Part shown: positions 1 to 64,000 of the stretch, piece by piece
How the letters are laid out: every line of letters starts with the position of its first letter
How positions within the stretch are numbered: the stretch's first letter is position 1
Source of the DNA: Acidobacteriaceae bacterium KBS 83
GTDB lineage: Bacteria > Acidobacteriota > Terriglobia > Terriglobales > Acidobacteriaceae
Length of the DNA: 64,000 nt
Assembly: GCA_000381585.1 (NCBI GenBank)
Contig: KB906741.1
Location: 1-64,000, forward strand
Direction of reading: 5' to 3'
The notes under the pieces: model-generated
The model's input: only the letters and a program-made list of their open reading frames with translations
Database searches by the model: none
What the model was told of the DNA's origin: nothing
Made by a program: the position numbers and the translations under genes

Positions 1-443
<443 letters not shown>

Positions 444-451
<8 letters not shown>

Positions 452-1190
452 CCAAACTGTTGCAGTCCGACAGCAAGCAGAGGTCGCGCACCACGAAGGC
501 GCGCATCCGTACTATTTGCGCCACCACTTCGAAACGGTGGAACAGCAGAAGGAGGCGGTCTCCTTCGGCATGTGGCTCTTCCTGCTGACCGAGATCATGT
601 TCTTCGGCGGCCTTTTCATGGCCTATCTGTTGTACCGCAACTGGTATTACGACGCCTTTGTATCGGCGTCCAACACGCTGGGCATCGGCCTGGGCACGAC
701 GAACACGGCTGTCCTGATCGTCTCAAGCTTCACGATGGCCATGGGCGTCTACTGCGCGGAGATGCGCAATAAACGGGGGCTTCTGCTCTCGCTTAGCGCC
801 ACCATTCTGTTGGGACTCGTCTTCCTCGGCATCAAGACCATCGAATACCACGACAAGTACACGGAACATCACATCCCGGGCGCCAGCTTCTCGATCGAGG
901 ATTTCGTGCACCCACAGGACAAGCGCGACGTAGCGCTGGCCCCTGATGTCGCGCAGCACGCGCAGATCTTCTTCTTCCTCTACTTCGCCATGACTGGGAT
1001 GCACGCGCTCCACATGGTAATCGGTATCTCAATCCTGTTTGCCCTGCTCTATCGCGCGTCAAAGGGCGCCTATACCAGCGGACACACATCCACCATCGAT
1101 AACTTTGGCTTGTACTGGCACTTTGTCGATATTGTATGGATCTTCCTGTTCCCGTTGCTTTACCTGATCAGCCGTCACCCGCTGCACTAG
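444..1190 (+). CDS. ctaE: cytochrome c oxidase subunit III
   Basis: Inner-membrane subunit III of the aa3/caa3 oxidase, 248 aa, with hydrophobic segments throughout. Family signatures visible are [20 protein letters not shown] near residue 50, [13 protein letters not shown] near 190 and [18 protein letters not shown] near the C-terminus. I choose a TTG start at 444: GAGGT at 431-435 lies 8 nt upstream, and the start overlaps the stop of subunit I by 8 nt, which suggests translational coupling. It is followed 27 nt later by subunit IV. Confidence 0.95.
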
Positions 1191-1217
1191 CTTGCCATTC
1201 GTCTGAGGAGAAAGATT

Positions 1218-1538
1218 GTGTCGCACCCTACACTCGAAGACGCACACGCTAAACCACACATCGTCGGCCCCAAAGTTTATGGGTTGATCCTGCTGGCTCT
1301 CCTGTGTCTCACCGCACTGACAACGGGTATCGCCTTCGTAAACCTTGGGGTCTTTAGTCCCATTGTCGCGATCGCCATCGCCGTCATCAAAATGACGCTG
1401 GTCATTCTTTTCTTCATGCACGTGAAGTACAGCTCACGGCTGGTGATGCTGACCGTGGCTGCCGGCTTTTTCACCTTCCTCGTGCTTATTACTATGACTT
1501 TGAGCGACTACATCAGCAGGGCATGGGGCCTCTGGTAG
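1218..1538 (+). CDS. ctaF: cytochrome c oxidase subunit IV (prokaryotic type)
   Basis: Small three-helix membrane subunit, 106 aa, at the end of the oxidase operon. It carries the family's central motif KMTLVILFFMHVKYS (about residues 57-71), flanked by hydrophobic helices. The start is GTG at 1218, preceded by a strong ribosome site (GAGGAGAAA near 1204-1212). Subunit order I-III-IV matches caa3-type oxidase operons; in the family it is thought to help assemble or stabilise the complex. Confidence 0.9.
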   Translation: MSHPTLEDAHAKPHIVGPKVYGLILLALLCLTALTTGIAFVNLGVFSPIVAIAIAVIKMTLVILFFMHVKYSSRLVMLTVAAGFFTFLVLITMTLSDYISRAWGLW

Positions 1539-1625
1539 GCGCCGGCTTCAAGAGCTTTCACTACCACGGGCAGCCCTCGGGCCGCCCGTTTCTGCTGCAT
1601 CCCTTCGCGTCGCATCCTATGACCG

Positions 1626-3089
1626 ATGACAGGTTCCTCCGATGACGTCAGTGGTCTGCCTGAGTCGCTGCGCAAGCTAACGGATACTCCGCGTGTATTC
1701 GTCCGGCGAAGCGGGGTTCCCGCGCCCGACGCGAAATGCGTCGTCTACTGGATGCAGCGAGCCGAGCGGGGTGTCGACAACCCGGCGCTGGACTGCGCGA
1801 TCGAAGTGGCGAACGAGCTGGGGCTGCCGGTGGTGGCGTTCTTCTCGGCCATCTCCAACTTTCCGCGCGCCAACCTGCGCCATTACGCTTTTCTGAACCA
1901 GGGGCTGCATGATGCGGAGAAGGACATGGCGGAGCGCGGCGTGCCGCTCATCGTGCGGCGCCCCCCCGAGAACAAGCTGGAGCAGTTCCTGCAGGATGTC
2001 GGCGCGGCCATAGTCATAGGTGACGAGAACCCGCTGCGCGAACCGGAGCGTTGGCGCAGAGTGCTGGCGGGGCGGCTGAAGATTCCGTTCTGGACGGTGG
2101 ATGCGGATGTTGTCGTGCCATCGCGACTGTTCACCAAGGGATTCTATGCACAGCACCTGTTCCGGCGGCAGCTCGATCCGCTGCTTCCGGAGTATCTGGT
2201 CGAGCCGAAGGCGCCGAAGCTCGAGAAGCAGTGGCCACACACCAGGATTGCGCGGTGGGTCCTCGACGACGACATCACCAAAGGCTGGCGGCATTTCGAC
2301 CGAAGCGTGAAGCCAGTGGATACGTTTCGCGGGGGCGCACATGCGGCGCAGAAACGACTGCGGTACTTCCTCGGACACCAGCTTCCGGACTACGAGGCGG
2401 CACGGCGAAAGCCGGAGCTCAACGGGACGAGTCAGCTCTCGCCCTATCTGCACTTCGGACATATCAGCCCGCTCCGCATCGCGCTCGAGGCGAAGCGCGT
2501 GATGGATGCGGGGAAGGCGCCGAAGGCAGCGTACGACGCGTACATCAACGAGCTGATCGGCTGGCGCGAGTTAGCGGTGAACTTCGTGACCTACTCGCGC
2601 GCAACGTATGACTCGTTCGAGTGTGCGGAGCCTTGGGCGGAGAAGACGCTGCGCGAGCACATCCGCGACCGGCGCGAATACGAATATACATACGAGCAGC
2701 TTGAGCGCGGCGAGACGCATGATGAGCTTTGGAACTCAGCTCAGTCACAAATGGTGCGCTACGGGTGGATGCACAACCTTCTGCGAATGTACTGGGGAAA
2801 GAAAATTCTGGAGTGGTCGCCGAATCCGGCCCGGGCCTTTGAGTGGGCGGTGCTGCTGAACGACGCCTACGAGTTGGATGGGCGCGATCCGAATTCGTAT
2901 GCGGGGATCGCGTGGGCGATCGCGGGCAAGTTCGACCGGCCCTGGTTTGAGCGCGAAATCTTCGGCACGATCCGGTACATGTCCGGCACATCGACGGGGA
3001 AGAAGTTCGATTCGCGGCTGTACATGGCATTGGTTGCGAACCCGGGGATGGCGACCGAGCAGATGTTCGCGGAGGCGACGCGCGTCTGA
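1626..3089 (+). CDS. phr: class II cyclobutane pyrimidine dimer photolyase
   Basis: Light-driven repair of UV pyrimidine dimers using FAD; cytosolic. The 487 aa match the usual class II length. The N-terminal Rossmann-like antenna domain occupies about residues 20-200. The FAD-binding helical domain has SQLSPYLHFGHISP (about 269-282), ELIGWRELAVNF, and the class II C-terminal block with WNSAQSQMVRYGWMH and GRDPNSYAGIAWAIAGKFDR. The start ATG at 1626 has no strong ribosome site. It stands alone between the oxidase operon and a convergent Rieske gene. Confidence 0.95.
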   Translation: MTGSSDDVSGLPESLRKLTDTPRVFVRRSGVPAPDAKCVVYWMQRAERGVDNPALDCAIEVANELGLPVVAFFSAISNFPRANLRHYAFLNQGLHDAEKDMAERGVPLIVRRPPENKLEQFLQDVGAAIVIGDENPLREPERWRRVLAGRLKIPFWTVDADVVVPSRLFTKGFYAQHLFRRQLDPLLPEYLVEPKAPKLEKQWPHTRIARWVLDDDITKGWRHFDRSVKPVDTFRGGAHAAQKRLRYFLGHQLPDYEAARRKPELNGTSQLSPYLHFGHISPLRIALEAKRVMDAGKAPKAAYDAYINELIGWRELAVNFVTYSRATYDSFECAEPWAEKTLREHIRDRREYEYTYEQLERGETHDELWNSAQSQMVRYGWMHNLLRMYWGKKILEWSPNPARAFEWAVLLNDAYELDGRDPNSYAGIAWAIAGKFDRPWFEREIFGTIRYMSGTSTGKKFDSRLYMALVANPGMATEQMFAEATRV

Positions 3090-3314
3090 CGGAGCGTAAA
3101 CGGCGAATTGATCTCGCAAGTAGTTGCAGTGGAGACGTAGCCGCGACCACGTGATTTGCGATATCTCCGGCCGGTGATCTGTCTTAGAAACAGCCGGTGC
3201 GGTTTGATTTCGAGAGCCAACACTTCGCCAAAGCGTGTAAGGTCACGGGGAATCGGTACCACCGGACGCGACGAAGTAGCTAACGAGCGTGTGAGAATGT
3301 AAACAGCTGCTCGC

Positions 3315-4421
3315 TCACCGTGCTCGGCGCAAATCCTTTGCCAGCAGTCGGTGAAACAGATGCTCCCCACCCTCGCGCCGCACCGATAGCCGCCCTGCCC
3401 TATACGCCCGCGAACGCAGTCCCCGCTGCACGCTCTCGCAAATGTCCACATCTTCGTCCTGGATGCGATCGCTCACAGCAACGCTCTCCGTATTCGCCCT
3501 CCGCGCGTCGTCGCTCACATCCCTAAAGAAAAAATCGAACTGCACCAGGCAGCGGTCCGTCGCCAACGGAAGCACAAGGTTCGTGTCCATCACGCCCGCG
3601 TAAATATTGATCATGAAGTTCGGATAGAGCCAGTAATAGTAGGCGCGGTCGCCGGTGCGCGTCGCCGCAAACGATTCGTGTTCCTCTGAGCTCACCATCG
3701 GACTTGATTGCAGGGAATAGTGCTCGCTGTTTTCAATCGTGTACTCCTTGTAGTCGAGCACACTGTTTAGGCCTTTGTGCAGGTGCGGCACGTGGTAGCC
3801 CCCATCGAGATAGTTGTCCACGTAGACCTTCCAGTTGCATGCCAGTGTGTACGTCTTGCGTGCGAAAAAATAAAAATCGGCCAGCCCGAGAGTCGCGGCG
3901 CGCGCAGGCAGGTCGCCGAGAAAAGTCATGAGCGTCGCCGCTCCGGGGTCGAGACTGACAAAGATGAATTGCTCCCAGGTCTCCAGGCGCACAGGCACAA
4001 GTCCATTCGTCCCGCGATCGAAGTTGCAGACGCCCGCAAATTCTGGAGCGCCTTTCAGCGACCCATCGAGCCCGTATGTCCACCCGTGATACGGGCAGCG
4101 CAGGTGTTGTACGGTTCCGCACGGCACGTTGGCCACAGCAGCCGCGTGATGGCGGCAGACATTGAAGAATGCGCGCAATTTTCCATCCGATCCGCGCACT
4201 ACGACGAGCGGCTCGCCAGCGATTTCAACTGTAAAAAACTGGCCTTCCACAGCGACCTGATCGATCCGACCCACTGCGATCCAGTTTGCACCAAAGACCT
4301 CTTCGCGCTCCGCCTGCTCGATGCGCCGATCGAGATACCACGGGGCCGGAATCGTATACGCCTCTTCAAGAGGAGCCGCGGCGTTGTACAGGTCCAGTAG
4401 CTCCACCAGAGATTGACTCAT
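3315..4421 (-). CDS. Rieske [2Fe-2S] aromatic-ring-hydroxylating/choline-monooxygenase-type oxygenase, alpha subunit
   Basis: Catalytic subunit of a Rieske non-haem iron oxygenase, 368 aa. The Rieske cluster ligands are C89-R-H91 and C109-P-Y-H112. The mononuclear iron motif NYLDGGYHVPHLH lies near residues 203-215. The compact size and the C-terminal pattern (SVQRGLRSRAYRAGRLS, then FHRLL) resemble the choline/glycine-betaine/stachydrine monooxygenase branch rather than benzene dioxygenases. No reductase or ferredoxin gene is adjacent, so the partner must be elsewhere. Its ATG overlaps the stop of an upstream small ORF (ATGA). Confidence 0.88.
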   Translation of the reverse strand: MSQSLVELLDLYNAAAPLEEAYTIPAPWYLDRRIEQAEREEVFGANWIAVGRIDQVAVEGQFFTVEIAGEPLVVVRGSDGKLRAFFNVCRHHAAAVANVPCGTVQHLRCPYHGWTYGLDGSLKGAPEFAGVCNFDRGTNGLVPVRLETWEQFIFVSLDPGAATLMTFLGDLPARAATLGLADFYFFARKTYTLACNWKVYVDNYLDGGYHVPHLHKGLNSVLDYKEYTIENSEHYSLQSSPMVSSEEHESFAATRTGDRAYYYWLYPNFMINIYAGVMDTNLVLPLATDRCLVQFDFFFRDVSDDARRANTESVAVSDRIQDEDVDICESVQRGLRSRAYRAGRLSVRREGGEHLFHRLLAKDLRRAR

Positions 4422-4549
4422 GCGTAGGTCCTTTCAGCCAAACGGAAAAGAGGCGGCCTCCGTCCTTCATCGAGGGCGATATCGGGTTGCTGCACGCGGC
4501 GGCTTGAACGATAGATTGCAACGCCGGCGGTCAGCAGCACAAGCATCAT
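4418..4549 (-). CDS. small single-span membrane protein coupled to the Rieske oxygenase
   Basis: Open frame of 43 codons starting at a double ATG (4549), with AAGG about 8-10 nt upstream; a longer 64-codon form from 4612 is also open. The N-terminus MMLVLLTAGVAIYRSSRR is one hydrophobic helix followed by a positively charged stop-transfer and a polar tail. Its TGA overlaps the ATG of the Rieske gene (ATGA, 4418-4421), the classic geometry for translational coupling. I do not recognise the family; it may be a membrane tether or leader peptide for the oxygenase. Confidence 0.5.
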   Translation of the reverse strand: MMLVLLTAGVAIYRSSRRVQQPDIALDEGRRPPLFRLAERTYA

Positions 4550-4772
4550 GATTACAACCTTGAAAAGGGTGAGACCGGGATGCGCCCGGTCGCAGCGGCA
4601 GTAGCATTCCATCAGCGAAGGCTCAGTCCCGAAACGACGTAAAACAGGATGAGGTCACGAAGCCGAGAGCACGCTCGAGTTTGCCTTTGCCAACCGGGGA
4701 CCTCAACCGAGAATCGGATACCACGGGCAATTTCGACTCCGCTCGATTATGCCGCTGTGGATCTTGGCGGAG

Positions 4773-4958
4773 TTAGTTGGATATCGCGCAGTTGTTTGAT
4801 TTTTTCAGCAAGAGTTCGACAATCAGCCGTTGTGCGAGCGGTAATTCCGATCCCCAAAAACGAAACGGGGAGCGTGGCGAAGCGTGCAACATGACCGTGT
4901 CGGCAGGCCTGACGCCCAGCTTTCGAGAATCGTTTGCTAGGTCTTCTATTGGGTGCAT
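4773..4958 (-). pseudogene. 5' remnant of an aminoglycoside 3-N-acetyltransferase-like gene
   Basis: From a Met codon at 4958 the minus strand reads a short segment containing RKLGVRPADTVMLHASPRS. This closely resembles the conserved N-terminus of the AAC(3)/YokD acetyltransferase family (RKLGVxxGDxLMVHASL). Homology stops after about 30 residues, the remaining codons look random, and a stop follows at 4773. There is no ribosome site and no downstream catalytic domain. I read it as a leftover start of a deleted or rearranged gene just downstream of the DUF4386 gene. Confidence 0.45.
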
Positions 4959-4983
4959 GGAAGACGAGTACATGGATTGGGAC

Positions 4984-5673
4984 TCAATCCGGGAGCGGCT
5001 TTGGCTTTGCGCCCTTGATGAGAAGCCACAACATGAACACCGCTTCGACAAGCTGAAGCGGACTGATCCATCGCGACACGACCTCCTCATATCTTGGCAG
5101 CGTCAACGACGTAAAACTGTTGGCCAGGTAAGCGAAACAACCAATCATCAACAAAACGCCCAGGATACGGGGAATAAAACCTGAACTGTACACGAGCCAT
5201 CCAAGGGGAAACAGCCAAAGCCCCCAAAAGATTCCGGCGACCTCGAATCCGCCGCCACGCAGATGGAGGAAGAGCGCTGCCAAAGCATCGCGCTGAGGCT
5301 TGTCGAACGGGGAGAGGAAGTCGCCTCCGCGTACCAGAGCAAGCGCAGCGACGCTGTTTACTTCATTCAGAAATGCGATAGGGATTGCGACGAGAATCAG
5401 GGTCAGCATGGACAAGGCATGTCGCGGGTTGACCCCCTTGAGTAGATCGTAGAGAGCCAGAGCCACAAAGATAAATAGGACTTGGCCGACGAGATCGGCC
5501 GCGATGCCGAAACGAAAGAGGGTCTCGTGGGCCGCGATGTTGTTAGCGGTTGCTGTTGGATTGCCGTCCACGATCAGCTTGCCCGGAACGTAGAGGAGAG
5601 CGAAGAAGCCCGGGATGGAGGCGATAACGTACAGCAAGCCTGCGAGCCTGCCTGGGTTCCTGATGAAATTCAT
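4984..5673 (-). CDS. DUF4386 family integral membrane protein
   Basis: Membrane protein of 229 aa with about six hydrophobic helices and the family look of DUF4386 (NPGRLAGLLYVIASIPGFF at the N-terminus, GLWLFPLGWLVYSSGFIPRILG near residues 160-180). I choose ATG 5673, which has AGGAAGGA just upstream, instead of the longer frame. The function of this family is unknown. It is a single gene between two broken loci. Confidence 0.85.
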   Translation of the reverse strand: MNFIRNPGRLAGLLYVIASIPGFFALLYVPGKLIVDGNPTATANNIAAHETLFRFGIAADLVGQVLFIFVALALYDLLKGVNPRHALSMLTLILVAIPIAFLNEVNSVAALALVRGGDFLSPFDKPQRDALAALFLHLRGGGFEVAGIFWGLWLFPLGWLVYSSGFIPRILGVLLMIGCFAYLANSFTSLTLPRYEEVVSRWISPLQLVEAVFMLWLLIKGAKPKPLPD

Positions 5674-5822
5674 ACGTCCTTCCTGGCGAGTCCAACCTGG
5701 TATACGAGGAAGATTGTTCAAGGTTCGCCACGGAGGAAAGGCGACTGGATAAACGGCTTCAACCTAACGGCTGTTCCTGAGCTTGGCAAGAACCAATTGG
5801 ACTCTCCTAATTTCGGCATTGG

Positions 5823-6020
5823 TCATCTTCCGTCTTCGTCGCAGCGAACGCAGCGCAGCAGCTTGCCCAGGTGGACCCGGCGTCCTGCCTCGATAGCGAC
5901 CCAGGGCCGCAGCTCCCATGGCGGACGATGCCGGACGTGCTGGCCATGCCCGCAGGCGAGTTCGGCGACCCAGTCGCCATGCTCGTCCTGGTGATACCCG
6001 ACGATCGGTTGCTCGGTCAT
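5823..6020 (-). CDS. DUF3565 family protein
   Basis: Small protein of 65 aa rich in Cys, His and Trp: GYHQDEHGDWVAELACGHG at the start and LLRCVRCDEDGR at the end. CGH and CxxC suggest a small metal-binding fold. This pattern is that of DUF3565, whose function is unknown. A TTG four codons upstream (6032) is an alternative start. It lies downstream of a frameshifted membrane gene on the same strand. Confidence 0.85.
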   Translation of the reverse strand: MTEQPIVGYHQDEHGDWVAELACGHGQHVRHRPPWELRPWVAIEAGRRVHLGKLLRCVRCDEDGR

Positions 6021-6083
6021 TTCTGCCGGCAATCATAATCAATTGAAGCGAGCTATATCTTGCGACGAGTTTTCCGGCAGGCT

Positions 6084-6513
6084 TCAATGTCCGGCGTTGC
6101 GCGCGTCGAAGTGCCGCTTGGTTGCGGGGATCATCAGACAGAAAAGAAAGAGCGAAGCGACGAGAACGCCTGCGCCGCCCTTCACGACATTCCAGCCAGA
6201 TAGAAGAGTCAGCAACTCGCCGAGTCAAAGAGAATGACGGCCGCCACCAGGCCCATCGCTTCCGTTGCAGCAATCCGAGTGCGGCGGCCGCGCAAAACAC
6301 AGCGAGAGCCAGAAGTAGCCCTCCTACAAGCTTCCCCCACGGGGCAAAGGCAACGTATGCGGGCGGATTCAGTTCCCAGATCCTGCTGAGGACGGGATTG
6401 GGAAAGAGCAGGGAGATCCCTGTCAAACAAGACATGGCAGTGGCGAAGAAGAGGGCAATTGCGACGGCGAAAAGAGCGGAGCGCGTCTTTTGCGTGATTT
6501 CGCGAGCGGCCAT
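6084..6513 (-). pseudogene. small membrane protein gene with two frameshifts
   Basis: The N-terminal frame (from ATG 6513) encodes two good hydrophobic helices ending in LGLLQRKRWAWW. The next expected stretch, AAVILF, is in a second frame from about 6243. From about 6222 a third frame gives a convincing ending, GVLVASLFLFCLMIPATKRH, with a stop at 6084. Two one-base losses would restore a single protein of about 140 aa with four helices. The uninterrupted first frame runs on as Arg-rich nonsense into the DUF3565 gene. I do not recognise the family. This is either real decay or two sequence errors within about 25 bases. Confidence 0.7.
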
Positions 6514-6529
6514 GGCGGGCAGCGACAGG

Positions 6530-7174
6530 TTAGCAGCAGGCGCAAGTGTGACCGCGCCATGCCGAACGTCCTTCGCTGATGAGGATCGGCACGGCGAGGA
6601 CCGCCGCCGTGGAATCGATCCACGCGACGTGAAAGACCGCGTTTACGGCGAGGCCGACGAGCGTAATGAAGGCGAGATAGGCGCAGGTTGCGGACTGCAC
6701 CGCATCGGCCGCGAGGGCGACATGGTTTGTGCGCCGGGCTTCGCGGCGTTTCAGGTATGCAAGAACCGGCATCGCAAACAGAGCTGCGACCGTGGTGGCC
6801 ATTCCGATGAGGCTGGTCTCGGCCTTTACGCGCAGCACCAGCGCGGCGATGGCCGTGGCAGCAACCACCAGCGCGAGCAGGAAGAGAAGACCGCCGGCGA
6901 TGCGGCCTGCGCGCCGATCTGCGATCCCGATGCCGGGGATGCACTGCGCCAGCACCAGTGATGCCGAGAGCAACTCAACCAGACTATCCGAGCCGAAGGC
7001 AAGGAGCGCCGCGCTGTGCGCCATGTTTGCGGCGTACAGTGAGACGCCGCATTCGACCAGCATCCACGCGAGTGTTATCAGTTGCAGCCACAAGACGGTT
7101 CGTGACGGCCGCGGAGGAACGCTCGATTTCGGCCGCACTGCGCCAAGCTGAACCAACTCCGCCATATTCCCCAT
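6530..7174 (-). CDS. short cation-diffusion-facilitator-like transporter
   Basis: Membrane protein of 214 aa with six helices. Two CDF-like metal-site motifs are visible: AFGSDSLVELLSA (about residues 60-72) and ALAADAVQSATCAYL (about 150-164). The usual cytoplasmic C-terminal domain is missing; the chain ends CACC. Start ATG 7174, with an alternative ATG at 7165 that has GGGGA upstream. It is divergent from a full-length CDF transporter with about 97 bp between them, so a shared control region is likely. Substrate unknown; probably a divalent metal. Confidence 0.75.
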   Translation of the reverse strand: MGNMAELVQLGAVRPKSSVPPRPSRTVLWLQLITLAWMLVECGVSLYAANMAHSAALLAFGSDSLVELLSASLVLAQCIPGIGIADRRAGRIAGGLLFLLALVVAATAIAALVLRVKAETSLIGMATTVAALFAMPVLAYLKRREARRTNHVALAADAVQSATCAYLAFITLVGLAVNAVFHVAWIDSTAAVLAVPILISEGRSAWRGHTCACC

Positions 7175-7271
7175 GATAGACGTTCTACAAGCGTCAATGA
7201 CAGAAGGCAGAAGACAGGGGAATGCTCTCCATTTTGCGCGATTGAGCTTTGCCAACCCCCGCAAATACACT

Positions 7272-8213
7272 ATGAGTATGCATGTTCATGGAGCGCGGAG
7301 CCCTCGCACGCAGCGCATCCTGCGCCTCTCGCTGGCGGCCACGCTTTTGTACGTGCTGCTCACTTTTATTGCCGGGGTGCGCGCGCACTCGCTGGCGCTG
7401 ATCTCGGAGGCTGGCCATAATGTATCCGACGCATTGGCGCTGCTGCTCTCGTTCGTGGCTGTGCATTTCCAGGCGCGTCCAGCGTCCGACGCCAAGACAT
7501 TCGGATACCAGCGCGCCGGAGTATTGGCGGCATTCCTCAATGCGCTGACGCTGATCGTAATCGCGGTTGGCATCGCGATCGAAGCCTTGCATCGCCTTAG
7601 CAGCCCGGTAACGGTGCAACCGCGGCTGATGATGGTTGTCGCCGCAGCGGGTGTGGTGATGAATGGTGTCATAGCCGCATTTCTCTTCAGCGGCAGCCGC
7701 GACGTGAATATCCGCTCGACATTCATTCACATGCTCGGCGATACGTTGTCGACGGCTGCGGTTATCGTCGGCGGCGTCGCAATCCTGTTTACACACCTCA
7801 ACTGGATCGATCCCGTGCTGTCGCTGCTGATCGCTGCGCTGATTCTGTGGAGTTCGATTTCTATTGTGCGCGAGACGCTGAACATCCTGCTGGAGGGCAC
7901 GCCGCGCGGACTCTCCGTGCCGGAGATCCGCAACTCGCTCGCTGAGATTAACGGTGTGCTCGATGTGCACGATCTGCACGTGTGGAGCCTGGGCTCACAG
8001 ACGCGCGCGCTGGCGACCCATGTCACGATTGACGATATCCCGCCCTCTGAAAGCAACCGTATTCTGGGCGATATTCGCGAGCATCTTCTGAGCCGCTACG
8101 GCATTTACCACACCACAGTGCAGTTCGAGCATGCTGCGTGCGGCGAGGCACACGGGTGCGTTGAGGTGGTGGAAGCGGCGCATGACCACAGCCACGCGGG
8201 ACATCAGCACTAA
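7272..8213 (+). CDS. czcD: CDF family zinc/cadmium/cobalt efflux transporter (CzcD-like)
   Basis: Proton-driven metal exporter of the inner membrane, 313 aa. Six helices carry the CDF metal sites HNVSDALALL (helix II) and HMLGDTLST (helix V), followed by the cytoplasmic ferredoxin-like domain (VHDLHVWSLGSQTRALATHV). The C-terminal tail is His-rich (HDHSHAGHQH). The start is ATG 7272 or 7278 (MSMHVHG); the open frame extends 33 codons upstream, but those are not CDF-like. It overlaps no neighbour and is divergent from the short CDF gene. Confidence 0.92.
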   Translation: MSMHVHGARSPRTQRILRLSLAATLLYVLLTFIAGVRAHSLALISEAGHNVSDALALLLSFVAVHFQARPASDAKTFGYQRAGVLAAFLNALTLIVIAVGIAIEALHRLSSPVTVQPRLMMVVAAAGVVMNGVIAAFLFSGSRDVNIRSTFIHMLGDTLSTAAVIVGGVAILFTHLNWIDPVLSLLIAALILWSSISIVRETLNILLEGTPRGLSVPEIRNSLAEINGVLDVHDLHVWSLGSQTRALATHVTIDDIPPSESNRILGDIREHLLSRYGIYHTTVQFEHAACGEAHGCVEVVEAAHDHSHAGHQH

Positions 8214-8247
8214 CGACTCTTTCGTGGCGCGTCGCTACAATCGCTTC

Positions 8248-8796
8248 ATGCCCGAACCCACACCCGACGTTCTTACACGCGCGAAGCAGATCCGCCTGCT
8301 GCTTATGGACATCGATGGCACACTCTCCGCGGGTGTGTGCCTGATTTCGCTGCCCAATGATGGTGGCATTGCTGAGATGAAGGTCTTCGATCCGCAGGAC
8401 GGTCTCGCGCTGAAGCTGGCGCACACAATGGGGATCCGCACCGGCTTCATCACTGGGCGCAAATCGCCTGCGGTGGCGCAGCGCGCGCGAGAGTGCGACG
8501 TCGATTACGTCTATCTGGGACAGGCGAAGAAAAGCGAGGCATACGAAGAGTGCCTGCAGAAGGCCGGCGTCACGGACGAAGAGACTGCGTATCTGGGCGA
8601 TGATTTGCCTGACATGCCACTGAGCCGCCGTGCGGGATTGGCGATTGCGGTTGCGAATGCTGCGCCGGAGTTGAAGGCGATCAGCCACTACGTTACTGAC
8701 CGGAGCGGCGGAGCAGGAGCGGCACGCGAGGTGGTCGAACTGATCCTGAAGGCGCAGGGGCGCTGGGAGACCGCGATTCCTTTGGCGCTTGCTTAA
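8248..8796 (+). CDS. kdsC: KdsC-like HAD phosphatase (3-deoxy-D-manno-octulosonate 8-phosphate phosphatase)
   Basis: HAD superfamily enzyme of 182 aa. Motif I is LLLMDIDGTL (about residues 17-26), motif II is the Thr in FITGRK, and motif IV is GDDLPDMPL. The size, lack of a cap domain and TGRKSPAVAQRARE stretch match KdsC, which makes Kdo for LPS core. Start ATG 8248; TACAAT at about 8234-8239 could be a promoter -10 box, but no good -35 was seen. No other kds gene is next to it. Confidence 0.85.
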   Translation: MPEPTPDVLTRAKQIRLLLMDIDGTLSAGVCLISLPNDGGIAEMKVFDPQDGLALKLAHTMGIRTGFITGRKSPAVAQRARECDVDYVYLGQAKKSEAYEECLQKAGVTDEETAYLGDDLPDMPLSRRAGLAIAVANAAPELKAISHYVTDRSGGAGAAREVVELILKAQGRWETAIPLALA

Positions 8797-8811
8797 GGGA
8801 TCTTCGTGACG

Positions 8812-9606
8812 TCAGACGGGGAGTTGTGGCGTGGCGGCGATGAGTGCCCGCGTGTACTGCTCGCGCGGTGCGTGGCAAAGTGCCTCTGCTTCACCTTCTT
8901 CGACGACACGGCCGCGCTGCATGACGACGATTCGGTCTGCGAGATAGCGGACCAGCGGCATGGAATGGGTGATGAAGAGGTAGGCCATGCCGTGCTCGCG
9001 CTGCAGGGTGCGCAGCAGGTTCACGATCTGCGCGCCGACGCTGACATCGAGTGCTGAGACCGGCTCGTCCAGCACGAGCAGTTCTGGACGAAGGGCGAGC
9101 GCACGCGCGATGTTGATGCGCTGCCGCTGTCCGCCGGAGAACTCATGCGGATACCGCGGCAGGGCGGAGGCATCCAGGCCGACGCTTTTCAGCAGCTCGG
9201 CGACACGCTCGCGTTGCGCCTTGAGCCCGGACGGCAGGTGGGCCTCGCTCCCCGCCAGCGCGGAGTGGATGCGGAAGGGTTCAGTGAGGATCTGCTCTAC
9301 GCGCATGCGGGGATTGAGTGCGGCATAGGGATCCTGAAAGACCGGCTGCATGCGCCGGCGAATCCAGCGCAGGCGCTGACCGCGTGCTCTGGCGACGACC
9401 GCCCCATCGAAGCGCACCTCGCCCGCGGTCGGCTCGATCAGTCCGAGCACCATGCGGGCCACCGTGCTTTTGCCGGAACCGGATTCGCCGACGACGCCGA
9501 GCGTCTGCCCGCGTGCGATGGTGAACGAAACACGGTCGACGACAAGCGCCGCTCCTGAGGAGGAGGGGTAGCTCTTCGAGATGGCCTCGAGCTCAAGCAG
9601 CGCCAT
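8812..9606 (-). CDS. ABC transporter ATP-binding protein, oligopeptide/dipeptide (OppF/DppF) type
   Basis: ATPase of 264 aa: Walker [10 protein letters not shown] (about residues 40-48), Q-loop [12 protein letters not shown] typical of the peptide/nickel subfamily, signature SGGQRQR (about 160), Walker B LLVLDEP and H-loop THS. The C-terminus has the [13 protein letters not shown] tail seen in OppF/DppF. No permease or binding-protein genes are adjacent, so it is an orphan component. It is divergent from the amidase gene, with only 6 bp between the outermost possible starts and 42 bp to the preferred start. Confidence 0.9.
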
Positions 9607-9648
9607 GGGCGAATGCTAACATCCAGCATCCTTCTCGCCGGGAGCATC

Positions 9649-11517
9649 ATGCCACTGGATCGCCGCCGCTTCCTCGCCGTTTGTTCCACCGCAGGTCTCA
9701 CCGGCACGCTGCTGCCGGGTGCTCTTTACACGCTGGCTGTGCAGGCGGAGCAGCAGGGAAATGAAGCGGCGAAGACTCCACCGCAGATCACGAACGAGAT
9801 GCTTGAGGCGGCTGCTGCTATTGCGGGCGAGCCGCTCACCGCGGAGCAGCGCACTATGATGCTCGACGGATTGAACCAGCAGCGCAAGTCGTATGACGCG
9901 ATCCGAGCGCTTCACATTCCGAACAGCATTGCTCCGGCAATTGTGTTCGATCCGGTGCCCGCGGGCGCCGTAATCGAGACCGAGCGTCGCCCCATGCGAG
10001 TGAGCAAGGCGCCGACGATCACGAAGTTGCCATCGAACCTTGAGGAGCTGGCTTTTCTGTCCGCGCGAGAACTGGCGGAATATGTCCGCCGGAAGAGGGT
10101 GTCATCGACGGCGCTGACTGAGATGTACCTGGCCCGGCTGAAGCGCTACGATCCCATGCTGCACTTCGTCGTCACGCTGACTGAAGAACGCGCCATAACG
10201 CAGGCGCGGGAGGCGGATCGGGAGATTGCAACGGGCAAATACCGCGGGCCGCTGCATGGGCTGCCGTGGGGCGCGAAAGACCTGCTCGCCGTGAAGGGCT
10301 ATCCGACCACATGGGGCGCGGGAGGCTTCGAACATCAGAGTTTCGAAGAAGATGCGACGGTTGTGAAGCGGCTGGATTCGGCCGGCGCTGTGCTCGTCGC
10401 GAAGACCACGCTGGGCGCGCTCGCCATGGGTGACAAGTGGTTCGGGGGCCGCACGCGCAATCCCTGGAACCCGAAGCAGGGTTCCAGCGGGTCATCGGCA
10501 GGCTCGGCGTCTTCGGTTGCGGCGGGCTGCGTAGCCTTCGCCATCGGTTCGGAGACGCTGGGATCTATCTCGTCCCCGTCGACGCGCTGCGGAGCCACGG
10601 GCTTGCGGCCTACATTCGGTTTTGTTCCGCGCACCGGCGCCATGGCGTTGAGCTGGACGATGGATAAGCTTGGGCCGCTGTGTCGCGCGGTGGAGGATTG
10701 CGCGATCGTGCTCGACGCGATCCATGGCCCGGACGGCAAGGACGTGGCGGCGCGCAATGCCGGCTTTGCCTGGAACGCCGAGTTCGACTGGCGTACGCTC
10801 CGCGTGGGTTACCTGAAGGATGCGTTTCAAGCAAGCCACCCGGAGGAGGCCACAAAGCCGCCCGCCTCTGAAACGGAGACCGAGAAGAAGAAGAGACTCG
10901 CGGCAGAGCGTGACCGTGCAGCTGCGCATGCACGCCGCGAATACGATCGTCGTTACGACCAAGCAGCGCTCGAAAAGCTGCGCGCGATGGGAGTCGACCT
11001 GAAGCCGGTCGCGCTGCCGAAGTTGCCGTATGGAGATATGTCACCGCTGCTGACGGCCGAAGCGGCCGCGGCCTTCGATGATCTGACCATCAGCGGCCGC
11101 GATCGTCTGCTAACCGAGCAAAGTGCCGACGATTGGCCGAACCTCTTCCGCGTCTCGCGCCTCTATCCGGCGGTCGAGTACATCCAGGGGAATCGTGCGC
11201 GCACGCTTGCGATCCAGCAGATGGCCGCGGTCTTTCAGGAGGTCGATGTGATCGTCACGCCGAGCGGCGGCGATCAACTGGTGGCAACGAATCTGACCGG
11301 GCATCCGGCCATGATCGTACCCAACGGTATTCGCGGCAGCGACGCGCCTGTCCCGCCGAAGGTGGATGACGGCGAGGATGACTCGATCGGCGGGCCCGGC
11401 ACGCCGGTAAGCCTCACGTTCCTTGGCGGCTTGTATCAGGATGCAAAGCTGTGCGCCTTCGCGCGCGCTTATCAGGAGGCGACAGGTTTCGAGAAGATAC
11501 ATCCGAAGCTCGGCTGA
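9649..11517 (+). CDS. Tat-exported amidase (amidase signature family)
   Basis: Protein of 622 aa from ATG 9649. The N-terminus MPLDRRRFLAVCSTAGLTG is a twin-arginine-type signal, pointing to a periplasmic or cell-surface enzyme. The amidase signature domain starts near residue 120. Its Ser-cisSer-Lys triad is visible: Lys in WGAKDLLAVKG (about 210), the GSSGSSAGSASS run (about 280-290) and GSETLGSISSP. An unusual charged segment (ETETEKKKRLAAERDRAAAH) interrupts the domain near residue 420. GatCAB is excluded by the signal peptide and the lack of gatC/gatB. Substrate unknown. Confidence 0.88.
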   Translation: MPLDRRRFLAVCSTAGLTGTLLPGALYTLAVQAEQQGNEAAKTPPQITNEMLEAAAAIAGEPLTAEQRTMMLDGLNQQRKSYDAIRALHIPNSIAPAIVFDPVPAGAVIETERRPMRVSKAPTITKLPSNLEELAFLSARELAEYVRRKRVSSTALTEMYLARLKRYDPMLHFVVTLTEERAITQAREADREIATGKYRGPLHGLPWGAKDLLAVKGYPTTWGAGGFEHQSFEEDATVVKRLDSAGAVLVAKTTLGALAMGDKWFGGRTRNPWNPKQGSSGSSAGSASSVAAGCVAFAIGSETLGSISSPSTRCGATGLRPTFGFVPRTGAMALSWTMDKLGPLCRAVEDCAIVLDAIHGPDGKDVAARNAGFAWNAEFDWRTLRVGYLKDAFQASHPEEATKPPASETETEKKKRLAAERDRAAAHARREYDRRYDQAALEKLRAMGVDLKPVALPKLPYGDMSPLLTAEAAAAFDDLTISGRDRLLTEQSADDWPNLFRVSRLYPAVEYIQGNRARTLAIQQMAAVFQEVDVIVTPSGGDQLVATNLTGHPAMIVPNGIRGSDAPVPPKVDDGEDDSIGGPGTPVSLTFLGGLYQDAKLCAFARAYQEATGFEKIHPKLG

Positions 11518-11639
11518 AAAGAGAAGGCGACGAATCCTGTTCGCCGCCCCGCAGGATTCCAGAATTGGCCTATTGCTTCAACTACACTTCGGTGTACGAA
11601 ACCTTCTCGTTGCGCTCACGGATTGCGCTGAAAGAGAAA

Positions 11640-11667
11640 GCGGCTGCTCGAGGATTGGAGCAGCCGC
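11640..11667. terminator. stem-loop between amidase and gyrB
   Basis: A perfect 10-bp stem (GCGGCTGCTC / GAGCAGCCGC) with an 8-nt loop. On the minus strand it is followed by a T-rich run (TTTCTCTTTC), so it probably ends gyrB transcription; on the plus strand there is no T-run. Confidence 0.7.
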
Positions 11668-11687
11668 CGATGCGGAGTGGAACTGGC

Positions 11688-14636
<2,949 letters not shown>

Positions 14637-15524
14637 ATGGCTCCGCCTCCCCAATCCGTATTGTTCTGGCTCAGGTTTGTCACGGTTCTAGAGAGCGCTT
14701 TGCTGCTGGCCGCGTACGTTGGCGGACTGCGGAAAGACCGGATCTATCCCGCGATGCGCGCCTACCTGTTGGTGAATGCCCTCGCCGGAGCTCTGGTGTG
14801 CACGCTACTCGGATTTCCGGGTTTGTTGGTAGGCAGGGAGTCGACGGTATATTGCACCCTTTTCTGGATCGCCTACGGTGCCTCGGGCGTTCTCACATTC
14901 CTCACCGCGCAGCAGATCTTTCGCGACGCACTCGAGCCGCTTCCCGGCCTGCGCCGGCTGGCGCTGGTGGCGTTCCGCTGGGTGGCTGTGGTTTCTGTCG
15001 CCCTTTCCGTCGTTCCGGCAATCGTGCCGCTTTTCTTTCACTGGGTTTCGCTGCAGATCACGGTGCTGCAGGCCATGCGCTGCGTCAGCGTGCTGGAGTT
15101 TTGCCTTCTTGCTTTCATCCTGCTTTCAGCGCAGACACTGGGCATCTCTTGGCGCAGCCGCATCGTAGGCATCACGCTCGGCTTCGGCGTGCTCGCCGTG
15201 GTGGACACGGTCTGCTTCATGTTCCTGCTACGCTCGCTCTCGCATCTGCTGCCCTGGCTGGTGGTGCGGGAGACGGGTAGTGCAATTGCCGCAGCCCTGT
15301 GGCTGGGCTATCTGATGATGCCTGAACCGAAGCGCACGGCTGTCCGGCTGGAGAGCAGTTCGCAGTTGCAGAAGTGGAATGAGATCGCAGTCGCGCTCGG
15401 CAAGCCGGCGCCGCACATCGCGCTCGGACAGCCCGATCCCGCGCCGTTCTTCCTGCAGGATGTGGAGCGCGTGGTGGACCGCGTGCTGAGCCGGAATGAA
15501 TTGGATCCCCCTGTGGCCCGCTGA
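14637..15524 (+). CDS. conserved hypothetical integral membrane protein
   Basis: Protein of 295 aa with about seven hydrophobic helices covering residues 5-225, then a polar cytoplasmic-type tail of about 70 residues. No catalytic or transport motif is recognisable. Seven-helix proteins of this style are common as hypotheticals in acidobacteria (my impression, not checked). Start ATG 14637 with AAGG upstream. It is convergent with rpmA and shares a bidirectional terminator with it. Confidence 0.75.
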   Translation: MAPPPQSVLFWLRFVTVLESALLLAAYVGGLRKDRIYPAMRAYLLVNALAGALVCTLLGFPGLLVGRESTVYCTLFWIAYGASGVLTFLTAQQIFRDALEPLPGLRRLALVAFRWVAVVSVALSVVPAIVPLFFHWVSLQITVLQAMRCVSVLEFCLLAFILLSAQTLGISWRSRIVGITLGFGVLAVVDTVCFMFLLRSLSHLLPWLVVRETGSAIAAALWLGYLMMPEPKRTAVRLESSSQLQKWNEIAVALGKPAPHIALGQPDPAPFFLQDVERVVDRVLSRNELDPPVAR

Positions 15525-15558
15525 AGCTGTGACCAACAGCCACGGTTGCAAAAAGACC

Positions 15559-15585
15559 AAGGCCAGAGCGAAATGCCCTGGCCTT
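15559..15585. terminator. bidirectional terminator between membrane protein gene and rpmA
   Basis: Stem AAGGCCAG (15559-15566) / CTGGCCTT (15578-15585) with an 11-nt loop, between convergent genes. A short T-run follows on the plus strand and a CTTTTTG run on the minus strand. Confidence 0.75.
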
Positions 15586-15628
15586 TCAACTTTGTCGAAA
15601 CTCCGACGTAAGACGTAGGAGCTCTGTT

Positions 15629-15898
15629 TTACGCGGTGGGCAATTCCGCCGGTTCCACCGAGACGAAGCGACCGCTCTTGCCCTTGTCCTGGAACTTGAT
15701 CTTGCCGGTGATCTTGGCGAAGAGCGTGTCATCGCTGCCGCGGCCGACATTCAGGCCGGGCTTGATGCGCGTGCCGCGCTGGCGCACGATGATGGAGCCG
15801 CCCGGCACCACCTCGCCGGCAAACCGCTTGACGCCGAGCCGCTGTGCATTCGAGTCGCGGCCATTTTTCGAACTGCCTAAACCTTTTTTGTGTGCCAT
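15629..15898 (-). CDS. rpmA: 50S ribosomal protein L27
   Basis: Basic protein of 89 aa: [20 protein letters not shown] at the N-terminus, then [20 protein letters not shown], the L27 signature. Start ATG 15898 with GAGG 7 nt upstream. It lies 54 bp downstream of rplU, the standard L21-L27 operon. It sits at the peptidyl-transferase centre of the large subunit. Confidence 0.98.
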
Positions 15899-15952
15899 TT
15901 CAGGTCCTCAAGAATCTATGCCGGTCAGGCCGGCGCTATTCGTTCGCCGCTT

Positions 15953-16282
15953 TTACTTTTCTGCGCGGTAAGTGGTGCCATCGACTTCGATCTCGTTGAT
16001 GCGGACCGAGGTGAAAGCCTGGCGGTGGCCCTGGAGCTTCTTGTACTGCTTCTTCCGCTTGTAGTGGAAGACCAGGATCTTGTCGCCACGGCCTTCGCCG
16101 AGCACGGTCGCCGTCACCCTGGCATTCTGCGGCTTGTCCAAGGCACCTTCGGAGGTCGAAGTGGCAACCACATCGCTGAACTCGATCGTCTCGTTGGCCG
16201 CGGCTCCGGCCTTCTCGATGCGCAGCACATCACCAGGCGCCACGCGATACTGCTTTCCACCAGTGCGGATCACCGCGTACAT
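15953..16282 (-). CDS. rplU: 50S ribosomal protein L21
   Basis: Protein of 109 aa starting MYAVIRTGGKQYRVAPGDV and containing the family motif KILVFHYKRKKQYKKLQGHRQ. The start has a strong ribosome site (GGAGGG) three bases upstream. It is the first gene of the rplU-rpmA pair. The obgE gene that often follows is not present here. Confidence 0.98.
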   Translation of the reverse strand: MYAVIRTGGKQYRVAPGDVLRIEKAGAAANETIEFSDVVATSTSEGALDKPQNARVTATVLGEGRGDKILVFHYKRKKQYKKLQGHRQAFTSVRINEIEVDGTTYRAEK

Positions 16283-16470
16283 AAACCCTCCACAGCTCCA
16301 ATAGGAGCCGGAATTCAGAAGTCAGTTGGGCGGATACATGCTTTCGCTCACTCGCGCACTGCTCGACCGCCCGAAACCGGGCAACGAATCAGAGCTGCGG
16401 AAGGGGCCTCTCTACTGGTCTGATTTTAGACACAAAGAGGTACAGGCAGGATCGCCGGAACCTATTCAGT

Positions 16471-17817
16471 CTAACTGGAGAGGTCCGGCCGGTCAATCAT
16501 CGCAGGCCCCGGATTGACGGTTTCCGCGCTCTGAAACAGGAAAACCCCAAGCACGGCAATCAACGGTTCCAGCGGATGCCGAAAGCGCGCATGCACGGTA
16601 ACGAAGTAGTAGACCGCTGGCAGGGTGAGAAAGGCGAACGCGAAAAGCCAAGCGCCATAAATGCGTCGGTGGAGGGCCATCAGAAGGCCCAGCAAACCGG
16701 CCGTGCTGAGGAAGCCAAAGTTCAGGCTGCGGAAGAAGCGGGTGACTGCGCTGCTGCTAGGCGAGGGTACGCCGAACCAGAAAAAATACAGGCGTTTGAG
16801 CGTGTTTCGTATGAAAAGCCAGCGGTCGGCCCGGATCGTTTGTTTCGCGAGCTCGCCGCGCATCTGCGCATACCGGTACTCACCCATCATCGAGTAAAGC
16901 CGAAGCTGCTGAGGGTCCTGGGCAGGATGGTGGTATTCCATCAGCAACCCTGTCGCTCCGGGGCCGTTGCCCAGGCAGAGCTCCGCGCCAAAGTTGGCCC
17001 GGAGTGGCACGAAATGCTGGAAGTCTCGCGTATTGCGCGCTATCCAGGGCGTCAGAATGGCAAGGAAGATCACGGCGCTGAGCGCGGCGCCGACCAGGCC
17101 GCGAGCCAGGACGGACCTCTGGCCAGTCAGGATCCAGACTCCGGCAAAGGGTAGGAAGAGCACCAGCGAGGGGTTTGCGAGGGCGATGGCGCCCCAGAGA
17201 AGCCCGAAGAAGATCCAGTCACGGATTGCGAATCGCGCAGGGCGGTCAGGGGAGCGCTGATGCATCCGCAGGGCCAGGGCAAAGGCCGTGTTAAAGAGCA
17301 AGGTGCTCAGGCTGGTCTCCCAAACCCAGCGGACGGCGTACTGCATGGCCGCCGGATAGAGCGCCCACAACCAGACGGCCCAGCGCTGGATGCTTGCGGC
17401 GCGGTCGGATCCGGAAGCAGCGAAGCAGCGTCGCGTGATCGCGGCAATGGGGAAGACGGTGAGCGCGCTGAAGAGCGAGTTCAGGGCGAGCAGGATCCAG
17501 GCCGAGGTCAGGGTGTAGACGCCCGTGAGCTTGAAAACGAAGGCCATCAACAGCGGATAGACCGGAGTGACCCATGCCGTCGGGCCGGTATGACCCTTGA
17601 AGGGGTCCGCGAAGCCGTGGCCGGCGGCCAGCGAGCGAGCGATGCGGCCCATCTCCCAGCCGAACTCGAAGTGGTCGGGGAAGGGTCGGATGCGGTAGGT
17701 GTGGGCGAGTGTGACGTAGGCCACGCGCACCAGAAAGGCCACCCAGAAGGCAAGGGTGGTCCGTTCGAAAGGGCGGCGTGCGCTCTCCTTCGGGATGTTC
17801 GGCGGGTGCTTTCTCAT
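16471..17817 (-). CDS. membrane glycosyltransferase of the PMT/ArnT (GT39/GT83-like) superfamily
   Basis: Polytopic protein of 448 aa with about ten helices. The first loop holds the acidic pattern RIRPFPDHFEFGWEMGRIARSL, typical of polyprenyl-phosphate-sugar-dependent glycosyltransferases, and RWVWETSLSTLLFN follows in a later segment. The C-terminus has YFVTVHARFRHPLEPLIAVL, the common ending of this class. It probably transfers a sugar from a lipid carrier on the periplasmic side. Donor and acceptor are unknown. It lies upstream of rplU on the same strand but 188 bp away. Confidence 0.8.
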   Translation of the reverse strand: MRKHPPNIPKESARRPFERTTLAFWVAFLVRVAYVTLAHTYRIRPFPDHFEFGWEMGRIARSLAAGHGFADPFKGHTGPTAWVTPVYPLLMAFVFKLTGVYTLTSAWILLALNSLFSALTVFPIAAITRRCFAASGSDRAASIQRWAVWLWALYPAAMQYAVRWVWETSLSTLLFNTAFALALRMHQRSPDRPARFAIRDWIFFGLLWGAIALANPSLVLFLPFAGVWILTGQRSVLARGLVGAALSAVIFLAILTPWIARNTRDFQHFVPLRANFGAELCLGNGPGATGLLMEYHHPAQDPQQLRLYSMMGEYRYAQMRGELAKQTIRADRWLFIRNTLKRLYFFWFGVPSPSSSAVTRFFRSLNFGFLSTAGLLGLLMALHRRIYGAWLFAFAFLTLPAVYYFVTVHARFRHPLEPLIAVLGVFLFQSAETVNPGPAMIDRPDLSS

Positions 17818-18035
17818 CGTGCGTCGTTACACCAGTATGCCGGGCGCGGAGAGCAGGGGGGACTCATGGCGGCTTTGGCGCCATCATCGGATTGTCCGAA
17901 GGCGGCTTCTCAGATACACTAAAAGCTCGCGACGCGGTTCCGGCTGGCGCTTGTTTGCCGCCTGGGGTGAAACACTGCAGGGCTTGCCCGCATATCCGCC
18001 GCGCACAGGTTTCCAATCGAGTTCTGGAGTTTGTC

Positions 18036-18224
18036 ATGGCACAGGTATGTGAGGTTTGCGGCAAAGGCCCGCAGTTCGGCAACAACATCTCCCACGCGCA
18101 CAACATCAGCCGGCGACGTTGGAACGTGAATCTGCGCCCCGTAAAGGCTAAGGTGGGCGGTGGCAACAAGCGCATCCGCGTCTGCACCAGCTGCATCAAG
18201 GCCGGCAAGGTTACGAAGGCTTAG
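18036..18224 (+). CDS. rpmB: 50S ribosomal protein L28, zinc-binding form
   Basis: Protein of 62 aa. I start it at ATG 18036 (GGAG 7 nt upstream); the open frame continues upstream but not as L28. MAQVCEVCGKGPQFGNNISH and RRRWNVNLRPVKA are the L28 signature. Two CxxC pairs (CEVC and CTSC) make it the C+ form expected to bind zinc. It is a monocistronic gene followed by a strong terminator. Confidence 0.96.
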   Translation: MAQVCEVCGKGPQFGNNISHAHNISRRRWNVNLRPVKAKVGGGNKRIRVCTSCIKAGKVTKA

Positions 18225-18244
18225 ATTCGCGTCAGCAGAGATCC

Positions 18245-18270
18245 AAAAGCCCCGCCTCGGCGGGGCTTTT
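18245..18270. terminator. strong bidirectional rho-independent terminator
   Basis: Near-perfect stem AAAAGCCCCGCC (18245-18256) / GGCGGGGCTTTT (18259-18270) with a tiny loop and T/A runs on both sides. It lies between convergent rpmB and msrB and should serve both. Confidence 0.92.
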
Positions 18271-18288
18271 TCCTGTCTCAGTAGCGCT

Positions 18289-18714
18289 CTACTTCTTAGC
18301 CGGCTGATTTTCAGGGTCAAAACTCAGTGCGGCTGAGTTGATGCAGTAGCGCAAGCCAGTGGGCCGCGGGCCGTCCGGGAAGACGTGGCCCAGGTGTGCG
18401 CCGCAACGGGCGCAGGTGACCTCTATCCGCTCCATGCCGTGGCTGGTATCGGTGTGCGTCTCGATCGCGCTCGAATCCATGGGAATGAAGAAACTCGGCC
18501 AGCCGCTGCCGGATTCGAACTTTGTGTCGCTCTTGAACAGCTCTGCGTCGCAGGCGACGCAGTGATAGATGCCGTCCGCGTGGTTGCGATAAAGCGCTCC
18601 GGAGAAAGCCGGCTCCGTCCCCTTCTCCCGCGTGATGTGGTATTGCTCCGGCGTCAGTTGGGCGCGCCACTCCGCGTCGGTCTTCTCGATCTTTGCTGTC
18701 TTCGTGTCAGCCAT
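18289..18714 (-). CDS. msrB: peptide methionine-(R)-S-oxide reductase
   Basis: Repairs the R-epimer of oxidised Met. 141 aa from ATG 18714 (GAGGAT upstream). Two zinc CxxC pairs are seen (CVAC and CARC), plus [17 protein letters not shown] and the catalytic Cys in [11 protein letters not shown]. It is 41 bp downstream of ridA on the same strand and may share its transcript. Confidence 0.96.
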
Positions 18715-18755
18715 TTCGATCCTCACTCTCAAGCAATTAGATGGATCGTCTGCCT

Positions 18756-19151
18756 CTACAGGTGCGCGATTACCTCGATTTCGACCAGCGCGTCTTTCGG
18801 GAGCCTTGCCACTTCGACCGTGGAGCGAGCCGGCGCAACGGCATTGTCGGCGGCGAAGTAGCGGCCGTAGATCTCATTCATGGCGGCGAAATCTCCCATG
18901 TCCTTGAGGAAGACAGTGGTTTTTACCACCTGGGCGAAGCTTGCGCCGGCGGCGGCCAGCACTGCCTTGAGGTTTTCGACGACTCGGGCTGTCTGCTCCT
19001 TTACCCCACCGGATACAAGAGCGCCTGTGGCCGGATCGAGCGCGACCTGGCCTGAGGTGTATAGAAAATTGCCAATGCGGACAGCTTGTGAATAGGGGCC
19101 GATGGCGGCTGGTGCGTCCTTGGTGCTGACCGCCGTTTTCGAATTGCTCAC
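18756..19151 (-). CDS. ridA: RidA family enamine/imine deaminase
   Basis: 131 aa from GTG 19151, chosen because GAGGAGAAGG sits just upstream; a longer frame to 19184 lacks this. Motifs are [23 protein letters not shown] at the N-terminus, the conserved Arg in [13 protein letters not shown], and VEIEVIA at the end. The family hydrolyses reactive 2-aminoacrylate-type intermediates. It is grouped with msrB, a stress-protection pairing. Confidence 0.93.
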
Positions 19152-19211
19152 GCGCCTTCTCCTCAAAAGTTCTTTACTCATCATAAGTCGCCCGGAATCG
19201 CAGAGAACAAA

Positions 19212-20246
19212 TCATCGTGGGCGGAGCGCGGAGAAGTGGTTGATGGCCGCCGATCCGGTCTCGTCGTTTCGCTTCGGCAGCAGCAGGTCCATCGCCATGC
19301 TTTTCCAGCCGCTAGCGCGGCGCGGGTAATCGGCACGGAATGACGCGAGCCTCGCCAGCCGCCGCCAGCGGCTCGCGGGTAAGGTGGTTCGCATAGCGAG
19401 GAACGCGTGCTGCCGCCCAAAATCGTCTGCGGCTGCCGTGCGCAGCGCAGGTGGCATGTGGCGAATGCAATCGAGCAGCAGCTCGATCTCCTGCCGGTGC
19501 CAGTCTGCGCCCAGCCAGTGCTCACGCACAAGCTTGCCGAACGGCCTGCGACGCGGTCCAGGCCCGGTGCCCACCTGTTGTTGCTGATGGATGCGGTAAT
19601 CGATCAGCGGCTGGTCGATGAAGCCGACGCGCGCCATGCAGGCTACGATGGCGGCAAACCAGCCATCGTGCAGCCATTCCCCGGCGGCGGGACAGATGTA
19701 CTCGCGGAGTTGCGCACGGAACATGAGAGTTGCGCCGGTGACGAAGCGATAGCGGATCAGAGGGAGCATGTCACCGTGGCGGATACGTTCGCGGATGGCG
19801 GAGTGGAAGGTGAACTGGTCCCAGAGTCGGCCGGGCAACAGCTCTCCCGCGTCGTCGATCAACTGCCCATTCGAGAAAACCAGTCCCAGTCCCGGATCGT
19901 ACCCGAGTGCGCTCGCACACGCGGACAAACGTACGGGGCTCCAGATGTCGTCCTGGTCGCAGAATGCGATCAGGCTTCCGGCGCAGAGCCGCATGGCGCG
20001 ATCGAAGTTTACGGTGGAGCCCAGGTTAATCGGATTGATGTGGATCCGGACGGGAAAGGAAGCGGTTCTCGCGAAGGACTCAAGCAGCGGCACTGTGTTG
20101 TCCGTTGAGCGGTCATCGCACACCACCAGTTCGTCTGGCCGGCGCTCCTGCGCCTCCAGGCTGGCGAGCTGCTGTTCCAGGAACCTCGCTCCGTTGTAAG
20201 TGCAGAGCGCGACAGAAATCGTCTCTGGCGGAGGAGTGCTAGGCAT
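19212..20246 (-). CDS. family 2 glycosyltransferase (rhamnosyltransferase-like)
   Basis: 344 aa from ATG 20246 (GAGGGG upstream). The GT-A fold is clear: ISVALCTYNGARFLEQQLAS at the start, CDDRSTDNT for nucleotide-sugar binding, FCDQDDIW as the DxD-like metal site (about residue 95), and a conserved DGWFA acceptor-side segment. It overlaps the end of the previous GT2 gene by 8 nt and belongs to the flippase-GT2-GT2 cluster; probably surface polysaccharide. Confidence 0.9.
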   Translation of the reverse strand: MPSTPPPETISVALCTYNGARFLEQQLASLEAQERRPDELVVCDDRSTDNTVPLLESFARTASFPVRIHINPINLGSTVNFDRAMRLCAGSLIAFCDQDDIWSPVRLSACASALGYDPGLGLVFSNGQLIDDAGELLPGRLWDQFTFHSAIRERIRHGDMLPLIRYRFVTGATLMFRAQLREYICPAAGEWLHDGWFAAIVACMARVGFIDQPLIDYRIHQQQQVGTGPGPRRRPFGKLVREHWLGADWHRQEIELLLDCIRHMPPALRTAAADDFGRQHAFLAMRTTLPASRWRRLARLASFRADYPRRASGWKSMAMDLLLPKRNDETGSAAINHFSALRPR

Positions 20247-21156
20247 GCTGCCCCTCGGGATAGCGTGGCGGCATCTGTCGCAGGCGGAAGGCCTGCGCGG
20301 CTCGCATGCGCCACACGCGTTTGTCGCTGCACGCCGAGAGATAGCTCCGGCTGGTTTTGAGCAGCCACCAGCGGAAGAAGAGGCGGTCCGACGCGCTGCC
20401 GAACCTGAGAACAAAACGCGTCTGCGCGGCGAGCACGCTCCAGTGCCTCGACATCGGCACGGAGTCGAGATCCATGTGGGACAGGTTCTGCTGCAATACA
20501 GTGCGCATCACCCAGAGACGATGCCCATTCAACTGCAATTGCTGAAAGACAGCGTGATCGAGATAGTCCAGCCAGAAATCTTCCGGGAAGCCGCCGATCT
20601 CTTCCAGTGCGCTCACGCGCAGTGCGGCGCCCGAATTATAGGCGGTAAGAGGGGTCGTCGCCATGCCGGTTACGCTTTCGTCCACCGCAAAGTGCCGGTC
20701 GGTGAACTGCTGGCGCATCTGGAAGAGGAATGGGGCATCGGGCGAGTAGAGACGCTTTCCTGCCCACAGTTTGGGGACGATGGCGCTGATCTCGGGTTGC
20801 GATGCGACCGCCTTGGAGGTAGCGAGAAGCTCGTCCAGGTATTGCGAGGTGAGCCGCGTGTCCTGATCGAGCAACAGAAGCCAGGTGCTGCCTTGTGTTC
20901 GCGCACGCGCGAGCGCTGCGTTGTATGCGCGCGCCAGCCCGGCATTTTCTGCGTCGTGAACATAGTACGTTTCAAACGACGTAGTGACGGACAGCTCGTG
21001 CGGCCGGGGAGAGTTGTCGTAAATGATCAGCGAAATGCGCTGGGTGACATCCGGTCTTCCGGCCGACACTTCGAGCAGGGATGAGAGGGCCGCGCTCTCG
21101 CCGGGAGACTGGCCATAGAGAACCACCACTGCGGTAAGGTGCGCGGCTTGGGTCAT
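20239..21156 (-). CDS. family 2 glycosyltransferase
   Basis: 305 aa from ATG 21156; a TTG at 21180 is an alternative. Motifs: VVVLYGQSPGES at the start, NAGLARAYNAALARA, and LLLLDQDTRLT as the DxD-like motif, as in rhamnosyl/galactofuranosyl transferases. It is the middle gene of a three-gene cluster, 49 bp downstream of a Wzx-type flippase and overlapping the next GT2. Confidence 0.9.
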   Translation of the reverse strand: MTQAAHLTAVVVLYGQSPGESAALSSLLEVSAGRPDVTQRISLIIYDNSPRPHELSVTTSFETYYVHDAENAGLARAYNAALARARTQGSTWLLLLDQDTRLTSQYLDELLATSKAVASQPEISAIVPKLWAGKRLYSPDAPFLFQMRQQFTDRHFAVDESVTGMATTPLTAYNSGAALRVSALEEIGGFPEDFWLDYLDHAVFQQLQLNGHRLWVMRTVLQQNLSHMDLDSVPMSRHWSVLAAQTRFVLRFGSASDRLFFRWWLLKTSRSYLSACSDKRVWRMRAAQAFRLRQMPPRYPEGQHA

Positions 21157-21205
21157 AGAAGGCAACGAATCGAGTATCAAGCTGCGCGGGTTGTTGAGCG
21201 CAATT

Positions 21206-22729
21206 TCAGGATACCGCCCGCCGCACCACGCGCGTCATCTGTCTGCGGTCATGGGGTTCCAGGCCGAACCACCAGAGGATGGAGACAGTAGCTGCAGCCC
21301 ACAAGGCTAACAAAGGAACAGGAAGCGGCAGCATGGCGAACCTTCGCCAGAAGGGCAGGCATACCACCAGCGGAAGAAAGCTGAGCAGTGGCCGCGCAAC
21401 GCCTTTGCGTAGGAGACGCAGCCGTTCGACAGCGACAGCAGCCTGGGTGCAAGGCATGCTGACCACGACGTGCGCAAGGACTCCGGCGAAGGCGCCAATC
21501 AGCGTGCCGGCGGCAACGCCGATGGCGCCATAGCGCCGCGCCAGCAGAATGCTCGTGACGAGATTGACGATGGCTTCCAAGACCGGCGAGACCGTGGCGA
21601 ATCTTTGCTGACCCAGCCCCACCACCATGAGCGCGTATGGATACGCAAGCTGGCGCACGATGTTGGCGGCGACCAGCACCTCCAAATAGACGAGCGCGTG
21701 TGATGCGTAAACCACGCCTACCCAGATTCGTAACAGTGGGAAGCCGAGAAACAGGAGCGGGATGCCGAGCATGGCAAGCAGCGCTGTCGAAAGGCGAGTC
21801 GCGGTAACGAGCACGTTGCCCAGCTCGCGAGGGGTCCGGTCGACCTGGAGCGAGGAGATGGCAGGCAGCAACGGGCCCAGAAGATTGCTGACCAGCAGCA
21901 GCATGAAATTTGTAGCGCTGCTCGCGATGGCATAGTAGCCGGTGTTCTGGTAGTCGAAATGACCCACGATCGCGGTGTCTAGGCCGCTGATCAACAGGCT
22001 GCCGATGGTCCAGATGGTGAGAACGCCGCAGTACTCCAGCAGACGCGACGATGTTGCCTTGTCAAAGCCGAAGAGTTGAAATCCGATGCGACTGCTGGCA
22101 TAGCGTTTCCAGCCGACAAACTGCAGCAGTGCGGTAGCGACGTTGCAGACTGCCATCAGCAACGCCATCTGGACCAGCGTCCCGTGCATGAGCAGGAGCG
22201 CAATGAGGCCGACGGTCGAGACGATGCGGCTGGCCGCGATAAGCACCGTCGGGAAGCCATACTCCTGCAGGCCGGTGAAAGTGGCGAGGAAGACGCCGAA
22301 GGGAAGGGCGAAGGCCACCGACATGCCGACGGCCATCAGGCCGCAGCGGACGTCGCCCACGAGCGCGCCTGGCATCTGGGTGAAGAGGCGCGGCACCTGC
22401 CATACCATGCCGAAGAGAGCCAGCGCGCCGATGATGGCTGCTCCGACCATGACAGTGAACGCGGTACTGACGGTCTTGCGCGCCACGATGCGGTTGCCGG
22501 CCGCGTTGTACTCCGCAACGAATTTGCCAATGGCGGTCTGCAGCCCGAGATCGAGAAAGTTCACATAGGCGCTAAGCTGCAGGATCAGCACCCAGGCGCT
22601 GTACTCCGCGGTACCCAGGTGCTGCACCAGAAAGTGCGGCAGCACCAGGGAAATAAGCATGCCCAGAATGACGCGCGTGAGATTGGATGCGGACCCCTGA
22701 AGGATCCTGCGTTTATCGAGAACAGACAT
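21206..22729 (-). CDS. polysaccharide flippase (Wzx/MATE-like, MOP superfamily)
   Basis: Protein of 507 aa with about 12-14 helices. MSVLDKRRILQGSASNLTR then VILGMLISLVLPHFLVQHLG is a typical Wzx opening, and YCGVLTIWTIGSLLISGLDT a typical middle block. It should flip lipid-linked sugar units across the inner membrane. It starts the cluster with two GT2 genes. No polymerase (Wzy) or chain-length gene is adjacent. Confidence 0.88.
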   Translation of the reverse strand: MSVLDKRRILQGSASNLTRVILGMLISLVLPHFLVQHLGTAEYSAWVLILQLSAYVNFLDLGLQTAIGKFVAEYNAAGNRIVARKTVSTAFTVMVGAAIIGALALFGMVWQVPRLFTQMPGALVGDVRCGLMAVGMSVAFALPFGVFLATFTGLQEYGFPTVLIAASRIVSTVGLIALLLMHGTLVQMALLMAVCNVATALLQFVGWKRYASSRIGFQLFGFDKATSSRLLEYCGVLTIWTIGSLLISGLDTAIVGHFDYQNTGYYAIASSATNFMLLLVSNLLGPLLPAISSLQVDRTPRELGNVLVTATRLSTALLAMLGIPLLFLGFPLLRIWVGVVYASHALVYLEVLVAANIVRQLAYPYALMVVGLGQQRFATVSPVLEAIVNLVTSILLARRYGAIGVAAGTLIGAFAGVLAHVVVSMPCTQAAVAVERLRLLRKGVARPLLSFLPLVVCLPFWRRFAMLPLPVPLLALWAAATVSILWWFGLEPHDRRQMTRVVRRAVS

Positions 22730-22780
22730 GAGAGGCGAACTTGATCCACCTTACCAGAGGAGCGTAAATGCAAGCCGAAT

Positions 22781-25102
22781 CTATAATTTGCTGGCGCGCT
22801 CCACGTCGCGTACGCCGGGAAGTGTGCGCAATCCGGTGACAATTCGATCCAGGTGCGCGACATCCTCCGCCTCGACGATAAACTCGACAATCGCTTCGCC
22901 GTCTTTGCCGGCGCGTGAATCGACACTGCGGATATTGGTACCGTCATCGCTGATAATGGCGGTGAGGTTCTTCAGCATACCGGCGCGATCATCGCAATAG
23001 ACAACCACCCGGACTGGATAGGTCTGCTGCCGTCCGCGCTCGTCCGCATTCTTCGACCACTCCACCGAGATTCGGCGGTCGGCTTCGTAGAGAAGGTTTT
23101 GCACATTCGAACATCGCCGCGCGTGGACGGCGACGCCGCGACCGCGCGTCACGTAGCCGATGATCTCTTCGCCGCGAATCGGATTGCAACACCGCGCGCG
23201 ATACACCAGCAGATCGTTCTGCCCTTCCACTTCGAGCGCCTCGGTGCGGGGGTTGAGGTGCAGCTTCTTGACTGTCTCCCCCGTGGGCTTGCCATCGACG
23301 CTGTCGGCGTCCGGCGCGATCGGTGCGATGAGGCCGGGCTCCAGCTTGTTGAGCACCTGCCGCGAAGAGTACTTGCCAAAGCCGATGCCCGCGAGCAGGT
23401 CCTTCTCACCACCCACGCCGTATTCATTGGCCACGCGGACATAGTCGGTCTCATTGAAACGAGCCAGCGAGACCTTGTACTTGCGTGCTTCGCGGTCCAG
23501 GAGTTTGCCACCGATGTCGATCGCGCGCTCGCGCTGGTGCTCGTTCAGCCAGTGCTTGATTTTGTTGCGGGCGCGGGAGCTTTTGACGAAGGTGAGCCAG
23601 TCGCGGCTCGGCGTGTGACCGTTCTGCGTGACGATTTCGACGATGTCGCCATTGCGCAAACGAGTGCGCAGCGGCACCATCCGCCCGTTGACTCGCGCCC
23701 CGGTGCAGGTTTGTCCGACTTCGGTGTGGACGGAGTAAGCGAAATCAACCGGGCTCGCATCCTTGGGCAGTACCACGACCTTGCCCTTCGGAGTGAAGGT
23801 GTAAACCTCTTCGGGATAGAGATCGATCTTCAGGGTGGAGAGGAACTCGTTCGGGTCAGACATCTCCCGTTGCCACTCGACCAGGGAGCGTACCCAGGCC
23901 AGTCGCTGCTCGTCTTTGCTGCTGATCGGGCCGCCGTTTGCCTTGTACTTCCAGTGGGCAGCGATGCCTTCCTCCGCCACGCGGTGCATCTCTTCTGTCC
24001 GGATCTGCACTTCGAACTGATGTCCACCGCTCCCCATCACCGTTGTGTGCAGCGACTGATACAAGTTTGGTCGCGGCATGGCGATGAAGTCCTTGATGCG
24101 GCCCGGCACAGGACGCCAGATGGAGTGGATCAGACCAAAGATCGCGTAGCAGTCCTGAACGCTCTTGGCGATGACACGGACCGCCAGCAGGTCGTAGACC
24201 TGATCTACACTCGAGCGCTGCTTCTGGAGCTTCTGGTAGATGCTGTAGAGGCGCTTGATGCGCCACTCGACGCGCGCTTCGATGCCATGCTCCTTGAGCT
24301 TCTCCTGCAGCGTCCGTTCGACTTCTTCCAGGAAGTCTTCGCCTTCCTTGCGGCGCTCGTCGATGGCTGTTTGCACCTTTTCGAAGCTCACCGCGTCCAC
24401 GTAGCGAAAGGCGAGGTCCTCAAGTTCGCCGCGCACCTTGCCCATGCCCAGGCGATGCGCGAGCGGTGCGTAGATGTCCAGGGTCTCCTGTGCAATGGCC
24501 TGCTGGCGCTCGACACGAAGGTGCTGCAGGGTGCGCATGTTGTGCAGCCGGTCGGCCAGCTTGATGAGCACGACGCGTACGTCGCTCACCATCGCCAGCA
24601 GCATCTTGCGCACGTTTTCAGCCTGGCGGTCTTCGCTGTTTGCGAACTGGATCTTGTCGATCTTGGTAACGCCTTCCACGATGTGCGCCACTTGCTCGCC
24701 GAAGAGCCGCGTGATGTCGTCTGCCGTTACAGGAGTGTCCTCGACGGCGTCGTGCAAGAGGCCGGCGGCGATCGCGGTGGAGTCCAACTTCATCTCCGCG
24801 AGCACATGCGCAACCTCAAGCGGGTGCAGCACATAAGGTTCGCCGGAGGCCCGGACTTGCCCCTGATGATGTTCAAGGGAAAACTCCCAGGCGCGGCGGA
24901 TGATCTCCACGTCGTCGCCGGGGCGGTGAGCGCGTACAGTATCGAGCAGGGCGCGGAAGCGCGCGTCGATCAGCGCACGGTCATTTGGGGCGCGATCGTG
25001 CGGAGCGCGTCCGTCCAGAGTCCGGGTATCCAGCACACGTGGATCGGATTCGCTCCCGCGGGATGCGTTAGGGTCCGGCGGCGTTGTACGCGCGGTCGCC
25101 AT
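22781..25102 (-). CDS. rel: bifunctional (p)ppGpp synthetase/hydrolase
   Basis: Stringent-response enzyme, 773 aa. Domains in order: HD hydrolase (AGLLHDAVEDTPVT, His-Asp at about 117-118), RelA/SpoT synthetase (DFIAMPRPNLYQSLHTTVMG, about 330-350), TGS (VYTFTPKGKVVVLPKDASP, about 430), Cys-rich motif (ARCCNPIRGEEIIGYVTRG, about 635) and C-terminal ACT (VVYCDDRAGMLKNLTAIISD, about 700). The intact HD pair and synthetase motif predict both activities. The first 45 residues are a low-complexity RxxP-rich lead and could include a wrong start. Confidence 0.95.
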   Translation of the reverse strand: MATARTTPPDPNASRGSESDPRVLDTRTLDGRAPHDRAPNDRALIDARFRALLDTVRAHRPGDDVEIIRRAWEFSLEHHQGQVRASGEPYVLHPLEVAHVLAEMKLDSTAIAAGLLHDAVEDTPVTADDITRLFGEQVAHIVEGVTKIDKIQFANSEDRQAENVRKMLLAMVSDVRVVLIKLADRLHNMRTLQHLRVERQQAIAQETLDIYAPLAHRLGMGKVRGELEDLAFRYVDAVSFEKVQTAIDERRKEGEDFLEEVERTLQEKLKEHGIEARVEWRIKRLYSIYQKLQKQRSSVDQVYDLLAVRVIAKSVQDCYAIFGLIHSIWRPVPGRIKDFIAMPRPNLYQSLHTTVMGSGGHQFEVQIRTEEMHRVAEEGIAAHWKYKANGGPISSKDEQRLAWVRSLVEWQREMSDPNEFLSTLKIDLYPEEVYTFTPKGKVVVLPKDASPVDFAYSVHTEVGQTCTGARVNGRMVPLRTRLRNGDIVEIVTQNGHTPSRDWLTFVKSSRARNKIKHWLNEHQRERAIDIGGKLLDREARKYKVSLARFNETDYVRVANEYGVGGEKDLLAGIGFGKYSSRQVLNKLEPGLIAPIAPDADSVDGKPTGETVKKLHLNPRTEALEVEGQNDLLVYRARCCNPIRGEEIIGYVTRGRGVAVHARRCSNVQNLLYEADRRISVEWSKNADERGRQQTYPVRVVVYCDDRAGMLKNLTAIISDDGTNIRSVDSRAGKDGEAIVEFIVEAEDVAHLDRIVTGLRTLPGVRDVERASKL

Positions 25103-25165
25103 GCCTGATTATAGGCTGATGGCTTTTCGTTTTCAGGAAAGTCCTGTACAGGGAGCGTTCCCAGA

Positions 25166-26479
25166 GTGATGACCAGGACCCAGAAGGCCGTCTTCCGGAG
25201 ACCGAAGGCCAAAACTGCCGCCGCGCCCCACGCTGCGACCACAGCCGGCTCGCCGGCGACCTTTCGCTCTGCGATTGTGAACAGAAGGGCTTCGGACCGC
25301 CTGCGCGGAGGTCATCCCTGGGTCTATGCGTCGGATGTGGTCGAGGTCGCCGATAAAGAAGATGCCAGCGTACCCCCAGGCCTGATTCCCGTCACGGATC
25401 AGCGTGGTATTCCGCTGGGGACCGCGCTCTACAGTCCGACTTCGCAGATCGCGCTCCGGCTGGTGAGCCGGGAAGTATTGGAGACCGACGCGGATTGGCT
25501 AGCGCTGGTCGAAGCAAGGCTGCGCCGCGCCTTGGCGCTTCGCGCCAGCATGGAAACGGAAGCGTGCCGGCTGGTCTTCAGCGAAGCGGATGAGTTGCCC
25601 GGCATCATCATTGATCGTTATGGCCCGCTTCTACTGGTTCAACTACTGGCCCGTGGCCTGGACCGGTCGGAGATCCGCGCGCTGGTGACGCGGATTCTCC
25701 GCGAGGAGCTTACTCCCGAGACGGTCCTCGATACCATCGTGGAACGCGGAGATGCGCGTATCGCGGCTATTGAAGGGCTGCAGACGCCAGCACTTGCGAC
25801 GCTGTACTCAAAGGACGCGAATTACCCGCAACTGGAGACCAGCTTCCTGCTGAACGGCCTGCGCTTTGCTTACGATGCCGCTTCCGGGCAGAAGACCGGC
25901 GCGTTTCTGGACCAGAGGCTGAATTACGCGGCTGCGGCGGAGCACGCGCGCGGTGATGCACTGGATATCTGCACTTACCAGGGCGGATTTGCGCTGCATT
26001 TGGCTCGGTGTTGCTCCCGTGTAACGGGGGTGGACGCATCGCGCAGTGCGCTCGAAGTGGCGGAGCGCAACCTGGAGGCGAATCGCTCACTGCTTTCCGC
26101 AGAACTGGACTGGGTCGAGGCGGATGCGTTTGAGTTGCTGCGCGCCTGGAGCGATGCCGGCAATGCGTACGACACGATTGTCCTGGACCCGCCTGCCTTC
26201 GCCAAGAGCAAGCGCGCGGTCGATGGAGCGCTGCGGGGCTACAAGGAGCTCAACCTGCGCGCGCTGAAGATGCTGCGGCCCGGCGGTGTGCTGGTAACCT
26301 GCTCCTGTTCGCACCACATTTCGGCCGCGGACTTCAGCGCGACCGTCGCTGCAGCAGCGGCAGACGCCGGTCGTCGTGTGCGGCTGTTGGAGCGCCGCGG
26401 CGCGGCGCCGGATCATCCCGTGATACTGACGATCCCCGAGACCGAATATCTGAAGTGCCTCATCTGCGTCGCTGAGTGA
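25166..26479 (+). CDS. rlmI: class I SAM-dependent rRNA (cytosine-C5-) methyltransferase, RlmI-like
   Basis: Protein of 437 aa (GTG 25166 or the adjacent ATG 25169). The N-terminal PUA domain has RGGHPWVYASDVVEVAD (about 47-63). The methyltransferase core has FAYDAASGQKTGAFLDQRLNY, CTYQGGFALHLAR (SAM loop), LDPPAFAKSK (catalytic NPP-like motif) and CSCSHH. This matches RlmI/YccW enzymes that modify 23S rRNA. It is divergent from rel with a 63-bp gap. Confidence 0.92.
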   Translation: MMTRTQKAVFRRPKAKTAAAPHAATTAGSPATFRSAIVNRRASDRLRGGHPWVYASDVVEVADKEDASVPPGLIPVTDQRGIPLGTALYSPTSQIALRLVSREVLETDADWLALVEARLRRALALRASMETEACRLVFSEADELPGIIIDRYGPLLLVQLLARGLDRSEIRALVTRILREELTPETVLDTIVERGDARIAAIEGLQTPALATLYSKDANYPQLETSFLLNGLRFAYDAASGQKTGAFLDQRLNYAAAAEHARGDALDICTYQGGFALHLARCCSRVTGVDASRSALEVAERNLEANRSLLSAELDWVEADAFELLRAWSDAGNAYDTIVLDPPAFAKSKRAVDGALRGYKELNLRALKMLRPGGVLVTCSCSHHISAADFSATVAAAAADAGRRVRLLERRGAAPDHPVILTIPETEYLKCLICVAE

Positions 26480-26536
26480 CGACGAGGAGACGCCTCGGCT
26501 TGCATCCATTCCTTCCCCGAAGAATCTTTCCTGCTA

Positions 26537-27316
26537 ATGCCAATTTTGTTCTTTCACCACGGCGGTTGGCTCGCTACGGCGTCGTTCCTGGCCGGCGTAC
26601 TGAATGCTGTAGCCGGCGGCGGCTCGTTTCTTTCGTTTCCGGCGCTCCTCGGCGTGGGCGTGCTGCCAATTGCCGCTAACGCAACCAATACGGTAGCGCT
26701 GTGGCCCGGCCAGCTCACCTCGATCGCTGCCTACCGGGAAGACCTGGGCGTCAATCTGCGGTTGCTCGTGCCAGTGTCGTTCTCTGCGCTGCTGGGCGGA
26801 CTCATCGGAGCCATTGTGCTATTGCGGACAGGGCAGGGGACGTTCCTTCGGCTTGTGCCATGGCTACTGTTGGCGGCGTCGCTACTGTTCGCGGCCAGTG
26901 GCCCGATCGCACGGTGGATCGCTCGCCGTCGGGTGGAATGTATTGATGATGCGCGGCCTCGCTATGTGCCGCTGTGTGCGGGATTGGTGCTGGTCTGCTT
27001 TTACATTGGCTATTTCGGCGCGGGCGCCGGCTTCCTCATCATGGCGATGCTGGCCGTATTCGGCATTCAAAGAATCCGCGAAGTGAATGCGCTGAAGGTA
27101 GTGGCGACGACTATCGCCAACGGCATCGCGGTTGTGACCTTCATTGTTGAACGGCAGATCGTCTGGCACCTCTGTCTGCTGATGATGCTGACCGCAGCGG
27201 CCGGCGGCTATCTCGGTGCCCGTTACTCGCGCCGGCTGAGCGCCCGCATCATGCGAACCTTCGTGGTCGTTATCGGTCTCGGAATGGCCGCATACTTCTT
27301 TCTGCGCAATCCGTAA
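26537..27316 (+). CDS. TSUP family membrane transporter (TauE/SafE-like)
   Basis: Protein of 259 aa with about eight helices. The inverted-repeat signature is visible as LAGVLNAVAGGGSFLSFPAL (residues about 14-33) and FYIGYFGAGAGFLIMAMLAV (about 155-174). The family exports or imports organosulfonates and related anions. Start ATG 26537. It is followed 46 bp later by a DUF971 gene on the same strand. Confidence 0.9.
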   Translation: MPILFFHHGGWLATASFLAGVLNAVAGGGSFLSFPALLGVGVLPIAANATNTVALWPGQLTSIAAYREDLGVNLRLLVPVSFSALLGGLIGAIVLLRTGQGTFLRLVPWLLLAASLLFAASGPIARWIARRRVECIDDARPRYVPLCAGLVLVCFYIGYFGAGAGFLIMAMLAVFGIQRIREVNALKVVATTIANGIAVVTFIVERQIVWHLCLLMMLTAAAGGYLGARYSRRLSARIMRTFVVVIGLGMAAYFFLRNP

Positions 27317-27362
27317 CTGCGCCTGCTGACGCGCCTGCTACGCGTATCCTGAATGGAGAGCC

Positions 27363-27794
27363 ATGAGTCACGAAGGCATTCGCATCGTCGATGAGCGAGA
27401 AGCGCGCCGCGCTGACCGTGCCCCGCTGCCGCGCGAGGCGGTGGATCCAGCGAAGGTGTGTATCCACAAGACAGAAGGCACCGGGATGGAGATCGAATGG
27501 AAAGACGGCCACACAAGCGGGTGGACCTTCCGCTGGCTGCGTGACGCCTGCCCCTGCGCCACCTGCCACGAAGCTCGCGAGGCGGCCGGCCTTTCACCCG
27601 GTGAGCGCAGGCCCGCGTCGGCCCCGCTTCTGCCGATGTACGAAGCCCCGCCTTGCCCGAACAGCGTAGAGCCCGCGGGCCGCTACGCGGTCGTTTTTCA
27701 CTGGAACGACGGCCATTCCAGTGGGATCTACTCGTGGGATTTCCTGCGGCGCAACTGTCAATGCGAGGAGTGCAGGAAAGGGAAGAGGGAATGA
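27363..27794 (+). CDS. DUF971 (gamma-butyrobetaine hydroxylase N-terminal-like) protein
   Basis: 143 aa. The fold signature is IEWKDGHTSGWTFRWLRDAC (about 43-62), then CPCATCHEA, and a second half WNDGHSSGIYSWDFLRRNC ending CQCEECRKG. The clustered Cys suggest a metal site, possibly Fe-S or zinc. DUF971 proteins are often associated with Fe-S biology; here the neighbours do not show it. Confidence 0.88.
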   Translation: MSHEGIRIVDEREARRADRAPLPREAVDPAKVCIHKTEGTGMEIEWKDGHTSGWTFRWLRDACPCATCHEAREAAGLSPGERRPASAPLLPMYEAPPCPNSVEPAGRYAVVFHWNDGHSSGIYSWDFLRRNCQCEECRKGKRE

Positions 27795-27804
27795 AAAGAT
27801 AGCG

Positions 27805-28689
27805 TTATTTTTGCGGCTTGGGCTGACGGTTCTTGGTGAAGTGGTGCTGGATATCGGGCAGAAATTCGATCAGCTCCGAGCCAATCACGCCTTCCGCCGT
27901 CACCGTGAGTGCGCCGATGACGGTTTTTTCAAAGCCAGTGCTCTCATCCGGGTAGTAGAGGTTCGAGATGCCGCCCGAAATAAAGTTGCCGGCAACGTTG
28001 GCGTAGTTCGGTCCCCACTTGCCATTGTCGCGGCGGCACCAGACAGCGGTAGAGGCGGAATAGGCAAAACGCCGCGCGAATGAGCCGGTCCCCATTCGGT
28101 AGTAACGGGGATCTTCTTTGAGTAACACGGGGAGGACGGCATTGCCCCAAAAGTTGCCGTCCAGTGTGTCAGCATAGCCCGCGCCAAGCCGCTTGAAGTA
28201 GCCGGACGCGCCCTGACCGAAGCCCCAGCGGACTGTGCTCTGAGTCCCATCCGGATTGGTCACGATCTTGGTTCCCGAGTTGGTGTCGCGCGCCTGTCCG
28301 ATGCCGGCAATCACGCCAACGAGTGCGAAGACAAATGGATCGGTTGAACTCTTGAACATGAGGTGAAACTTCTGCTTCGGCCGGAGCGGGGGTATATTCG
28401 CCGAGCCGTTTACCAGCTGGAACATGGGCATCACGCCGAAGGCGCGCTGCTTCTCTGCTTGCTTCAGGGCCTCATCGGAGTCCGGCTGTTTTTTCTGCTC
28501 TTGCGTACTGGACGGTGGAGTCGATGTGCTCGCTGGCGGAGCGGGTACGTTCTGCTGGGGAGTCGGCGCGTCGGGAAGACTGACACTCGCAACGTCACTC
28601 TGGGCATTCGCAACACGGGGAAGCGTTACACCGGCCACCGCTACTGTGAGTAGGAGGGAGTGGAGCGTGAAGAGAGCGGGGCGCTGCAT
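27805..28689 (-). CDS. secreted conserved hypothetical protein
   Basis: 294 aa from ATG 28689. The first 30 residues form a signal peptide (MQRPALFTLHSLLLTVAVAG ... ANA). A Pro/Thr/Ser-rich linker (about 40-75) follows, then a globular part with GQGASGYFKRLGAGYADTLD and LKEDPRYYRMGTGSFARRF. I recognise the style as an acidobacterial cell-envelope protein without known function. It is convergent with the DUF971 gene with 10 bp between stops. Confidence 0.75.
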   Translation of the reverse strand: MQRPALFTLHSLLLTVAVAGVTLPRVANAQSDVASVSLPDAPTPQQNVPAPPASTSTPPSSTQEQKKQPDSDEALKQAEKQRAFGVMPMFQLVNGSANIPPLRPKQKFHLMFKSSTDPFVFALVGVIAGIGQARDTNSGTKIVTNPDGTQSTVRWGFGQGASGYFKRLGAGYADTLDGNFWGNAVLPVLLKEDPRYYRMGTGSFARRFAYSASTAVWCRRDNGKWGPNYANVAGNFISGGISNLYYPDESTGFEKTVIGALTVTAEGVIGSELIEFLPDIQHHFTKNRQPKPQK

Positions 28690-28838
28690 GCGTCCTGTCA
28701 GGATAGAGGATTTCACTGTGGGGTGTATGCCAAGCGGTGCCGTAAGCGTGGCTTTTTCCCTGAAGAAAAAGCCGCGCTCACGGATATTTGGCCCGATACG
28801 ACAGACCTACGCCTCGGAAGGCGAAAGGTGTCGATACG

Positions 28839-29450
28839 TTATGGACGGCTGTGCGCCGGGTAGAGTTTCGCACCATCGTGCCAAAACCCTGCCACCGTAT
28901 CGCAGGCCTCTTTCACATCCGGCACCACCGAGAGCCCGCGATGTGCCGAGCGCATAAATCCTGCATCTACTGCTGCATCCAGCATGCCGAGGAATGCGTT
29001 CCAATAGCCGGCAATGTTGATGAGCACGACCGGCTTGTCGTGAATACCGAGCTGTGCCCAGGGCAGGATCTCGCACATCTCATCGAGCGTGCCCAGGCCG
29101 CCCGGCAACACAAGGAACGCGTTGGCACGCCGTGTCATCTCGGCTTTGCGCTCGTGCATGCCGTTCACTTCGATGAGTTGCGTCAGGCCGCGATGCGCGA
29201 TCTCCCGCTCGACCAGCGCCCGCGGGATGACGCCGGTGACCCTGCCGCCAGCGGCGAACGCAGCATCCGCCATCGCGCCCATCAAGCCGACTTCCGCGCC
29301 GCCGTAAACCAGGTGTCAGCGGCGCTCGGCGATGGCTTGTCCCAGTCCTTTGGCTGTTTCGAGAAAGATCGGGTCCGTTCCGTTGCTGGAGGTGCAGAAG
29401 ACGCAGACGCTGCGTTCTGTGGAAGCCTGTCTCAGTTGGGTTGCATTCAT
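28839..29450 (-). pseudogene. LOG family (TIGR00730) nucleotide phosphoribohydrolase interrupted by an in-frame TGA
   Basis: The N-terminal part from ATG 29450 has RSVCVFCTSSNGTDP and ends AERR at TGA 29316-29318. The same frame then continues HLVYGGAEVGLMGAMADAAF and contains the catalytic motif PGGLGTLDEM, ending at 28839. Replacing TGA by a Trp or other sense codon restores a normal protein of about 203 aa. The family cleaves nucleotide 5'-monophosphates to the base (cytokinin activation in plants). One substitution is the only lesion, so it is recent decay, a sequencing error, or less likely readthrough. Confidence 0.9.
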
Positions 29451-29559
29451 TGCCGGAAGTAGAAGTCTTTTCCAGAGGAACCGCTGGCTCGCCGCACCCA
29501 TGTGCATTGCCCGCGGCGATTACACTGGGAAAGAGAAGTTCCCGCCGAGACGTAAGCCC

Positions 29560-32337
29560 GTGAATCCCCTGCTCGAAAAGATGAATCCGCAACAACGTGC
29601 CGCCGTGGAGGCCACGGACGGCCCGGTACTAATCCTGGCCGGTGCCGGGTCGGGGAAGACCCGCGTCATCACGCACCGCATCGCTTATCTCATTGAGGAA
29701 AAAGGCGTCGCACCGGATTCGATCCTGGCTGTCACTTTCACCAACAAAGCCTCGGCTGAGATGGGCGAGCGCGTGGAGAAGCTGCTGGCCGGCGCTACGC
29801 TGGCCAAGCCGCTGCTCTCCACCTTTCACTCCTTCTGCGTGCGGGTGCTGCGCCGCGATATCGAAGCACTGCGCATCGGCGATAAGGGGCTCACGAGGAG
29901 CTTCGCCATCTATGACGAGAGCGACCAGCAGGCCATCGTGAAGCAGGCGATGCGGCGCATGGCACTTGACGACAAGACGCTGACGCCGCGCACCGTGCTT
30001 TCGAAGATCAGCTGGGCCAAGAACCACATGATCGATCCGCAGGAGTACTACCTGGGATCGAGCGATCCCATCAGCGAGCGCGTGGCGCAGCTCTACGAGA
30101 TTTATCGCAAGGAGCTGCTGAAGAACAACGCGCTGGACTTCGACGACCTGCTGCTCGAGACTGTGCGCCTGCTGAAGGCCAGCGGCGAGACGCGAGAGCG
30201 CTACAACCGGCGCTTCCGCTACATCATGATCGACGAGTACCAGGACACGAACCGTCCGCAGTACGAACTGATGAAGCTTCTCGCCGGGGAACACCACAAC
30301 ATCTGCGTGGTAGGCGACGAGGACCAGAGCATCTATAGCTGGCGTGGCGCGGACATTCGCAACATTCTCGACTTCGAGAAGGACTTCCCGGAAGCGAAGA
30401 CGATTCGCCTGGAGCAGAACTATCGCTCGACGCAGGTGATCCTCGAAGCGGCGTCCGCGGTGGTCGCTCGCAACGCGCAGCGCAAGGGCAAAAACCTATG
30501 GACGGAGCGGCTGGGCGGATCGCACATCGGCTACTACGAGGCGCCGGACGGCGAGAATGAGGCGCTCTTCATAGCGGACTACATCCAGAAGTACCTGCGC
30601 AAGGCTGGAGAAGGCAACGAACCGGCACGCGTTGCAGTGCTCTATCGCACCAACTCGCAGTCGCGCCTGGTGGAAGAGGCGCTGCGCCGGTACTCGATTC
30701 AGTACACGATGGTGGGCGGCTTTTCCTTCTACGAACGGGCCGAGATCAAGGACCTGTTGAGCTATCTCAAGCTGGTCCAGAATCCGCACGATTCGATCGC
30801 GTTGCAGCGAGTCATCAACACGCCGGTGCGCGGCATCGGCCGCTCGACGCTCGATACGCTGGAGCGGCTCGCGCTCGAGACCGGCACCAGCACCTGGGAC
30901 GCGATTGGCCACGCAGTACGTCAACACATGCTGCCGCAGCGTGCGTTGAATGCGCTCGAAGCCTTCCAGCGCATCATCAATGATGCGCACGCGCTGCTCG
31001 AGCCGGGGTTCGCTGAAAAGCTTGCGGCGGATGTCGCTGGTGCTTCCCTCGAAGTGCTGCCCGAGGGCGGCTATGCGCAGTCGCCTGATGCCGAAGATGA
31101 AGGCGCGGAAGAGGAGGGCAGCTTCGATGACGGAACCGGTTTCGCCTTTGGTGCGCAGGGCATGCTTGATCTGTCGCACGCAGAGCCTGAGGATGAGTCA
31201 TTTTCACCCGAAGCGTTCGACGAGGCTGTGTCCGATGAAGAAACACCTGCGGACGTCAGCTTCAATCCCTTCGACGACGTTCTGCTGAAGCAATCGGCGG
31301 GATCGTTCAGGGTGGCGGAAAAAACCCCGTCCACTGAGCCATCGGAGGATGAGCGTCCGCCATTCCGCAGTCTAGGCGGCAAAGCCACATTGCCGGAGGT
31401 GATTCGGTTCATCAATGACCGCAGCGGTTACATCCGGGCGCTCGAAGACGAGGGCACACCGGAGGCCTTCTCCCGCATTGAGAACCTGAAGGAACTTGCG
31501 AATGCGGCGCAGGATGCCGAAGAACGCGGCGAGACGCTGGCGGAGTTTCTCGATCACGCAGCGCTGGTCAGCGACACGGATCACTACAAGCCGGATAGCC
31601 GCGTCACCTTGATGACCTTGCATTCTGCGAAGGGGCTGGAGTTTCCGCTGGTGCTGCTCTGCGGCATGGAGGAGGGGTTGTTCCCGCACTCACGCACGCT
31701 GACCGATCCTGCCGGCCTCGAAGAGGAACGGCGCCTTTGTTATGTGGGGATGACGCGCGCCATGGACACCCTGATTCTGAGCCGCGCGCGCTATCGTCGC
31801 CGCTATGGCAACGACATGCCGGACGCGCAATTGCCCTCGCGCTTTCTGGAAGAGGTACCGCCGCACTTGCTGGAAGACCTGAGTGGGGGGCGCCAGCGCG
31901 CCACTACATGGGGCGGTTACGCCGCCAGCTACAGTAGCGGATCATCGAGTCGAAGCGGCGGGCGTTTCAATGACGATGGGGAACGCCACTATAGTTACGA
32001 AGATGAAGACCAGACCGCGCCCGCATCCGGCGGGTATCGTAATGAACGAAGTTACAATAGCAGCAAGCCGGGGCGCGATGCGGGCTCGATCGACAACATC
32101 GCCAGCTTTTTTGCCGGTCGTGGGGGCGCAGGCGCGAAGCGGCCGAAACTGTCGGTCCCAGAGCCAACCGGCGTTGTAGGTTTCAAGAGCGGACAACGCG
32201 TCCGCCATCCCAAGTATGGGGACGGCGTCGTCTTCCGCCGCGAGGGCGACGGCGACGACGCGAAGATTACAGTACAATTCACGAAGTTCGGCGTGAAGAA
32301 GCTGGTGGAGAAGTTTGCCCAGCTCGAGCGGGTTTAA
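29560..32337 (+). CDS. pcrA: ATP-dependent DNA helicase PcrA/UvrD
   Basis: SF1 helicase, 925 aa from GTG 29560 (ATG 29581 is an alternative). Motifs: Walker A GAGSGKT (residues 28-34), FTNKASAEM, DEYQDTN, GDEDQSIYSWRGAD, LEQNYRS, and the C-terminal LMTLHSAKGLEFPLVLLCG and VGMTRA. An acidic, probably disordered insert of about 100 residues (about 504-607) splits subdomain 2B. The C-terminus is a Tudor-like RNA-polymerase-binding domain (SGQRVRHPKYGDGVV). The upstream open frame of 76 codons overlaps the LOG gene antisense and is not helicase-like. Confidence 0.95.
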   Translation: MNPLLEKMNPQQRAAVEATDGPVLILAGAGSGKTRVITHRIAYLIEEKGVAPDSILAVTFTNKASAEMGERVEKLLAGATLAKPLLSTFHSFCVRVLRRDIEALRIGDKGLTRSFAIYDESDQQAIVKQAMRRMALDDKTLTPRTVLSKISWAKNHMIDPQEYYLGSSDPISERVAQLYEIYRKELLKNNALDFDDLLLETVRLLKASGETRERYNRRFRYIMIDEYQDTNRPQYELMKLLAGEHHNICVVGDEDQSIYSWRGADIRNILDFEKDFPEAKTIRLEQNYRSTQVILEAASAVVARNAQRKGKNLWTERLGGSHIGYYEAPDGENEALFIADYIQKYLRKAGEGNEPARVAVLYRTNSQSRLVEEALRRYSIQYTMVGGFSFYERAEIKDLLSYLKLVQNPHDSIALQRVINTPVRGIGRSTLDTLERLALETGTSTWDAIGHAVRQHMLPQRALNALEAFQRIINDAHALLEPGFAEKLAADVAGASLEVLPEGGYAQSPDAEDEGAEEEGSFDDGTGFAFGAQGMLDLSHAEPEDESFSPEAFDEAVSDEETPADVSFNPFDDVLLKQSAGSFRVAEKTPSTEPSEDERPPFRSLGGKATLPEVIRFINDRSGYIRALEDEGTPEAFSRIENLKELANAAQDAEERGETLAEFLDHAALVSDTDHYKPDSRVTLMTLHSAKGLEFPLVLLCGMEEGLFPHSRTLTDPAGLEEERRLCYVGMTRAMDTLILSRARYRRRYGNDMPDAQLPSRFLEEVPPHLLEDLSGGRQRATTWGGYAASYSSGSSSRSGGRFNDDGERHYSYEDEDQTAPASGGYRNERSYNSSKPGRDAGSIDNIASFFAGRGGAGAKRPKLSVPEPTGVVGFKSGQRVRHPKYGDGVVFRREGDGDDAKITVQFTKFGVKKLVEKFAQLERV

Positions 32338-32385
32338 ACGAGTTCTTTCAGGCAACCGGACGACATTTCAGAATCGAGACAGATC

Positions 32386-32541
32386 ATGGCAAATACGACA
32401 AAGATCGAAGATACGCAGGAGCGCAAGAAGCTGAAGCGCGCCGCGCGCAAGAAGGCGGCTCCCAAGGCGAAGCGCACTGAGCCTCGCGGTTCCAAAAAGA
32501 AGAAGGTCAGGAAACTGGTACGCGGGCAGAGCAAGCGGTAA
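32386..32541 (+). CDS. small highly basic protein (51 aa)
   Basis: ATG 32386 to TAA 32541. About 40% of residues are Lys/Arg (RKKLKRAARKKAAPKAKR; GSKKKKVRKLVRG), with an acidic N-terminal TKIEDTQE. It starts 48 bp after pcrA on the same strand and ends before a terminator, so it may be the last cistron of that transcript. It resembles small nucleic-acid-binding proteins; I do not recognise the family. Codon use looks normal and no overlapping gene competes. Confidence 0.65.
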   Translation: MANTTKIEDTQERKKLKRAARKKAAPKAKRTEPRGSKKKKVRKLVRGQSKR

Positions 32542-32556
32542 ATGTCAAAGCAACGG

Positions 32557-32584
32557 AGGGCGCCGCGACCAGATCGCGCGCCCT
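32557..32584 (+). terminator. rho-independent terminator after pcrA/basic protein
   Basis: GC-rich stem AGGGCGC-CGCGA / TCGCGCGCCCT with one bulged C, followed by TTTCGTTTCTTTT. Confidence 0.8.
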
Positions 32585-32763
32585 TTCGTTTCTTTTGGCG
32601 CTGTTCGCGCTCGGCAAGTCGGGTCAGCCAGCGAGCGGCTCAAGGCGCCCTCCCGAGTGGCCAATCCTTTTTCTGTCCACAGCTACAGGGCAGATAGCTT
32701 AAGGTAGTGTCACCCGGTCTGCGTGCATGCGCTTAGCTGGGACCTCTTGCCGGAGCCATCCGT

Positions 32764-34305
32764 CTGTCGCAACTCTTTGCTCGTAAGTCCATCGATAAAC
32801 TGATCAGCGACTCAGAGTGCGCGGAAAATGCGCTGAAGAAGTCTTTGGGGCCTGTGTCGCTCACTGCTTTGGGCATCGGTGCAGTGATCGGCTCGGGCAT
32901 CTTTACGGTAATCGGTACTGCCATCGCCGGGCAGAGCTTCGAAGTTGCCTCGATTTCGAACACGCCCCTGATGGATTATCTTGTCCGGCACACAGCCATG
33001 CTGGGACGTCCAGGCGCCGGACCAGCACTCGCACTTTCCCTCGTTCTCGTTGCGATTGTCTGCGCTTTTACCGGCCTCTGCTACGCGGAACTCGCCTCGA
33101 TGATTCCCATCGCTGGCTCGGCTTACACCTACACCTATGCGACCCTCGGCGAGCTTGTCGCGTGGATTATTGGCTGGGACCTCATTCTCGAATACGCCTT
33201 CTCGAACATGTCGGTGAGTGTGGGCTTCGCCGCGCACATCGTGGACCTGATGGACTGGTTCAATATTCATCCACCCCTGCAGTGGATCTCACCGGCCTAC
33301 CTGCCTACTGGTTTGCAGGACCTTGCCGGCAACGATCTCTACAAGCCGGGATGGCACCTCGGGTTCAATATCCCAGCGTTCCTGATCGTCATGCTGCTGA
33401 CGGTCATCCTGGTGCGCGGCGTGCGGGAATCTGCAGAGACGAACAACATCTTGGTCCTGATCAAAATCGCGGCCATCCTGGTGTTCATCTTCGCCGGCGC
33501 TTCGTTCATCCATCCGCGCTACTATCATCCGTTCTCGCCCAATGGCTGGTCCGGCGTGCTCACCGGCGGCTCTATCATATTCTTCACCTATATTGGGTTC
33601 GACTCGGTTTCGACGGCGGCAGAGGAGTGCAGGCATGCGCAGCGCGATGTTCCGATCGGGATCATCGGCACGCTGATCGTCTGCACCGTGCTCTACATCG
33701 GGGTCGCTGTCGTGCTCACTGGCCTCGTGCCATGGCGAAGCATGATGGGCGATGCGGCGCCGGTGGTGAATGCTCTCAAGAAGCTCTCCATCAGCACCGG
33801 AGCACACCGGCTGCACTGGGTGCGGCTCTTTGTACTGCTCGGCGCTTTGATGGGCATGATCTCTTCGATCCTGGTCTTCCAGCTTGGCCAGGCACGGGTG
33901 TGGTTTGCGATGTCACGCGACCGCCTGCTGCCCTCCGCATTTAGCCGTATTCACCCGCGCTTCCGGACGCCGGCCCTGGCAACCTGGGTGGCCGGCTTCG
34001 TAGTCGGCATTCCGGCTGGTCTGCTTGACATCGGCACGGTCTCCAACCTTTCCAACATCGGCACGCTCTTCGCGTTCGTTCTGGTCTCCATCGGCGTTCT
34101 CATCCTGCGCTACCGCGAACCCGAACGACATCGTGCCTTCCGTGCGCCCTTCGGACCGGTGATTCCCGTGCTCAGCATCCTGTTCTGCGTCGTGCTGATG
34201 ACGGGACTCGAGGTGATGACGTGGCTGCGTTTCTTCGCGTGGCTCGCCGTCGGCCTGATCATCTACGTCTTCTACTCGCGCAAGCGCAGCGAATTCGCGA
34301 GCTAG
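32764..34305 (+). CDS. APC superfamily amino acid permease with no canonical start codon
   Basis: Twelve-helix amino acid/polyamine carrier. The conserved pre-helix segment (LFARKSIDKLISDSE ... ALKKSLGPVSLTALGIGAVIG) is encoded upstream of the first TTG at 32845, but the frame from the last stop (TAG 32734) to 32845 contains no ATG, GTG or TTG. CTG 32764 has GGAG eight bases upstream and would give MSQLFARKS; ATC 32758 is another candidate. GSGIF (helix I) and FFTYIGFDSVSTAAEECRHAQ (helix VI) are clear. About 513 aa from CTG. Substrate unknown. Confidence 0.85.
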   Translation: MSQLFARKSIDKLISDSECAENALKKSLGPVSLTALGIGAVIGSGIFTVIGTAIAGQSFEVASISNTPLMDYLVRHTAMLGRPGAGPALALSLVLVAIVCAFTGLCYAELASMIPIAGSAYTYTYATLGELVAWIIGWDLILEYAFSNMSVSVGFAAHIVDLMDWFNIHPPLQWISPAYLPTGLQDLAGNDLYKPGWHLGFNIPAFLIVMLLTVILVRGVRESAETNNILVLIKIAAILVFIFAGASFIHPRYYHPFSPNGWSGVLTGGSIIFFTYIGFDSVSTAAEECRHAQRDVPIGIIGTLIVCTVLYIGVAVVLTGLVPWRSMMGDAAPVVNALKKLSISTGAHRLHWVRLFVLLGALMGMISSILVFQLGQARVWFAMSRDRLLPSAFSRIHPRFRTPALATWVAGFVVGIPAGLLDIGTVSNLSNIGTLFAFVLVSIGVLILRYREPERHRAFRAPFGPVIPVLSILFCVVLMTGLEVMTWLRFFAWLAVGLIIYVFYSRKRSEFAS

Positions 34306-34500
34306 TCGCACTCCGCAGAAAAGCTGAGAATTCCGTGGATCGAAAGTTGGCTTCTGTCCTCCAAATCTGTCGTCTTGCAGACAGTCGTATAGATCCTGGC
34401 TCAGCATTTTTGTTTGAGCCGTCCACCGTGCATAATGAGGAGTTCCCGCGTTTCAGGCCCTGTTCGGTGCGGCTGTCCCGCCGGAACAGGAGGCCATTGG

Positions 34501-37500
34501 ATGCGGCAGTATCTACCCTTGCTTTTAGCGCTGCTTATGATAACGATCCCTTATTCTGATTACGGGCAGACCGTAACGGGGAGCGTTGGCGGCACAGTTA
34601 CAGATCCCACGGGCGCGGTTGTGCCCAATGCTCAAGTCATCGCGCATAACGTCGCCACTGGCGTCGACACGCAGGCCACGACCAACCCGGACGGCGCCTA
34701 CAACCTCCGCTTCCTGCCCATTGGGCAGTATGAGGTCACTGTATCGGCGACCGGATTTGCGACGCAAAAGTTTCCGGGCTTCGCGCTGGAAGTGAACCAG
34801 GTTGCTAAGCTCGATGCGCATCTCAAGCCCGGTACCTCCGCCACGACCGTCAATGTTGAAGGGGGTGTTCCGCCGATCCTCAATACCAGCGATCCCACTC
34901 TCAGCGGCACCTTTACCGCGAACACAATCCGTAACATACCTCTGAACGGGCTCGATTTTTCGGCCCTGACTCTTTATTTACCGGGCGCGGTCAGCACGGC
35001 GGGAACCGCAGGAACTACATTCATCGAGCGCAGCACGTACTTCACAGATTCGGTCAATCTGAATGGCAATCGCGCCCAGGCGAACAACTACACACTTGAT
35101 GGCATTGATAACAACGAGACCTTCAACAACCTGATTGCTTTTAGCCCGGCGCCCGATTCTCTGCAGGAGGTCAAGGTCATTACTGCCAACGCGCCCGCCG
35201 ACTACGGCAACGTCAACGGCGGCGACGTCGTGGCCGTGCTCAAAAGCGGCACCAACAACTTCCATGGGTCCGCTTACGGCTACGTGCAGGACTATCACCT
35301 CAACGCCAACTCGTGGTCAAACAATCATTCGGATCCCATTGTTCCGGTCAACCCGTATTCGCAGGCGCAGTTCGGTGGCACTTTTGGCGGTCCCATCAAG
35401 CGCAACAAGCTGTTCTTCTTTGTCGACTATCTGGGCTCCCGCTATCACAAGGGCGGAACGACCACGGCCAGTGTCTTCACCCAGGCCATGCGCAACGGCG
35501 ACTTTTCCGCGCTCTTGAATGGGAGCAATCCCATCCAGCTTTACAATCCGCAAAATGGTTTTGCGCCCTATGTAGGGAACCGCGGCATTCCGGTCGTCAA
35601 TCCGGTCGCCAAATATCTCTTTGCGCACCCGGAGTTCTATCCCCTTCCCAACGCGACACCGACAGACGGCATCGTGCAGAACGATTTTCAGGGCCCACAG
35701 CGGCAGTTCAAAGCCAACAATCAGGGTGACATCAAGATCGAATACGATCCCCGTGACTCGGACAAAATCACCGGCTTCTACTCGATGGGTACCGGCTACG
35801 ATGGTTCCGTCGCCCTGCTGGCGATTACCTTCCCCGGAGCGAACGTATATCCCTCAAAGCTGATCGGCGCTAACTGGGTGCACATCTTTTCGCCAGCGAT
35901 CGTGAACTCAGCCCGGATAGGCTTTACCCGCGTTAACTGGACGCAGGGCTTGCCCACGGACCCAACTGGCCAGTTCGGTATCCAAGGCAATGCCAAAGTT
36001 GGGATAAATTTTCCCAACCAGGCTTATGAAGGCTTTACGTTCCAGAACTTCCAGAATACGAACATCAGTGGCGTGGGCACGCCCGCTCAGAATAACGGCA
36101 GCCTAACCGACAACACCTATAACTACATCGATGATCTGACCTGGCAGCACCGGAGGCACACTGTCGACGTGGGCATTCAAGCGCTGCGATACCAGAACAA
36201 TTACCCAACCAGCAACAACAATGGATTCCTGGGGACCTTGACTTATAGTGGCGCCTTCACCAGCAATCCATCCGAAGCCAATGCTGGAGGGTTTGCGGGT
36301 GCGGACTTCCTCCTGGACCGAGTGAGTTCAGCCGCAGCAACCCTCAATAGCATCGAGGTTGGACAACGGCAGTGGCGAATCGCCGGCTTTGTCAGCGATG
36401 CGTTCAAGGTTCTGCCAAAGCTTACTTTGACCCTGGGTGTCCGCTACGAATGGGATCAGCCGTGGACCGAAGTGAATAACAAGACGGGAAACATCGACAT
36501 AGCCACCGGCCAAGTGATCTACGCTGATCACGTGCCGACAGGCGCCCCCGCCGGTTCGGGCGTCTGCAGCAATCGCGCCTGCTATGACAGCAACTTCCGC
36601 CAGATCATGCCGCGCTTCGGCTTCGCCTATCAGGCCACTGATCGTTTTGTGGTTCGCGGAGGTTATGGTGCAACCAGCTTTTACGAGGGCAACTCTTCCA
36701 ACCAACGCCTGACCTCGATCACGCCCTTCATTCAGGCGGTCAATGTCAACGTGGTCACGCCGACACCGGGGAACCCAGGAGTTCCGCGCACTGCAGAGCA
36801 GGGCTTTGCTGGCGGAACGGTAGCGTTTGGCGGCACCTTCAACGTGTATCCGAAGGATATCCAGCCCGCTTATATCCAAGAGTGGAACTTGACCATGGAA
36901 TATGCAGTGTCCAACAGCATGTCACTGCAGGTGGGCTATCTCGGCGAGCAGGGTCAGCATATCGAAGACTATGGGAACCTCAACCAGTACCTTGTGAACG
37001 GCGATCCTACGTCCGCACCTTACTACAACAACAAATACCTTGGTATCAACGCGATCGATCCCTCTGTCAGTATCGGTTCAAACTCGCTGCTGATCACCGA
37101 ATCGCGGGCTGCGATGAACTACCAGGCTCTCCAGGCCATTCTTCGCGAACGGTTCAGTCATGGGCTGGAATTCACGTTGAACTATACCTATGGCAAAGCG
37201 CTGACCAACAGCCTCGGTAACTACGCTCTTAATGTCAATGGCTTCAGCGGCGCTTTCCAGAACTACTACGACAGCGCAGGCGACTGGGGTCCGGCCGGCT
37301 ACGATGTCCGGCATAATGTCAGCGCAACCGCGACTTATTTATTGCCTATCGGCCGCGGCCAGCAATATTTCTCCAACGTAAATCGCGGAATGGATGAGGC
37401 CATCAGCGGTTGGAGGATCTCGCTTCTCGAAGCCGGATACACCGGCTTCCCGCAGACGATCACCGGCCCGAGTAACAACTCCAACAGCGATGGCACTTCG

Positions 37501-37899
37501 CGGCCAAACCAATACCGTTCGTTGAAGATCAGGAATCGCACGATCGACAACTGGTGGGGCACGGATCCGTCGGCAACTCCATGCACTACGCCGGGGGTTG
37601 ACAATGGCGTTTGCGCCTTTGGTGTGCCGGCCCCGAATGCCTTCGGGACTGCCCGAAACGGCAACGTGCGTGGTCCCGGATTCTTCAACGTGGATCTGTC
37701 GGCGGCCAAGGACTTCCATACCTTCCGCGAGCAGAACATTGGCTTCCGCTTTGACGCCTTCAACGCTTTCAACATAGCCAGCTACTACAACCCCGATACC
37801 GGCATTCTCGACAGCAACTTCGGCAATATCTCCAACCAGGGAACTCCAACCCGCTCGCAGGAGCGCCATCTGCAGTTCTCTGCACGCTACACCTTTTAA
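34501..37899 (+). CDS. Oar-like TonB-dependent receptor with N-terminal carboxypeptidase regulatory domain
   Basis: Outer-membrane protein of 1132 aa from ATG 34501. Signal peptide at 1-22; CarboxypepD_reg-like Ig domain at about 25-110 (GSVGGTVTDPTGAVVPNAQV); TonB plug with NRAQANNYTLDGIDNNET and DYGNVNGGDVVAVLKSGTN; then a long beta-barrel rich in Asn/Tyr/Gly that ends HLQFSARYTF, a C-terminal Phe for barrel insertion. Such receptors are greatly expanded in acidobacteria and probably take up complex glycans or peptides. Followed by a terminator. Confidence 0.93.
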   Translation: MRQYLPLLLALLMITIPYSDYGQTVTGSVGGTVTDPTGAVVPNAQVIAHNVATGVDTQATTNPDGAYNLRFLPIGQYEVTVSATGFATQKFPGFALEVNQVAKLDAHLKPGTSATTVNVEGGVPPILNTSDPTLSGTFTANTIRNIPLNGLDFSALTLYLPGAVSTAGTAGTTFIERSTYFTDSVNLNGNRAQANNYTLDGIDNNETFNNLIAFSPAPDSLQEVKVITANAPADYGNVNGGDVVAVLKSGTNNFHGSAYGYVQDYHLNANSWSNNHSDPIVPVNPYSQAQFGGTFGGPIKRNKLFFFVDYLGSRYHKGGTTTASVFTQAMRNGDFSALLNGSNPIQLYNPQNGFAPYVGNRGIPVVNPVAKYLFAHPEFYPLPNATPTDGIVQNDFQGPQRQFKANNQGDIKIEYDPRDSDKITGFYSMGTGYDGSVALLAITFPGANVYPSKLIGANWVHIFSPAIVNSARIGFTRVNWTQGLPTDPTGQFGIQGNAKVGINFPNQAYEGFTFQNFQNTNISGVGTPAQNNGSLTDNTYNYIDDLTWQHRRHTVDVGIQALRYQNNYPTSNNNGFLGTLTYSGAFTSNPSEANAGGFAGADFLLDRVSSAAATLNSIEVGQRQWRIAGFVSDAFKVLPKLTLTLGVRYEWDQPWTEVNNKTGNIDIATGQVIYADHVPTGAPAGSGVCSNRACYDSNFRQIMPRFGFAYQATDRFVVRGGYGATSFYEGNSSNQRLTSITPFIQAVNVNVVTPTPGNPGVPRTAEQGFAGGTVAFGGTFNVYPKDIQPAYIQEWNLTMEYAVSNSMSLQVGYLGEQGQHIEDYGNLNQYLVNGDPTSAPYYNNKYLGINAIDPSVSIGSNSLLITESRAAMNYQALQAILRERFSHGLEFTLNYTYGKALTNSLGNYALNVNGFSGAFQNYYDSAGDWGPAGYDVRHNVSATATYLLPIGRGQQYFSNVNRGMDEAISGWRISLLEAGYTGFPQTITGPSNNSNSDGTSRPNQYRSLKIRNRTIDNWWGTDPSATPCTTPGVDNGVCAFGVPAPNAFGTARNGNVRGPGFFNVDLSAAKDFHTFREQNIGFRFDAFNAFNIASYYNPDTGILDSNFGNISNQGTPTRSQERHLQFSARYTF

Positions 37900-37917
37900 G
37901 CACGCCAAACGATACGC

Positions 37918-37950
37918 AAAGGCCGGAGCGTTCAAGCTCCGGCCTTTTCT
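37918..37950 (+). terminator. rho-independent terminator after the TonB receptor
   Basis: Stem GGCCGGAGC (37921-37929) / GCTCCGGCC (37936-37944), six-base loop, then TTTTCTT. It separates the receptor from the adenosine deaminase gene. Confidence 0.9.
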
Positions 37951-37981
37951 TCCGCTGCGATTCGCTAAGTACACTTGTGGG

Positions 37982-39001
37982 GTGAGCGAATCTACCGGGG
38001 AGTTTGTGCGCAGGCTGCCCAAAGCGGAGCTGCATCTCCATCTCGAGGGCACGGCCACGCCTGAGACGCTGGTCGAATTGAGCGAGCGCCATCCCGCCGG
38101 CCGGCTGACGCTCGAGCAGGCGCGCGCACTCTATCGCTATGTTGACTTCACCGGTTTTCTCATGGCCTTCAAGGCCATCACCGAGCGACTACTCACGGCC
38201 GACGACTACGAACTCATCACCTGGCGAATGACACAGGCGCTTGCCGCGCAGGGTGTGGCGCACGCCGAAGTCTACGTTTCGGTCGGCGTTGTTTACTACT
38301 GGCGACGCATTGAATTCGAGCCGCTCTTCGCCGGCATGGAGCGCGCCCGTCTTCGCGCTGAGCGTGAGCTGGGCATCACAATTTTCTGGATCTTCGATGC
38401 GGTGCGGCACTTCGGAGTGGAAGAGGCCGCGCGGGTCTTCCATAAAGCCGCCGAGATGCGCCGCGAGTATACCTCCATCATCGGGATCGGTATTGGCGGC
38501 GATGAGCGACGTACCGGCGCGGAGCCTTTTCGTGAACTGTATGCCGAAGCACGCGATGCCGGTCTCCGTCTGACCGCGCACGCGGGCGAGACGGTGGGAC
38601 CGGAAGGCATATGGGGCGCACTCAACATCGGCGCGGAGCGGGTCGGTCACGGTCTCTCTGCGCAATACGACGCCGAACTGACGGAAGTTCTGGCTGAGAG
38701 GCAGGTGCCCATCGAAATCTGCATCACGTCGAATGTGCGGACCGGTTCCTGTGCATCGCTTCCTGAACATCCGGTGCGCCGCTACTTCGACTCCGGGCTG
38801 ATGATCACTCTGAATTCGGACGATCCAACGCTCTTCGGCAGCGATCTCTCCGGCGAGTACCGGCTGGCAGAGAGCGAGTTCCAATTCACTGCGGAGCAGT
38901 TGCGCGAGCTGGCATCGAACTCGATCGAAGCGAGTTTCCTGCCGCCGGACCGGAAGGTTGCGCTACTGCGTGCCGTCGAGGCCGTCGACCACCCGCAGTA
39001 A
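37982..39001 (+). CDS. add: adenosine deaminase family protein (adenosine or aminodeoxyfutalosine deaminase)
   Basis: Zinc amidohydrolase, 339 aa from GTG 37982. Metal and catalytic motifs: KAELHLHLEG (residues about 14-23), TAHAGE (about 200), ERVGHGL, and NSDDPTLFG (about 279-287). VPIEICITSNVRTGS is the family's substrate-loop block. Whether the substrate is adenosine, adenine or 6-amino-6-deoxyfutalosine (menaquinone route) cannot be told from the sequence; no mqn gene is near. Confidence 0.88.
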   Translation: MSESTGEFVRRLPKAELHLHLEGTATPETLVELSERHPAGRLTLEQARALYRYVDFTGFLMAFKAITERLLTADDYELITWRMTQALAAQGVAHAEVYVSVGVVYYWRRIEFEPLFAGMERARLRAERELGITIFWIFDAVRHFGVEEAARVFHKAAEMRREYTSIIGIGIGGDERRTGAEPFRELYAEARDAGLRLTAHAGETVGPEGIWGALNIGAERVGHGLSAQYDAELTEVLAERQVPIEICITSNVRTGSCASLPEHPVRRYFDSGLMITLNSDDPTLFGSDLSGEYRLAESEFQFTAEQLRELASNSIEASFLPPDRKVALLRAVEAVDHPQ

Positions 39002-39117
39002 CGAAAGGACCGTGAATCTGGTACGGCCGTAATGCAATGGGCCGGGGTAGCTGCGCTATTATGTGAGGTAGAAACGAGGGGTGCGGACGACCATTGCACC
39101 TCAATCGGGGAAGGACC

Positions 39118-39327
39118 ATGGAGAATCTTCTGCCATTCCGGAGAAAACCGAATTACCTGCTGCGCACTGTCACGTGGGGCGGCATTGCGGTGACCGTGGC
39201 AGCACTCGGACTCGTTGTGGGCCGCGAACTAAGGCTGCGTTACAAATTTAATCATCGCTCGCCATACGATTATTACAAGCATGCGGGCGACCAGGCCCCG
39301 CTGGACTCCTACGCGGTTGGCGTCTAG
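39118..39327 (+). CDS. small membrane protein, unknown function
   Basis: 69 aa from ATG 39118, with GGGGAAGGA just upstream. One hydrophobic helix (WGGIAVTVAALGLVVG, about 18-33) is followed by a basic stretch and a tyrosine-rich tail (YDYYKHAG). No family recognised. It stands alone with its own terminator, which supports it as a real gene. Confidence 0.7.
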   Translation: MENLLPFRRKPNYLLRTVTWGGIAVTVAALGLVVGRELRLRYKFNHRSPYDYYKHAGDQAPLDSYAVGV

Positions 39328-39363
39328 CAGGGCGCATCACGAGCTAGCGATCGGTATTGCAAA

Positions 39364-39385
39364 GGGCGGAGGCAACTCCGCCCTT
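39364..39385 (+). terminator. terminator after the small membrane protein
   Basis: GGGCGGAG (39364-39371) / CTCCGCCC (39376-39383) with a four-base GCAA loop, followed by TTCTACTTT. Confidence 0.8.
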
Positions 39386-39446
39386 CTACTTTCCCTCGCT
39401 GCGCAATCGATTTCGCTCGTACTAAACTGCTTCGGGAGAGATCAGA

Positions 39447-40976
39447 ATGCGTAAATTAAACCGGTGTGCGGCGGCGACTATGTGCCTGCTCCTGGCGGCT
39501 GGTTGGAGCGGGGCAGGCGCGCAACAAACGGCCCCGTCAGAAGCGGTCACAATCGACGCGCAGGCAAAAACCACGCCGTTGCCGCACTTCTGGGAGCAGA
39601 TGTTCGGCTCAGGTCACGCTAATCTCGCCATGCGCGAGGCCTATCGCAACGACCTCGTCGCCGTGAAGAGCGTGACGGGGATGAAGTACGTCCGCTTCCA
39701 CGGCATTCTCGACGACGAGAACGGCGTCTATACCGAGGACGAGCATGGCCAGCCGCAGTACAACTTCACGTATGTCGACGAGATCTATGATGGCCTGCTC
39801 GCGCGCGGAGTACGTCCTGTGGTCGAAATTAGCTTCATGCCGAAGCAGCTTGCAGCGCATCCGGCCCCACATGCCTTCTGGTACAAGCCCAATGTCGCGC
39901 CGCCAAAAGATTACGCGCGTTGGGATGCGCTGATCCGCGCCCTCGCCGAGAATCTCATCGCACGCTACGGCATCGACGAGGTGGCGCAGTGGTACTTCGA
40001 AGTCTGGAATGAGCCCAACATCGATTTCTGGGTGGGGGAGCCGAAGCAATCCACATACTTTGAGCTCTACAGCCACACCGCACGCGCGCTGAAAGCGGCG
40101 AGCCCGCGGTTGCGGGTGGGCGGACCCGCGGCCGCCGCGGAAGAGTGGGTACCGGAGTTCCTCAAATACATGCACGACAACAACGTGCCAGTGGACTTCC
40201 TCTCGACTCACGGCTATGCCGACGAGAACTACGAACAGACCTTCACGTCCAGCCAGTTGCCTCCTATGGACGATCGTCTGTGCGCCGCGATGGCGCACGT
40301 GAAGCAGCAGATCGCCGCCTCGCCCATGCCACACGTCCCCTGGTTTGTCACCGAGTGGAATGTAATCGGCATCGACGCGGCGCGGGACACCACCTTCGTT
40401 GGACCCGCGGTGGCAAACACCATCCGCGAATGCGATGGCCTGGCCGACATGATGTCCTTCTGGACCTTTGACGATGTCTTTGAAGAGGACGGTCCCAAGC
40501 GCGAGCCCTTCGACGGCGGCTTCGGATTGATCGCGCCCTACAGTATCCGCAAGCCCAGCTTCAACGCCTTTGCCATGCTCCACCAACTCGGCTATCAGCG
40601 CCTCGCCAATGACTCAAAGAACGCGCTCGTCACACGACGTCCTGATGGCACATTGGTTGTTGCTGTCTGGAACATGGCCGATCCGCCGGGCGCGCATCAG
40701 CCCGGTGGACCAGGTACAGAGAAGCACATGCAGCTCAGCTTTGAGAATATGCCCAAGGATGCCGTTGTCAGCATCACGCGTCTCGATCCCACGCACGGAA
40801 ACACGCTTGCGGCCTATCGAGAGATGGGCAGCCCTCGCTATCCAACCGAAGCGCAGATACGCGATGTGAACAAGGCCTCGAGGCTAAGCCCGCCGGAGAA
40901 GACCGCGTTGCAGGAGGGCAAGATCGATTTGGATCTGCCGGTTAATTCACTGGTGGTGTTGGAGGTGCGCCCCTAA
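39447..40976 (+). CDS. GH39 family glycoside hydrolase (beta-xylosidase-like), secreted
   Basis: 509 aa with a signal peptide (MRKLNRCAAATMCLLLAAGW ... AGA, about 1-25). A TIM barrel follows. The acid/base Glu is in WYFEVWNEPNIDFW (about 195) and the nucleophile Glu in PWFVTEWNVIG (about 302). A beta-sandwich tail (about 395-509) ends VLEVRP. Probably releases xylose from plant xylan fragments in the periplasm or outside. Start ATG 39447 with GGGAGA upstream. Confidence 0.9.
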   Translation: MRKLNRCAAATMCLLLAAGWSGAGAQQTAPSEAVTIDAQAKTTPLPHFWEQMFGSGHANLAMREAYRNDLVAVKSVTGMKYVRFHGILDDENGVYTEDEHGQPQYNFTYVDEIYDGLLARGVRPVVEISFMPKQLAAHPAPHAFWYKPNVAPPKDYARWDALIRALAENLIARYGIDEVAQWYFEVWNEPNIDFWVGEPKQSTYFELYSHTARALKAASPRLRVGGPAAAAEEWVPEFLKYMHDNNVPVDFLSTHGYADENYEQTFTSSQLPPMDDRLCAAMAHVKQQIAASPMPHVPWFVTEWNVIGIDAARDTTFVGPAVANTIRECDGLADMMSFWTFDDVFEEDGPKREPFDGGFGLIAPYSIRKPSFNAFAMLHQLGYQRLANDSKNALVTRRPDGTLVVAVWNMADPPGAHQPGGPGTEKHMQLSFENMPKDAVVSITRLDPTHGNTLAAYREMGSPRYPTEAQIRDVNKASRLSPPEKTALQEGKIDLDLPVNSLVVLEVRP

Positions 40977-41127
40977 TCCTCTTCGAGGCGAATGACGGGG
41001 CGAGACCTCCATCGCCTCATGTGCCAGATGTCAAACTCAAACTCGGAGTTCGCCGAGAGCTTCAACGTATGCTGCCCACATTCTCTTTGTGCCGGAAAGT
41101 ATCGTCGAGCTCTGCAATGTTGACGTC

Positions 41128-41171
41128 CATTTCGGCCTCCGAATCACGTCTATGATTCGAAGGCCGAAATG
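41128..41171. repeat. large inverted repeat between GH39 and acnA
   Basis: CATTTCGGCCT (41128-41138) pairs with AGGCCGAAATG (41161-41171). Inside, GAATCA (41141-41146) pairs with TGATTC (41153-41158), leaving a six-base loop. The two genes converge, so it may terminate acnA and GH39; there is no T-run, and a repeat-family or MITE relic is also possible. Confidence 0.65.
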
Positions 41172-41178
41172 CTAACCG

Positions 41179-43965
41179 TTAATTCGCCGCCAACTGCCGC
41201 AGCACATATCGCAGAATGCCGCCATTCTGGTAGTAGAGAATCTCCTGCGGGGTGTCGATCCGCACCTTCGCCTTAAAGCTACGCGTGTGCTTATTCGCAT
41301 CCGTCACCTCGACGGTCAGCTCGCTGCCATTCGCAAAGCGCGCGTCGAGAAGCGCTTTCAATCCGGGGAAGCTATAGGTCTCCTCTCCGGTCAGGCTCAA
41401 CGACTCGACACTGTCCTCATTCTCAAACTGCAGGGGTAGTATGCCCATGCCCACCAGATTTGAACGGTGGATGCGCTCATAGCTTTCAGCGATCACGGCG
41501 CGCACACCCAGCAGGCGCGGCCCCTTTGCTGCCCAGTCGCGCGACGAGCCGGATCCATACTCCTTACCGGCAAGGATCACCAGCGGGGTGCCGCGCTCGG
41601 CGTACTTCACCGATGCATCGAAAATGCTCATCTGTTCGCCCTCGGGCAGCAGCCGCGTTACCCCGCCTTCGGTGCCGGGCGCCAGCCGATTGCGCAGCCG
41701 GACATTCGCGAACGTCCCGCGCACCATCACCTCGTGGTTTCCGCGGCGTGAGCCATAGGAGTTGAAGTCTGCCGGCGTCACACCATGCTTGCTCAGGTAT
41801 TTTCCGGCGGGTCCGTTTGCTTTGATCGAACCGGCAGGCGAGATGTGGTCAGTCGTTACTGAATCCCCGAGAACCGCAAGCACGCGAGCATCGCAGATAT
41901 CTGTAACCGGTGTGGGCACCTTAGCCATGTCGTCGAAGTAGGGCGCCTGCCGGATGTAGGTCGAGTCCGGCTCCCACTGGTACACCTCGCCCGTCGGAAA
42001 CTTCAGGTGTTGCCAGTTCTGGTCGCCGTCCGTGACGGTCGCATATTCCTTGCGGAAGCTCTCGGAACTGATCGCCTTCGCGATGGTCTGGGAGATCTCC
42101 TGCTGCGTTGGCCAGATGTCACGCAGGTAAACCGGCTGCTTATCCTTCGTCTGCCCCAGCGGCTGACTGTCGAAGTCATGATCGATGCGTCCGACGAGTG
42201 CATAGGCAACAACCAGCGGAGGGGACATCAGATAGTTCGCGCGCACATCGGAATTGATGCGCCCTTCGAAGTTGCGATTGCCGCTGAGCACAGAGACCGC
42301 GACCAGTCCATGGTCATCAATGGACTTCGAAACATCGGTCGGCAGCGGGCCGGAGTTGCCGATGCATGTGGTGCAGCCGTAGCCCACTACGTTGAAGCGC
42401 AGCTTGTCCAAATAGGGCAGCAGGCCGGACTTCTGATAGTAGTCGGTGACGACGCGCGAGCCCGGCGCTAATGATGTTTTGACCCACGGCGGCACCCTCA
42501 GCCCTTTCTCGACGGCCTTCTTCGCCAGCAGGCCCGCTGCCACCATCACGGATGGATTGGATGTATTGGTGCAACTCGTGATTGCGGCAATCACGATGGA
42601 GCCGTGGTCGAGATACTTATCGGGGTCGACTCCAAATCGCTGTTTCACGCTCGATGGCGTGCCATGCTCCATGTCGCCATGCGCCGCATCGATGGAGGCG
42701 GCCGGATGGCCGCCCTCGCCCTCCCAACGGCTTACCTGGCGTGCCGCGGATTGGTTGCCATTTGGCCCGAGCAGTGTTGGCAACACCTTCTTGAAGTTCT
42801 CTCCCGCGTCCTTCAGCAGCACGCGGTCCTGCGGGCGCTTCGGTCCGGCCACCGACGGTTGCACCGTGCTGAGATCCAACTCGATGGTCGCTGAGTATTC
42901 CGCCTCCGCTGCGCCCGGCACGTGGAAGAGCCCCTGCTCCTTGTAATACGCCTCCACCAGCGCTACCTGGTCCTCGCTGCGACCGGTCAGCCGCAAATAA
43001 CGGAGCGTCTCCGCGTCGACGGGAAAGATGCCGCAGGTCGCGCCATACTCTGGTGCCATGTTGCCGATAGTGGCGCGATCGGCCAGCGGCAGTTCCGTAA
43101 TGCCGTCGCCATAAAACTCTACAAATTTGCCGACAACGCCAAGTTTTCGCAACATCTCGGTGACGGTTAGCACCAGATCGGTGGCTGTTGCGCCCTCGCG
43201 TAGTTTTCCGGAGAGCTTGAACCCGACCACCTGCGGCACCAGCATGGAGACTGGTTGGCCGAGCATCGCGGCCTCCGCCTCAATGCCACCGACGCCCCAG
43301 CCCAGCACCCCCAGGCCGTTGATCATCGTAGTGTGGGAGTCCGTGCCCACCAGCGTGTCCGGATACGCGCGCAGTGTGCCGTTTACGTCGGTCGTAAAGA
43401 CGACGCGCGCCAAATACTCGAGGTTCACCTGGTGGCAGATACCCATGCCCGGAGGCACGGCAGAGAAATTCCGAAAGGCCGACTGTCCCCACTTCAGAAA
43501 TGCGTAACGCTCGCGGTTGCGATCAAACTCCATCGCGGCGTTGATGTCGTATGCGCGCGCCGTACCGAACTCATCCACCTGCACCGAGTGATCGATGACC
43601 AACTCGGCGGGCTGCAGCGGGTTGATCTTCTCCGGGTTGCCGCCCAGCTTCTTCATCGCGTCGCGCATGGCTGCCAGGTCCACGATGGCAGGCACGCCGG
43701 TAAAGTCCTGCATCAGCACGCGCGCCGGCATAAAGGCGATCTCGCGATCGGCCTCCGCTTTCGGCTGCCACTTAGCGAGGAACTCAATGTCGGCCGCGGT
43801 CACGGACTTGCCGTCCTCCTGACGCAGCAGGTTTTCGAGCAGGATGCGCAGCGAGTAGGGGAGCCTTTCGAGCGAAACACCTTTCTGCTCGAGCGCCTTA
43901 AGGCGATAGATCTCGTAGGATTTGCCGTTGCTGGTGAGGGTGGATTTGCTGCCAAAACTGTTCAT
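41179..43965 (-). CDS. acnA: aconitate hydratase (aconitase A)
   Basis: TCA-cycle enzyme, 928 aa from ATG 43965 with AGGAGAT upstream. Cluster Cys lie in [12 protein letters not shown] and [11 protein letters not shown]. Other family blocks: [20 protein letters not shown] (about 208) and, in the swivelling C-terminal domain, [18 protein letters not shown] and [16 protein letters not shown]. AcnA/IRP-type length. The gene is intact and monocistronic. Confidence 0.97.
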
Positions 43966-44610
43966 CGGAATCGGATCTCCTGTGAGGTAACAAAGCAGTT
44001 CGAAGTGTGCCGCGGAGTACACCGTGCGGACGCACGCGCGCGGGCCATGAAAGGCGCGGCAAGCTCCGGCGGCAGGCAGTCTTCAGGAGAGAGGAGAGCG
44101 TCCGCGATCGTGGCGGCCGCGGCGGAAGCGCTGAATACGAGGGGCATCGGATGGTGACAGATGCTGGTGGTTCATGTCCGCCCTCTAGTGTAACTCCGCC
44201 GGCGGGACCTGAATGAGAGTGGCCTGCAACCATTTGTGTCCCACGTCTCGCCTTTAGCAGGTGGTGTTGGCGCGCGTTAGCGTTCCACTTCAGGAGCAGC
44301 GCTAAAAACCTGGCATGTTAGTTCGTCAAACTGGCTAGACTGGAAATAGGGCCCATTTACTCGGCGAGGCTCCCATGCCATCGATGGCAGCTAGACTCGG
44401 AGGCCTCTAAGTACTTTGAATAGACATTTTTAGAGCTAAGTCCTTTGTTTGGACATTTTTGCCCTCCGTACGAATCCTAAACCGTTGATTGTAAAATGGT
44501 TGTGCGGCACCATCCCGCACCGCAGGGGAGTGGGGGCCGGTATTGGCAGAAGTGTGCGCATGGTGGAACGTCCCGAACACTTCGCCTACCCGCTGGGAAA
44601 TTCTGGGGTG
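43966..44610. other. intergenic region with a possible IS21-like remnant
   Basis: 645 bp upstream of acnA and downstream of the NRAMP gene, with no full gene. From 44322 a 33-codon frame (PIYSARLPCHRWQLDSE) ends at TAG 44421-44423. It is followed at once by two copies of GACATTTTT (44423-44431, 44452-44460), read on the minus strand as AAAAATGTC...GGACTTAG...AAAAATGTC. Repeated ATGTCC-like units at a transposon edge are characteristic of IS21-family ends. No transposase frame remains. Confidence 0.4.
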
Positions 44611-45897
44611 CTATTGGCCGCCTAGCGACTGCCAAAGCAGCACGCCATTGAGCGACAGGATGATAGTCGTACTGAGCCATCCCAGCGCCTGAATGACGCG
44701 GCCGTTTACGAAGCGGTCCATCACCTTGGTGCGCTGCGTCAGGATGAGGAGCGGAACCAGCGCAAAGGGGAGCGTGAAGCTGAGGGCGGCTTGCGAGAGC
44801 AGCAGGATCCGCAGTGGGTCGAGCCCGATTGCGATCACGATCAGCGCTGGCAGCAAGGTGATCAGGCGGCGCAGGAAGATGGAAAAGCGCACCTGAAGGA
44901 AGCCTTCGAGGATCATCTGGCCGGCCATGGTGCCGACTGTTGAGGACGACAGTCCGGAACAGAGCAGCGCTACCGCAAACAGGGTGGCGGAGGCAGGCCC
45001 TAGCAGCGGGCCAAGCGTCGCGTGCGCCGTTTCGATGGACATGCTGGCCATCCCGTGGCCGGCGAAGGCTGTTGCGGCCACGACGATCATGGCCGAGTTC
45101 ACAAGCCATGCGCCGTTCATGGCCAGAATGACATCAAAGAGCTCCATCCGCAGCAGCCGCGCGCGCGGCACCAGCCCGGAAGTGGCCTGCACCCGCGGCT
45201 GCACCAGTCCCGAATGAAGATAGACAACGTGCGGCATCACGGTGGCGCCGAGCATGGCGACGGCAAGATAGAGGCTCTTGCTGTCGAGCATCGGGACCAC
45301 GGTGTGGTAGGCGATCGACCCCCAATGAGGGTGAATGAAGAACATCTCCGCGGCATAACACCCACCAATCACCGCGACAAAGAGAATGATCACCAGCTCA
45401 AGCTGGCGAAAGCCCCACTGTTGCAGGGCCAGGATGAGGAAAACGCAGATCGTCGTTACGAGGGCCGCCAGTAACAGGACATCGGTACGAGGGATGCCGG
45501 CGGCGAGCAGCCGCGGACCGAGCAGCAGGTAGAAGCCCAGCGCAGCGCCGAGGAACTCGGCGAGGTCCGTGGCCAGCGCCGAGATCTCCGCCGCTACCCA
45601 CAGGAAGATGGTCATGCCCCGCGAGAAGTGTATGCGGCAGTTCTCCGGCAGCGTGTGACCGGTGGCGATGCCGAGCTTGGCCGAAAGATACTGGATGAGG
45701 ATGGCCATGGCGTTCGACCACAGCAGAACCCACAAAAGCTGATATCCAAACCGGGTGCCGCCCTCCAGGTTGGTGGCGAAGTTGCCTGGATCCATGTAGG
45801 CAATGCTCGCGACGAAGGCCGGCCCGAAGTAGTACAGCAGCTTGCGCTGTCCGATGGCAGGCGAACTGATGGCCAGGGCTGTCGCAGGGGTAGCCAT
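44611..45897 (-). CDS. mntH: NRAMP family Mn2+/Fe2+ transporter
   Basis: Proton-coupled divalent metal importer, 428 aa from ATG 45897, with about 11 helices. Signature YMDPGNFATNLEGGTRFGY (helix 1, with the metal-binding Asp-Pro-Gly-Asn) and MPHVVYLHSGLVQ (helix 6). Two DtxR/MntR-like boxes lie 20-60 bp upstream, so repression by metal is likely. Divergent from ppk2. Confidence 0.94.
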   Translation of the reverse strand: MATPATALAISSPAIGQRKLLYYFGPAFVASIAYMDPGNFATNLEGGTRFGYQLLWVLLWSNAMAILIQYLSAKLGIATGHTLPENCRIHFSRGMTIFLWVAAEISALATDLAEFLGAALGFYLLLGPRLLAAGIPRTDVLLLAALVTTICVFLILALQQWGFRQLELVIILFVAVIGGCYAAEMFFIHPHWGSIAYHTVVPMLDSKSLYLAVAMLGATVMPHVVYLHSGLVQPRVQATSGLVPRARLLRMELFDVILAMNGAWLVNSAMIVVAATAFAGHGMASMSIETAHATLGPLLGPASATLFAVALLCSGLSSSTVGTMAGQMILEGFLQVRFSIFLRRLITLLPALIVIAIGLDPLRILLLSQAALSFTLPFALVPLLILTQRTKVMDRFVNGRVIQALGWLSTTIILSLNGVLLWQSLGGQ

Positions 45898-45918
45898 AGG
45901 GTGAGTATAGGTCAAAAT

Positions 45919-45955
45919 TTAGGCTAGCCTTAATTAAAATTTAGGTGAGCCTCAA
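45919..45955 (-). promoter_or_regulatory. tandem DtxR/MntR-type metalloregulator boxes
   Basis: Two copies 22 bp apart (two helical turns): TTAGGCTAGCCTTAA (45919-45933) and TTAGGTGAGCCTCAA (45941-45955). The first has the perfect palindrome AGGCTAGCCT and matches the DtxR/IdeR consensus TTAGGnnAGCCTnA closely. They sit between the NRAMP start and ppk2, overlapping the likely NRAMP promoter. No regulator gene is in the window. Confidence 0.8.
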
Positions 45956-46015
45956 TAGCCTTCTGTGGATCCGGTCGGTTTGCACAAAACGCGTGACAGT
46001 TCGTAGATTTGCGGC

Positions 46016-46828
46016 ATGAAGATCAAAAGTCCCTACCTGGTAAAACCCGACGCAAAGTTTCGCCTGAAGGACTGGCAGACCGATGATACCGGCCGGTTTA
46101 CTAAGGAGGAAGACACTCATGACGTGCTCGAGAAGCACTGTCAGACGCTCGGCGCGCTGCAGGAAGTGCTGTTTGCCGAAGGGAAGCATGCGCTTTTAAT
46201 CGTGCTGCAGGCAATGGACACGGGCGGTAAGGACGGCACCATCCGTCACATCTTCACCGGGGTGAACCCGCAGGGTGTGGATGTCACGCCGTTCAAGGTG
46301 CCTACCCCGCTTGAGGCCGCGCACGATTACTTATGGCGAGCCCACGCGGCGGTGCCACGGCTCGGCAAGATCGGTATCTTCAATCGTTCGCACTATGAGG
46401 ATGTTCTGGTGACGCGGGTACACAAGACGATCACGAGCAAGGTGGCGGAGCGTCGCTTCCGCGAGATCAATCAGTTTGAGGAGATGCTGTCGGATAACGG
46501 CGTGACCATCCTCAAGTTCTTCCTGCACATCAGCCACAAAGAGCAGACGGCGCGGCTGAAGGAGCGATGCGACGACAAGGACAAGCATTACAAGATCAGC
46601 GAGAGCGACTTCCACGAGCGCATTTATTGGGACAAGTATCGGAAGTTCTACGAAGAGGCGATCGGGGCGACCAGCCGCAAACACTCGCCATGGTTCGTCG
46701 TTCCCGCCGACCACAAGTGGTACCGCAACATCGCGGTGTCGGGGATTATCGTCGATGCTTTGGAAGCGATGGACCTCAAATATCCGCAGCCGACGTTCGA
46801 TGTGTCGAAGCTGTGCGGGTCGTTGTAA
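46016..46828 (+). CDS. ppk2: polyphosphate kinase 2 family protein
   Basis: 270 aa. The P-loop is LQAMDTGGKDGTIRH (Walker A, about 65-79), followed by NRSHYEDVLVTRVH (Walker B region) and the lid ERCDDKDKHYKISESDFHER. Class I-type PPK2 enzymes transfer phosphate between polyphosphate and nucleoside phosphates. Its 3' end overlaps the end of the convergent Lrp/AsnC gene by 53 bp. Confidence 0.93.
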   Translation: MKIKSPYLVKPDAKFRLKDWQTDDTGRFTKEEDTHDVLEKHCQTLGALQEVLFAEGKHALLIVLQAMDTGGKDGTIRHIFTGVNPQGVDVTPFKVPTPLEAAHDYLWRAHAAVPRLGKIGIFNRSHYEDVLVTRVHKTITSKVAERRFREINQFEEMLSDNGVTILKFFLHISHKEQTARLKERCDDKDKHYKISESDFHERIYWDKYRKFYEEAIGATSRKHSPWFVVPADHKWYRNIAVSGIIVDALEAMDLKYPQPTFDVSKLCGSL

Positions 46829-47291
46829 AGCTGTGCCTGGTTAGTGGCGGCAGAAGTGCGACGGGCCGTTCGATCTGCGTCTTCAGCACGATCGTGGTCT
46901 CGGTCTCCTCGATTCCGGGTATCTGACGCAGGTGTTCTGACAGGCTGAGCAAGGCCCCGGTATCCCTGACGCGGACCTTCAGGATCATGCTGAGCCCTCC
47001 AGCCACGGAGTGACACTCCTCGATCGAGGGGTGCTTTTTGATCGAATCCAGCAGCTCCGAGCAAGGCCGGGTGGCACGCACGCCGATGAAGGCGACGACT
47101 GCCAGTCCCAAGGTGGAAACATCGACGTCGACGGTCCACTTCCGGATAATGCCCTCCCGTTCCAGCCGACGCAGACGTTCGTGAACAGAGGAAGGGGCAA
47201 GCTTGACCAGGCGCGCAAGGTCTTCGAGGCGTTGCGAGGCATTGTGCCGTAACGCATCCAGCAAGGCGAAATCTTTTCTGTCTAGGTCCAT
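46776..47291 (-). CDS. Lrp/AsnC family transcriptional regulator
   Basis: 171 aa from ATG 47291 (GAGGGG upstream). Winged HTH: RKDFALLDALRHNASQRLED then LAPSSVHERLRRLEREGIIR (residues about 4-50). The RAM/ligand domain has SVAGGLSMILKVRVRD. The last 20 residues, encoded inside the ppk2 overlap, look non-conserved. It is divergent from the isochorismatase-like gene with a 120-bp gap, so it may regulate that gene and itself. Confidence 0.92.
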   Translation of the reverse strand: MDLDRKDFALLDALRHNASQRLEDLARLVKLAPSSVHERLRRLEREGIIRKWTVDVDVSTLGLAVVAFIGVRATRPCSELLDSIKKHPSIEECHSVAGGLSMILKVRVRDTGALLSLSEHLRQIPGIEETETTIVLKTQIERPVALLPPLTRHSFTTTRTASTHRTSAADI

Positions 47292-47411
47292 TACGTTCCC
47301 CTCAATCTGAGCCTTATTCCGAAGAAAATTCGGCAATCAGCCATGTTCGCCGATTAAAAATAGATCGTACATCAGCCTTCTCTAATCTCATGCGCCAGAA
47401 GGGAGAATGAA

Positions 47412-48017
47412 ATGCAGGCACTTGTCGTCGTGGATGCACAGAATGAATTTTCCCCTGAGGGATTGCGACCGGTTACGAATCATGAAGAAGCTTTAGAGTG
47501 CATACGCGCCCGGGTTGCGGACGCTCGTCAAAAGGGCCAAGCAATCGCGTGGGTACGTCACTACAACAGACCGAATGAATCGCGGGCTTTTGTGCCGGGC
47601 ACATGGGGAGCGGAGTTTTCGAGCGGCCTCGGGCTGCGCCTGGGCTTCGGCCCGGAGGAGCTATTCGAGAAGGATGTCTACGGCGCATTTACAGGAACGA
47701 ATCTTGAGAATTGGCTGCGTGAGATCGGAGCCGGCAGTCTGCTGCTGGTCGGTTTCTATACCCATATGTGCGTTTCGACCTCAGCTCGCGAAGCACTCGT
47801 GCGTGGTTTCGATGTCGCTGTTGATCCTGACTGCACGGGAGCGCGTGACCTTGACCACGAACTGCTTGGACATCAGAGCGCGGAGGAAGTGCGCCGGTCG
47901 TCGCTGCTCCAGCTCGTGAATATGGGGGTAACGATCGAGCACAGGAATCGTACCGGGCAAGAATGCGAGGCAATCGGCGCTTCGAGAGGATCGGACGCGT
48001 TGCGACGACGATCCTGA
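47412..48017 (+). CDS. isochorismatase-like cysteine hydrolase
   Basis: 201 aa. Catalytic triad: Asp in VVDAQNEF (residue about 8), Lys in LFEKDVYGAF (about 87) and Cys in YTHMCVSTSAREA (about 119). The family includes nicotinamidases and other amidohydrolases. The C-terminal 30 residues are basic and unrelated to the fold. Divergent from an Lrp-type regulator. Substrate unknown. Confidence 0.9.
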   Translation: MQALVVVDAQNEFSPEGLRPVTNHEEALECIRARVADARQKGQAIAWVRHYNRPNESRAFVPGTWGAEFSSGLGLRLGFGPEELFEKDVYGAFTGTNLENWLREIGAGSLLLVGFYTHMCVSTSAREALVRGFDVAVDPDCTGARDLDHELLGHQSAEEVRRSSLLQLVNMGVTIEHRNRTGQECEAIGASRGSDALRRRS

Positions 48018-48020
48018 TTC

Positions 48021-48629
48021 TCAGGATTCGTAGTACAGATACCGCCGCCATTTGGGATCGGAGTGGCCGATCATGCGCATGATGTGGCGGCTGGTGTGCA
48101 GCGAGAACGGACGCGGTTCGCGCAGCAGCTTCATCTCGGTCAGCTCGCTTAACAGATGATTGCCCTTGCGGCGGTTGCAGCTATGGCAGCAGGCCACCAG
48201 GTTTTCCCAGGTCGAAAGGCCGCCGCGCGAGCGCGGCTGCACATGGTCCAGCGTGAGCTCGCCGGAGTTGAGGACGATGCCGCAGTACTGGCAGGTATTG
48301 CGGTCGCGCAGCAGAATGTTCTTGCGCGAGAGGGCTCGGGTTTGGTGCGGGATGCGGCGGTATTCGAGCAGGCGGATTACTGATGGCATAGGCACGCGGA
48401 CACGTGCAGCATGCAGGATGGCGCCCTGCTCCTCTTCGGTGCGTGCGACGCCTTTGAGCACCAGCACCAGGGCACGCCGCGCCCCGCAGATGTTGATCGG
48501 CTCATAGGAGGCGTTCAGCACCAGGACCGGGCGCTGCATGGTGATGGGTTGCGCCACCCGGATCTCGACCGGCGCCGTGTGCGTCAGTTTGGTCTTGCGT
48601 ATGTGCGCGGTTGCCTTCACTGGCGACAT
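48021..48629 (-). CDS. HNH endonuclease family protein
   Basis: 202 aa from ATG 48629 (AGGGAGAGGCAGGA upstream); ATG 48539 is a shorter alternative. The core starts [20 protein letters not shown]. The HNH nuclease fold has [20 protein letters not shown] and then [16 protein letters not shown], giving two zinc CxxC pairs around the catalytic His. This standalone HNH type is widespread and of unclear role. Confidence 0.9.
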
Positions 48630-48697
48630 TCCTGCCTCTCCCTCTGGTTCATGGCCACTGTCAAAACGTTCCGTACCGCAATATTTCCTGGCCCCTT

Positions 48698-49681
48698 TTA
48701 TGACCCCACTGGCTCGCCTGCGGACGCTAGCGCCCCGGCATCCCAGAGGGCTACGCCTTCGCGCTGCGTCCTCGCCACGGTCGCCACCCACACCGCTTTG
48801 GCGCCAGCACGCAACAAGATCCGGCTGCAGGCAGAGGCGGTTGCGCCCGTGGTGTAGATGTCGTCCACTAACAAAACGACTTCGCCGCGCACAGCTGCCG
48901 CGTCACGCACCGCGAAAGCGCCGCGAAGATTGCGCCGGCGCCCCTGCGGGCTCAAACGGGACTGGCTCTCCGTCGGCTTTTGCCTGCGCAATACACCTCG
49001 CGTCATCGTCCAGGTATGCTGCCGGTCCGCGTGACGCAGTGTGCTTACCAATGCGGAAGCGATGCGCTCCGCATGGTTGAAGCCGCGTTGGCGGCGCTTG
49101 GTGCGATAGAGAGGTACCGGAATCACGAGCACGCGTGTGCCTGGATCGATCGGCAGTTCGCCCACAGTCGCTGCAAGCCGCCGGCCGAGATGCCTGGCGA
49201 TCGGGGTCATGCCGTCGTACTTCAGCAGGTGAATGAGCCCGCGCAGCTCATTTTCGTACCTGCCGTAGGCGATGGCCTGAGCAAACTCGCTGGGCTTTTC
49301 CTGACAAAGATCGCAGAGGTGCGGCTGGTTCGGTGCGAGATGCGACAGTGAAGACTGCGGCAGGCCCAGGTCCTCACCGCAATGCGCGCACAGCAAACCG
49401 GTTTGCGGCGTGACGGCCGACCAGCAGGAATCACAGATGGGAACTGAAGAGAAGCGCAGGAGGGATTGCTTGCAGAGCGCGCAGCAGGCAGGGTAGAGCG
49501 CGGCGCTCAATGCATCGAAGATCGGTTGCAGGGGACTTCGCAGAAAGCGTGCAGCCGCGCGCCATGACAATGTCACTGCTGCCGGAACGTCCGATGTCAG
49601 AGCCGTCTGACTGCGGAAGACCCACCCTCTTTCAACCAGCTGCCGCCTTGGGGGCACCACGCCACCCCGGCTCCAGGCCAC
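48698..49681 (-). CDS. comF: ComF family phosphoribosyltransferase-like protein
   Basis: Up to 327 aa; the start is uncertain (GTG 49681 is the longest, a GTG near 49581 also fits). N-terminal zinc-ribbon-like Cys pairs (CCALC, CDSC, CAHC, CDLC). The C-terminal phosphoribosyltransferase fold has the PRPP loop [18 protein letters not shown] (about 272-289). ComF proteins take part in natural transformation and replication-fork processing. Next to an HNH nuclease gene on the same strand. Confidence 0.9.
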
Positions 49682-49832
49682 CGATGCACCGAGTATAGAG
49701 CAGCTCTGACGTTCGCGCTACATCGAAACGGAAGCCCGTACCAAAGTTGGCGCCGGTTTTGCAGGCCTCGTGGGTCGCACGACGGCATAGATGGAAACGG
49801 CTTTCGATTGTCACGCGTTCTAAACTGACGCT

Positions 49833-50141
49833 ATGGCAAAGCGTCCATCGCCGGAACTGCATGAAGTACTCGCGGCGCTGGGGGATCCAGTGCGCCTGGC
49901 TATCGTGCGCCAGCTGGCGGAGCGAGGCGAGGTCCCATGCGGCGGCTTCGGCCTGGACCTGGCGAAGTCCACGCTGTCGCATCACTTCAAGGTCCTGCGC
50001 GACGCAGGGCTTGTGGGTGCCAGGGCAGAGGGCACGTCGCTGATGAATTACCTGGAACGCGATGCTGTCGAGCGGAGATTTCCCGGCCTGCTCACGAGCG
50101 TCCTCGACACTTCCGCGAAGTCAGTTCGGCGGCGCTCGTAG
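49833..50141 (+). CDS. ArsR/SmtB-type winged-helix regulator
   Basis: 102 aa: LAALGDPVRLAIVRQLAERG (dimer helix and H2), then LAKSTLSHHFKVLRDAGLV (recognition helix) and EGTSLMNYLERDAVERRFPG. No clear metal-binding CxC is present; the single Cys in VPCGG sits where redox-type members have one. It converges on the EamA gene and shares no promoter with it. Confidence 0.9.
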   Translation: MAKRPSPELHEVLAALGDPVRLAIVRQLAERGEVPCGGFGLDLAKSTLSHHFKVLRDAGLVGARAEGTSLMNYLERDAVERRFPGLLTSVLDTSAKSVRRRS

Positions 50142-50159
50142 GCTGCTTGCGAAGCGTCC

Positions 50160-51098
50160 TCATCTCGACGCAGCACTTTCGGTTACGCGCTGCTTCTCTG
50201 GCTGCGCACTCAGCTTCGACAACATGGTTGCCACAACTCCAAGAATGATCATCGCTGCTCCGCCGGCCTGCAGCAGCGAGACGTGCTCACCGCCAAGCGT
50301 GACGCCGACGATCAGTGCGATGAGAGGGTTGACATACGCGTAGCTCGCGACACGGGTGGCCGGTTCGTGATGGATCAGCCAGGTGTAGGACGTGAAGGCC
50401 AGGATAGATGCGCAGGTGACCAGGTAGACGAACGAGATCGTCGTGTGCGACTGCCAAGCCGCGAAGGCTGCCGGAACACGCGGCATCTCTCCGGCGACAG
50501 CCGAGATCACTAGGAGCCCCAGGCTGCCGAGCGCCATCTGAAGTCCCGCGCGCATCGCCTGGTCTTCCGGCAGGGGGAGGGAGCGGCCCCAGAGGGTTGC
50601 AAACGAGAAGACGATGGACCCAGCGATTTCCACAAGTATCCCGCTCAACATGGAATGTTCGAATCCGATGGAGCGCGCTACCAGACAGACGCCGAGAATG
50701 CCGAGCATCGTGGCTATACCAACGGAGAAACGAAGTCGCTGCGTCCGCAGCACGACGACCTCACCCAGCAGAATCCAGATGGGAATCATGGCCGCAATGA
50801 CAGCGGCAGTGCCGGAGGCGATGCGTGTCTCAGCCCAGAAGAGGCAGCCATAACTGCAGGTGAACAGTAGAAGTCCAAGCCACAGGGAACTCTGGAAGGC
50901 TCGGCCGCTGATCGGAGGCCTGTGTCGCCACCAGCTGAAGGCGCACAGTGCCACACCGGCAAAGAGGAAACGAATTGCAGCGGAAAAGAGTGGTGGCGTG
51001 GTCGCGACCATATCGCGGATGGCCAGGAACGATCCGCCCCAGAAGACATAGATCGCTCCGTACGCCAGCAAACGGGTCGTCTTCCGCGACACAGCCAT
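50160..51098 (-). CDS. EamA/DMT superfamily transporter
   Basis: 312 aa from ATG 51098, ten helices in two EamA repeats: AYGAIYVFWGGSFLAIRDMV in the first and WLIHHEPATRVASYAYVNPL in the second, both typical. Metabolite exporter; substrate unknown. The C-terminal tail is polar. Confidence 0.9.
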   Translation of the reverse strand: MAVSRKTTRLLAYGAIYVFWGGSFLAIRDMVATTPPLFSAAIRFLFAGVALCAFSWWRHRPPISGRAFQSSLWLGLLLFTCSYGCLFWAETRIASGTAAVIAAMIPIWILLGEVVVLRTQRLRFSVGIATMLGILGVCLVARSIGFEHSMLSGILVEIAGSIVFSFATLWGRSLPLPEDQAMRAGLQMALGSLGLLVISAVAGEMPRVPAAFAAWQSHTTISFVYLVTCASILAFTSYTWLIHHEPATRVASYAYVNPLIALIVGVTLGGEHVSLLQAGGAAMIILGVVATMLSKLSAQPEKQRVTESAASR

Positions 51099-51278
51099 GG
51101 CTAGAGGATAGTGCAGCCGGAGTGGCGTTCTTACTTGCGGCTGGGGCCGGGCTGCTGCTGCGTGCCCAGTGGTGTCCAGTGCCCGGTAGTCCAATTCCAG
51201 CCTGCGTGCCGAGAGGCCGCGCTGTTACACTCGCTGTTCCCCGCACGCGATCAAAGTTACATAAGGTGGATCAAAACC

Positions 51279-53543
51279 GTGCCCGAGACCACAGAACAGA
51301 CCCAAGCCCCGCAGCAGTTTCAGCCTTTTGTTCCAGCGACCGAGACGCGGCCGGAGCTAACCTTCCGCGCGCTTCTGCTGGGTTCGCTCTTTGGGATTCT
51401 TTTCGGCGCAGTTACCGTCTACGTAGGACTGCGCGCGGGTCTGACGGTCGCGGCGTCGATTCCGATCTCGGTACTTTCCATCAGCGTGCTACGTGCGCTG
51501 GGCCGCGCCTCGATCCTTGAGAACAATATCGTCCAGACCACTGGCAATGCCGGCCAGTCGATCGCGTCCGGCGTCATCTTCACGTTGCCTGCGCTGGTCT
51601 TTCTCGGCTTCGATCTTGAGTACGCGCGCATCTTCTTTCTCGCGCTCATCGGCGGTTGGCTCGGCGTGCTCTTCATGATCCCGCTGCGGCGCCAGCTTAT
51701 CGTGCAGGAGCATGGCACCCTGACGTATCCCGAGGGTACGGCGTGCGCGGATGTGTTGCTCGCCGGCGAGCATGGTGGCTCCTTTGCAAGCCGCGTCTTT
51801 TTTGGCCTGGGGCTCGGCGGAATCTACACGCTCTTCCAGAACGACAACCTCTTTGGTGCATGGCCAGGCACGCCGGACTATCAGCCGAAGTGGCTCAAGG
51901 GCGCGGCGATCCGTGCGGATGTGACGCCGGAGTACCTCGGGGTTGGCTACATCATTGGACCGCGTGTGTCCGGGGTCATCTTCGCGGGCGGCGTCTTCTC
52001 CTGGCTGGTCGTCATGCCGCTTATCTACTTCTTTGGATCGCACCTGCCAGATGCGATCTATCCCGGCACGAAGCCGATCGCGATGATGTCGCCCTCCGAG
52101 TTATGGGCGAGTTACATCCGGCCGATGGGCGCGGGCGCAGTCGCGGCATCAGGCCTTATAACGCTGCTCAAGACGATGCCCACCATCCTCGGCGCACTGC
52201 GCTCCGGCGCGAAAGAGTTCGGCAAGGGTGCGAGCAAAACCGCGGCGCTGCGCACAGATCGGGATCTGCCGATGAGCGTCGTGACCTTCGGCTCCGCCGC
52301 GCTTGTCTTGCTGATGTTCTTCTTCCTTACCTTCCGTCCGGTACCGGGAGCGCAGACCACGCTGCTTTCGAACCTGGCCGCCTCCGTACTCGTAGTTATC
52401 TTCGGGTTTCTATTTGTCACAGTTGCTTCGCGCATCGTTGGGCTCATCGGCAGTTCGGCAAGTCCGGTCTCCGGAATGACGATTGCCACGTTGATGGCTA
52501 CTGCGGCTATCTTCCTGGTGAAAGGGTGGACGGCGCCTGCATTTGGCGCGCTGGCCATTACGATCGGCGGCGTTGTCTGCGTTGCCGCTTCGAATGCCGG
52601 GGATACTTCACAGGATTTGAAGACCGGCTTCCTGATCGGGTCCACGCCGTGGAAGCAGCAACTCGCGTTGATGATTGGCGTGGTTGTGTCCACCTTTGTC
52701 ATTGGCGCCACGTTGAATGTAATGAACAAGGGACTGGAGAAGTTCTACGACACATCGCGCTCTTGGGATATCGCAGTGCCGCACGAAGGGGTCAAGATTC
52801 AGCAGCAGCACTTTCAGCACGCGCGCATCCACGTAATCCATGCTGATAAGACCTCAGGCCCGGTTGTCGGGCAGACATCCGATGAGCGCGACGCGGGACG
52901 ATACGTCTTGCTGAATGCGGTAGGCTCGCACGAACTGGCGGACGGCAAATACCTCTATAACCCCGAGACGCACCGGATCGAGGTGCAGTGGATCCAGGGA
53001 ATCGGCAGCGAGAAGGCGGCGGCGCCGCAGGCCCGGCTGATGGCCACAGTGATCAGCGGCATTCTCAGCCGCCAACTGCCCTGGGGACTCGTCATGCTCG
53101 GTGTCTTCCTGGTGATCGCAGTAGAGCTGTTAGGTATTCGCTCGCTCTCGTTTGCAGTGGGCGCATATCTCTCCATCGCGACGACCTTGGCGATCTTCTG
53201 CGGTGGCGTGGTGCGCTGGATGGTCGACCGCGCAGTCTCGCAAAGCAGCGGCCGAACGGCGGAGACAGAGAGCGAGATCAGCCCGGGATCGCTCTATGCT
53301 TCAGGATTGATCGCTGCCGGGGGAATCGTCGGATTGCTCGGGGTAGCTCTCAAGGCTTACGAGAACTTCTTCGATAAGAGTGACCTGTTGCTCATTCCGG
53401 CAACCAACCCTCTCCACCACGATTGGGTATCTGTGCTGATGTTCGCGCTGCTGGCTTTCTCGCTCTACTACTTCGCGCGCAAACCGCTGGCTCATCCGGT
53501 CGAGCCCATGCCGAACTCAGACGATCCGAAGACAAACGGATAA
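51279..53543 (+). CDS. OPT family oligopeptide/metal-chelate transporter
   Basis: 754 aa from GTG 51279, with AAGGTGG 10 nt upstream; the frame is open further upstream but non-conserved. About 16 helices. OPT signatures: VYVGLRAGLTVAASIPISVLS, QTTGNAGQSIASGVIFTLP and EGTACADVLLAGEHGG. In bacteria the family imports peptides or metal-siderophore-like chelates. Confidence 0.93.
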   Translation: MPETTEQTQAPQQFQPFVPATETRPELTFRALLLGSLFGILFGAVTVYVGLRAGLTVAASIPISVLSISVLRALGRASILENNIVQTTGNAGQSIASGVIFTLPALVFLGFDLEYARIFFLALIGGWLGVLFMIPLRRQLIVQEHGTLTYPEGTACADVLLAGEHGGSFASRVFFGLGLGGIYTLFQNDNLFGAWPGTPDYQPKWLKGAAIRADVTPEYLGVGYIIGPRVSGVIFAGGVFSWLVVMPLIYFFGSHLPDAIYPGTKPIAMMSPSELWASYIRPMGAGAVAASGLITLLKTMPTILGALRSGAKEFGKGASKTAALRTDRDLPMSVVTFGSAALVLLMFFFLTFRPVPGAQTTLLSNLAASVLVVIFGFLFVTVASRIVGLIGSSASPVSGMTIATLMATAAIFLVKGWTAPAFGALAITIGGVVCVAASNAGDTSQDLKTGFLIGSTPWKQQLALMIGVVVSTFVIGATLNVMNKGLEKFYDTSRSWDIAVPHEGVKIQQQHFQHARIHVIHADKTSGPVVGQTSDERDAGRYVLLNAVGSHELADGKYLYNPETHRIEVQWIQGIGSEKAAAPQARLMATVISGILSRQLPWGLVMLGVFLVIAVELLGIRSLSFAVGAYLSIATTLAIFCGGVVRWMVDRAVSQSSGRTAETESEISPGSLYASGLIAAGGIVGLLGVALKAYENFFDKSDLLLIPATNPLHHDWVSVLMFALLAFSLYYFARKPLAHPVEPMPNSDDPKTNG

Positions 53544-53635
53544 CCCCTTCGTTGTACCGGTTCTTACCCCCTGGGGCATGGATGGATGGTTTCTTTTGTC
53601 GCATGCTTGGGATCGCCTCGCAAGGAGAGGCTGTC

Positions 53636-53725
53636 ATGCATAGTGTCATTGTCTCGCTCGCAGTCACCATTCTGCTGCTGTGTCCCACAGGAATCGTAGC
53701 GTGGCTCAAAAAGCGATCCGTGTAG
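53636..53725 (+). CDS. 29-residue membrane peptide
   Basis: Short ORF from ATG 53636 to TAG 53725: MHSVIVSLAVTILLLCPTGI then VAWLKKRSV. It is one hydrophobic helix with a basic end, as in small membrane regulators. The ribosome site AAGGAGAGG (53622-53630) is near-ideal. It follows the OPT gene by 92 bp. Function unknown. Confidence 0.55.
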   Translation: MHSVIVSLAVTILLLCPTGIVAWLKKRSV

Positions 53726-54587
53726 CGCGCTGCCTCACTCCTCCGCCAGCCCACCGATCATCTGCTCCGCAGCGGGCCACTCCAACCGCCTCGCCGCTCA
53801 AAAATCTTCATTCCGCAAGTGCAACCCACAGCACCTGCCCGAAAAAGCAGCGGGGGCGCACCGTGCCTCGTGCAAGAGGACAACTTTTTCTATTGCGATT
53901 CACATCCTTTCAACAATCGCAAAAACGCGGAACCTCATACAGAGCGCGATCTGCGCAATTTTCTGCGAAACGCAACCGCAAAAACGCGCGCAAGTTCGCC
54001 GCATCTTCTCCGTTGCGTAGTTGTCCCTCTCTGCTTAGTCTCGGGAACGTTGTCGAGGAATCGACAACGCAGCTTTCGCCTTTTTTGACTGACAACTTGA
54101 GTTTGAGCAGGGCGCGTTTTCGGCGTGTGCGCAACCCATTGCTCCTGAATGTATAGAACGGAAACGGAAGCAGGCGCAGCCTCTCCTGTCGAGAGCGCTC
54201 GATCCAGCGGTCCCAGATTCTATAGAGCAGGGCAAACGGGAAGCTCGTCGTGGCTGGTCGCAGTCCGGCATTTCCGGCATGCAGTTGCCGGTAGGCCCGG
54301 ACCCATGTCCACACGAGGGGCGCTGGCAACCATGCCCTTTCCGTCCTCTGCTCTCCGCAACTGGGCCCTGTGCGCCCGGATTGACAGCGGCGCCGCGAAC
54401 AGCGGACGGGAGATGCCTCCAGGCAAGCCCATTCCGTACGTGGACAGAGCCACTTTGTCTTCCATAGCGTGGGGCCGGTCTGCGGCAACGGCCAACCTCT
54501 CCGGGAGCCGCACGCCGGTCGTGTATTCACGGTCGCCGGCCGTCCCCGGAACTGCTCGCCCCGCCTGGCGGGGCAGAAGGGAAGTTT
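53726..54587. other. long intergenic region with an RNA-like hairpin
   Basis: 862 bp without a convincing protein gene; open frames here are short, Arg/Ser-rich and lack ribosome sites. Composition changes around 53900-54010, with repeated CGCAAAAACGCG-like words. A perfect 9-bp hairpin CGTTGTCGA (54048-54056) / TCGACAACG (54061-54069) has a GGAA (GNRA) loop and is followed 10 bases later by TTTTTT. A small RNA is possible. A GC-rich hairpin (54559-54575) precedes the response-regulator start. Confidence 0.45.
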
Positions 54588-55034
54588 ATGAGGCCACGCA
54601 AGACCATCCTCTGCGTCGACGACAACGAGCAGGCGCTATCCGTTCGCAAATTCATGCTGGAGACGCGCGGTTACCGCGTGTTGACCGCCCACACGGCCGT
54701 CGGCGCACTCGAGATCTTCGCTGCGGGGAACGTAGACCTAGTGTTGAGCGACCTCATCATGCCCCAGATGGACGGCAACGAGCTGGTGCGTCGCATGAAA
54801 TCCATCGCCCCGGAAGTGCCGACCATCATCTTGAGCGGAAGTGTGAAGAATTTTGAACGGGCCAGCAGCGCCGATGCGTTTTTGCCCAAGGGAGCCTGCA
54901 CCCCACTCGAGGTGCTGGAGCGGATCCGGGTGATGATCGCGCGTAAGCGCGGACCGCGCAAGGCACAGCACCGCGACAACGAGATAGCTGTACTGCCAGC
55001 GATGACGCACGATGCTGTGACAGCGGCAGGCTAA
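54588..55034 (+). CDS. single-domain response regulator
   Basis: 148 aa from ATG 54588. CheY-like receiver: ILCVDDNEQ (acidic pocket), DLVLSDLIMPQMDG (phospho-acceptor Asp about 53), LSGS (Thr/Ser switch) and LPKGA (Lys). The C-terminal 30 residues are basic/polar with no output domain. No histidine kinase is adjacent. It is 40 bp upstream of the ABC ATPase gene. Confidence 0.92.
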   Translation: MRPRKTILCVDDNEQALSVRKFMLETRGYRVLTAHTAVGALEIFAAGNVDLVLSDLIMPQMDGNELVRRMKSIAPEVPTIILSGSVKNFERASSADAFLPKGACTPLEVLERIRVMIARKRGPRKAQHRDNEIAVLPAMTHDAVTAAG

Positions 55035-55074
55035 GCCAGACCATCACATACCAGCGGGACGATACAATCGGAAG

Positions 55075-55794
55075 GTGCCGCCGATCATTGTTGCTCAAGG
55101 TTTAAGCAAGGTCTATCGTTCCGGGCGCATTGTCGTTCCAGCACTCAATGACGTGTCATTCGCCGTGGAACGCGGCGAGTACGTTTCGATTGTGGGGCCA
55201 TCCGGCAGCGGTAAGTCCACGCTCTTCTACCTGCTGGGTGGACTCACGCGAGCGACGTCCGGCACCGTTCTGATTGATGGGGTTGACTTCGCCAGTCTGC
55301 CGGACGCCGAGCGTACCGCTGTCCGCGGCCGCAAAATCGGCTTCGTCTTTCAGAAGTTCAATCTGTTGCCAACGCTGTCGGCGCGTAGCAATATCGAGAT
55401 CGCCTACGAAATCAGCGGCAGGCAGAGCGGAGGCAAGCAGCCACCGCTGGACGAGAAATTTCTCGTATACCTCGCAGAACTGCTGGGCATTGGCGGCCGT
55501 CTGGACCATCGCCCGTCGGAGCTCTCGGGCGGCGAGCAGCAGCGTGTCGCCATTGCGCGGGCTCTGATCACGCGACCGGCGCTGGTGCTCGCAGACGAAC
55601 CGACCGGGAATCTCGATACCGCCAATTCGGATACAGTGCTGTCTATGCTGCGGCGTTCGAACCAGGAGTTCCAGCAGACAGTGCTCATGATCACGCACAA
55701 TCCTGAGGCGGCTGAGATCGGAGACCGCATTCTGCATATGCGGGACGGTCATCTGCTCGAGCAGAGTTCCGAGGCGATGAGCGTATCCCACTGA
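55075..55794 (+). CDS. ABC transporter ATP-binding protein, LolD/MacB type
   Basis: 239 aa from GTG 55075. Walker A GPSGSGKST, GFVFQKFNLLPTLSARSNIEI (Q-loop, characteristic of LolD/MacB/FtsE), SGGEQQRVAIARAL, Walker B VLADEPTGNLDT and the MITHNPEAA switch. No cognate FtsX/MacB-type permease is beside it, so it is an orphan; it sits between two response regulators. Confidence 0.93.
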   Translation: MPPIIVAQGLSKVYRSGRIVVPALNDVSFAVERGEYVSIVGPSGSGKSTLFYLLGGLTRATSGTVLIDGVDFASLPDAERTAVRGRKIGFVFQKFNLLPTLSARSNIEIAYEISGRQSGGKQPPLDEKFLVYLAELLGIGGRLDHRPSELSGGEQQRVAIARALITRPALVLADEPTGNLDTANSDTVLSMLRRSNQEFQQTVLMITHNPEAAEIGDRILHMRDGHLLEQSSEAMSVSH

Positions 55795-55800
55795 ACTCAG

Positions 55801-55832
55801 CCGATTCGGCCGCAGGAGGATTCGGCCGCAGG
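55801..55832. repeat. two-copy 16-bp tandem repeat
   Basis: ATTCGGCCGCAGGAGG is repeated twice back to back (roughly 55803-55834) just after the ABC ATPase stop. It is probably a local duplication. Confidence 0.7.
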
Positions 55833-55886
55833 AGGTTGTCGAGATGAGCCACCGTCCCGGCAAGCCTCGCCTGCCGGATATTCGAA

Positions 55887-56375
55887 CTAGGCAGTTGCCC
55901 CGGTTGTTATGGCAGAAACTGCCGCCTTCGATACGGCAGCATTGACGTGGACCCGGACGCCGCCGGTGCTGCGTGATCCGAGAGCGCGGCCTATGACATC
56001 ACACAGCCTTTGCGGGTGGAAGGGCTTCACCACGATGTCGGTAGCACCGAGCGCCAGCAGACGATCCAGATCAGCGGCAAATGCTGTGAACAGTATGACG
56101 GGAATATCCCGAGTCCAAGGATCTGCCCGCAACAACTGCAACACGGTCTCTCCGCTCAAATCTGGCAGCCTCATATCAAGAAGGATTGCGTCGGGTCGAT
56201 GCGTGCGTGCTGCCTCGACGCCCTCGCGGCCGGCGCTGGCTTCGACAACATTCCCCATGCCGTGGGTAACCAGAACAAGATTGGTTATGGTGCGGATATC
56301 ACGATCGTCGTCAATCAACAAGATTTTGGGCTGCGCAATCTCTTCAGGAATACGGCTGAACAAGAATTTGAGCAT
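55887..56375 (-). CDS. single-domain response regulator
   Basis: 162 aa from ATG 56375 (GAGG upstream). KILLIDDDRDIR (pocket), DAILLDMRLPDLSG (Asp about 64), ILFTAFAADLDRLLALGATD (Thr and the alpha4 face) and VVKPFHPQRL. An Ala/Val-rich tail follows; there is no output domain. Convergent with the ABC ATPase gene. Cognate kinase not in the window. Confidence 0.92.
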   Translation of the reverse strand: MLKFLFSRIPEEIAQPKILLIDDDRDIRTITNLVLVTHGMGNVVEASAGREGVEAARTHRPDAILLDMRLPDLSGETVLQLLRADPWTRDIPVILFTAFAADLDRLLALGATDIVVKPFHPQRLCDVIGRALGSRSTGGVRVHVNAAVSKAAVSAITTGATA

Positions 56376-56788
56376 CTGTTCCTCTTTTGGGCCTAAATGC
56401 AAGCGAGGTGCACTTCCGGGCATCAACAACAGTTGCGACTGTAATGGAAAGAATTTCCTGCCAGTCAGAAAACGTGCTTTCCAACTGGCTGCGGGTAATC
56501 TCTTACGGAGTACGGAACTGGGAGGTAGAGGGACCCGTTTCGGTCACTTCCAGGGTTGCAGCCTTAGCCAACGGCTGAATCGCAATTCGCAATAATCCCA
56601 GGCACGTCATAGAAGAACTCAGGAGGCATCATTGAGAGCGGCATCTTCAGTCGACCCGGGTGTTGCGGCCGCCAACAGTGCGTCGCAGAGGCCCGATTCT
56701 CGGTGGTTAAGGCCAATTCTCGGTGCAAGGGCCATCAGTCCGAACGGATCCCGTCGCTCCGCTCACTGAGTGAATGGACAGGCGTGAA
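56376..56788. other. intergenic region upstream of the tRNA genes
   Basis: About 410 bp with no gene that I can support. Around 56690-56740 the phrase ATTCTCGGTG occurs twice in similar context, a small imperfect direct repeat. Confidence 0.5.
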
Positions 56789-56817
56789 TTGACCCGTCCC
56801 TCGAGCGCCGATATACT
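56789..56817 (+). promoter_or_regulatory. sigma-70-type promoter of tRNA-Gly
   Basis: TTGACC (56789-56794), a 17-bp spacer, then TATACT (56812-56817). The predicted start is about 7-8 bp before the tRNA. Near consensus for a housekeeping promoter. Confidence 0.85.
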
Positions 56818-56831
56818 CAGCAAGTACTTCA

Positions 56832-56906
56832 GCGGGAGTAGCTCAGTGGTAGAGCATCGCCTTGCCAAGGCGAGGGTCGCGGGTTCAAGTCCCGTCTCCC
56901 GCTCCA
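56832..56906 (+). tRNA. tRNA-Gly(GCC)
   Basis: GCGGGAG acceptor arm pairs with CTCCCGC, D-loop AGCTCAGTGGTAGAGC, anticodon stem-loop with GCC in CTTGCCAAG, T-arm CGGGTTCAAGTCCCG, and an encoded CCA at 56904-56906. Confidence 0.97.
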
Positions 56907-56976
56907 GATAGCGGTCAAGCCGCTATCGTGCCGGCGTGACGACTGGCCACACCGCACCACATCCTCTCCGCAAGAC

Positions 56977-57051
56977 GGCGCGGTACCCAAGTGGTAAGGG
57001 AGAGGTCTGCAAAACCTTTATGCGTGAGTTCGATTCTCACCCGCGCCTCCA
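56977..57051 (+). tRNA. tRNA-Cys(GCA)
   Basis: GGCGCGG acceptor pairs with CCGCGCC, anticodon GCA in GTCTGCAAAAC, T-loop GAGTTCGATTCTC, CCA encoded at 57049-57051. The integrase gene begins 76 bp beyond, so the 3' end of this gene is the likely integration site. Confidence 0.95.
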
Positions 57052-57126
57052 ATCTTTTCAATGGTTTACGTTCAGGCACCCATAAGGCTAATTCCCTCCT
57101 CGTGGGGACTTTTTGCATTTGGCTCT

Positions 57127-58233
57127 TTACTGCGTCATCGCGGGCTGGTCTTTCTCAAAAGCAGCAATCTGCTGAGCCGCGTTGAACTTTTCTAGTTGCT
57201 CCATTGCCTTCGCCTGAGTTGGGTGAGCATAGCGAAGCACCATTTGGATTCTCGAGTGACCTAACATCGCGGCTAGCGTCACAAGGTCGATGCCAGACAT
57301 GGCGGCGCGTGTCGCCCATGTGTGGCGCAGATCGTACAAGCGGAGCGGCGCAATCTTGCTGTCCTTTACTGCGCGGTCGTGCGCATTGTTAACCTTCGGA
57401 ATGGGACGCTTGGAATCGGCCTCGCATGGAAATACGTACGCGGTTTCTAAACCGGTCATTCTTCGCTTGAGCACTTCTACCGCCGCAGAAGTCAGAGTTA
57501 ACAGCCGACGCGCAGCCATTGTCTTGCTGTGGGGAACCTGTATGGTTCGCCGTTCCAAGTCCACGTTCTCAGGCCGGATAGTGTATACCTCCTCGGGGCG
57601 CATACCCGTCTCAAGGATGAGCCGCGCAATGTCTCGGAGCACTGGGGATGTCTTCTCGAAGTAAGTACGCTCTTCAGCATGAGACAGAACCCGCGTCTGC
57701 TGGTTGTTCTCGGCCAGAAGCTTCACCCGGCTTACGGGGTTCTTCATCACAACATCGGCCTTAATGATGAAGTTGAAAAGAGCCTTCAGGCAGGCCAATT
57801 CACGATTGACCGTTGCGGGATGGAGCCTCTTCTTCGTCAGTACCCGGCCCCTTTTGCTGCGCGCCGTCTTGAACTCACCCCGATCGTGTTGTCTTGAATC
57901 GCTCGACCTCTTCCGGGGTGATCTTATCGAGGGGAGTGTCTCCAAGTATCGAAGCAGAGCAAGAGTGCTCACCTTGTAGCGCGTATGAGTGCGCGGGTGC
58001 GCGGCGTGCTCTTCCTCAGACCATTGCAGGAATTCGCTCATGCTTGAGCGAAAGCCGGGTATAGGCTTGCGCTCCGTAATGCCTACTTCGCCTTTATTGA
58101 GTGCCGTCCGAAATGCTCTCTCGATGTCCTCCGCGTTCCTGCAATTCCTAACACCCGTGCTTTTGCGATACCGCCGCCCGTGATGCCAGAACTCGAACCA
58201 ATAGATGCCGCCGCCCCGCTTGAACACTGACAT
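57127..58233 (-). CDS. int: tyrosine recombinase/phage-type integrase with a compensated double frameshift
   Basis: 368 aa from ATG 58233 (AAAGGAGAG upstream). Catalytic residues: Arg in ETGMRPEEVYTIRPEN (about 230), Lys region PHSKTMAARRLL, His-x-x-Arg in LRLYDLRHTWATR (about 305), His in LGHSRI and Tyr in LRYAHPTQ (about 338). In the core-binding domain (about nt 57880-57945) the translated frame gives SIRSPRKRSSDSRQHDRG. The shifted frame reads GDTPLDKITPEEVERFKTTR, which is the expected family sequence, so two opposite one-base shifts flank this stretch. The gene lies just beyond tRNA-Cys, pointing to site-specific integration. Confidence 0.9.
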   Translation of the reverse strand: MSVFKRGGGIYWFEFWHHGRRYRKSTGVRNCRNAEDIERAFRTALNKGEVGITERKPIPGFRSSMSEFLQWSEEEHAAHPRTHTRYKVSTLALLRYLETLPSIRSPRKRSSDSRQHDRGEFKTARSKRGRVLTKKRLHPATVNRELACLKALFNFIIKADVVMKNPVSRVKLLAENNQQTRVLSHAEERTYFEKTSPVLRDIARLILETGMRPEEVYTIRPENVDLERRTIQVPHSKTMAARRLLTLTSAAVEVLKRRMTGLETAYVFPCEADSKRPIPKVNNAHDRAVKDSKIAPLRLYDLRHTWATRAAMSGIDLVTLAAMLGHSRIQMVLRYAHPTQAKAMEQLEKFNAAQQIAAFEKDQPAMTQ

Positions 58234-58235
58234 TC

Positions 58236-58994
58236 TTATTTGCTCTCCTTTCTCGTGGTTCGTCCTGTTTGTGGTGGCCCGGAGTTCGATTTCCCGGCTG
58301 ACGCCTTCGCCCGCTTTCGTTCGTTGTAGCTTCGTACTGATTGCAGATGAGCACAGTCTGTATCGCAAAAGAGCTTTGCGCGCTTGCTTTCCAGCTTGAA
58401 TACCTTGCCGCAGTCTTCACGCGCGCAACGTCGCCAAGGAAATCCGTCCAGGCGGTCCAAAAAAAACGATGCTCTCATTGCATCCTGAATGTCCTTGCAG
58501 CGAACGATTACAGTCGGCGGTTGGTGAAACGTCATTTCCATCGGAAGCGGCTGCCATAGATACCAATCTTGCAAGAGCGTGCGCATTTGCTCATTCGTGG
58601 AAGCCTTCTTAATGCTCCAAACCTCTCTCGACAATAAAGCGTCCTGGTAGAAATCACGTTGGCGGGCCAGATGCGAGAACGTAATCGTCGTTGGATCGGT
58701 CCCAAGATGCTCGTTGATCTGCCAGGGACCATACGCCTGGAAAAAAGCCAATGCCTGAGCTGCATCCTTAACGGAAAACAAAGCCTCCCTGATATCGAAA
58801 ACATTGAAATCTGTCGGCTTCAAAGACCAGCTCTTTGAGCCATCCGGCCGGACGACTGGGGTGTTCTGCCAAGAGAATTTGAAAACGGGATCAGCATCAT
58901 TGCTCATGCTCACATCCCAACCTCCCCGCGTTTCCAGGAAGGGCCTGATTGGGAGTGTGTAGACCTTCTTTGACATGAAGTTTGTCTTGTTCAT
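58236..58994 (-). CDS. CGNR-like zinc-finger protein of the mobile element
   Basis: 252 aa from ATG 58994. The C-terminal CGNR-type finger is WRRCAREDCGKVFKLESKRA then LFCDTDC with a basic tail (CxxxxC...CxxxC), probably DNA binding. The N-terminal 190 residues have no fold I recognise. Its TAA lies two bases before the integrase ATG, so the two genes are probably co-translated. Proteins of this style are frequent beside integrases in acidobacterial islands (my impression). Confidence 0.75.
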   Translation of the reverse strand: MNKTNFMSKKVYTLPIRPFLETRGGWDVSMSNDADPVFKFSWQNTPVVRPDGSKSWSLKPTDFNVFDIREALFSVKDAAQALAFFQAYGPWQINEHLGTDPTTITFSHLARQRDFYQDALLSREVWSIKKASTNEQMRTLLQDWYLWQPLPMEMTFHQPPTVIVRCKDIQDAMRASFFLDRLDGFPWRRCAREDCGKVFKLESKRAKLFCDTDCAHLQSVRSYNERKRAKASAGKSNSGPPQTGRTTRKESK

Positions 58995-59115
58995 ATCAAA
59001 ACTATGGCTATACAGTCGCATGCAAGGGACAACTTGTAAAGCGGAAACGGGCCAAGACCAGCCCGGGGTTCCCAATCCGCTGCAAGGTGCCGCTTAGGAA
59101 AAGGGAGAACGGGAC

Positions 59116-59308
59116 ATGCTTGTAGGCGATTTGGTGACAACGAAAGAGGCCGCGGAACTGCTCAGGGTTTCGCCGTGGACGGTTTCAGCATGGCTATCGC
59201 AGGGAAAACTACGCCGTGTAAAGGCGGGAGGCCGCACGCTGATTGCGAAGGCCGACCCTTGAGGCTTTTCTCCGTCCCGGAAATCAACTTCGGTCCGCTG
59301 TCCAGTGA
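59116..59308 (+). pseudogene. xis: excisionase-like helix-turn-helix protein with a +1 frameshift
   Basis: From ATG 59116 (AAGGGAGAAC upstream) the frame gives VTTKEAAELLRVSPWTVSAW, then a basic wing, GKLRRVKAGGRTLIAKA, the MerR/excisionase fold. It stops at 59262 after only 48 codons. One extra C (GACCCTT instead of GACCTT, 59255-59260) is responsible; the other frame continues DLEAFLRPGNQLRSAVQ to TGA 59308, the normal ending of such proteins (about 63 aa). Divergent from the integrase operon, as for excisionases. Confidence 0.75.
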
Positions 59309-59325
59309 AGAGCGCTAAGGGTCCA

Positions 59326-59823
59326 ATGGCAAGAAAGATTAAAGACGGGTCGTATACGCAGTGGTATCGCCACAATATAGACCGATGGCAGGGCAGCGCA
59401 GAGATCAATGCCCTGAGCTGCGAAGGGTATCGGGCGTTTCACAACCTGGTGATGTATCAGTTCCAGCGGCCGGATGGATTGTTACCGGATGACGAGCGTA
59501 CGCTGCGCGTGCAAAGCCGCCTCCCGCTGCAATCACAATGGGACGGCTGCCGCGCTGAAGTGCTTGCAATGTTCGAGCGGAAGGGCGAAGGCAAGCTCGC
59601 CAACATGGTCATGTACCGTGAATGGCTATTCATACAGGAAGCGCGCGAAGCTAAATCAAACGCAGGAAGAACCGGTGCGAAAGCGCTGTGGGATGGCGAA
59701 CCTGATATGGCAGACGCATGCGAGTGGGATAGCAACCGCATAGCAGACGCATGCCAGCCGCATGAAGTCGCAATGGCAGAAAATGGCACAGAACAGCACA
59801 GAACAGTACAGTACAGGAGATGA
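59326..59823 (+). CDS. DUF1376 (YdaU-like) phage replication-associated protein
   Basis: 165 aa from ATG 59326. The opening has WYRHNIDRWQGSAEINALSC and GYRAFHNLVMYQFQRPDGLL, typical of DUF1376. The middle part is a helical region with LQSQWDGCRAEVLAMFERKG, and the tail is Glu/Gln-rich. These proteins often sit upstream of phage replication initiators; it is followed by such a gene with a 60-bp overlap. Confidence 0.8.
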   Translation: MARKIKDGSYTQWYRHNIDRWQGSAEINALSCEGYRAFHNLVMYQFQRPDGLLPDDERTLRVQSRLPLQSQWDGCRAEVLAMFERKGEGKLANMVMYREWLFIQEAREAKSNAGRTGAKALWDGEPDMADACEWDSNRIADACQPHEVAMAENGTEQHRTVQYRR

Positions 59824-60463
59824 CGTATCGGATTTTACTAACGTAAAATCCTCACCCCGAGCGCAACGCTCGGGGAATGCTCGGAAGGTCAATCCCTACG
59901 AAGTTCTCTACCTAGCCTATCCCCGGAAGGTTGGGAAGAAAGTAGCGATAGACGCCATTAAGCGTGCCGTAGATCGCGTGGAATCCCGCACAAAAGCGGA
60001 GGGCGCAACGAAGCTGGACGCGCAGCGGTGGCTCTATGCGCGCACGCTGGCCTTCGCGCGTTCACCCGCCGGAAATCGCGGCAACCTAACGCCTCATCCG
60101 GCAACGTGGTTCAACCAAGGGCGATATGACGACAACCCGACAGAGTGGGAGCAAATAGGCGATGGAACAAATCAGCAACGAAGCGGCTTTGGCCGCACAA
60201 AAAGCGAGCGAAATCTTGACGCTCTCAGAGAAGCAATTGGACTCGCACCGGCAATGGATATGCGCGCAACTGGCGCTGGTGGCGAGCGCGCGGCAGGCGA
60301 TCATATCGGCGGTGGATTTGCCTGTACTCGACGGAATTACGGGACTACGGCAGGGAGGATATCGCGGTGGCAGTCCGGGAGCTATGCAGATGTAGACGTA
60401 GTGAGGGGGGGACGGCCTTTCCTGCTCTTGCAACGGTGCTCGTCATGGTCCGGGGTGTTGTGA
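59762..60463 (+). CDS. phage-type replication/DnaD-like protein
   Basis: Up to 233 aa from ATG 59762 (ATG 59783 also possible). Core: NPYEVLYLAYPRKVGKKVAI (residues about 44-63) and LTPHPATWFNQGRYDDNP (about 108-125), a pattern common in prophage replication proteins. The last 50 residues look low-confidence, since two other frames (60162-60395 and 60367-60600) also look coding there. The true end may be different. Confidence 0.65.
   Translation: MKSQWQKMAQNSTEQYSTGDDVSDFTNVKSSPRAQRSGNARKVNPYEVLYLAYPRKVGKKVAIDAIKRAVDRVESRTKAEGATKLDAQRWLYARTLAFARSPAGNRGNLTPHPATWFNQGRYDDNPTEWEQIGDGTNQQRSGFGRTKSERNLDALREAIGLAPAMDMRATGAGGERAAGDHIGGGFACTRRNYGTTAGRISRWQSGSYADVDVVRGGRPFLLLQRCSSWSGVL
60162..60395 (+). 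CDS. possible small protein overlapping the replication gene
   Basis: 77 codons from ATG 60162. It starts SNEAALAAQKASEILTLSEK, is Ala/Gln-rich and likely helical. It has a better-looking composition than the C-terminal part of the competing frame. Lack of a good ribosome site and total overlap keep confidence low. Confidence 0.3.
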   Translation: MEQISNEAALAAQKASEILTLSEKQLDSHRQWICAQLALVASARQAIISAVDLPVLDGITGLRQGGYRGGSPGAMQM

Positions 60464-60600
60464 ACGATAGAAGACGCAGAGAGACGACAAAACGCATGAA
60501 GGGATGCACCCGCTGCAATGGCATCGGAATGGAGATTGTCAGAAATGGAAACGAGACCGCGGCGCGTGTATGCGAATGCCGCCGTGACATCGCGCAATGA
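60367..60600 (+). CDS. small Cys-rich protein of the mobile element
   Basis: The frame is open from GTG 60367, but the credible part is from ATG 60496: MKGCTRCNGIGMEIVRNGNE then AARVCECRRDIAQ, with a CxxC and CxC suggesting a tiny zinc ribbon. Its TGA overlaps the next ATG (ATGA). The start is uncertain. Confidence 0.5.
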   Translation: MAVRELCRCRRSEGGTAFPALATVLVMVRGVVNDRRRRETTKRMKGCTRCNGIGMEIVRNGNETAARVCECRRDIAQ

Positions 60601-60746
60601 TCGGCGGGTACGAGTGTATTGGCTCGGACGTTACAGTGCAGGTGACAGATGATATGCGGCGCTCTTCGGGCAAACTTATAGAGTTCAATGACGTCATGGA
60701 GCTTAACTCCCATGCGAAAAGAGTGCGTCAGAGTGTCCGCCAATAG
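60597..60746 (+). CDS. 49-residue ORF coupled to the previous gene
   Basis: ATG 60597 overlaps the upstream TGA (ATGA). MIGGYECIGSDVTVQVTDD then LIEFNDVMELNSHAKRVR: mixed charged, with no recognisable family. Supported by the stop-start overlap and an otherwise clean frame. Confidence 0.5.
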   Translation: MIGGYECIGSDVTVQVTDDMRRSSGKLIEFNDVMELNSHAKRVRQSVRQ

Positions 60747-60787
60747 GCTTGAGGTGATCTCGAAGTCGGGCGCCGGGAGTGCAGAAC

Positions 60788-61279
60788 CTATCTACCTATC
60801 TCATAAATATCCTGTGGCGGGTTCGCGCCGGCTCGAATCCACTTCTGGTTTGCGTGGACTGAAGTGATGAGGGAGACGAACTCCGGAAATGATTCAAATT
60901 CAGTTCTCAAATGCTCCCATTCACGTACAAATAAGGGACTCCGGAACCTCCGCTCAGCGGAACGTAGCATCAACTCCCACATCCGTTTTGGTATGCGGTG
61001 TTCGCGAAATAGAAGATAGGTTAGTGAAACCAGGGTGCAGAATCGTAACATCGACATGCTTAAATTGTCCGTTCTCTCAGGGAGCTTCGTGCCAGGTGGC
61101 ACACTCAGCCAGAATTCCGCCGAAGAGTTCTTCAACAGTTCGTCATACTGGGCAGACATTGCCAAGAAGATCTGCGTCTTCACCTGCTCACGGTGATTTA
61201 AGACTGCGACAACCACGCCGAGACCTCCCATCAGAAGTGAGAATAATGTTGTGTATTGGATAACGTGTCCAATGTTCAT
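60788..61279 (-). CDS. membrane-anchored hypothetical protein downstream of an RND pump
   Basis: 163 aa from ATG 61279, five bases after the stop of the RND gene, so probably translated with it. One N-terminal helix (VIQYTTLFSLLMGGLGVVVA, about 6-25), then a soluble helical domain with RMWELMLRSAERRFRSPL. No known family seen. An upstream extension of the frame overlaps the RND gene and is not used. Confidence 0.6.
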   Translation of the reverse strand: MNIGHVIQYTTLFSLLMGGLGVVVAVLNHREQVKTQIFLAMSAQYDELLKNSSAEFWLSVPPGTKLPERTDNLSMSMLRFCTLVSLTYLLFREHRIPKRMWELMLRSAERRFRSPLFVREWEHLRTEFESFPEFVSLITSVHANQKWIRAGANPPQDIYEIGR

Positions 61280-61284
61280 AGCAA

Positions 61285-64000
61285 TCACGCAAGCACCTCC
61301 GATATTGCAGGCATCTCTGCCGATTTCTCTGAAGCGGCCGAGCCCGTGTGCTCCGCTTGTTCCCAACGGATCAATTTCAGATCCAGCACGACGAAGGAGT
61401 AGAGGACCGGAACCAGCCCAAGCGTCACGAAAGTGGCGATCGTCAGGCCGCCGATCTGCGCATAGCAAAGCGGCTCCCACAGCGGGCCACCGTGTGCAGC
61501 CAATGGAAACAGCGCAATCACGGTGGCCGCGACTGTGATCATGACGGGCCGCAAACGGAGTATGCCCGCATCGATCAGCGCCAACTCCAATTCCTCGCCC
61601 GCTTCTCTTCGTTCTTCGATAAATTCAAACAGCACGATGATGTGGCTCACAATTACACCAATGAGACTGATGATCCCCAGGAACGCCATGAAGCCAAATG
61701 GCTGGCCCATGATGGCGAGTGAAAAGATGGCCCCGACCACGCCATAAGGAATGGCCGCAAAGACAATCACGGGCTTGAACGCATGCTTGAACTGCGCGAG
61801 GAGGGCCAGGTAAATGGAACACACGCAAATTACCAACACCGTTGTGAGGTCTCCAAAGCCGCTGACCTGCTCCTTTTGCTCGCCTGCAAAGCGGAAAATA
61901 AAGCCATTGGGGAGCTGCTTCTGGAACTCTTGCAGCTTGGGCATAGCCGCCGAGATGACTTCCGAAGGTAAATGCCCTTCGGTAGGCCAGCATTGCACCG
62001 TGATGGTCCGGTATTGATCGAAGCGTCGGATTTTTGGCGTTACCGGTTCCAAGGAAACCGTCGCCACCTGATCGAGAGGTACTGGAGGCGTGTCCTGTCG
62101 CGAAAAGACATATAGACTGCGCAGATCGGAGAGCTGGGCTCGCTCCTCCATTCGCATGCGTCCAAAGATCGGAATCTGCTTGTTACCATCTCTCAACACT
62201 CCAGCCGAGACTCCATGAAGAGCCGCAGCGATCGAATCGGAAACATCCGCGTTTGTGACGTGCGCCAGGTTTGCCCGATCCACATCGACGTGCGCCACTT
62301 CTCTCGCACTCGGCTCGCCCCAATCGTCTCGAACCCTGGCGGCGACCGGGATATCGCGAAAGATTTGCTTCAGCTTCTCGGCTTCCGCTCTGAGGCGCGG
62401 CAGGTCTTCGCCGGAAATCCTGACCTGAACCGGTGTTCCAACCGGCTTGCCTGTTTCGAGGGTCCGCGTGTCAATGATTGCTCCAGGAATCTGCCTGTCC
62501 AATTCCGGCTGCAATAGGGCGAGAAGAGGGGTCGTATCATGATTGTTCTTGGTTCGCAGAATCACCTGAGCGTAATTGGCTTGCCTGTCCTCAGGTGTGG
62601 CGCTACTCCAGAAGCGGGGGCCGCCGCCTCCCACAAACGTCGTCATCGATTGCAAGACATCCTTCGAGTGTCCGTGCTCGGGGTGGCTCTTGCCATAGTC
62701 TTCCGCTACGCGGCGCGTAATCGATTCCACTTGGTGAGCGACCGCGCTGGTCGAGCTCGCTGGAGAGTCTTCAGGCAGCCACACGTCGATATAAGAAAAG
62801 TACTGAAGGTCTTTGGGAAAGAACTGCGGCTTTAGCGTAGAGAACACGACACCGCCCGCTACCAGCAGAATAAGCGACGCCCCCAGGCAGACCTTCCTGT
62901 GTTCAATGGCCTTCTTTGCCGTTCGGAAATACCAGCCCGTGAACCCCCGCTGCCGCCTTTCCTCGATTGGCGTTTCGGTATTGCTTTTCAAAAGAAACGA
63001 ACTGATAAGCGGCACAAAGGTCATAGAGACCAACAGCGCGGCCAGCAGCGAACAACTAATGACAATGGGCAGGCTGCACAGGAATTTCCCTGTGTCTCCC
63101 GGTAGCAGCAGGAAGGGCAGATACGAGACGATATTCGTCACGGTTGCGTAGGCCATCGTCTTAAACAGCTTTGTCGGCCCCCGCCACGCGGCGGTGGACC
63201 TCGGCTGGCCCTCGCCCAGTTCACGCACAATAGCGTCGCCCGACACCACTGGTACGTCTACCAGCAATCCCAGGGCAATGATCAGCGAAGCGATCGAGAC
63301 CTGTTGCAGGTCAATCCCAAGGGTGCTGATGACTCCAAACGTAATCGCCAGCGTAATCGGCATCGATGCCGCGATCAGCAGGGCTGTCCGCCAGCTCCAA
63401 AAGCCGATCAGAGCCACGATGACCACCAGCACTAGCGCCTCGATCAAGCTATGGCTGAAGAGCTCAATACTGTCGTGCACCTGCAGCGGTTGGTCTGAGG
63501 TCCTGGCCAAAACCAGATCAGCCGGCAATGACTTCCTGACGCTCTCGAGATTTGCGTCCACCAGTTTGCCGAAAGAGCTGATTTGTTCTCCCTTCCTCAT
63601 CTGCACGGAGAGCGTAATCGCGCGCGTGGTGATCCAGTTGCCGTTCTCGTCGCGGCGCGTGAACCGGTTCAGGAACGAAGCGGGACTTTCGTATCCCCTT
63701 TCGATATCCACCACGTCTCGCAAATAGAGCGGCGCTCCGTTCGGGGATGTGCCGATGATCACATTCCGCAGATCATCGACGCTTTTGAACTCGCCCGTTG
63801 TGGTGATGCTGACCGTGCGTCCTCGCGCGTTGAGCGTTTGCCCGCTGTCCGGCAGATTCCGAGCCGCGAGGATGTTGGGGAGATCCGCCGGCCTGAGCTT
63901 GTATTGCGCCAGGCGTTCCTGCGAGAAATTCAGAAATGTGTTCTCGTCCAGGACGCCCGACCGCTCTACCTTCGACACGATCGGCAGCGTTTTGAGACTT
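61285..64000 (-). CDS. RND family efflux transporter permease (partial, N-terminus off the right edge)
   Basis: About 905 aa of an AcrB/MexB-like proton-driven pump subunit. It runs off the window at 64000 with the frame open, so the true start lies outside. Helix 2-4 region: SHSLIEALVLVVIVALIGFW; helix 4 reads GLLVDVPVVSGDAIV in place of the standard LVDD..; helix 10 reads SLIGVIVSHIIVLFEFIEE; periplasmic porter domain with QPELDRQIPGAIIDTRTLE. The two-Asp proton relay of AcrB is reduced to one Asp here. Substrate unknown. Adaptor and outer-membrane genes may lie beyond the edge. Confidence 0.88.
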   Translation of the reverse strand, partial: SLKTLPIVSKVERSGVLDENTFLNFSQERLAQYKLRPADLPNILAARNLPDSGQTLNARGRTVSITTTGEFKSVDDLRNVIIGTSPNGAPLYLRDVVDIERGYESPASFLNRFTRRDENGNWITTRAITLSVQMRKGEQISSFGKLVDANLESVRKSLPADLVLARTSDQPLQVHDSIELFSHSLIEALVLVVIVALIGFWSWRTALLIAASMPITLAITFGVISTLGIDLQQVSIASLIIALGLLVDVPVVSGDAIVRELGEGQPRSTAAWRGPTKLFKTMAYATVTNIVSYLPFLLLPGDTGKFLCSLPIVISCSLLAALLVSMTFVPLISSFLLKSNTETPIEERRQRGFTGWYFRTAKKAIEHRKVCLGASLILLVAGGVVFSTLKPQFFPKDLQYFSYIDVWLPEDSPASSTSAVAHQVESITRRVAEDYGKSHPEHGHSKDVLQSMTTFVGGGGPRFWSSATPEDRQANYAQVILRTKNNHDTTPLLALLQPELDRQIPGAIIDTRTLETGKPVGTPVQVRISGEDLPRLRAEAEKLKQIFRDIPVAARVRDDWGEPSAREVAHVDVDRANLAHVTNADVSDSIAAALHGVSAGVLRDGNKQIPIFGRMRMEERAQLSDLRSLYVFSRQDTPPVPLDQVATVSLEPVTPKIRRFDQYRTITVQCWPTEGHLPSEVISAAMPKLQEFQKQLPNGFIFRFAGEQKEQVSGFGDLTTVLVICVCSIYLALLAQFKHAFKPVIVFAAIPYGVVGAIFSLAIMGQPFGFMAFLGIISLIGVIVSHIIVLFEFIEERREAGEELELALIDAGILRLRPVMITVAATVIALFPLAAHGGPLWEPLCYAQIGGLTIATFVTLGLVPVLYSFVVLDLKLIRWEQAEHTGSAASEKSAEMPAISEVLA

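Follow-up and report, generated by a model that had tools for sequence, protein, structure and literature searches.

A 64,000-nt stretch of the genome of Acidobacteriaceae bacterium KBS 83 (contig KB906741.1, positions 1 to 64,000; hereafter the window) carries an integrase gene beside a tRNA-Cys gene, and raises the questions of what kind of element is inserted there, how far it extends and what the zinc-finger protein encoded next to the integrase does. A preliminary description of the sequence had proposed an integrated element with a phage-satellite-like layout between 56977 and 60746. The reading that we prefer, with a probability of roughly 0.55, is an integrative element of 13,982 bp at tRNA-Cys in which the CGNR-type zinc-finger protein is predicted to repress its own CGNR-int operon and an RND efflux pump is carried as cargo.

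Extent and gene content of the element at tRNA-Cys

The tRNA-Cys 3′ end, whose repeat had been proposed as the mark of the far boundary, occurs once within the window, and a second exact copy was found in the same genome at C9:71014-71029. The complete att repeat is exact over 53 bp (57002-57054 and C9:70984-71036; an alternative alignment covers 62 bp at 95%), with a spacing of 13,982 bp between the copies. This spacing gives the length of the element. As the second copy lies about 7 kb past the window end, the window holds only one end of it, and the end coordinate 60746 was set too early. The copy falls within the roughly 50 kb over which the preliminary description had expected it, and similar islands occur elsewhere (see below). 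As is typical of tRNA-integrated islands, a direct repeat of the tRNA end flanks the element and the integrase gene adjoins the tRNA. In the one other genome of the same genus that was examined (G040), contig C315 carries the empty site with an intact tRNA-Gly/tRNA-Cys pair and with flanks that are 78-81% (left) and 77-78% (right) identical; on the right, the match begins 1.7 kb past attR in the genome studied here and, in G040, 0.7 kb past the tRNA. The exact repeat, the empty site and related islands at many tRNAs together bear out an integrated element at tRNA-Cys. Judged from its sequence, it amounts to some 14 kb of movable DNA, inserted in a relative of soil Acidobacteriota and carrying an efflux pump.

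Table 1. Features of the int-side part of the element; positions refer to the window.
Feature	Position	Strand	Evidence or remark
tRNA-Cys (GCA), target gene, intact at int-side end	56977..57051	+	ARAGORN; Rfam tRNA 65.5 bits in L009
attL, 53-bp repeat	57002..57054	+	exact attR outside window at C9:70984-71036
Tyrosine integrase, ATG start at 58233	57127..58233	-	PF00589 6.7e-24, phrog_1 2.1e-54
CGNR-type zinc-finger protein, C-terminal C4 finger	58236..58976 (or in-frame start 58994)	-	PF11706 2.6e-4
Operator-like motif AAGACAAACTTCATGTCAAA, a pair of similar 7-mers spaced 12 bp, spanning the CGNR start	58969..58988	-	
Best promoter-like sequence upstream of CGNR, TTTACA-17-GACTGT	59012..59040	-	weak
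Excisionase-like HTH_17 protein, divergent from CGNR	59116..59262	+	PF12728 1e-10, TIGR01764 'excise' 2.5e-9
DUF1376 protein	59305..59823	+	PF07120 4.8e-8
Replication initiation-like protein	59762..60463	+	phrog_270 6e-11, phrog_9474 1.5e-10
Three small overlapping ORFs, 77/77/49 aa	60162-60395, 60367-60600, 60597-60746	+	no convincing family match
ORF, true start probably near 61285 at RND gene end	60788..61480	-	no family match
RND efflux pump gene, 1212 aa, runs past window	61285..64000	-	L009:4486-8124; PF00873 7.6e-150

The integrase adjoining the tRNA 3′ end, the divergent excisionase and the DUF1376 and replication proteins named in the preliminary description were all recovered by the matches listed in Table 1, and tandem translation of the zinc-finger gene with the integrase fits the gap of 2 nt between CGNR stop and int start. 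The tiny overlapping ORFs are present where they had been placed; as the best E-value in a family search of the three was 0.017, which is no convincing match, they remain mere ORFs. The statement that structural genes are absent holds for the scanned proteins: neither capsid nor terminase was found among those of the window and the island, and no relaxase among the 10 proteins of the window and the 9 of the island or its flank that were scanned with Pfam (small ORFs of the right part lay outside the scan). Defence-system models run on 8 window proteins gave no match. The cargo had been missed, however, for the element contains a tripartite RND efflux operon. The pump gene starts beyond the window, and past it follow genes for an adaptor, an outer-membrane factor, a TPR protein, a receiver and a HATPase protein, and then attR (PF16576, PF02321, TPR and PF13581; the receiver match PF00072, with 29.0 bits, is just under its cut-off).

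About 20 residues in the N-terminal part of the integrase appear, by eye, in another frame, either through two frame changes that compensate each other or through errors of assembly, and the Xis has 48 aa compared with 71 aa in a 91%-identical relative (L026/L051/L076; L026 is the locus of L076). Because of these two features the window copy may be decayed or mis-assembled. They would also suit a remnant that has lost its mobility, which we consider unlikely: the att repeat is exact over its whole length, and the match to the PF00589 catalytic domain covers nearly all of that domain and contains no stop. Small indels are, moreover, common assembly errors.

A further alternative is a composite, in which an int-CGNR-xis-rep element of about 4 kb lies beside an RND island that has no int and was inserted earlier at this tRNA-Cys, the intervening att having been lost. 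In a genome of another genus (G023), an island of 14.3 kb sits at the same tRNA-Cys between copies of a 45-bp repeat; its RND operon differs from the present one, and tblastn detected no int, CGNR or xis in it. With its att repeats and no integrase found, this island is similar to cis-mobilizable islands and their accretion at tRNAs, whereas the island described here has its own int. The size of the minimal relatives (3.8 to 4.5 kb) would also suit a composite, but no third att copy was found inside the element, even at 16 of 20 matches, and we rate such an origin as conceivable though rather unlikely.

Related cassettes and the phage-satellite question

We collected 43 distinct CGNR zinc-finger loci, 29 of which have a tyrosine integrase next downstream (L073, counted among them, is uncertain because of a contig end and masked bases). 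A divergent xis is present in 22 of these 29, and 20 lie at a tRNA, so that the cassette does recur at tRNAs elsewhere, a check that had been proposed. CGNR and int ORFs overlap or are at most 30 nt apart in 27/29, many longest-ORF starts being uncertain. Eight elements, the window's included, are bounded by exact repeats of at least 33 bp and measure 3.8 to 15.4 kb. The small bounded relatives (3.8 to 4.5 kb) consist of int, CGNR, xis and a few small ORFs, with a primase or replication-type gene in two of the three; a Prim-Pol occurs in the relatives L040 and L128 and in none of the scanned window proteins. The 15.4-kb bounded relative L045 carries HNH, TerS, TerL and major head genes, without a portal or tail among the 17 ORFs scanned (shorter ORFs lay outside the scan). 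Restriction genes were found in L120 (type I) and L134 (MmeI type) and near the cassette of L044 (GmrSD), whose element ends are not known.

A phylum-wide profile search, in which only part of the candidates was scored per genome, gave at least 8 of 396; G038 and G131, from a set of 29 genomes, match weakly in the N-terminal part only and are perhaps not true relatives. In phage and plasmid records, no close relative was found at the DNA or protein level (protein queries: the window CGNR and, for plasmids only, that of L052). The window zinc-finger protein had no relative among 50,697 phage records and one in IMG/VR over five scans. The element of the window belongs to a group of small movable elements that turns up repeatedly, has been little described and pairs an integrase with a zinc-finger gene.

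The size range with its int-xis-replication core, the restriction genes of the relatives and the terminase and head genes of L045 would agree with a phage satellite, i.e. an element packaged in helper-phage particles. Against this, packaging, capsid-remodelling and terminase genes were not found among the scanned proteins of the window's element, the zinc finger is nearly without relatives in phage collections, and a search of the genome for a helper with one capsid family yielded a single HK97-type capsid match, around which no tail genes were seen by eye in the ORF list of a 40-kb stretch. In view of the small relatives and of L045, phage-satellite-like was a fair description of the layout; the cargo, however, is an efflux pump and not a set of phage-interference genes. 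For packaging by a helper we use 'satellite' as a hypothesis only, and as an unlikely one.

Among described systems, the PICMI of Vibrionaceae, as presented in the available part of PMC10803314, resemble the window family in their small size (6.1 kb for PICMI115, 3.8 to 4.5 kb for the bounded relatives), in an int with a coupled gene, an excision protein and small ORFs, and also with respect to the primase and the anti-phage cargo of some window relatives and the lack of a capsid in the small ones. They differ in phylum and in their site, fis being a hallmark of PICMI whereas the window family sits at tRNA genes, here tRNA-Cys. The PICMI Xis is AlpA, while that of the window is of the HTH_17/excise type, with AlpA not listed for it; the int-coupled gene of the window family encodes a zinc finger, and no helper phage is known for the family. 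Capsid-forming PICIs, according to the portion of PMC11389934 at hand, are comparable to L045 with its HNH, TerS, TerL and major head genes and no tail found, although L045 has no recognisable portal and the window element has no capsid genes of its own.

The zinc-finger protein and a motif at its gene start

Against PF11706 the window protein scores 21.2 bits, below the curated cut-off of 24; of nine relatives scanned, three exceed this value (L046 25.3, L040 27.0, L052 25.7), three stay below it and three gave no match. The zinc-finger cysteines are invariant across 19 distinct alignment rows, the window's included. The finger is modelled as a hairpin followed by a long helix (pLDDT 72), with 3h0n as top fold match, which is not significant (Foldseek E 2.0, VIA Z 3.0); the full-length model is poor (pLDDT 47.8), and a sequence search of solved structures gave nothing significant. 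The entry 3h0n is Jann_2411, a solved zf-CGNR protein that is proposed as a DNA-binding regulator in the available part of PMC2954205. With these zf-CGNR/ABATE regulators the window protein has the C-terminal C4 finger and matching cysteines in common, but its N-terminal part is variable and unrelated and the family is linked to recombinases; ABATE was not matched by any protein scanned. A C-terminal CGNR finger inside a mobile element is also found in Tn6164 and prophage Phi1207.3, where zf-CGNR proteins are tabulated beside LlaJI restriction genes; unlike the window protein, they are not given as partners of an integrase, and no operator is described for them, in the accessible parts of PMC3485107 and PMC4260502. 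Given this neighbourhood, another role would suit as well.

The operator-like 20-bp motif at the zinc-finger gene start was the best site of the whole locus in 22 of the 29 loci of a leave-one-out test (failures: L074, L075, L049, L054, L120, L128, L136). L129 qualified by its HMM start, was omitted from this test and lacks the site, so that 22/30 is the fair count. The other 14 loci were omitted for a late HMM match start, as duplicates or for a contig end; among them L070 has a strong start site (25.6), the duplicate L125 has the site of L076, and the rest have none there. Repeated on these loci with different seeds, the test placed the motif at the CGNR start in 19/29, whereas random ORF starts gave 2, 0, 3 and 1 of 29. 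This cross-locus test was devised after the pattern had been seen and replaced a generic direct-repeat test at lag 12, which was not significant over the 43 loci (combined p 0.70) because the repeats are short and vary from locus to locus.

Taken on its own, the left half of the motif, which is mostly non-coding, ranks tenth or better in 14 of the 22 loci; that of the window ranks 155th. The motif is more than a protein-level signal, since its DNA is translated in different frames (KSQNMSQ in L048, QVTKHVT in L046) and, by eye, does not form the start codon in L037, L053 and L131. Promoter-like sequences lie upstream in 16 of the 22 motif-positive loci (5% level of control windows); the one in the window is unremarkable, 28.5% of control windows scoring as high. 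Perfect inverted half-sites occur upstream in 4/22 (0.21 expected). The half-site base G/T goes with a residue of the zinc-finger helix (12/12 vs 1/9, Fisher 4e-5, L041 left out). This rule is broken in the window's own locus, and as the N-terminal-part tree holds one supported independent pair, common descent can explain the association, which we set aside as confounded in spite of its strong Fisher value.

The motif could also be a recombination site of CGNR, Int or Xis, with CGNR as an excision cofactor that joins Int and Xis and not as a repressor. Xis sites, too, typically consist of direct repeats spaced by about a helical turn. The close coupling of CGNR to int would be in line with such a function: in PICMI115, iolg overlaps int and, according to the available part of PMC10803314, is required for excision, not for repression. 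Yet the motif is found not at att but where the gene begins, in most cases directly downstream of a promoter-like sequence. It is present in four serine-recombinase loci (L037, L042, L043, L131) in which no Int and no Xis were detected, as well as in L041 and L124, which have no adjoining recombinase, so that it tracks CGNR; moreover, the 91%-identical Xis of L026 accompanies a different motif. We consider a cofactor role unlikely. The CGNR protein, whose role the preliminary description had left blank, is on comparative grounds a candidate regulator, more precisely a candidate autoregulator of the integration operon, and the DNA signal that many of these genes share at their start may be the switch by which the element is kept quiet.

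Proposed regulation and significance

In the reading that we prefer, with autorepression by CGNR, the protein would bind the 12-bp-spaced repeat at its own gene start and hold the CGNR-int operon, perhaps also the divergent xis, at a low level; by analogy, it may play the part in this family that a repressor plays in phages and Stl in PICIs. Upon release of repression, tyrosine integrase and the small Xis would excise the element as a circle, and the DUF1376 and replication-initiator-like proteins may help to copy it. Since genes for transfer or for a capsid were not found, we propose transfer by a helper, either a phage or a conjugative element, with the RND pump travelling as cargo. A more far-reaching idea, which we regard as doubtful, would give CGNR zinc fingers the role of lysogeny switch in minimal integrative elements of Acidobacteriota that form a large and so far undescribed family, probably of phage satellites: one family with its own tandem operator would control elements with tyrosine integrase, with serine recombinase and with capsid genes, and would gain new operator specificity via the zinc-finger helix.

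Judged by titles, our literature searches returned no paper on phage satellites or such elements in Acidobacteria, and a narrow phrase search listed no paper that is, by title, a test of a regulator role of zf-CGNR. New here is the 20-bp motif at the zinc-finger gene start. For zf-CGNR proteins, whose proposed role as regulators goes back to a structure (PMC2954205, available part), it offers a concrete predicted DNA target. The recurring int-zinc finger-xis cassette with its predicted operator gives a handle for finding such elements in draft genomes, and an efflux pump is shown as passenger on one of them.

Boundaries and surroundings of the tRNA-Cys element

The window corresponds to C9:1-64000 of a 6.25 Mb genome, and the preliminary description had claimed a phage-satellite-like integrated element at 56977-60746 in it. 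The tRNA-Cys was found as claimed, and family profile matches bore out the integrase (Int), zinc-finger protein (CGNR), excisionase (Xis), DUF1376 and replication-initiation-like genes, the zinc-finger protein reaching a Pfam score of 21.2 bits, below the cut-off of 24. For the three small ORFs up to 60746, profile scans gave no convincing family match. About 20 integrase residues (57875-57945) lie in another frame between compensating shifts, and Xis (at 59255-59265) ends up shorter than a 91%-identical relative; these features may reflect either assembly indels or decay.

The element is integrated. A repeat of the tRNA-Cys end had been expected downstream; one copy was present in the window and a second exact copy was located at C9:71014-71029 on the same contig. 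The full exact repeat comprises 53 bp with a spacing of 13,982, and the position of its second copy means that the element extends 7 kb past the window. The tRNA-Cys is intact at the integrase side, and ARAGORN detected none at the far copy, which is what restoration of the gene by the element would leave. In the sole other same-genus genome compared (G040), the same tRNA-Gly/tRNA-Cys pair is present with no island, and about 0.7 kb on comes a stretch homologous to the sequence right of attR (76.6% identity in a 111-bp match and 77.6% in the next, of 1,172 bp); the left flank is 78-81% identical. Since a formyltransferase gene and the rest of the roughly 1.7 kb directly right of attR were unmatched in the G040 stretch, the right junction was not seen to the base.

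The tRNA-Cys is a hot spot, as a genome of another genus (G023) carries another island, L179, at this gene. Its cargo, named by eye, comprises a different RND operon, a 508-aa multicopper-oxidase-like ORF and regulators, and int, CGNR and xis were not detected in it. Given such an RND island at the same tRNA, the window island may have a composite origin, but no third att copy remains inside the element, and we regard this origin as a tentative possibility.

Coordinates and lengths of the elements and features discussed
Feature	Location	Strand	Length	Remarks
tRNA-Cys	window 56977-57051
Exact repeat, integrase side	57002-57054		53 bp
Exact repeat, far side	70984-71036		53 bp
RND cargo	from 61285 on			RND pump gene (1212 aa), adaptor, outer-membrane factor, TPR protein, receiver domain, HATPase
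G023 island L179	G023:C70:163500-183499, 2758-17102	reverse	14.3 kb	45-bp repeat at both ends; same tRNA-Cys
L045	G199:C143, 3790-19250		15.4 kb (15,420 bp)	tRNA-Leu element; int-CGNR-xis cassette, HNH, TerS, TerL, major head
L054	G000:C3:106200-126199			second cassette of the window's genome
L037, L042, L043, L131				CGNR divergent from large serine recombinase, whose 3' end overlaps tRNA-Glu; operator-like motif also there
Bounded elements L040; L046; L036; L048; L134			3,783; 4,492; 4,498; 7,670; 7,756 bp
Larger bounded elements L120; window element			10,987; 13,982 bp

A recurring int-CGNR-xis cassette

Using the window zinc-finger protein as query, relatives were found in 20 of 200 same-family genomes, its own counted. 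Another family member as query yielded 29/398 genomes of the family (two weak, N-terminal only) and 11/299 of the class, and a profile search of the phylum, with partial scoring of candidates, at least 8/396; these genome samples overlap. The named records with relatives were those of an Acidobacterium sp., a Terriglobia bacterium and a Candidatus Angelobacter MAG, all three of them genomes of the same family. After one duplicate was dropped from 44 loci, the remaining 43 were searched with profiles for four cassette proteins. A tyrosine integrase lies downstream of CGNR on the same strand in 29 loci (L073 uncertain), a divergent serine recombinase lies beside CGNR in four, all at tRNA-Glu, and neither recombinase adjoins it in ten. 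Among the 29 tyrosine-integrase loci, the CGNR and int ORFs overlap or are at most 30 nt apart in 27, and a divergent xis is present in 22. The preliminary description had suggested looking for the gene set at tRNAs elsewhere, and it does recur there: 20 of these loci lie no further than 600 bp from a tRNA (Cys, Lys, Leu, Arg, Met, Glu, Ala, Val, Pro). Exact repeats of at least 33 bp bound eight elements and repeats of 18 and 19 bp two further ones; for the other 19/29, none were found within the stretch examined per locus.

Three loci differ in orientation, the integrase facing the tRNA from its 5' side in L045, L048 and, judged by position, L076; in the former two, the att repeat covers the 5' half of the tRNA and not its 3' end. 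L127 (G568:C249), near a contig end, is a further tRNA-Cys cassette, in which CGNR is divided between two ORFs. The distant L054 cassette is accompanied, by eye, by an HTH replication-type ORF and a DnaB-like helicase.

Of the three smallest elements, L040 encodes a Prim-Pol, L036 has a weak phrog_270 match, and profile scans recognised no replication gene in L046. Restriction systems occur in the larger L120 (type I) and L134 (MmeI type); GmrSD lies near the L044 cassette and may belong to that element. L045 appears, from its gene content, to resemble capsid-forming satellites; portal and tail genes were not found among the 17 of its ORFs that were scanned. L035, L039, L040 and L044 share a protein (109 to 205 aa) containing cysteine pairs and an RRVAxLY stretch; the L040 copy has no Pfam or PHROGs match.

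An operator-like motif at the zinc-finger start

Inspection of the divergent region revealed 7-mers repeated at a spacing of 12 bp where the zinc-finger gene starts, and a Gibbs search restricted to 29 loci whose N terminus is well defined yielded the 20-bp motif AAGACACAAATCATGGCACA. With leave-one-out matrices, the best site of the whole locus on both strands lay at the CGNR start in 22/29 loci, the motif having first been positioned with all loci included; 22/30 is the fairer count, because L129, which fell under the inclusion rule and lacks a site, had been omitted. A rerun with other seeds gave 19/29; random ORF starts drawn from the same loci reached 2, 0, 3 and 1 in four sets. As the right half often contains the start codon, the left half was tested alone: it ranked tenth or better in 14 of the 22 loci and poorly in the rest (window: rank 155). 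The motif letters are read in differing frames between loci, and in L037, L053 and L131 they do not form the start codon, so the signal lies on DNA (or RNA) and not in the protein alone. Promoter-like sequence lies directly upstream in 16/22 loci (5% level of control windows, coding DNA included), being weak in the window, and perfect inverted half-sites upstream in 4/22 (0.21 expected). L070, outside the 29, has a strong site at the CGNR start; the other loci outside this set are more distant and mostly lack one there, and neither the leave-one-out test nor a site scan found the motif in L054.

All four serine-recombinase loci, with no Int or Xis detected, carry the motif, as do L041 and L124, which have no adjoining recombinase; an Xis 91% identical to that of the window accompanies a different motif. 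What these loci have in common is the zinc-finger protein. GGC half-sites pair with Ser or Asn at one zinc-finger helix position (12/12) and GTC half-sites with Ala or Thr (8/9, the window being the exception), L041 (GAC) being left out; this association (Fisher 4e-5) is no more than a lead, since the tree allows a single supported independent pair. For Jann_2411, a solved zf-CGNR protein, a role as DNA-binding regulator has been proposed (PMC2954205); it ranked first, though without significance, among the fold matches to the zinc-finger model.

Proposed working of the element

The reading we favor, with a probability of roughly 0.55, is a mobile island whose zinc-finger protein autorepresses the zinc finger-int operon and which is transferred by a helper. 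The element's own genes would carry out integration, excision and copying, autorepression would lead to quiescence, and some helper would move the element between cells; of these steps, integration is evident from the sequence and the others are inferred. The nearest described layout to the int-CGNR cassette is that of PICMI, in which the int-coupled gene is required for excision (PMC10803314). By analogy, the CGNR protein may instead be an excision cofactor, which we consider unlikely, but which this requirement makes a serious and testable alternative to autorepression. In two further reports, zf-CGNR proteins of other mobile elements are listed beside LlaJI restriction genes (PMC3485107, PMC4260502).

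As a tRNA island, the window element itself is nothing out of the ordinary. The broader int-CGNR family was not found described in the available text of the literature searched; the island thus leads to this broader family and to a new, testable regulator-operator hypothesis.
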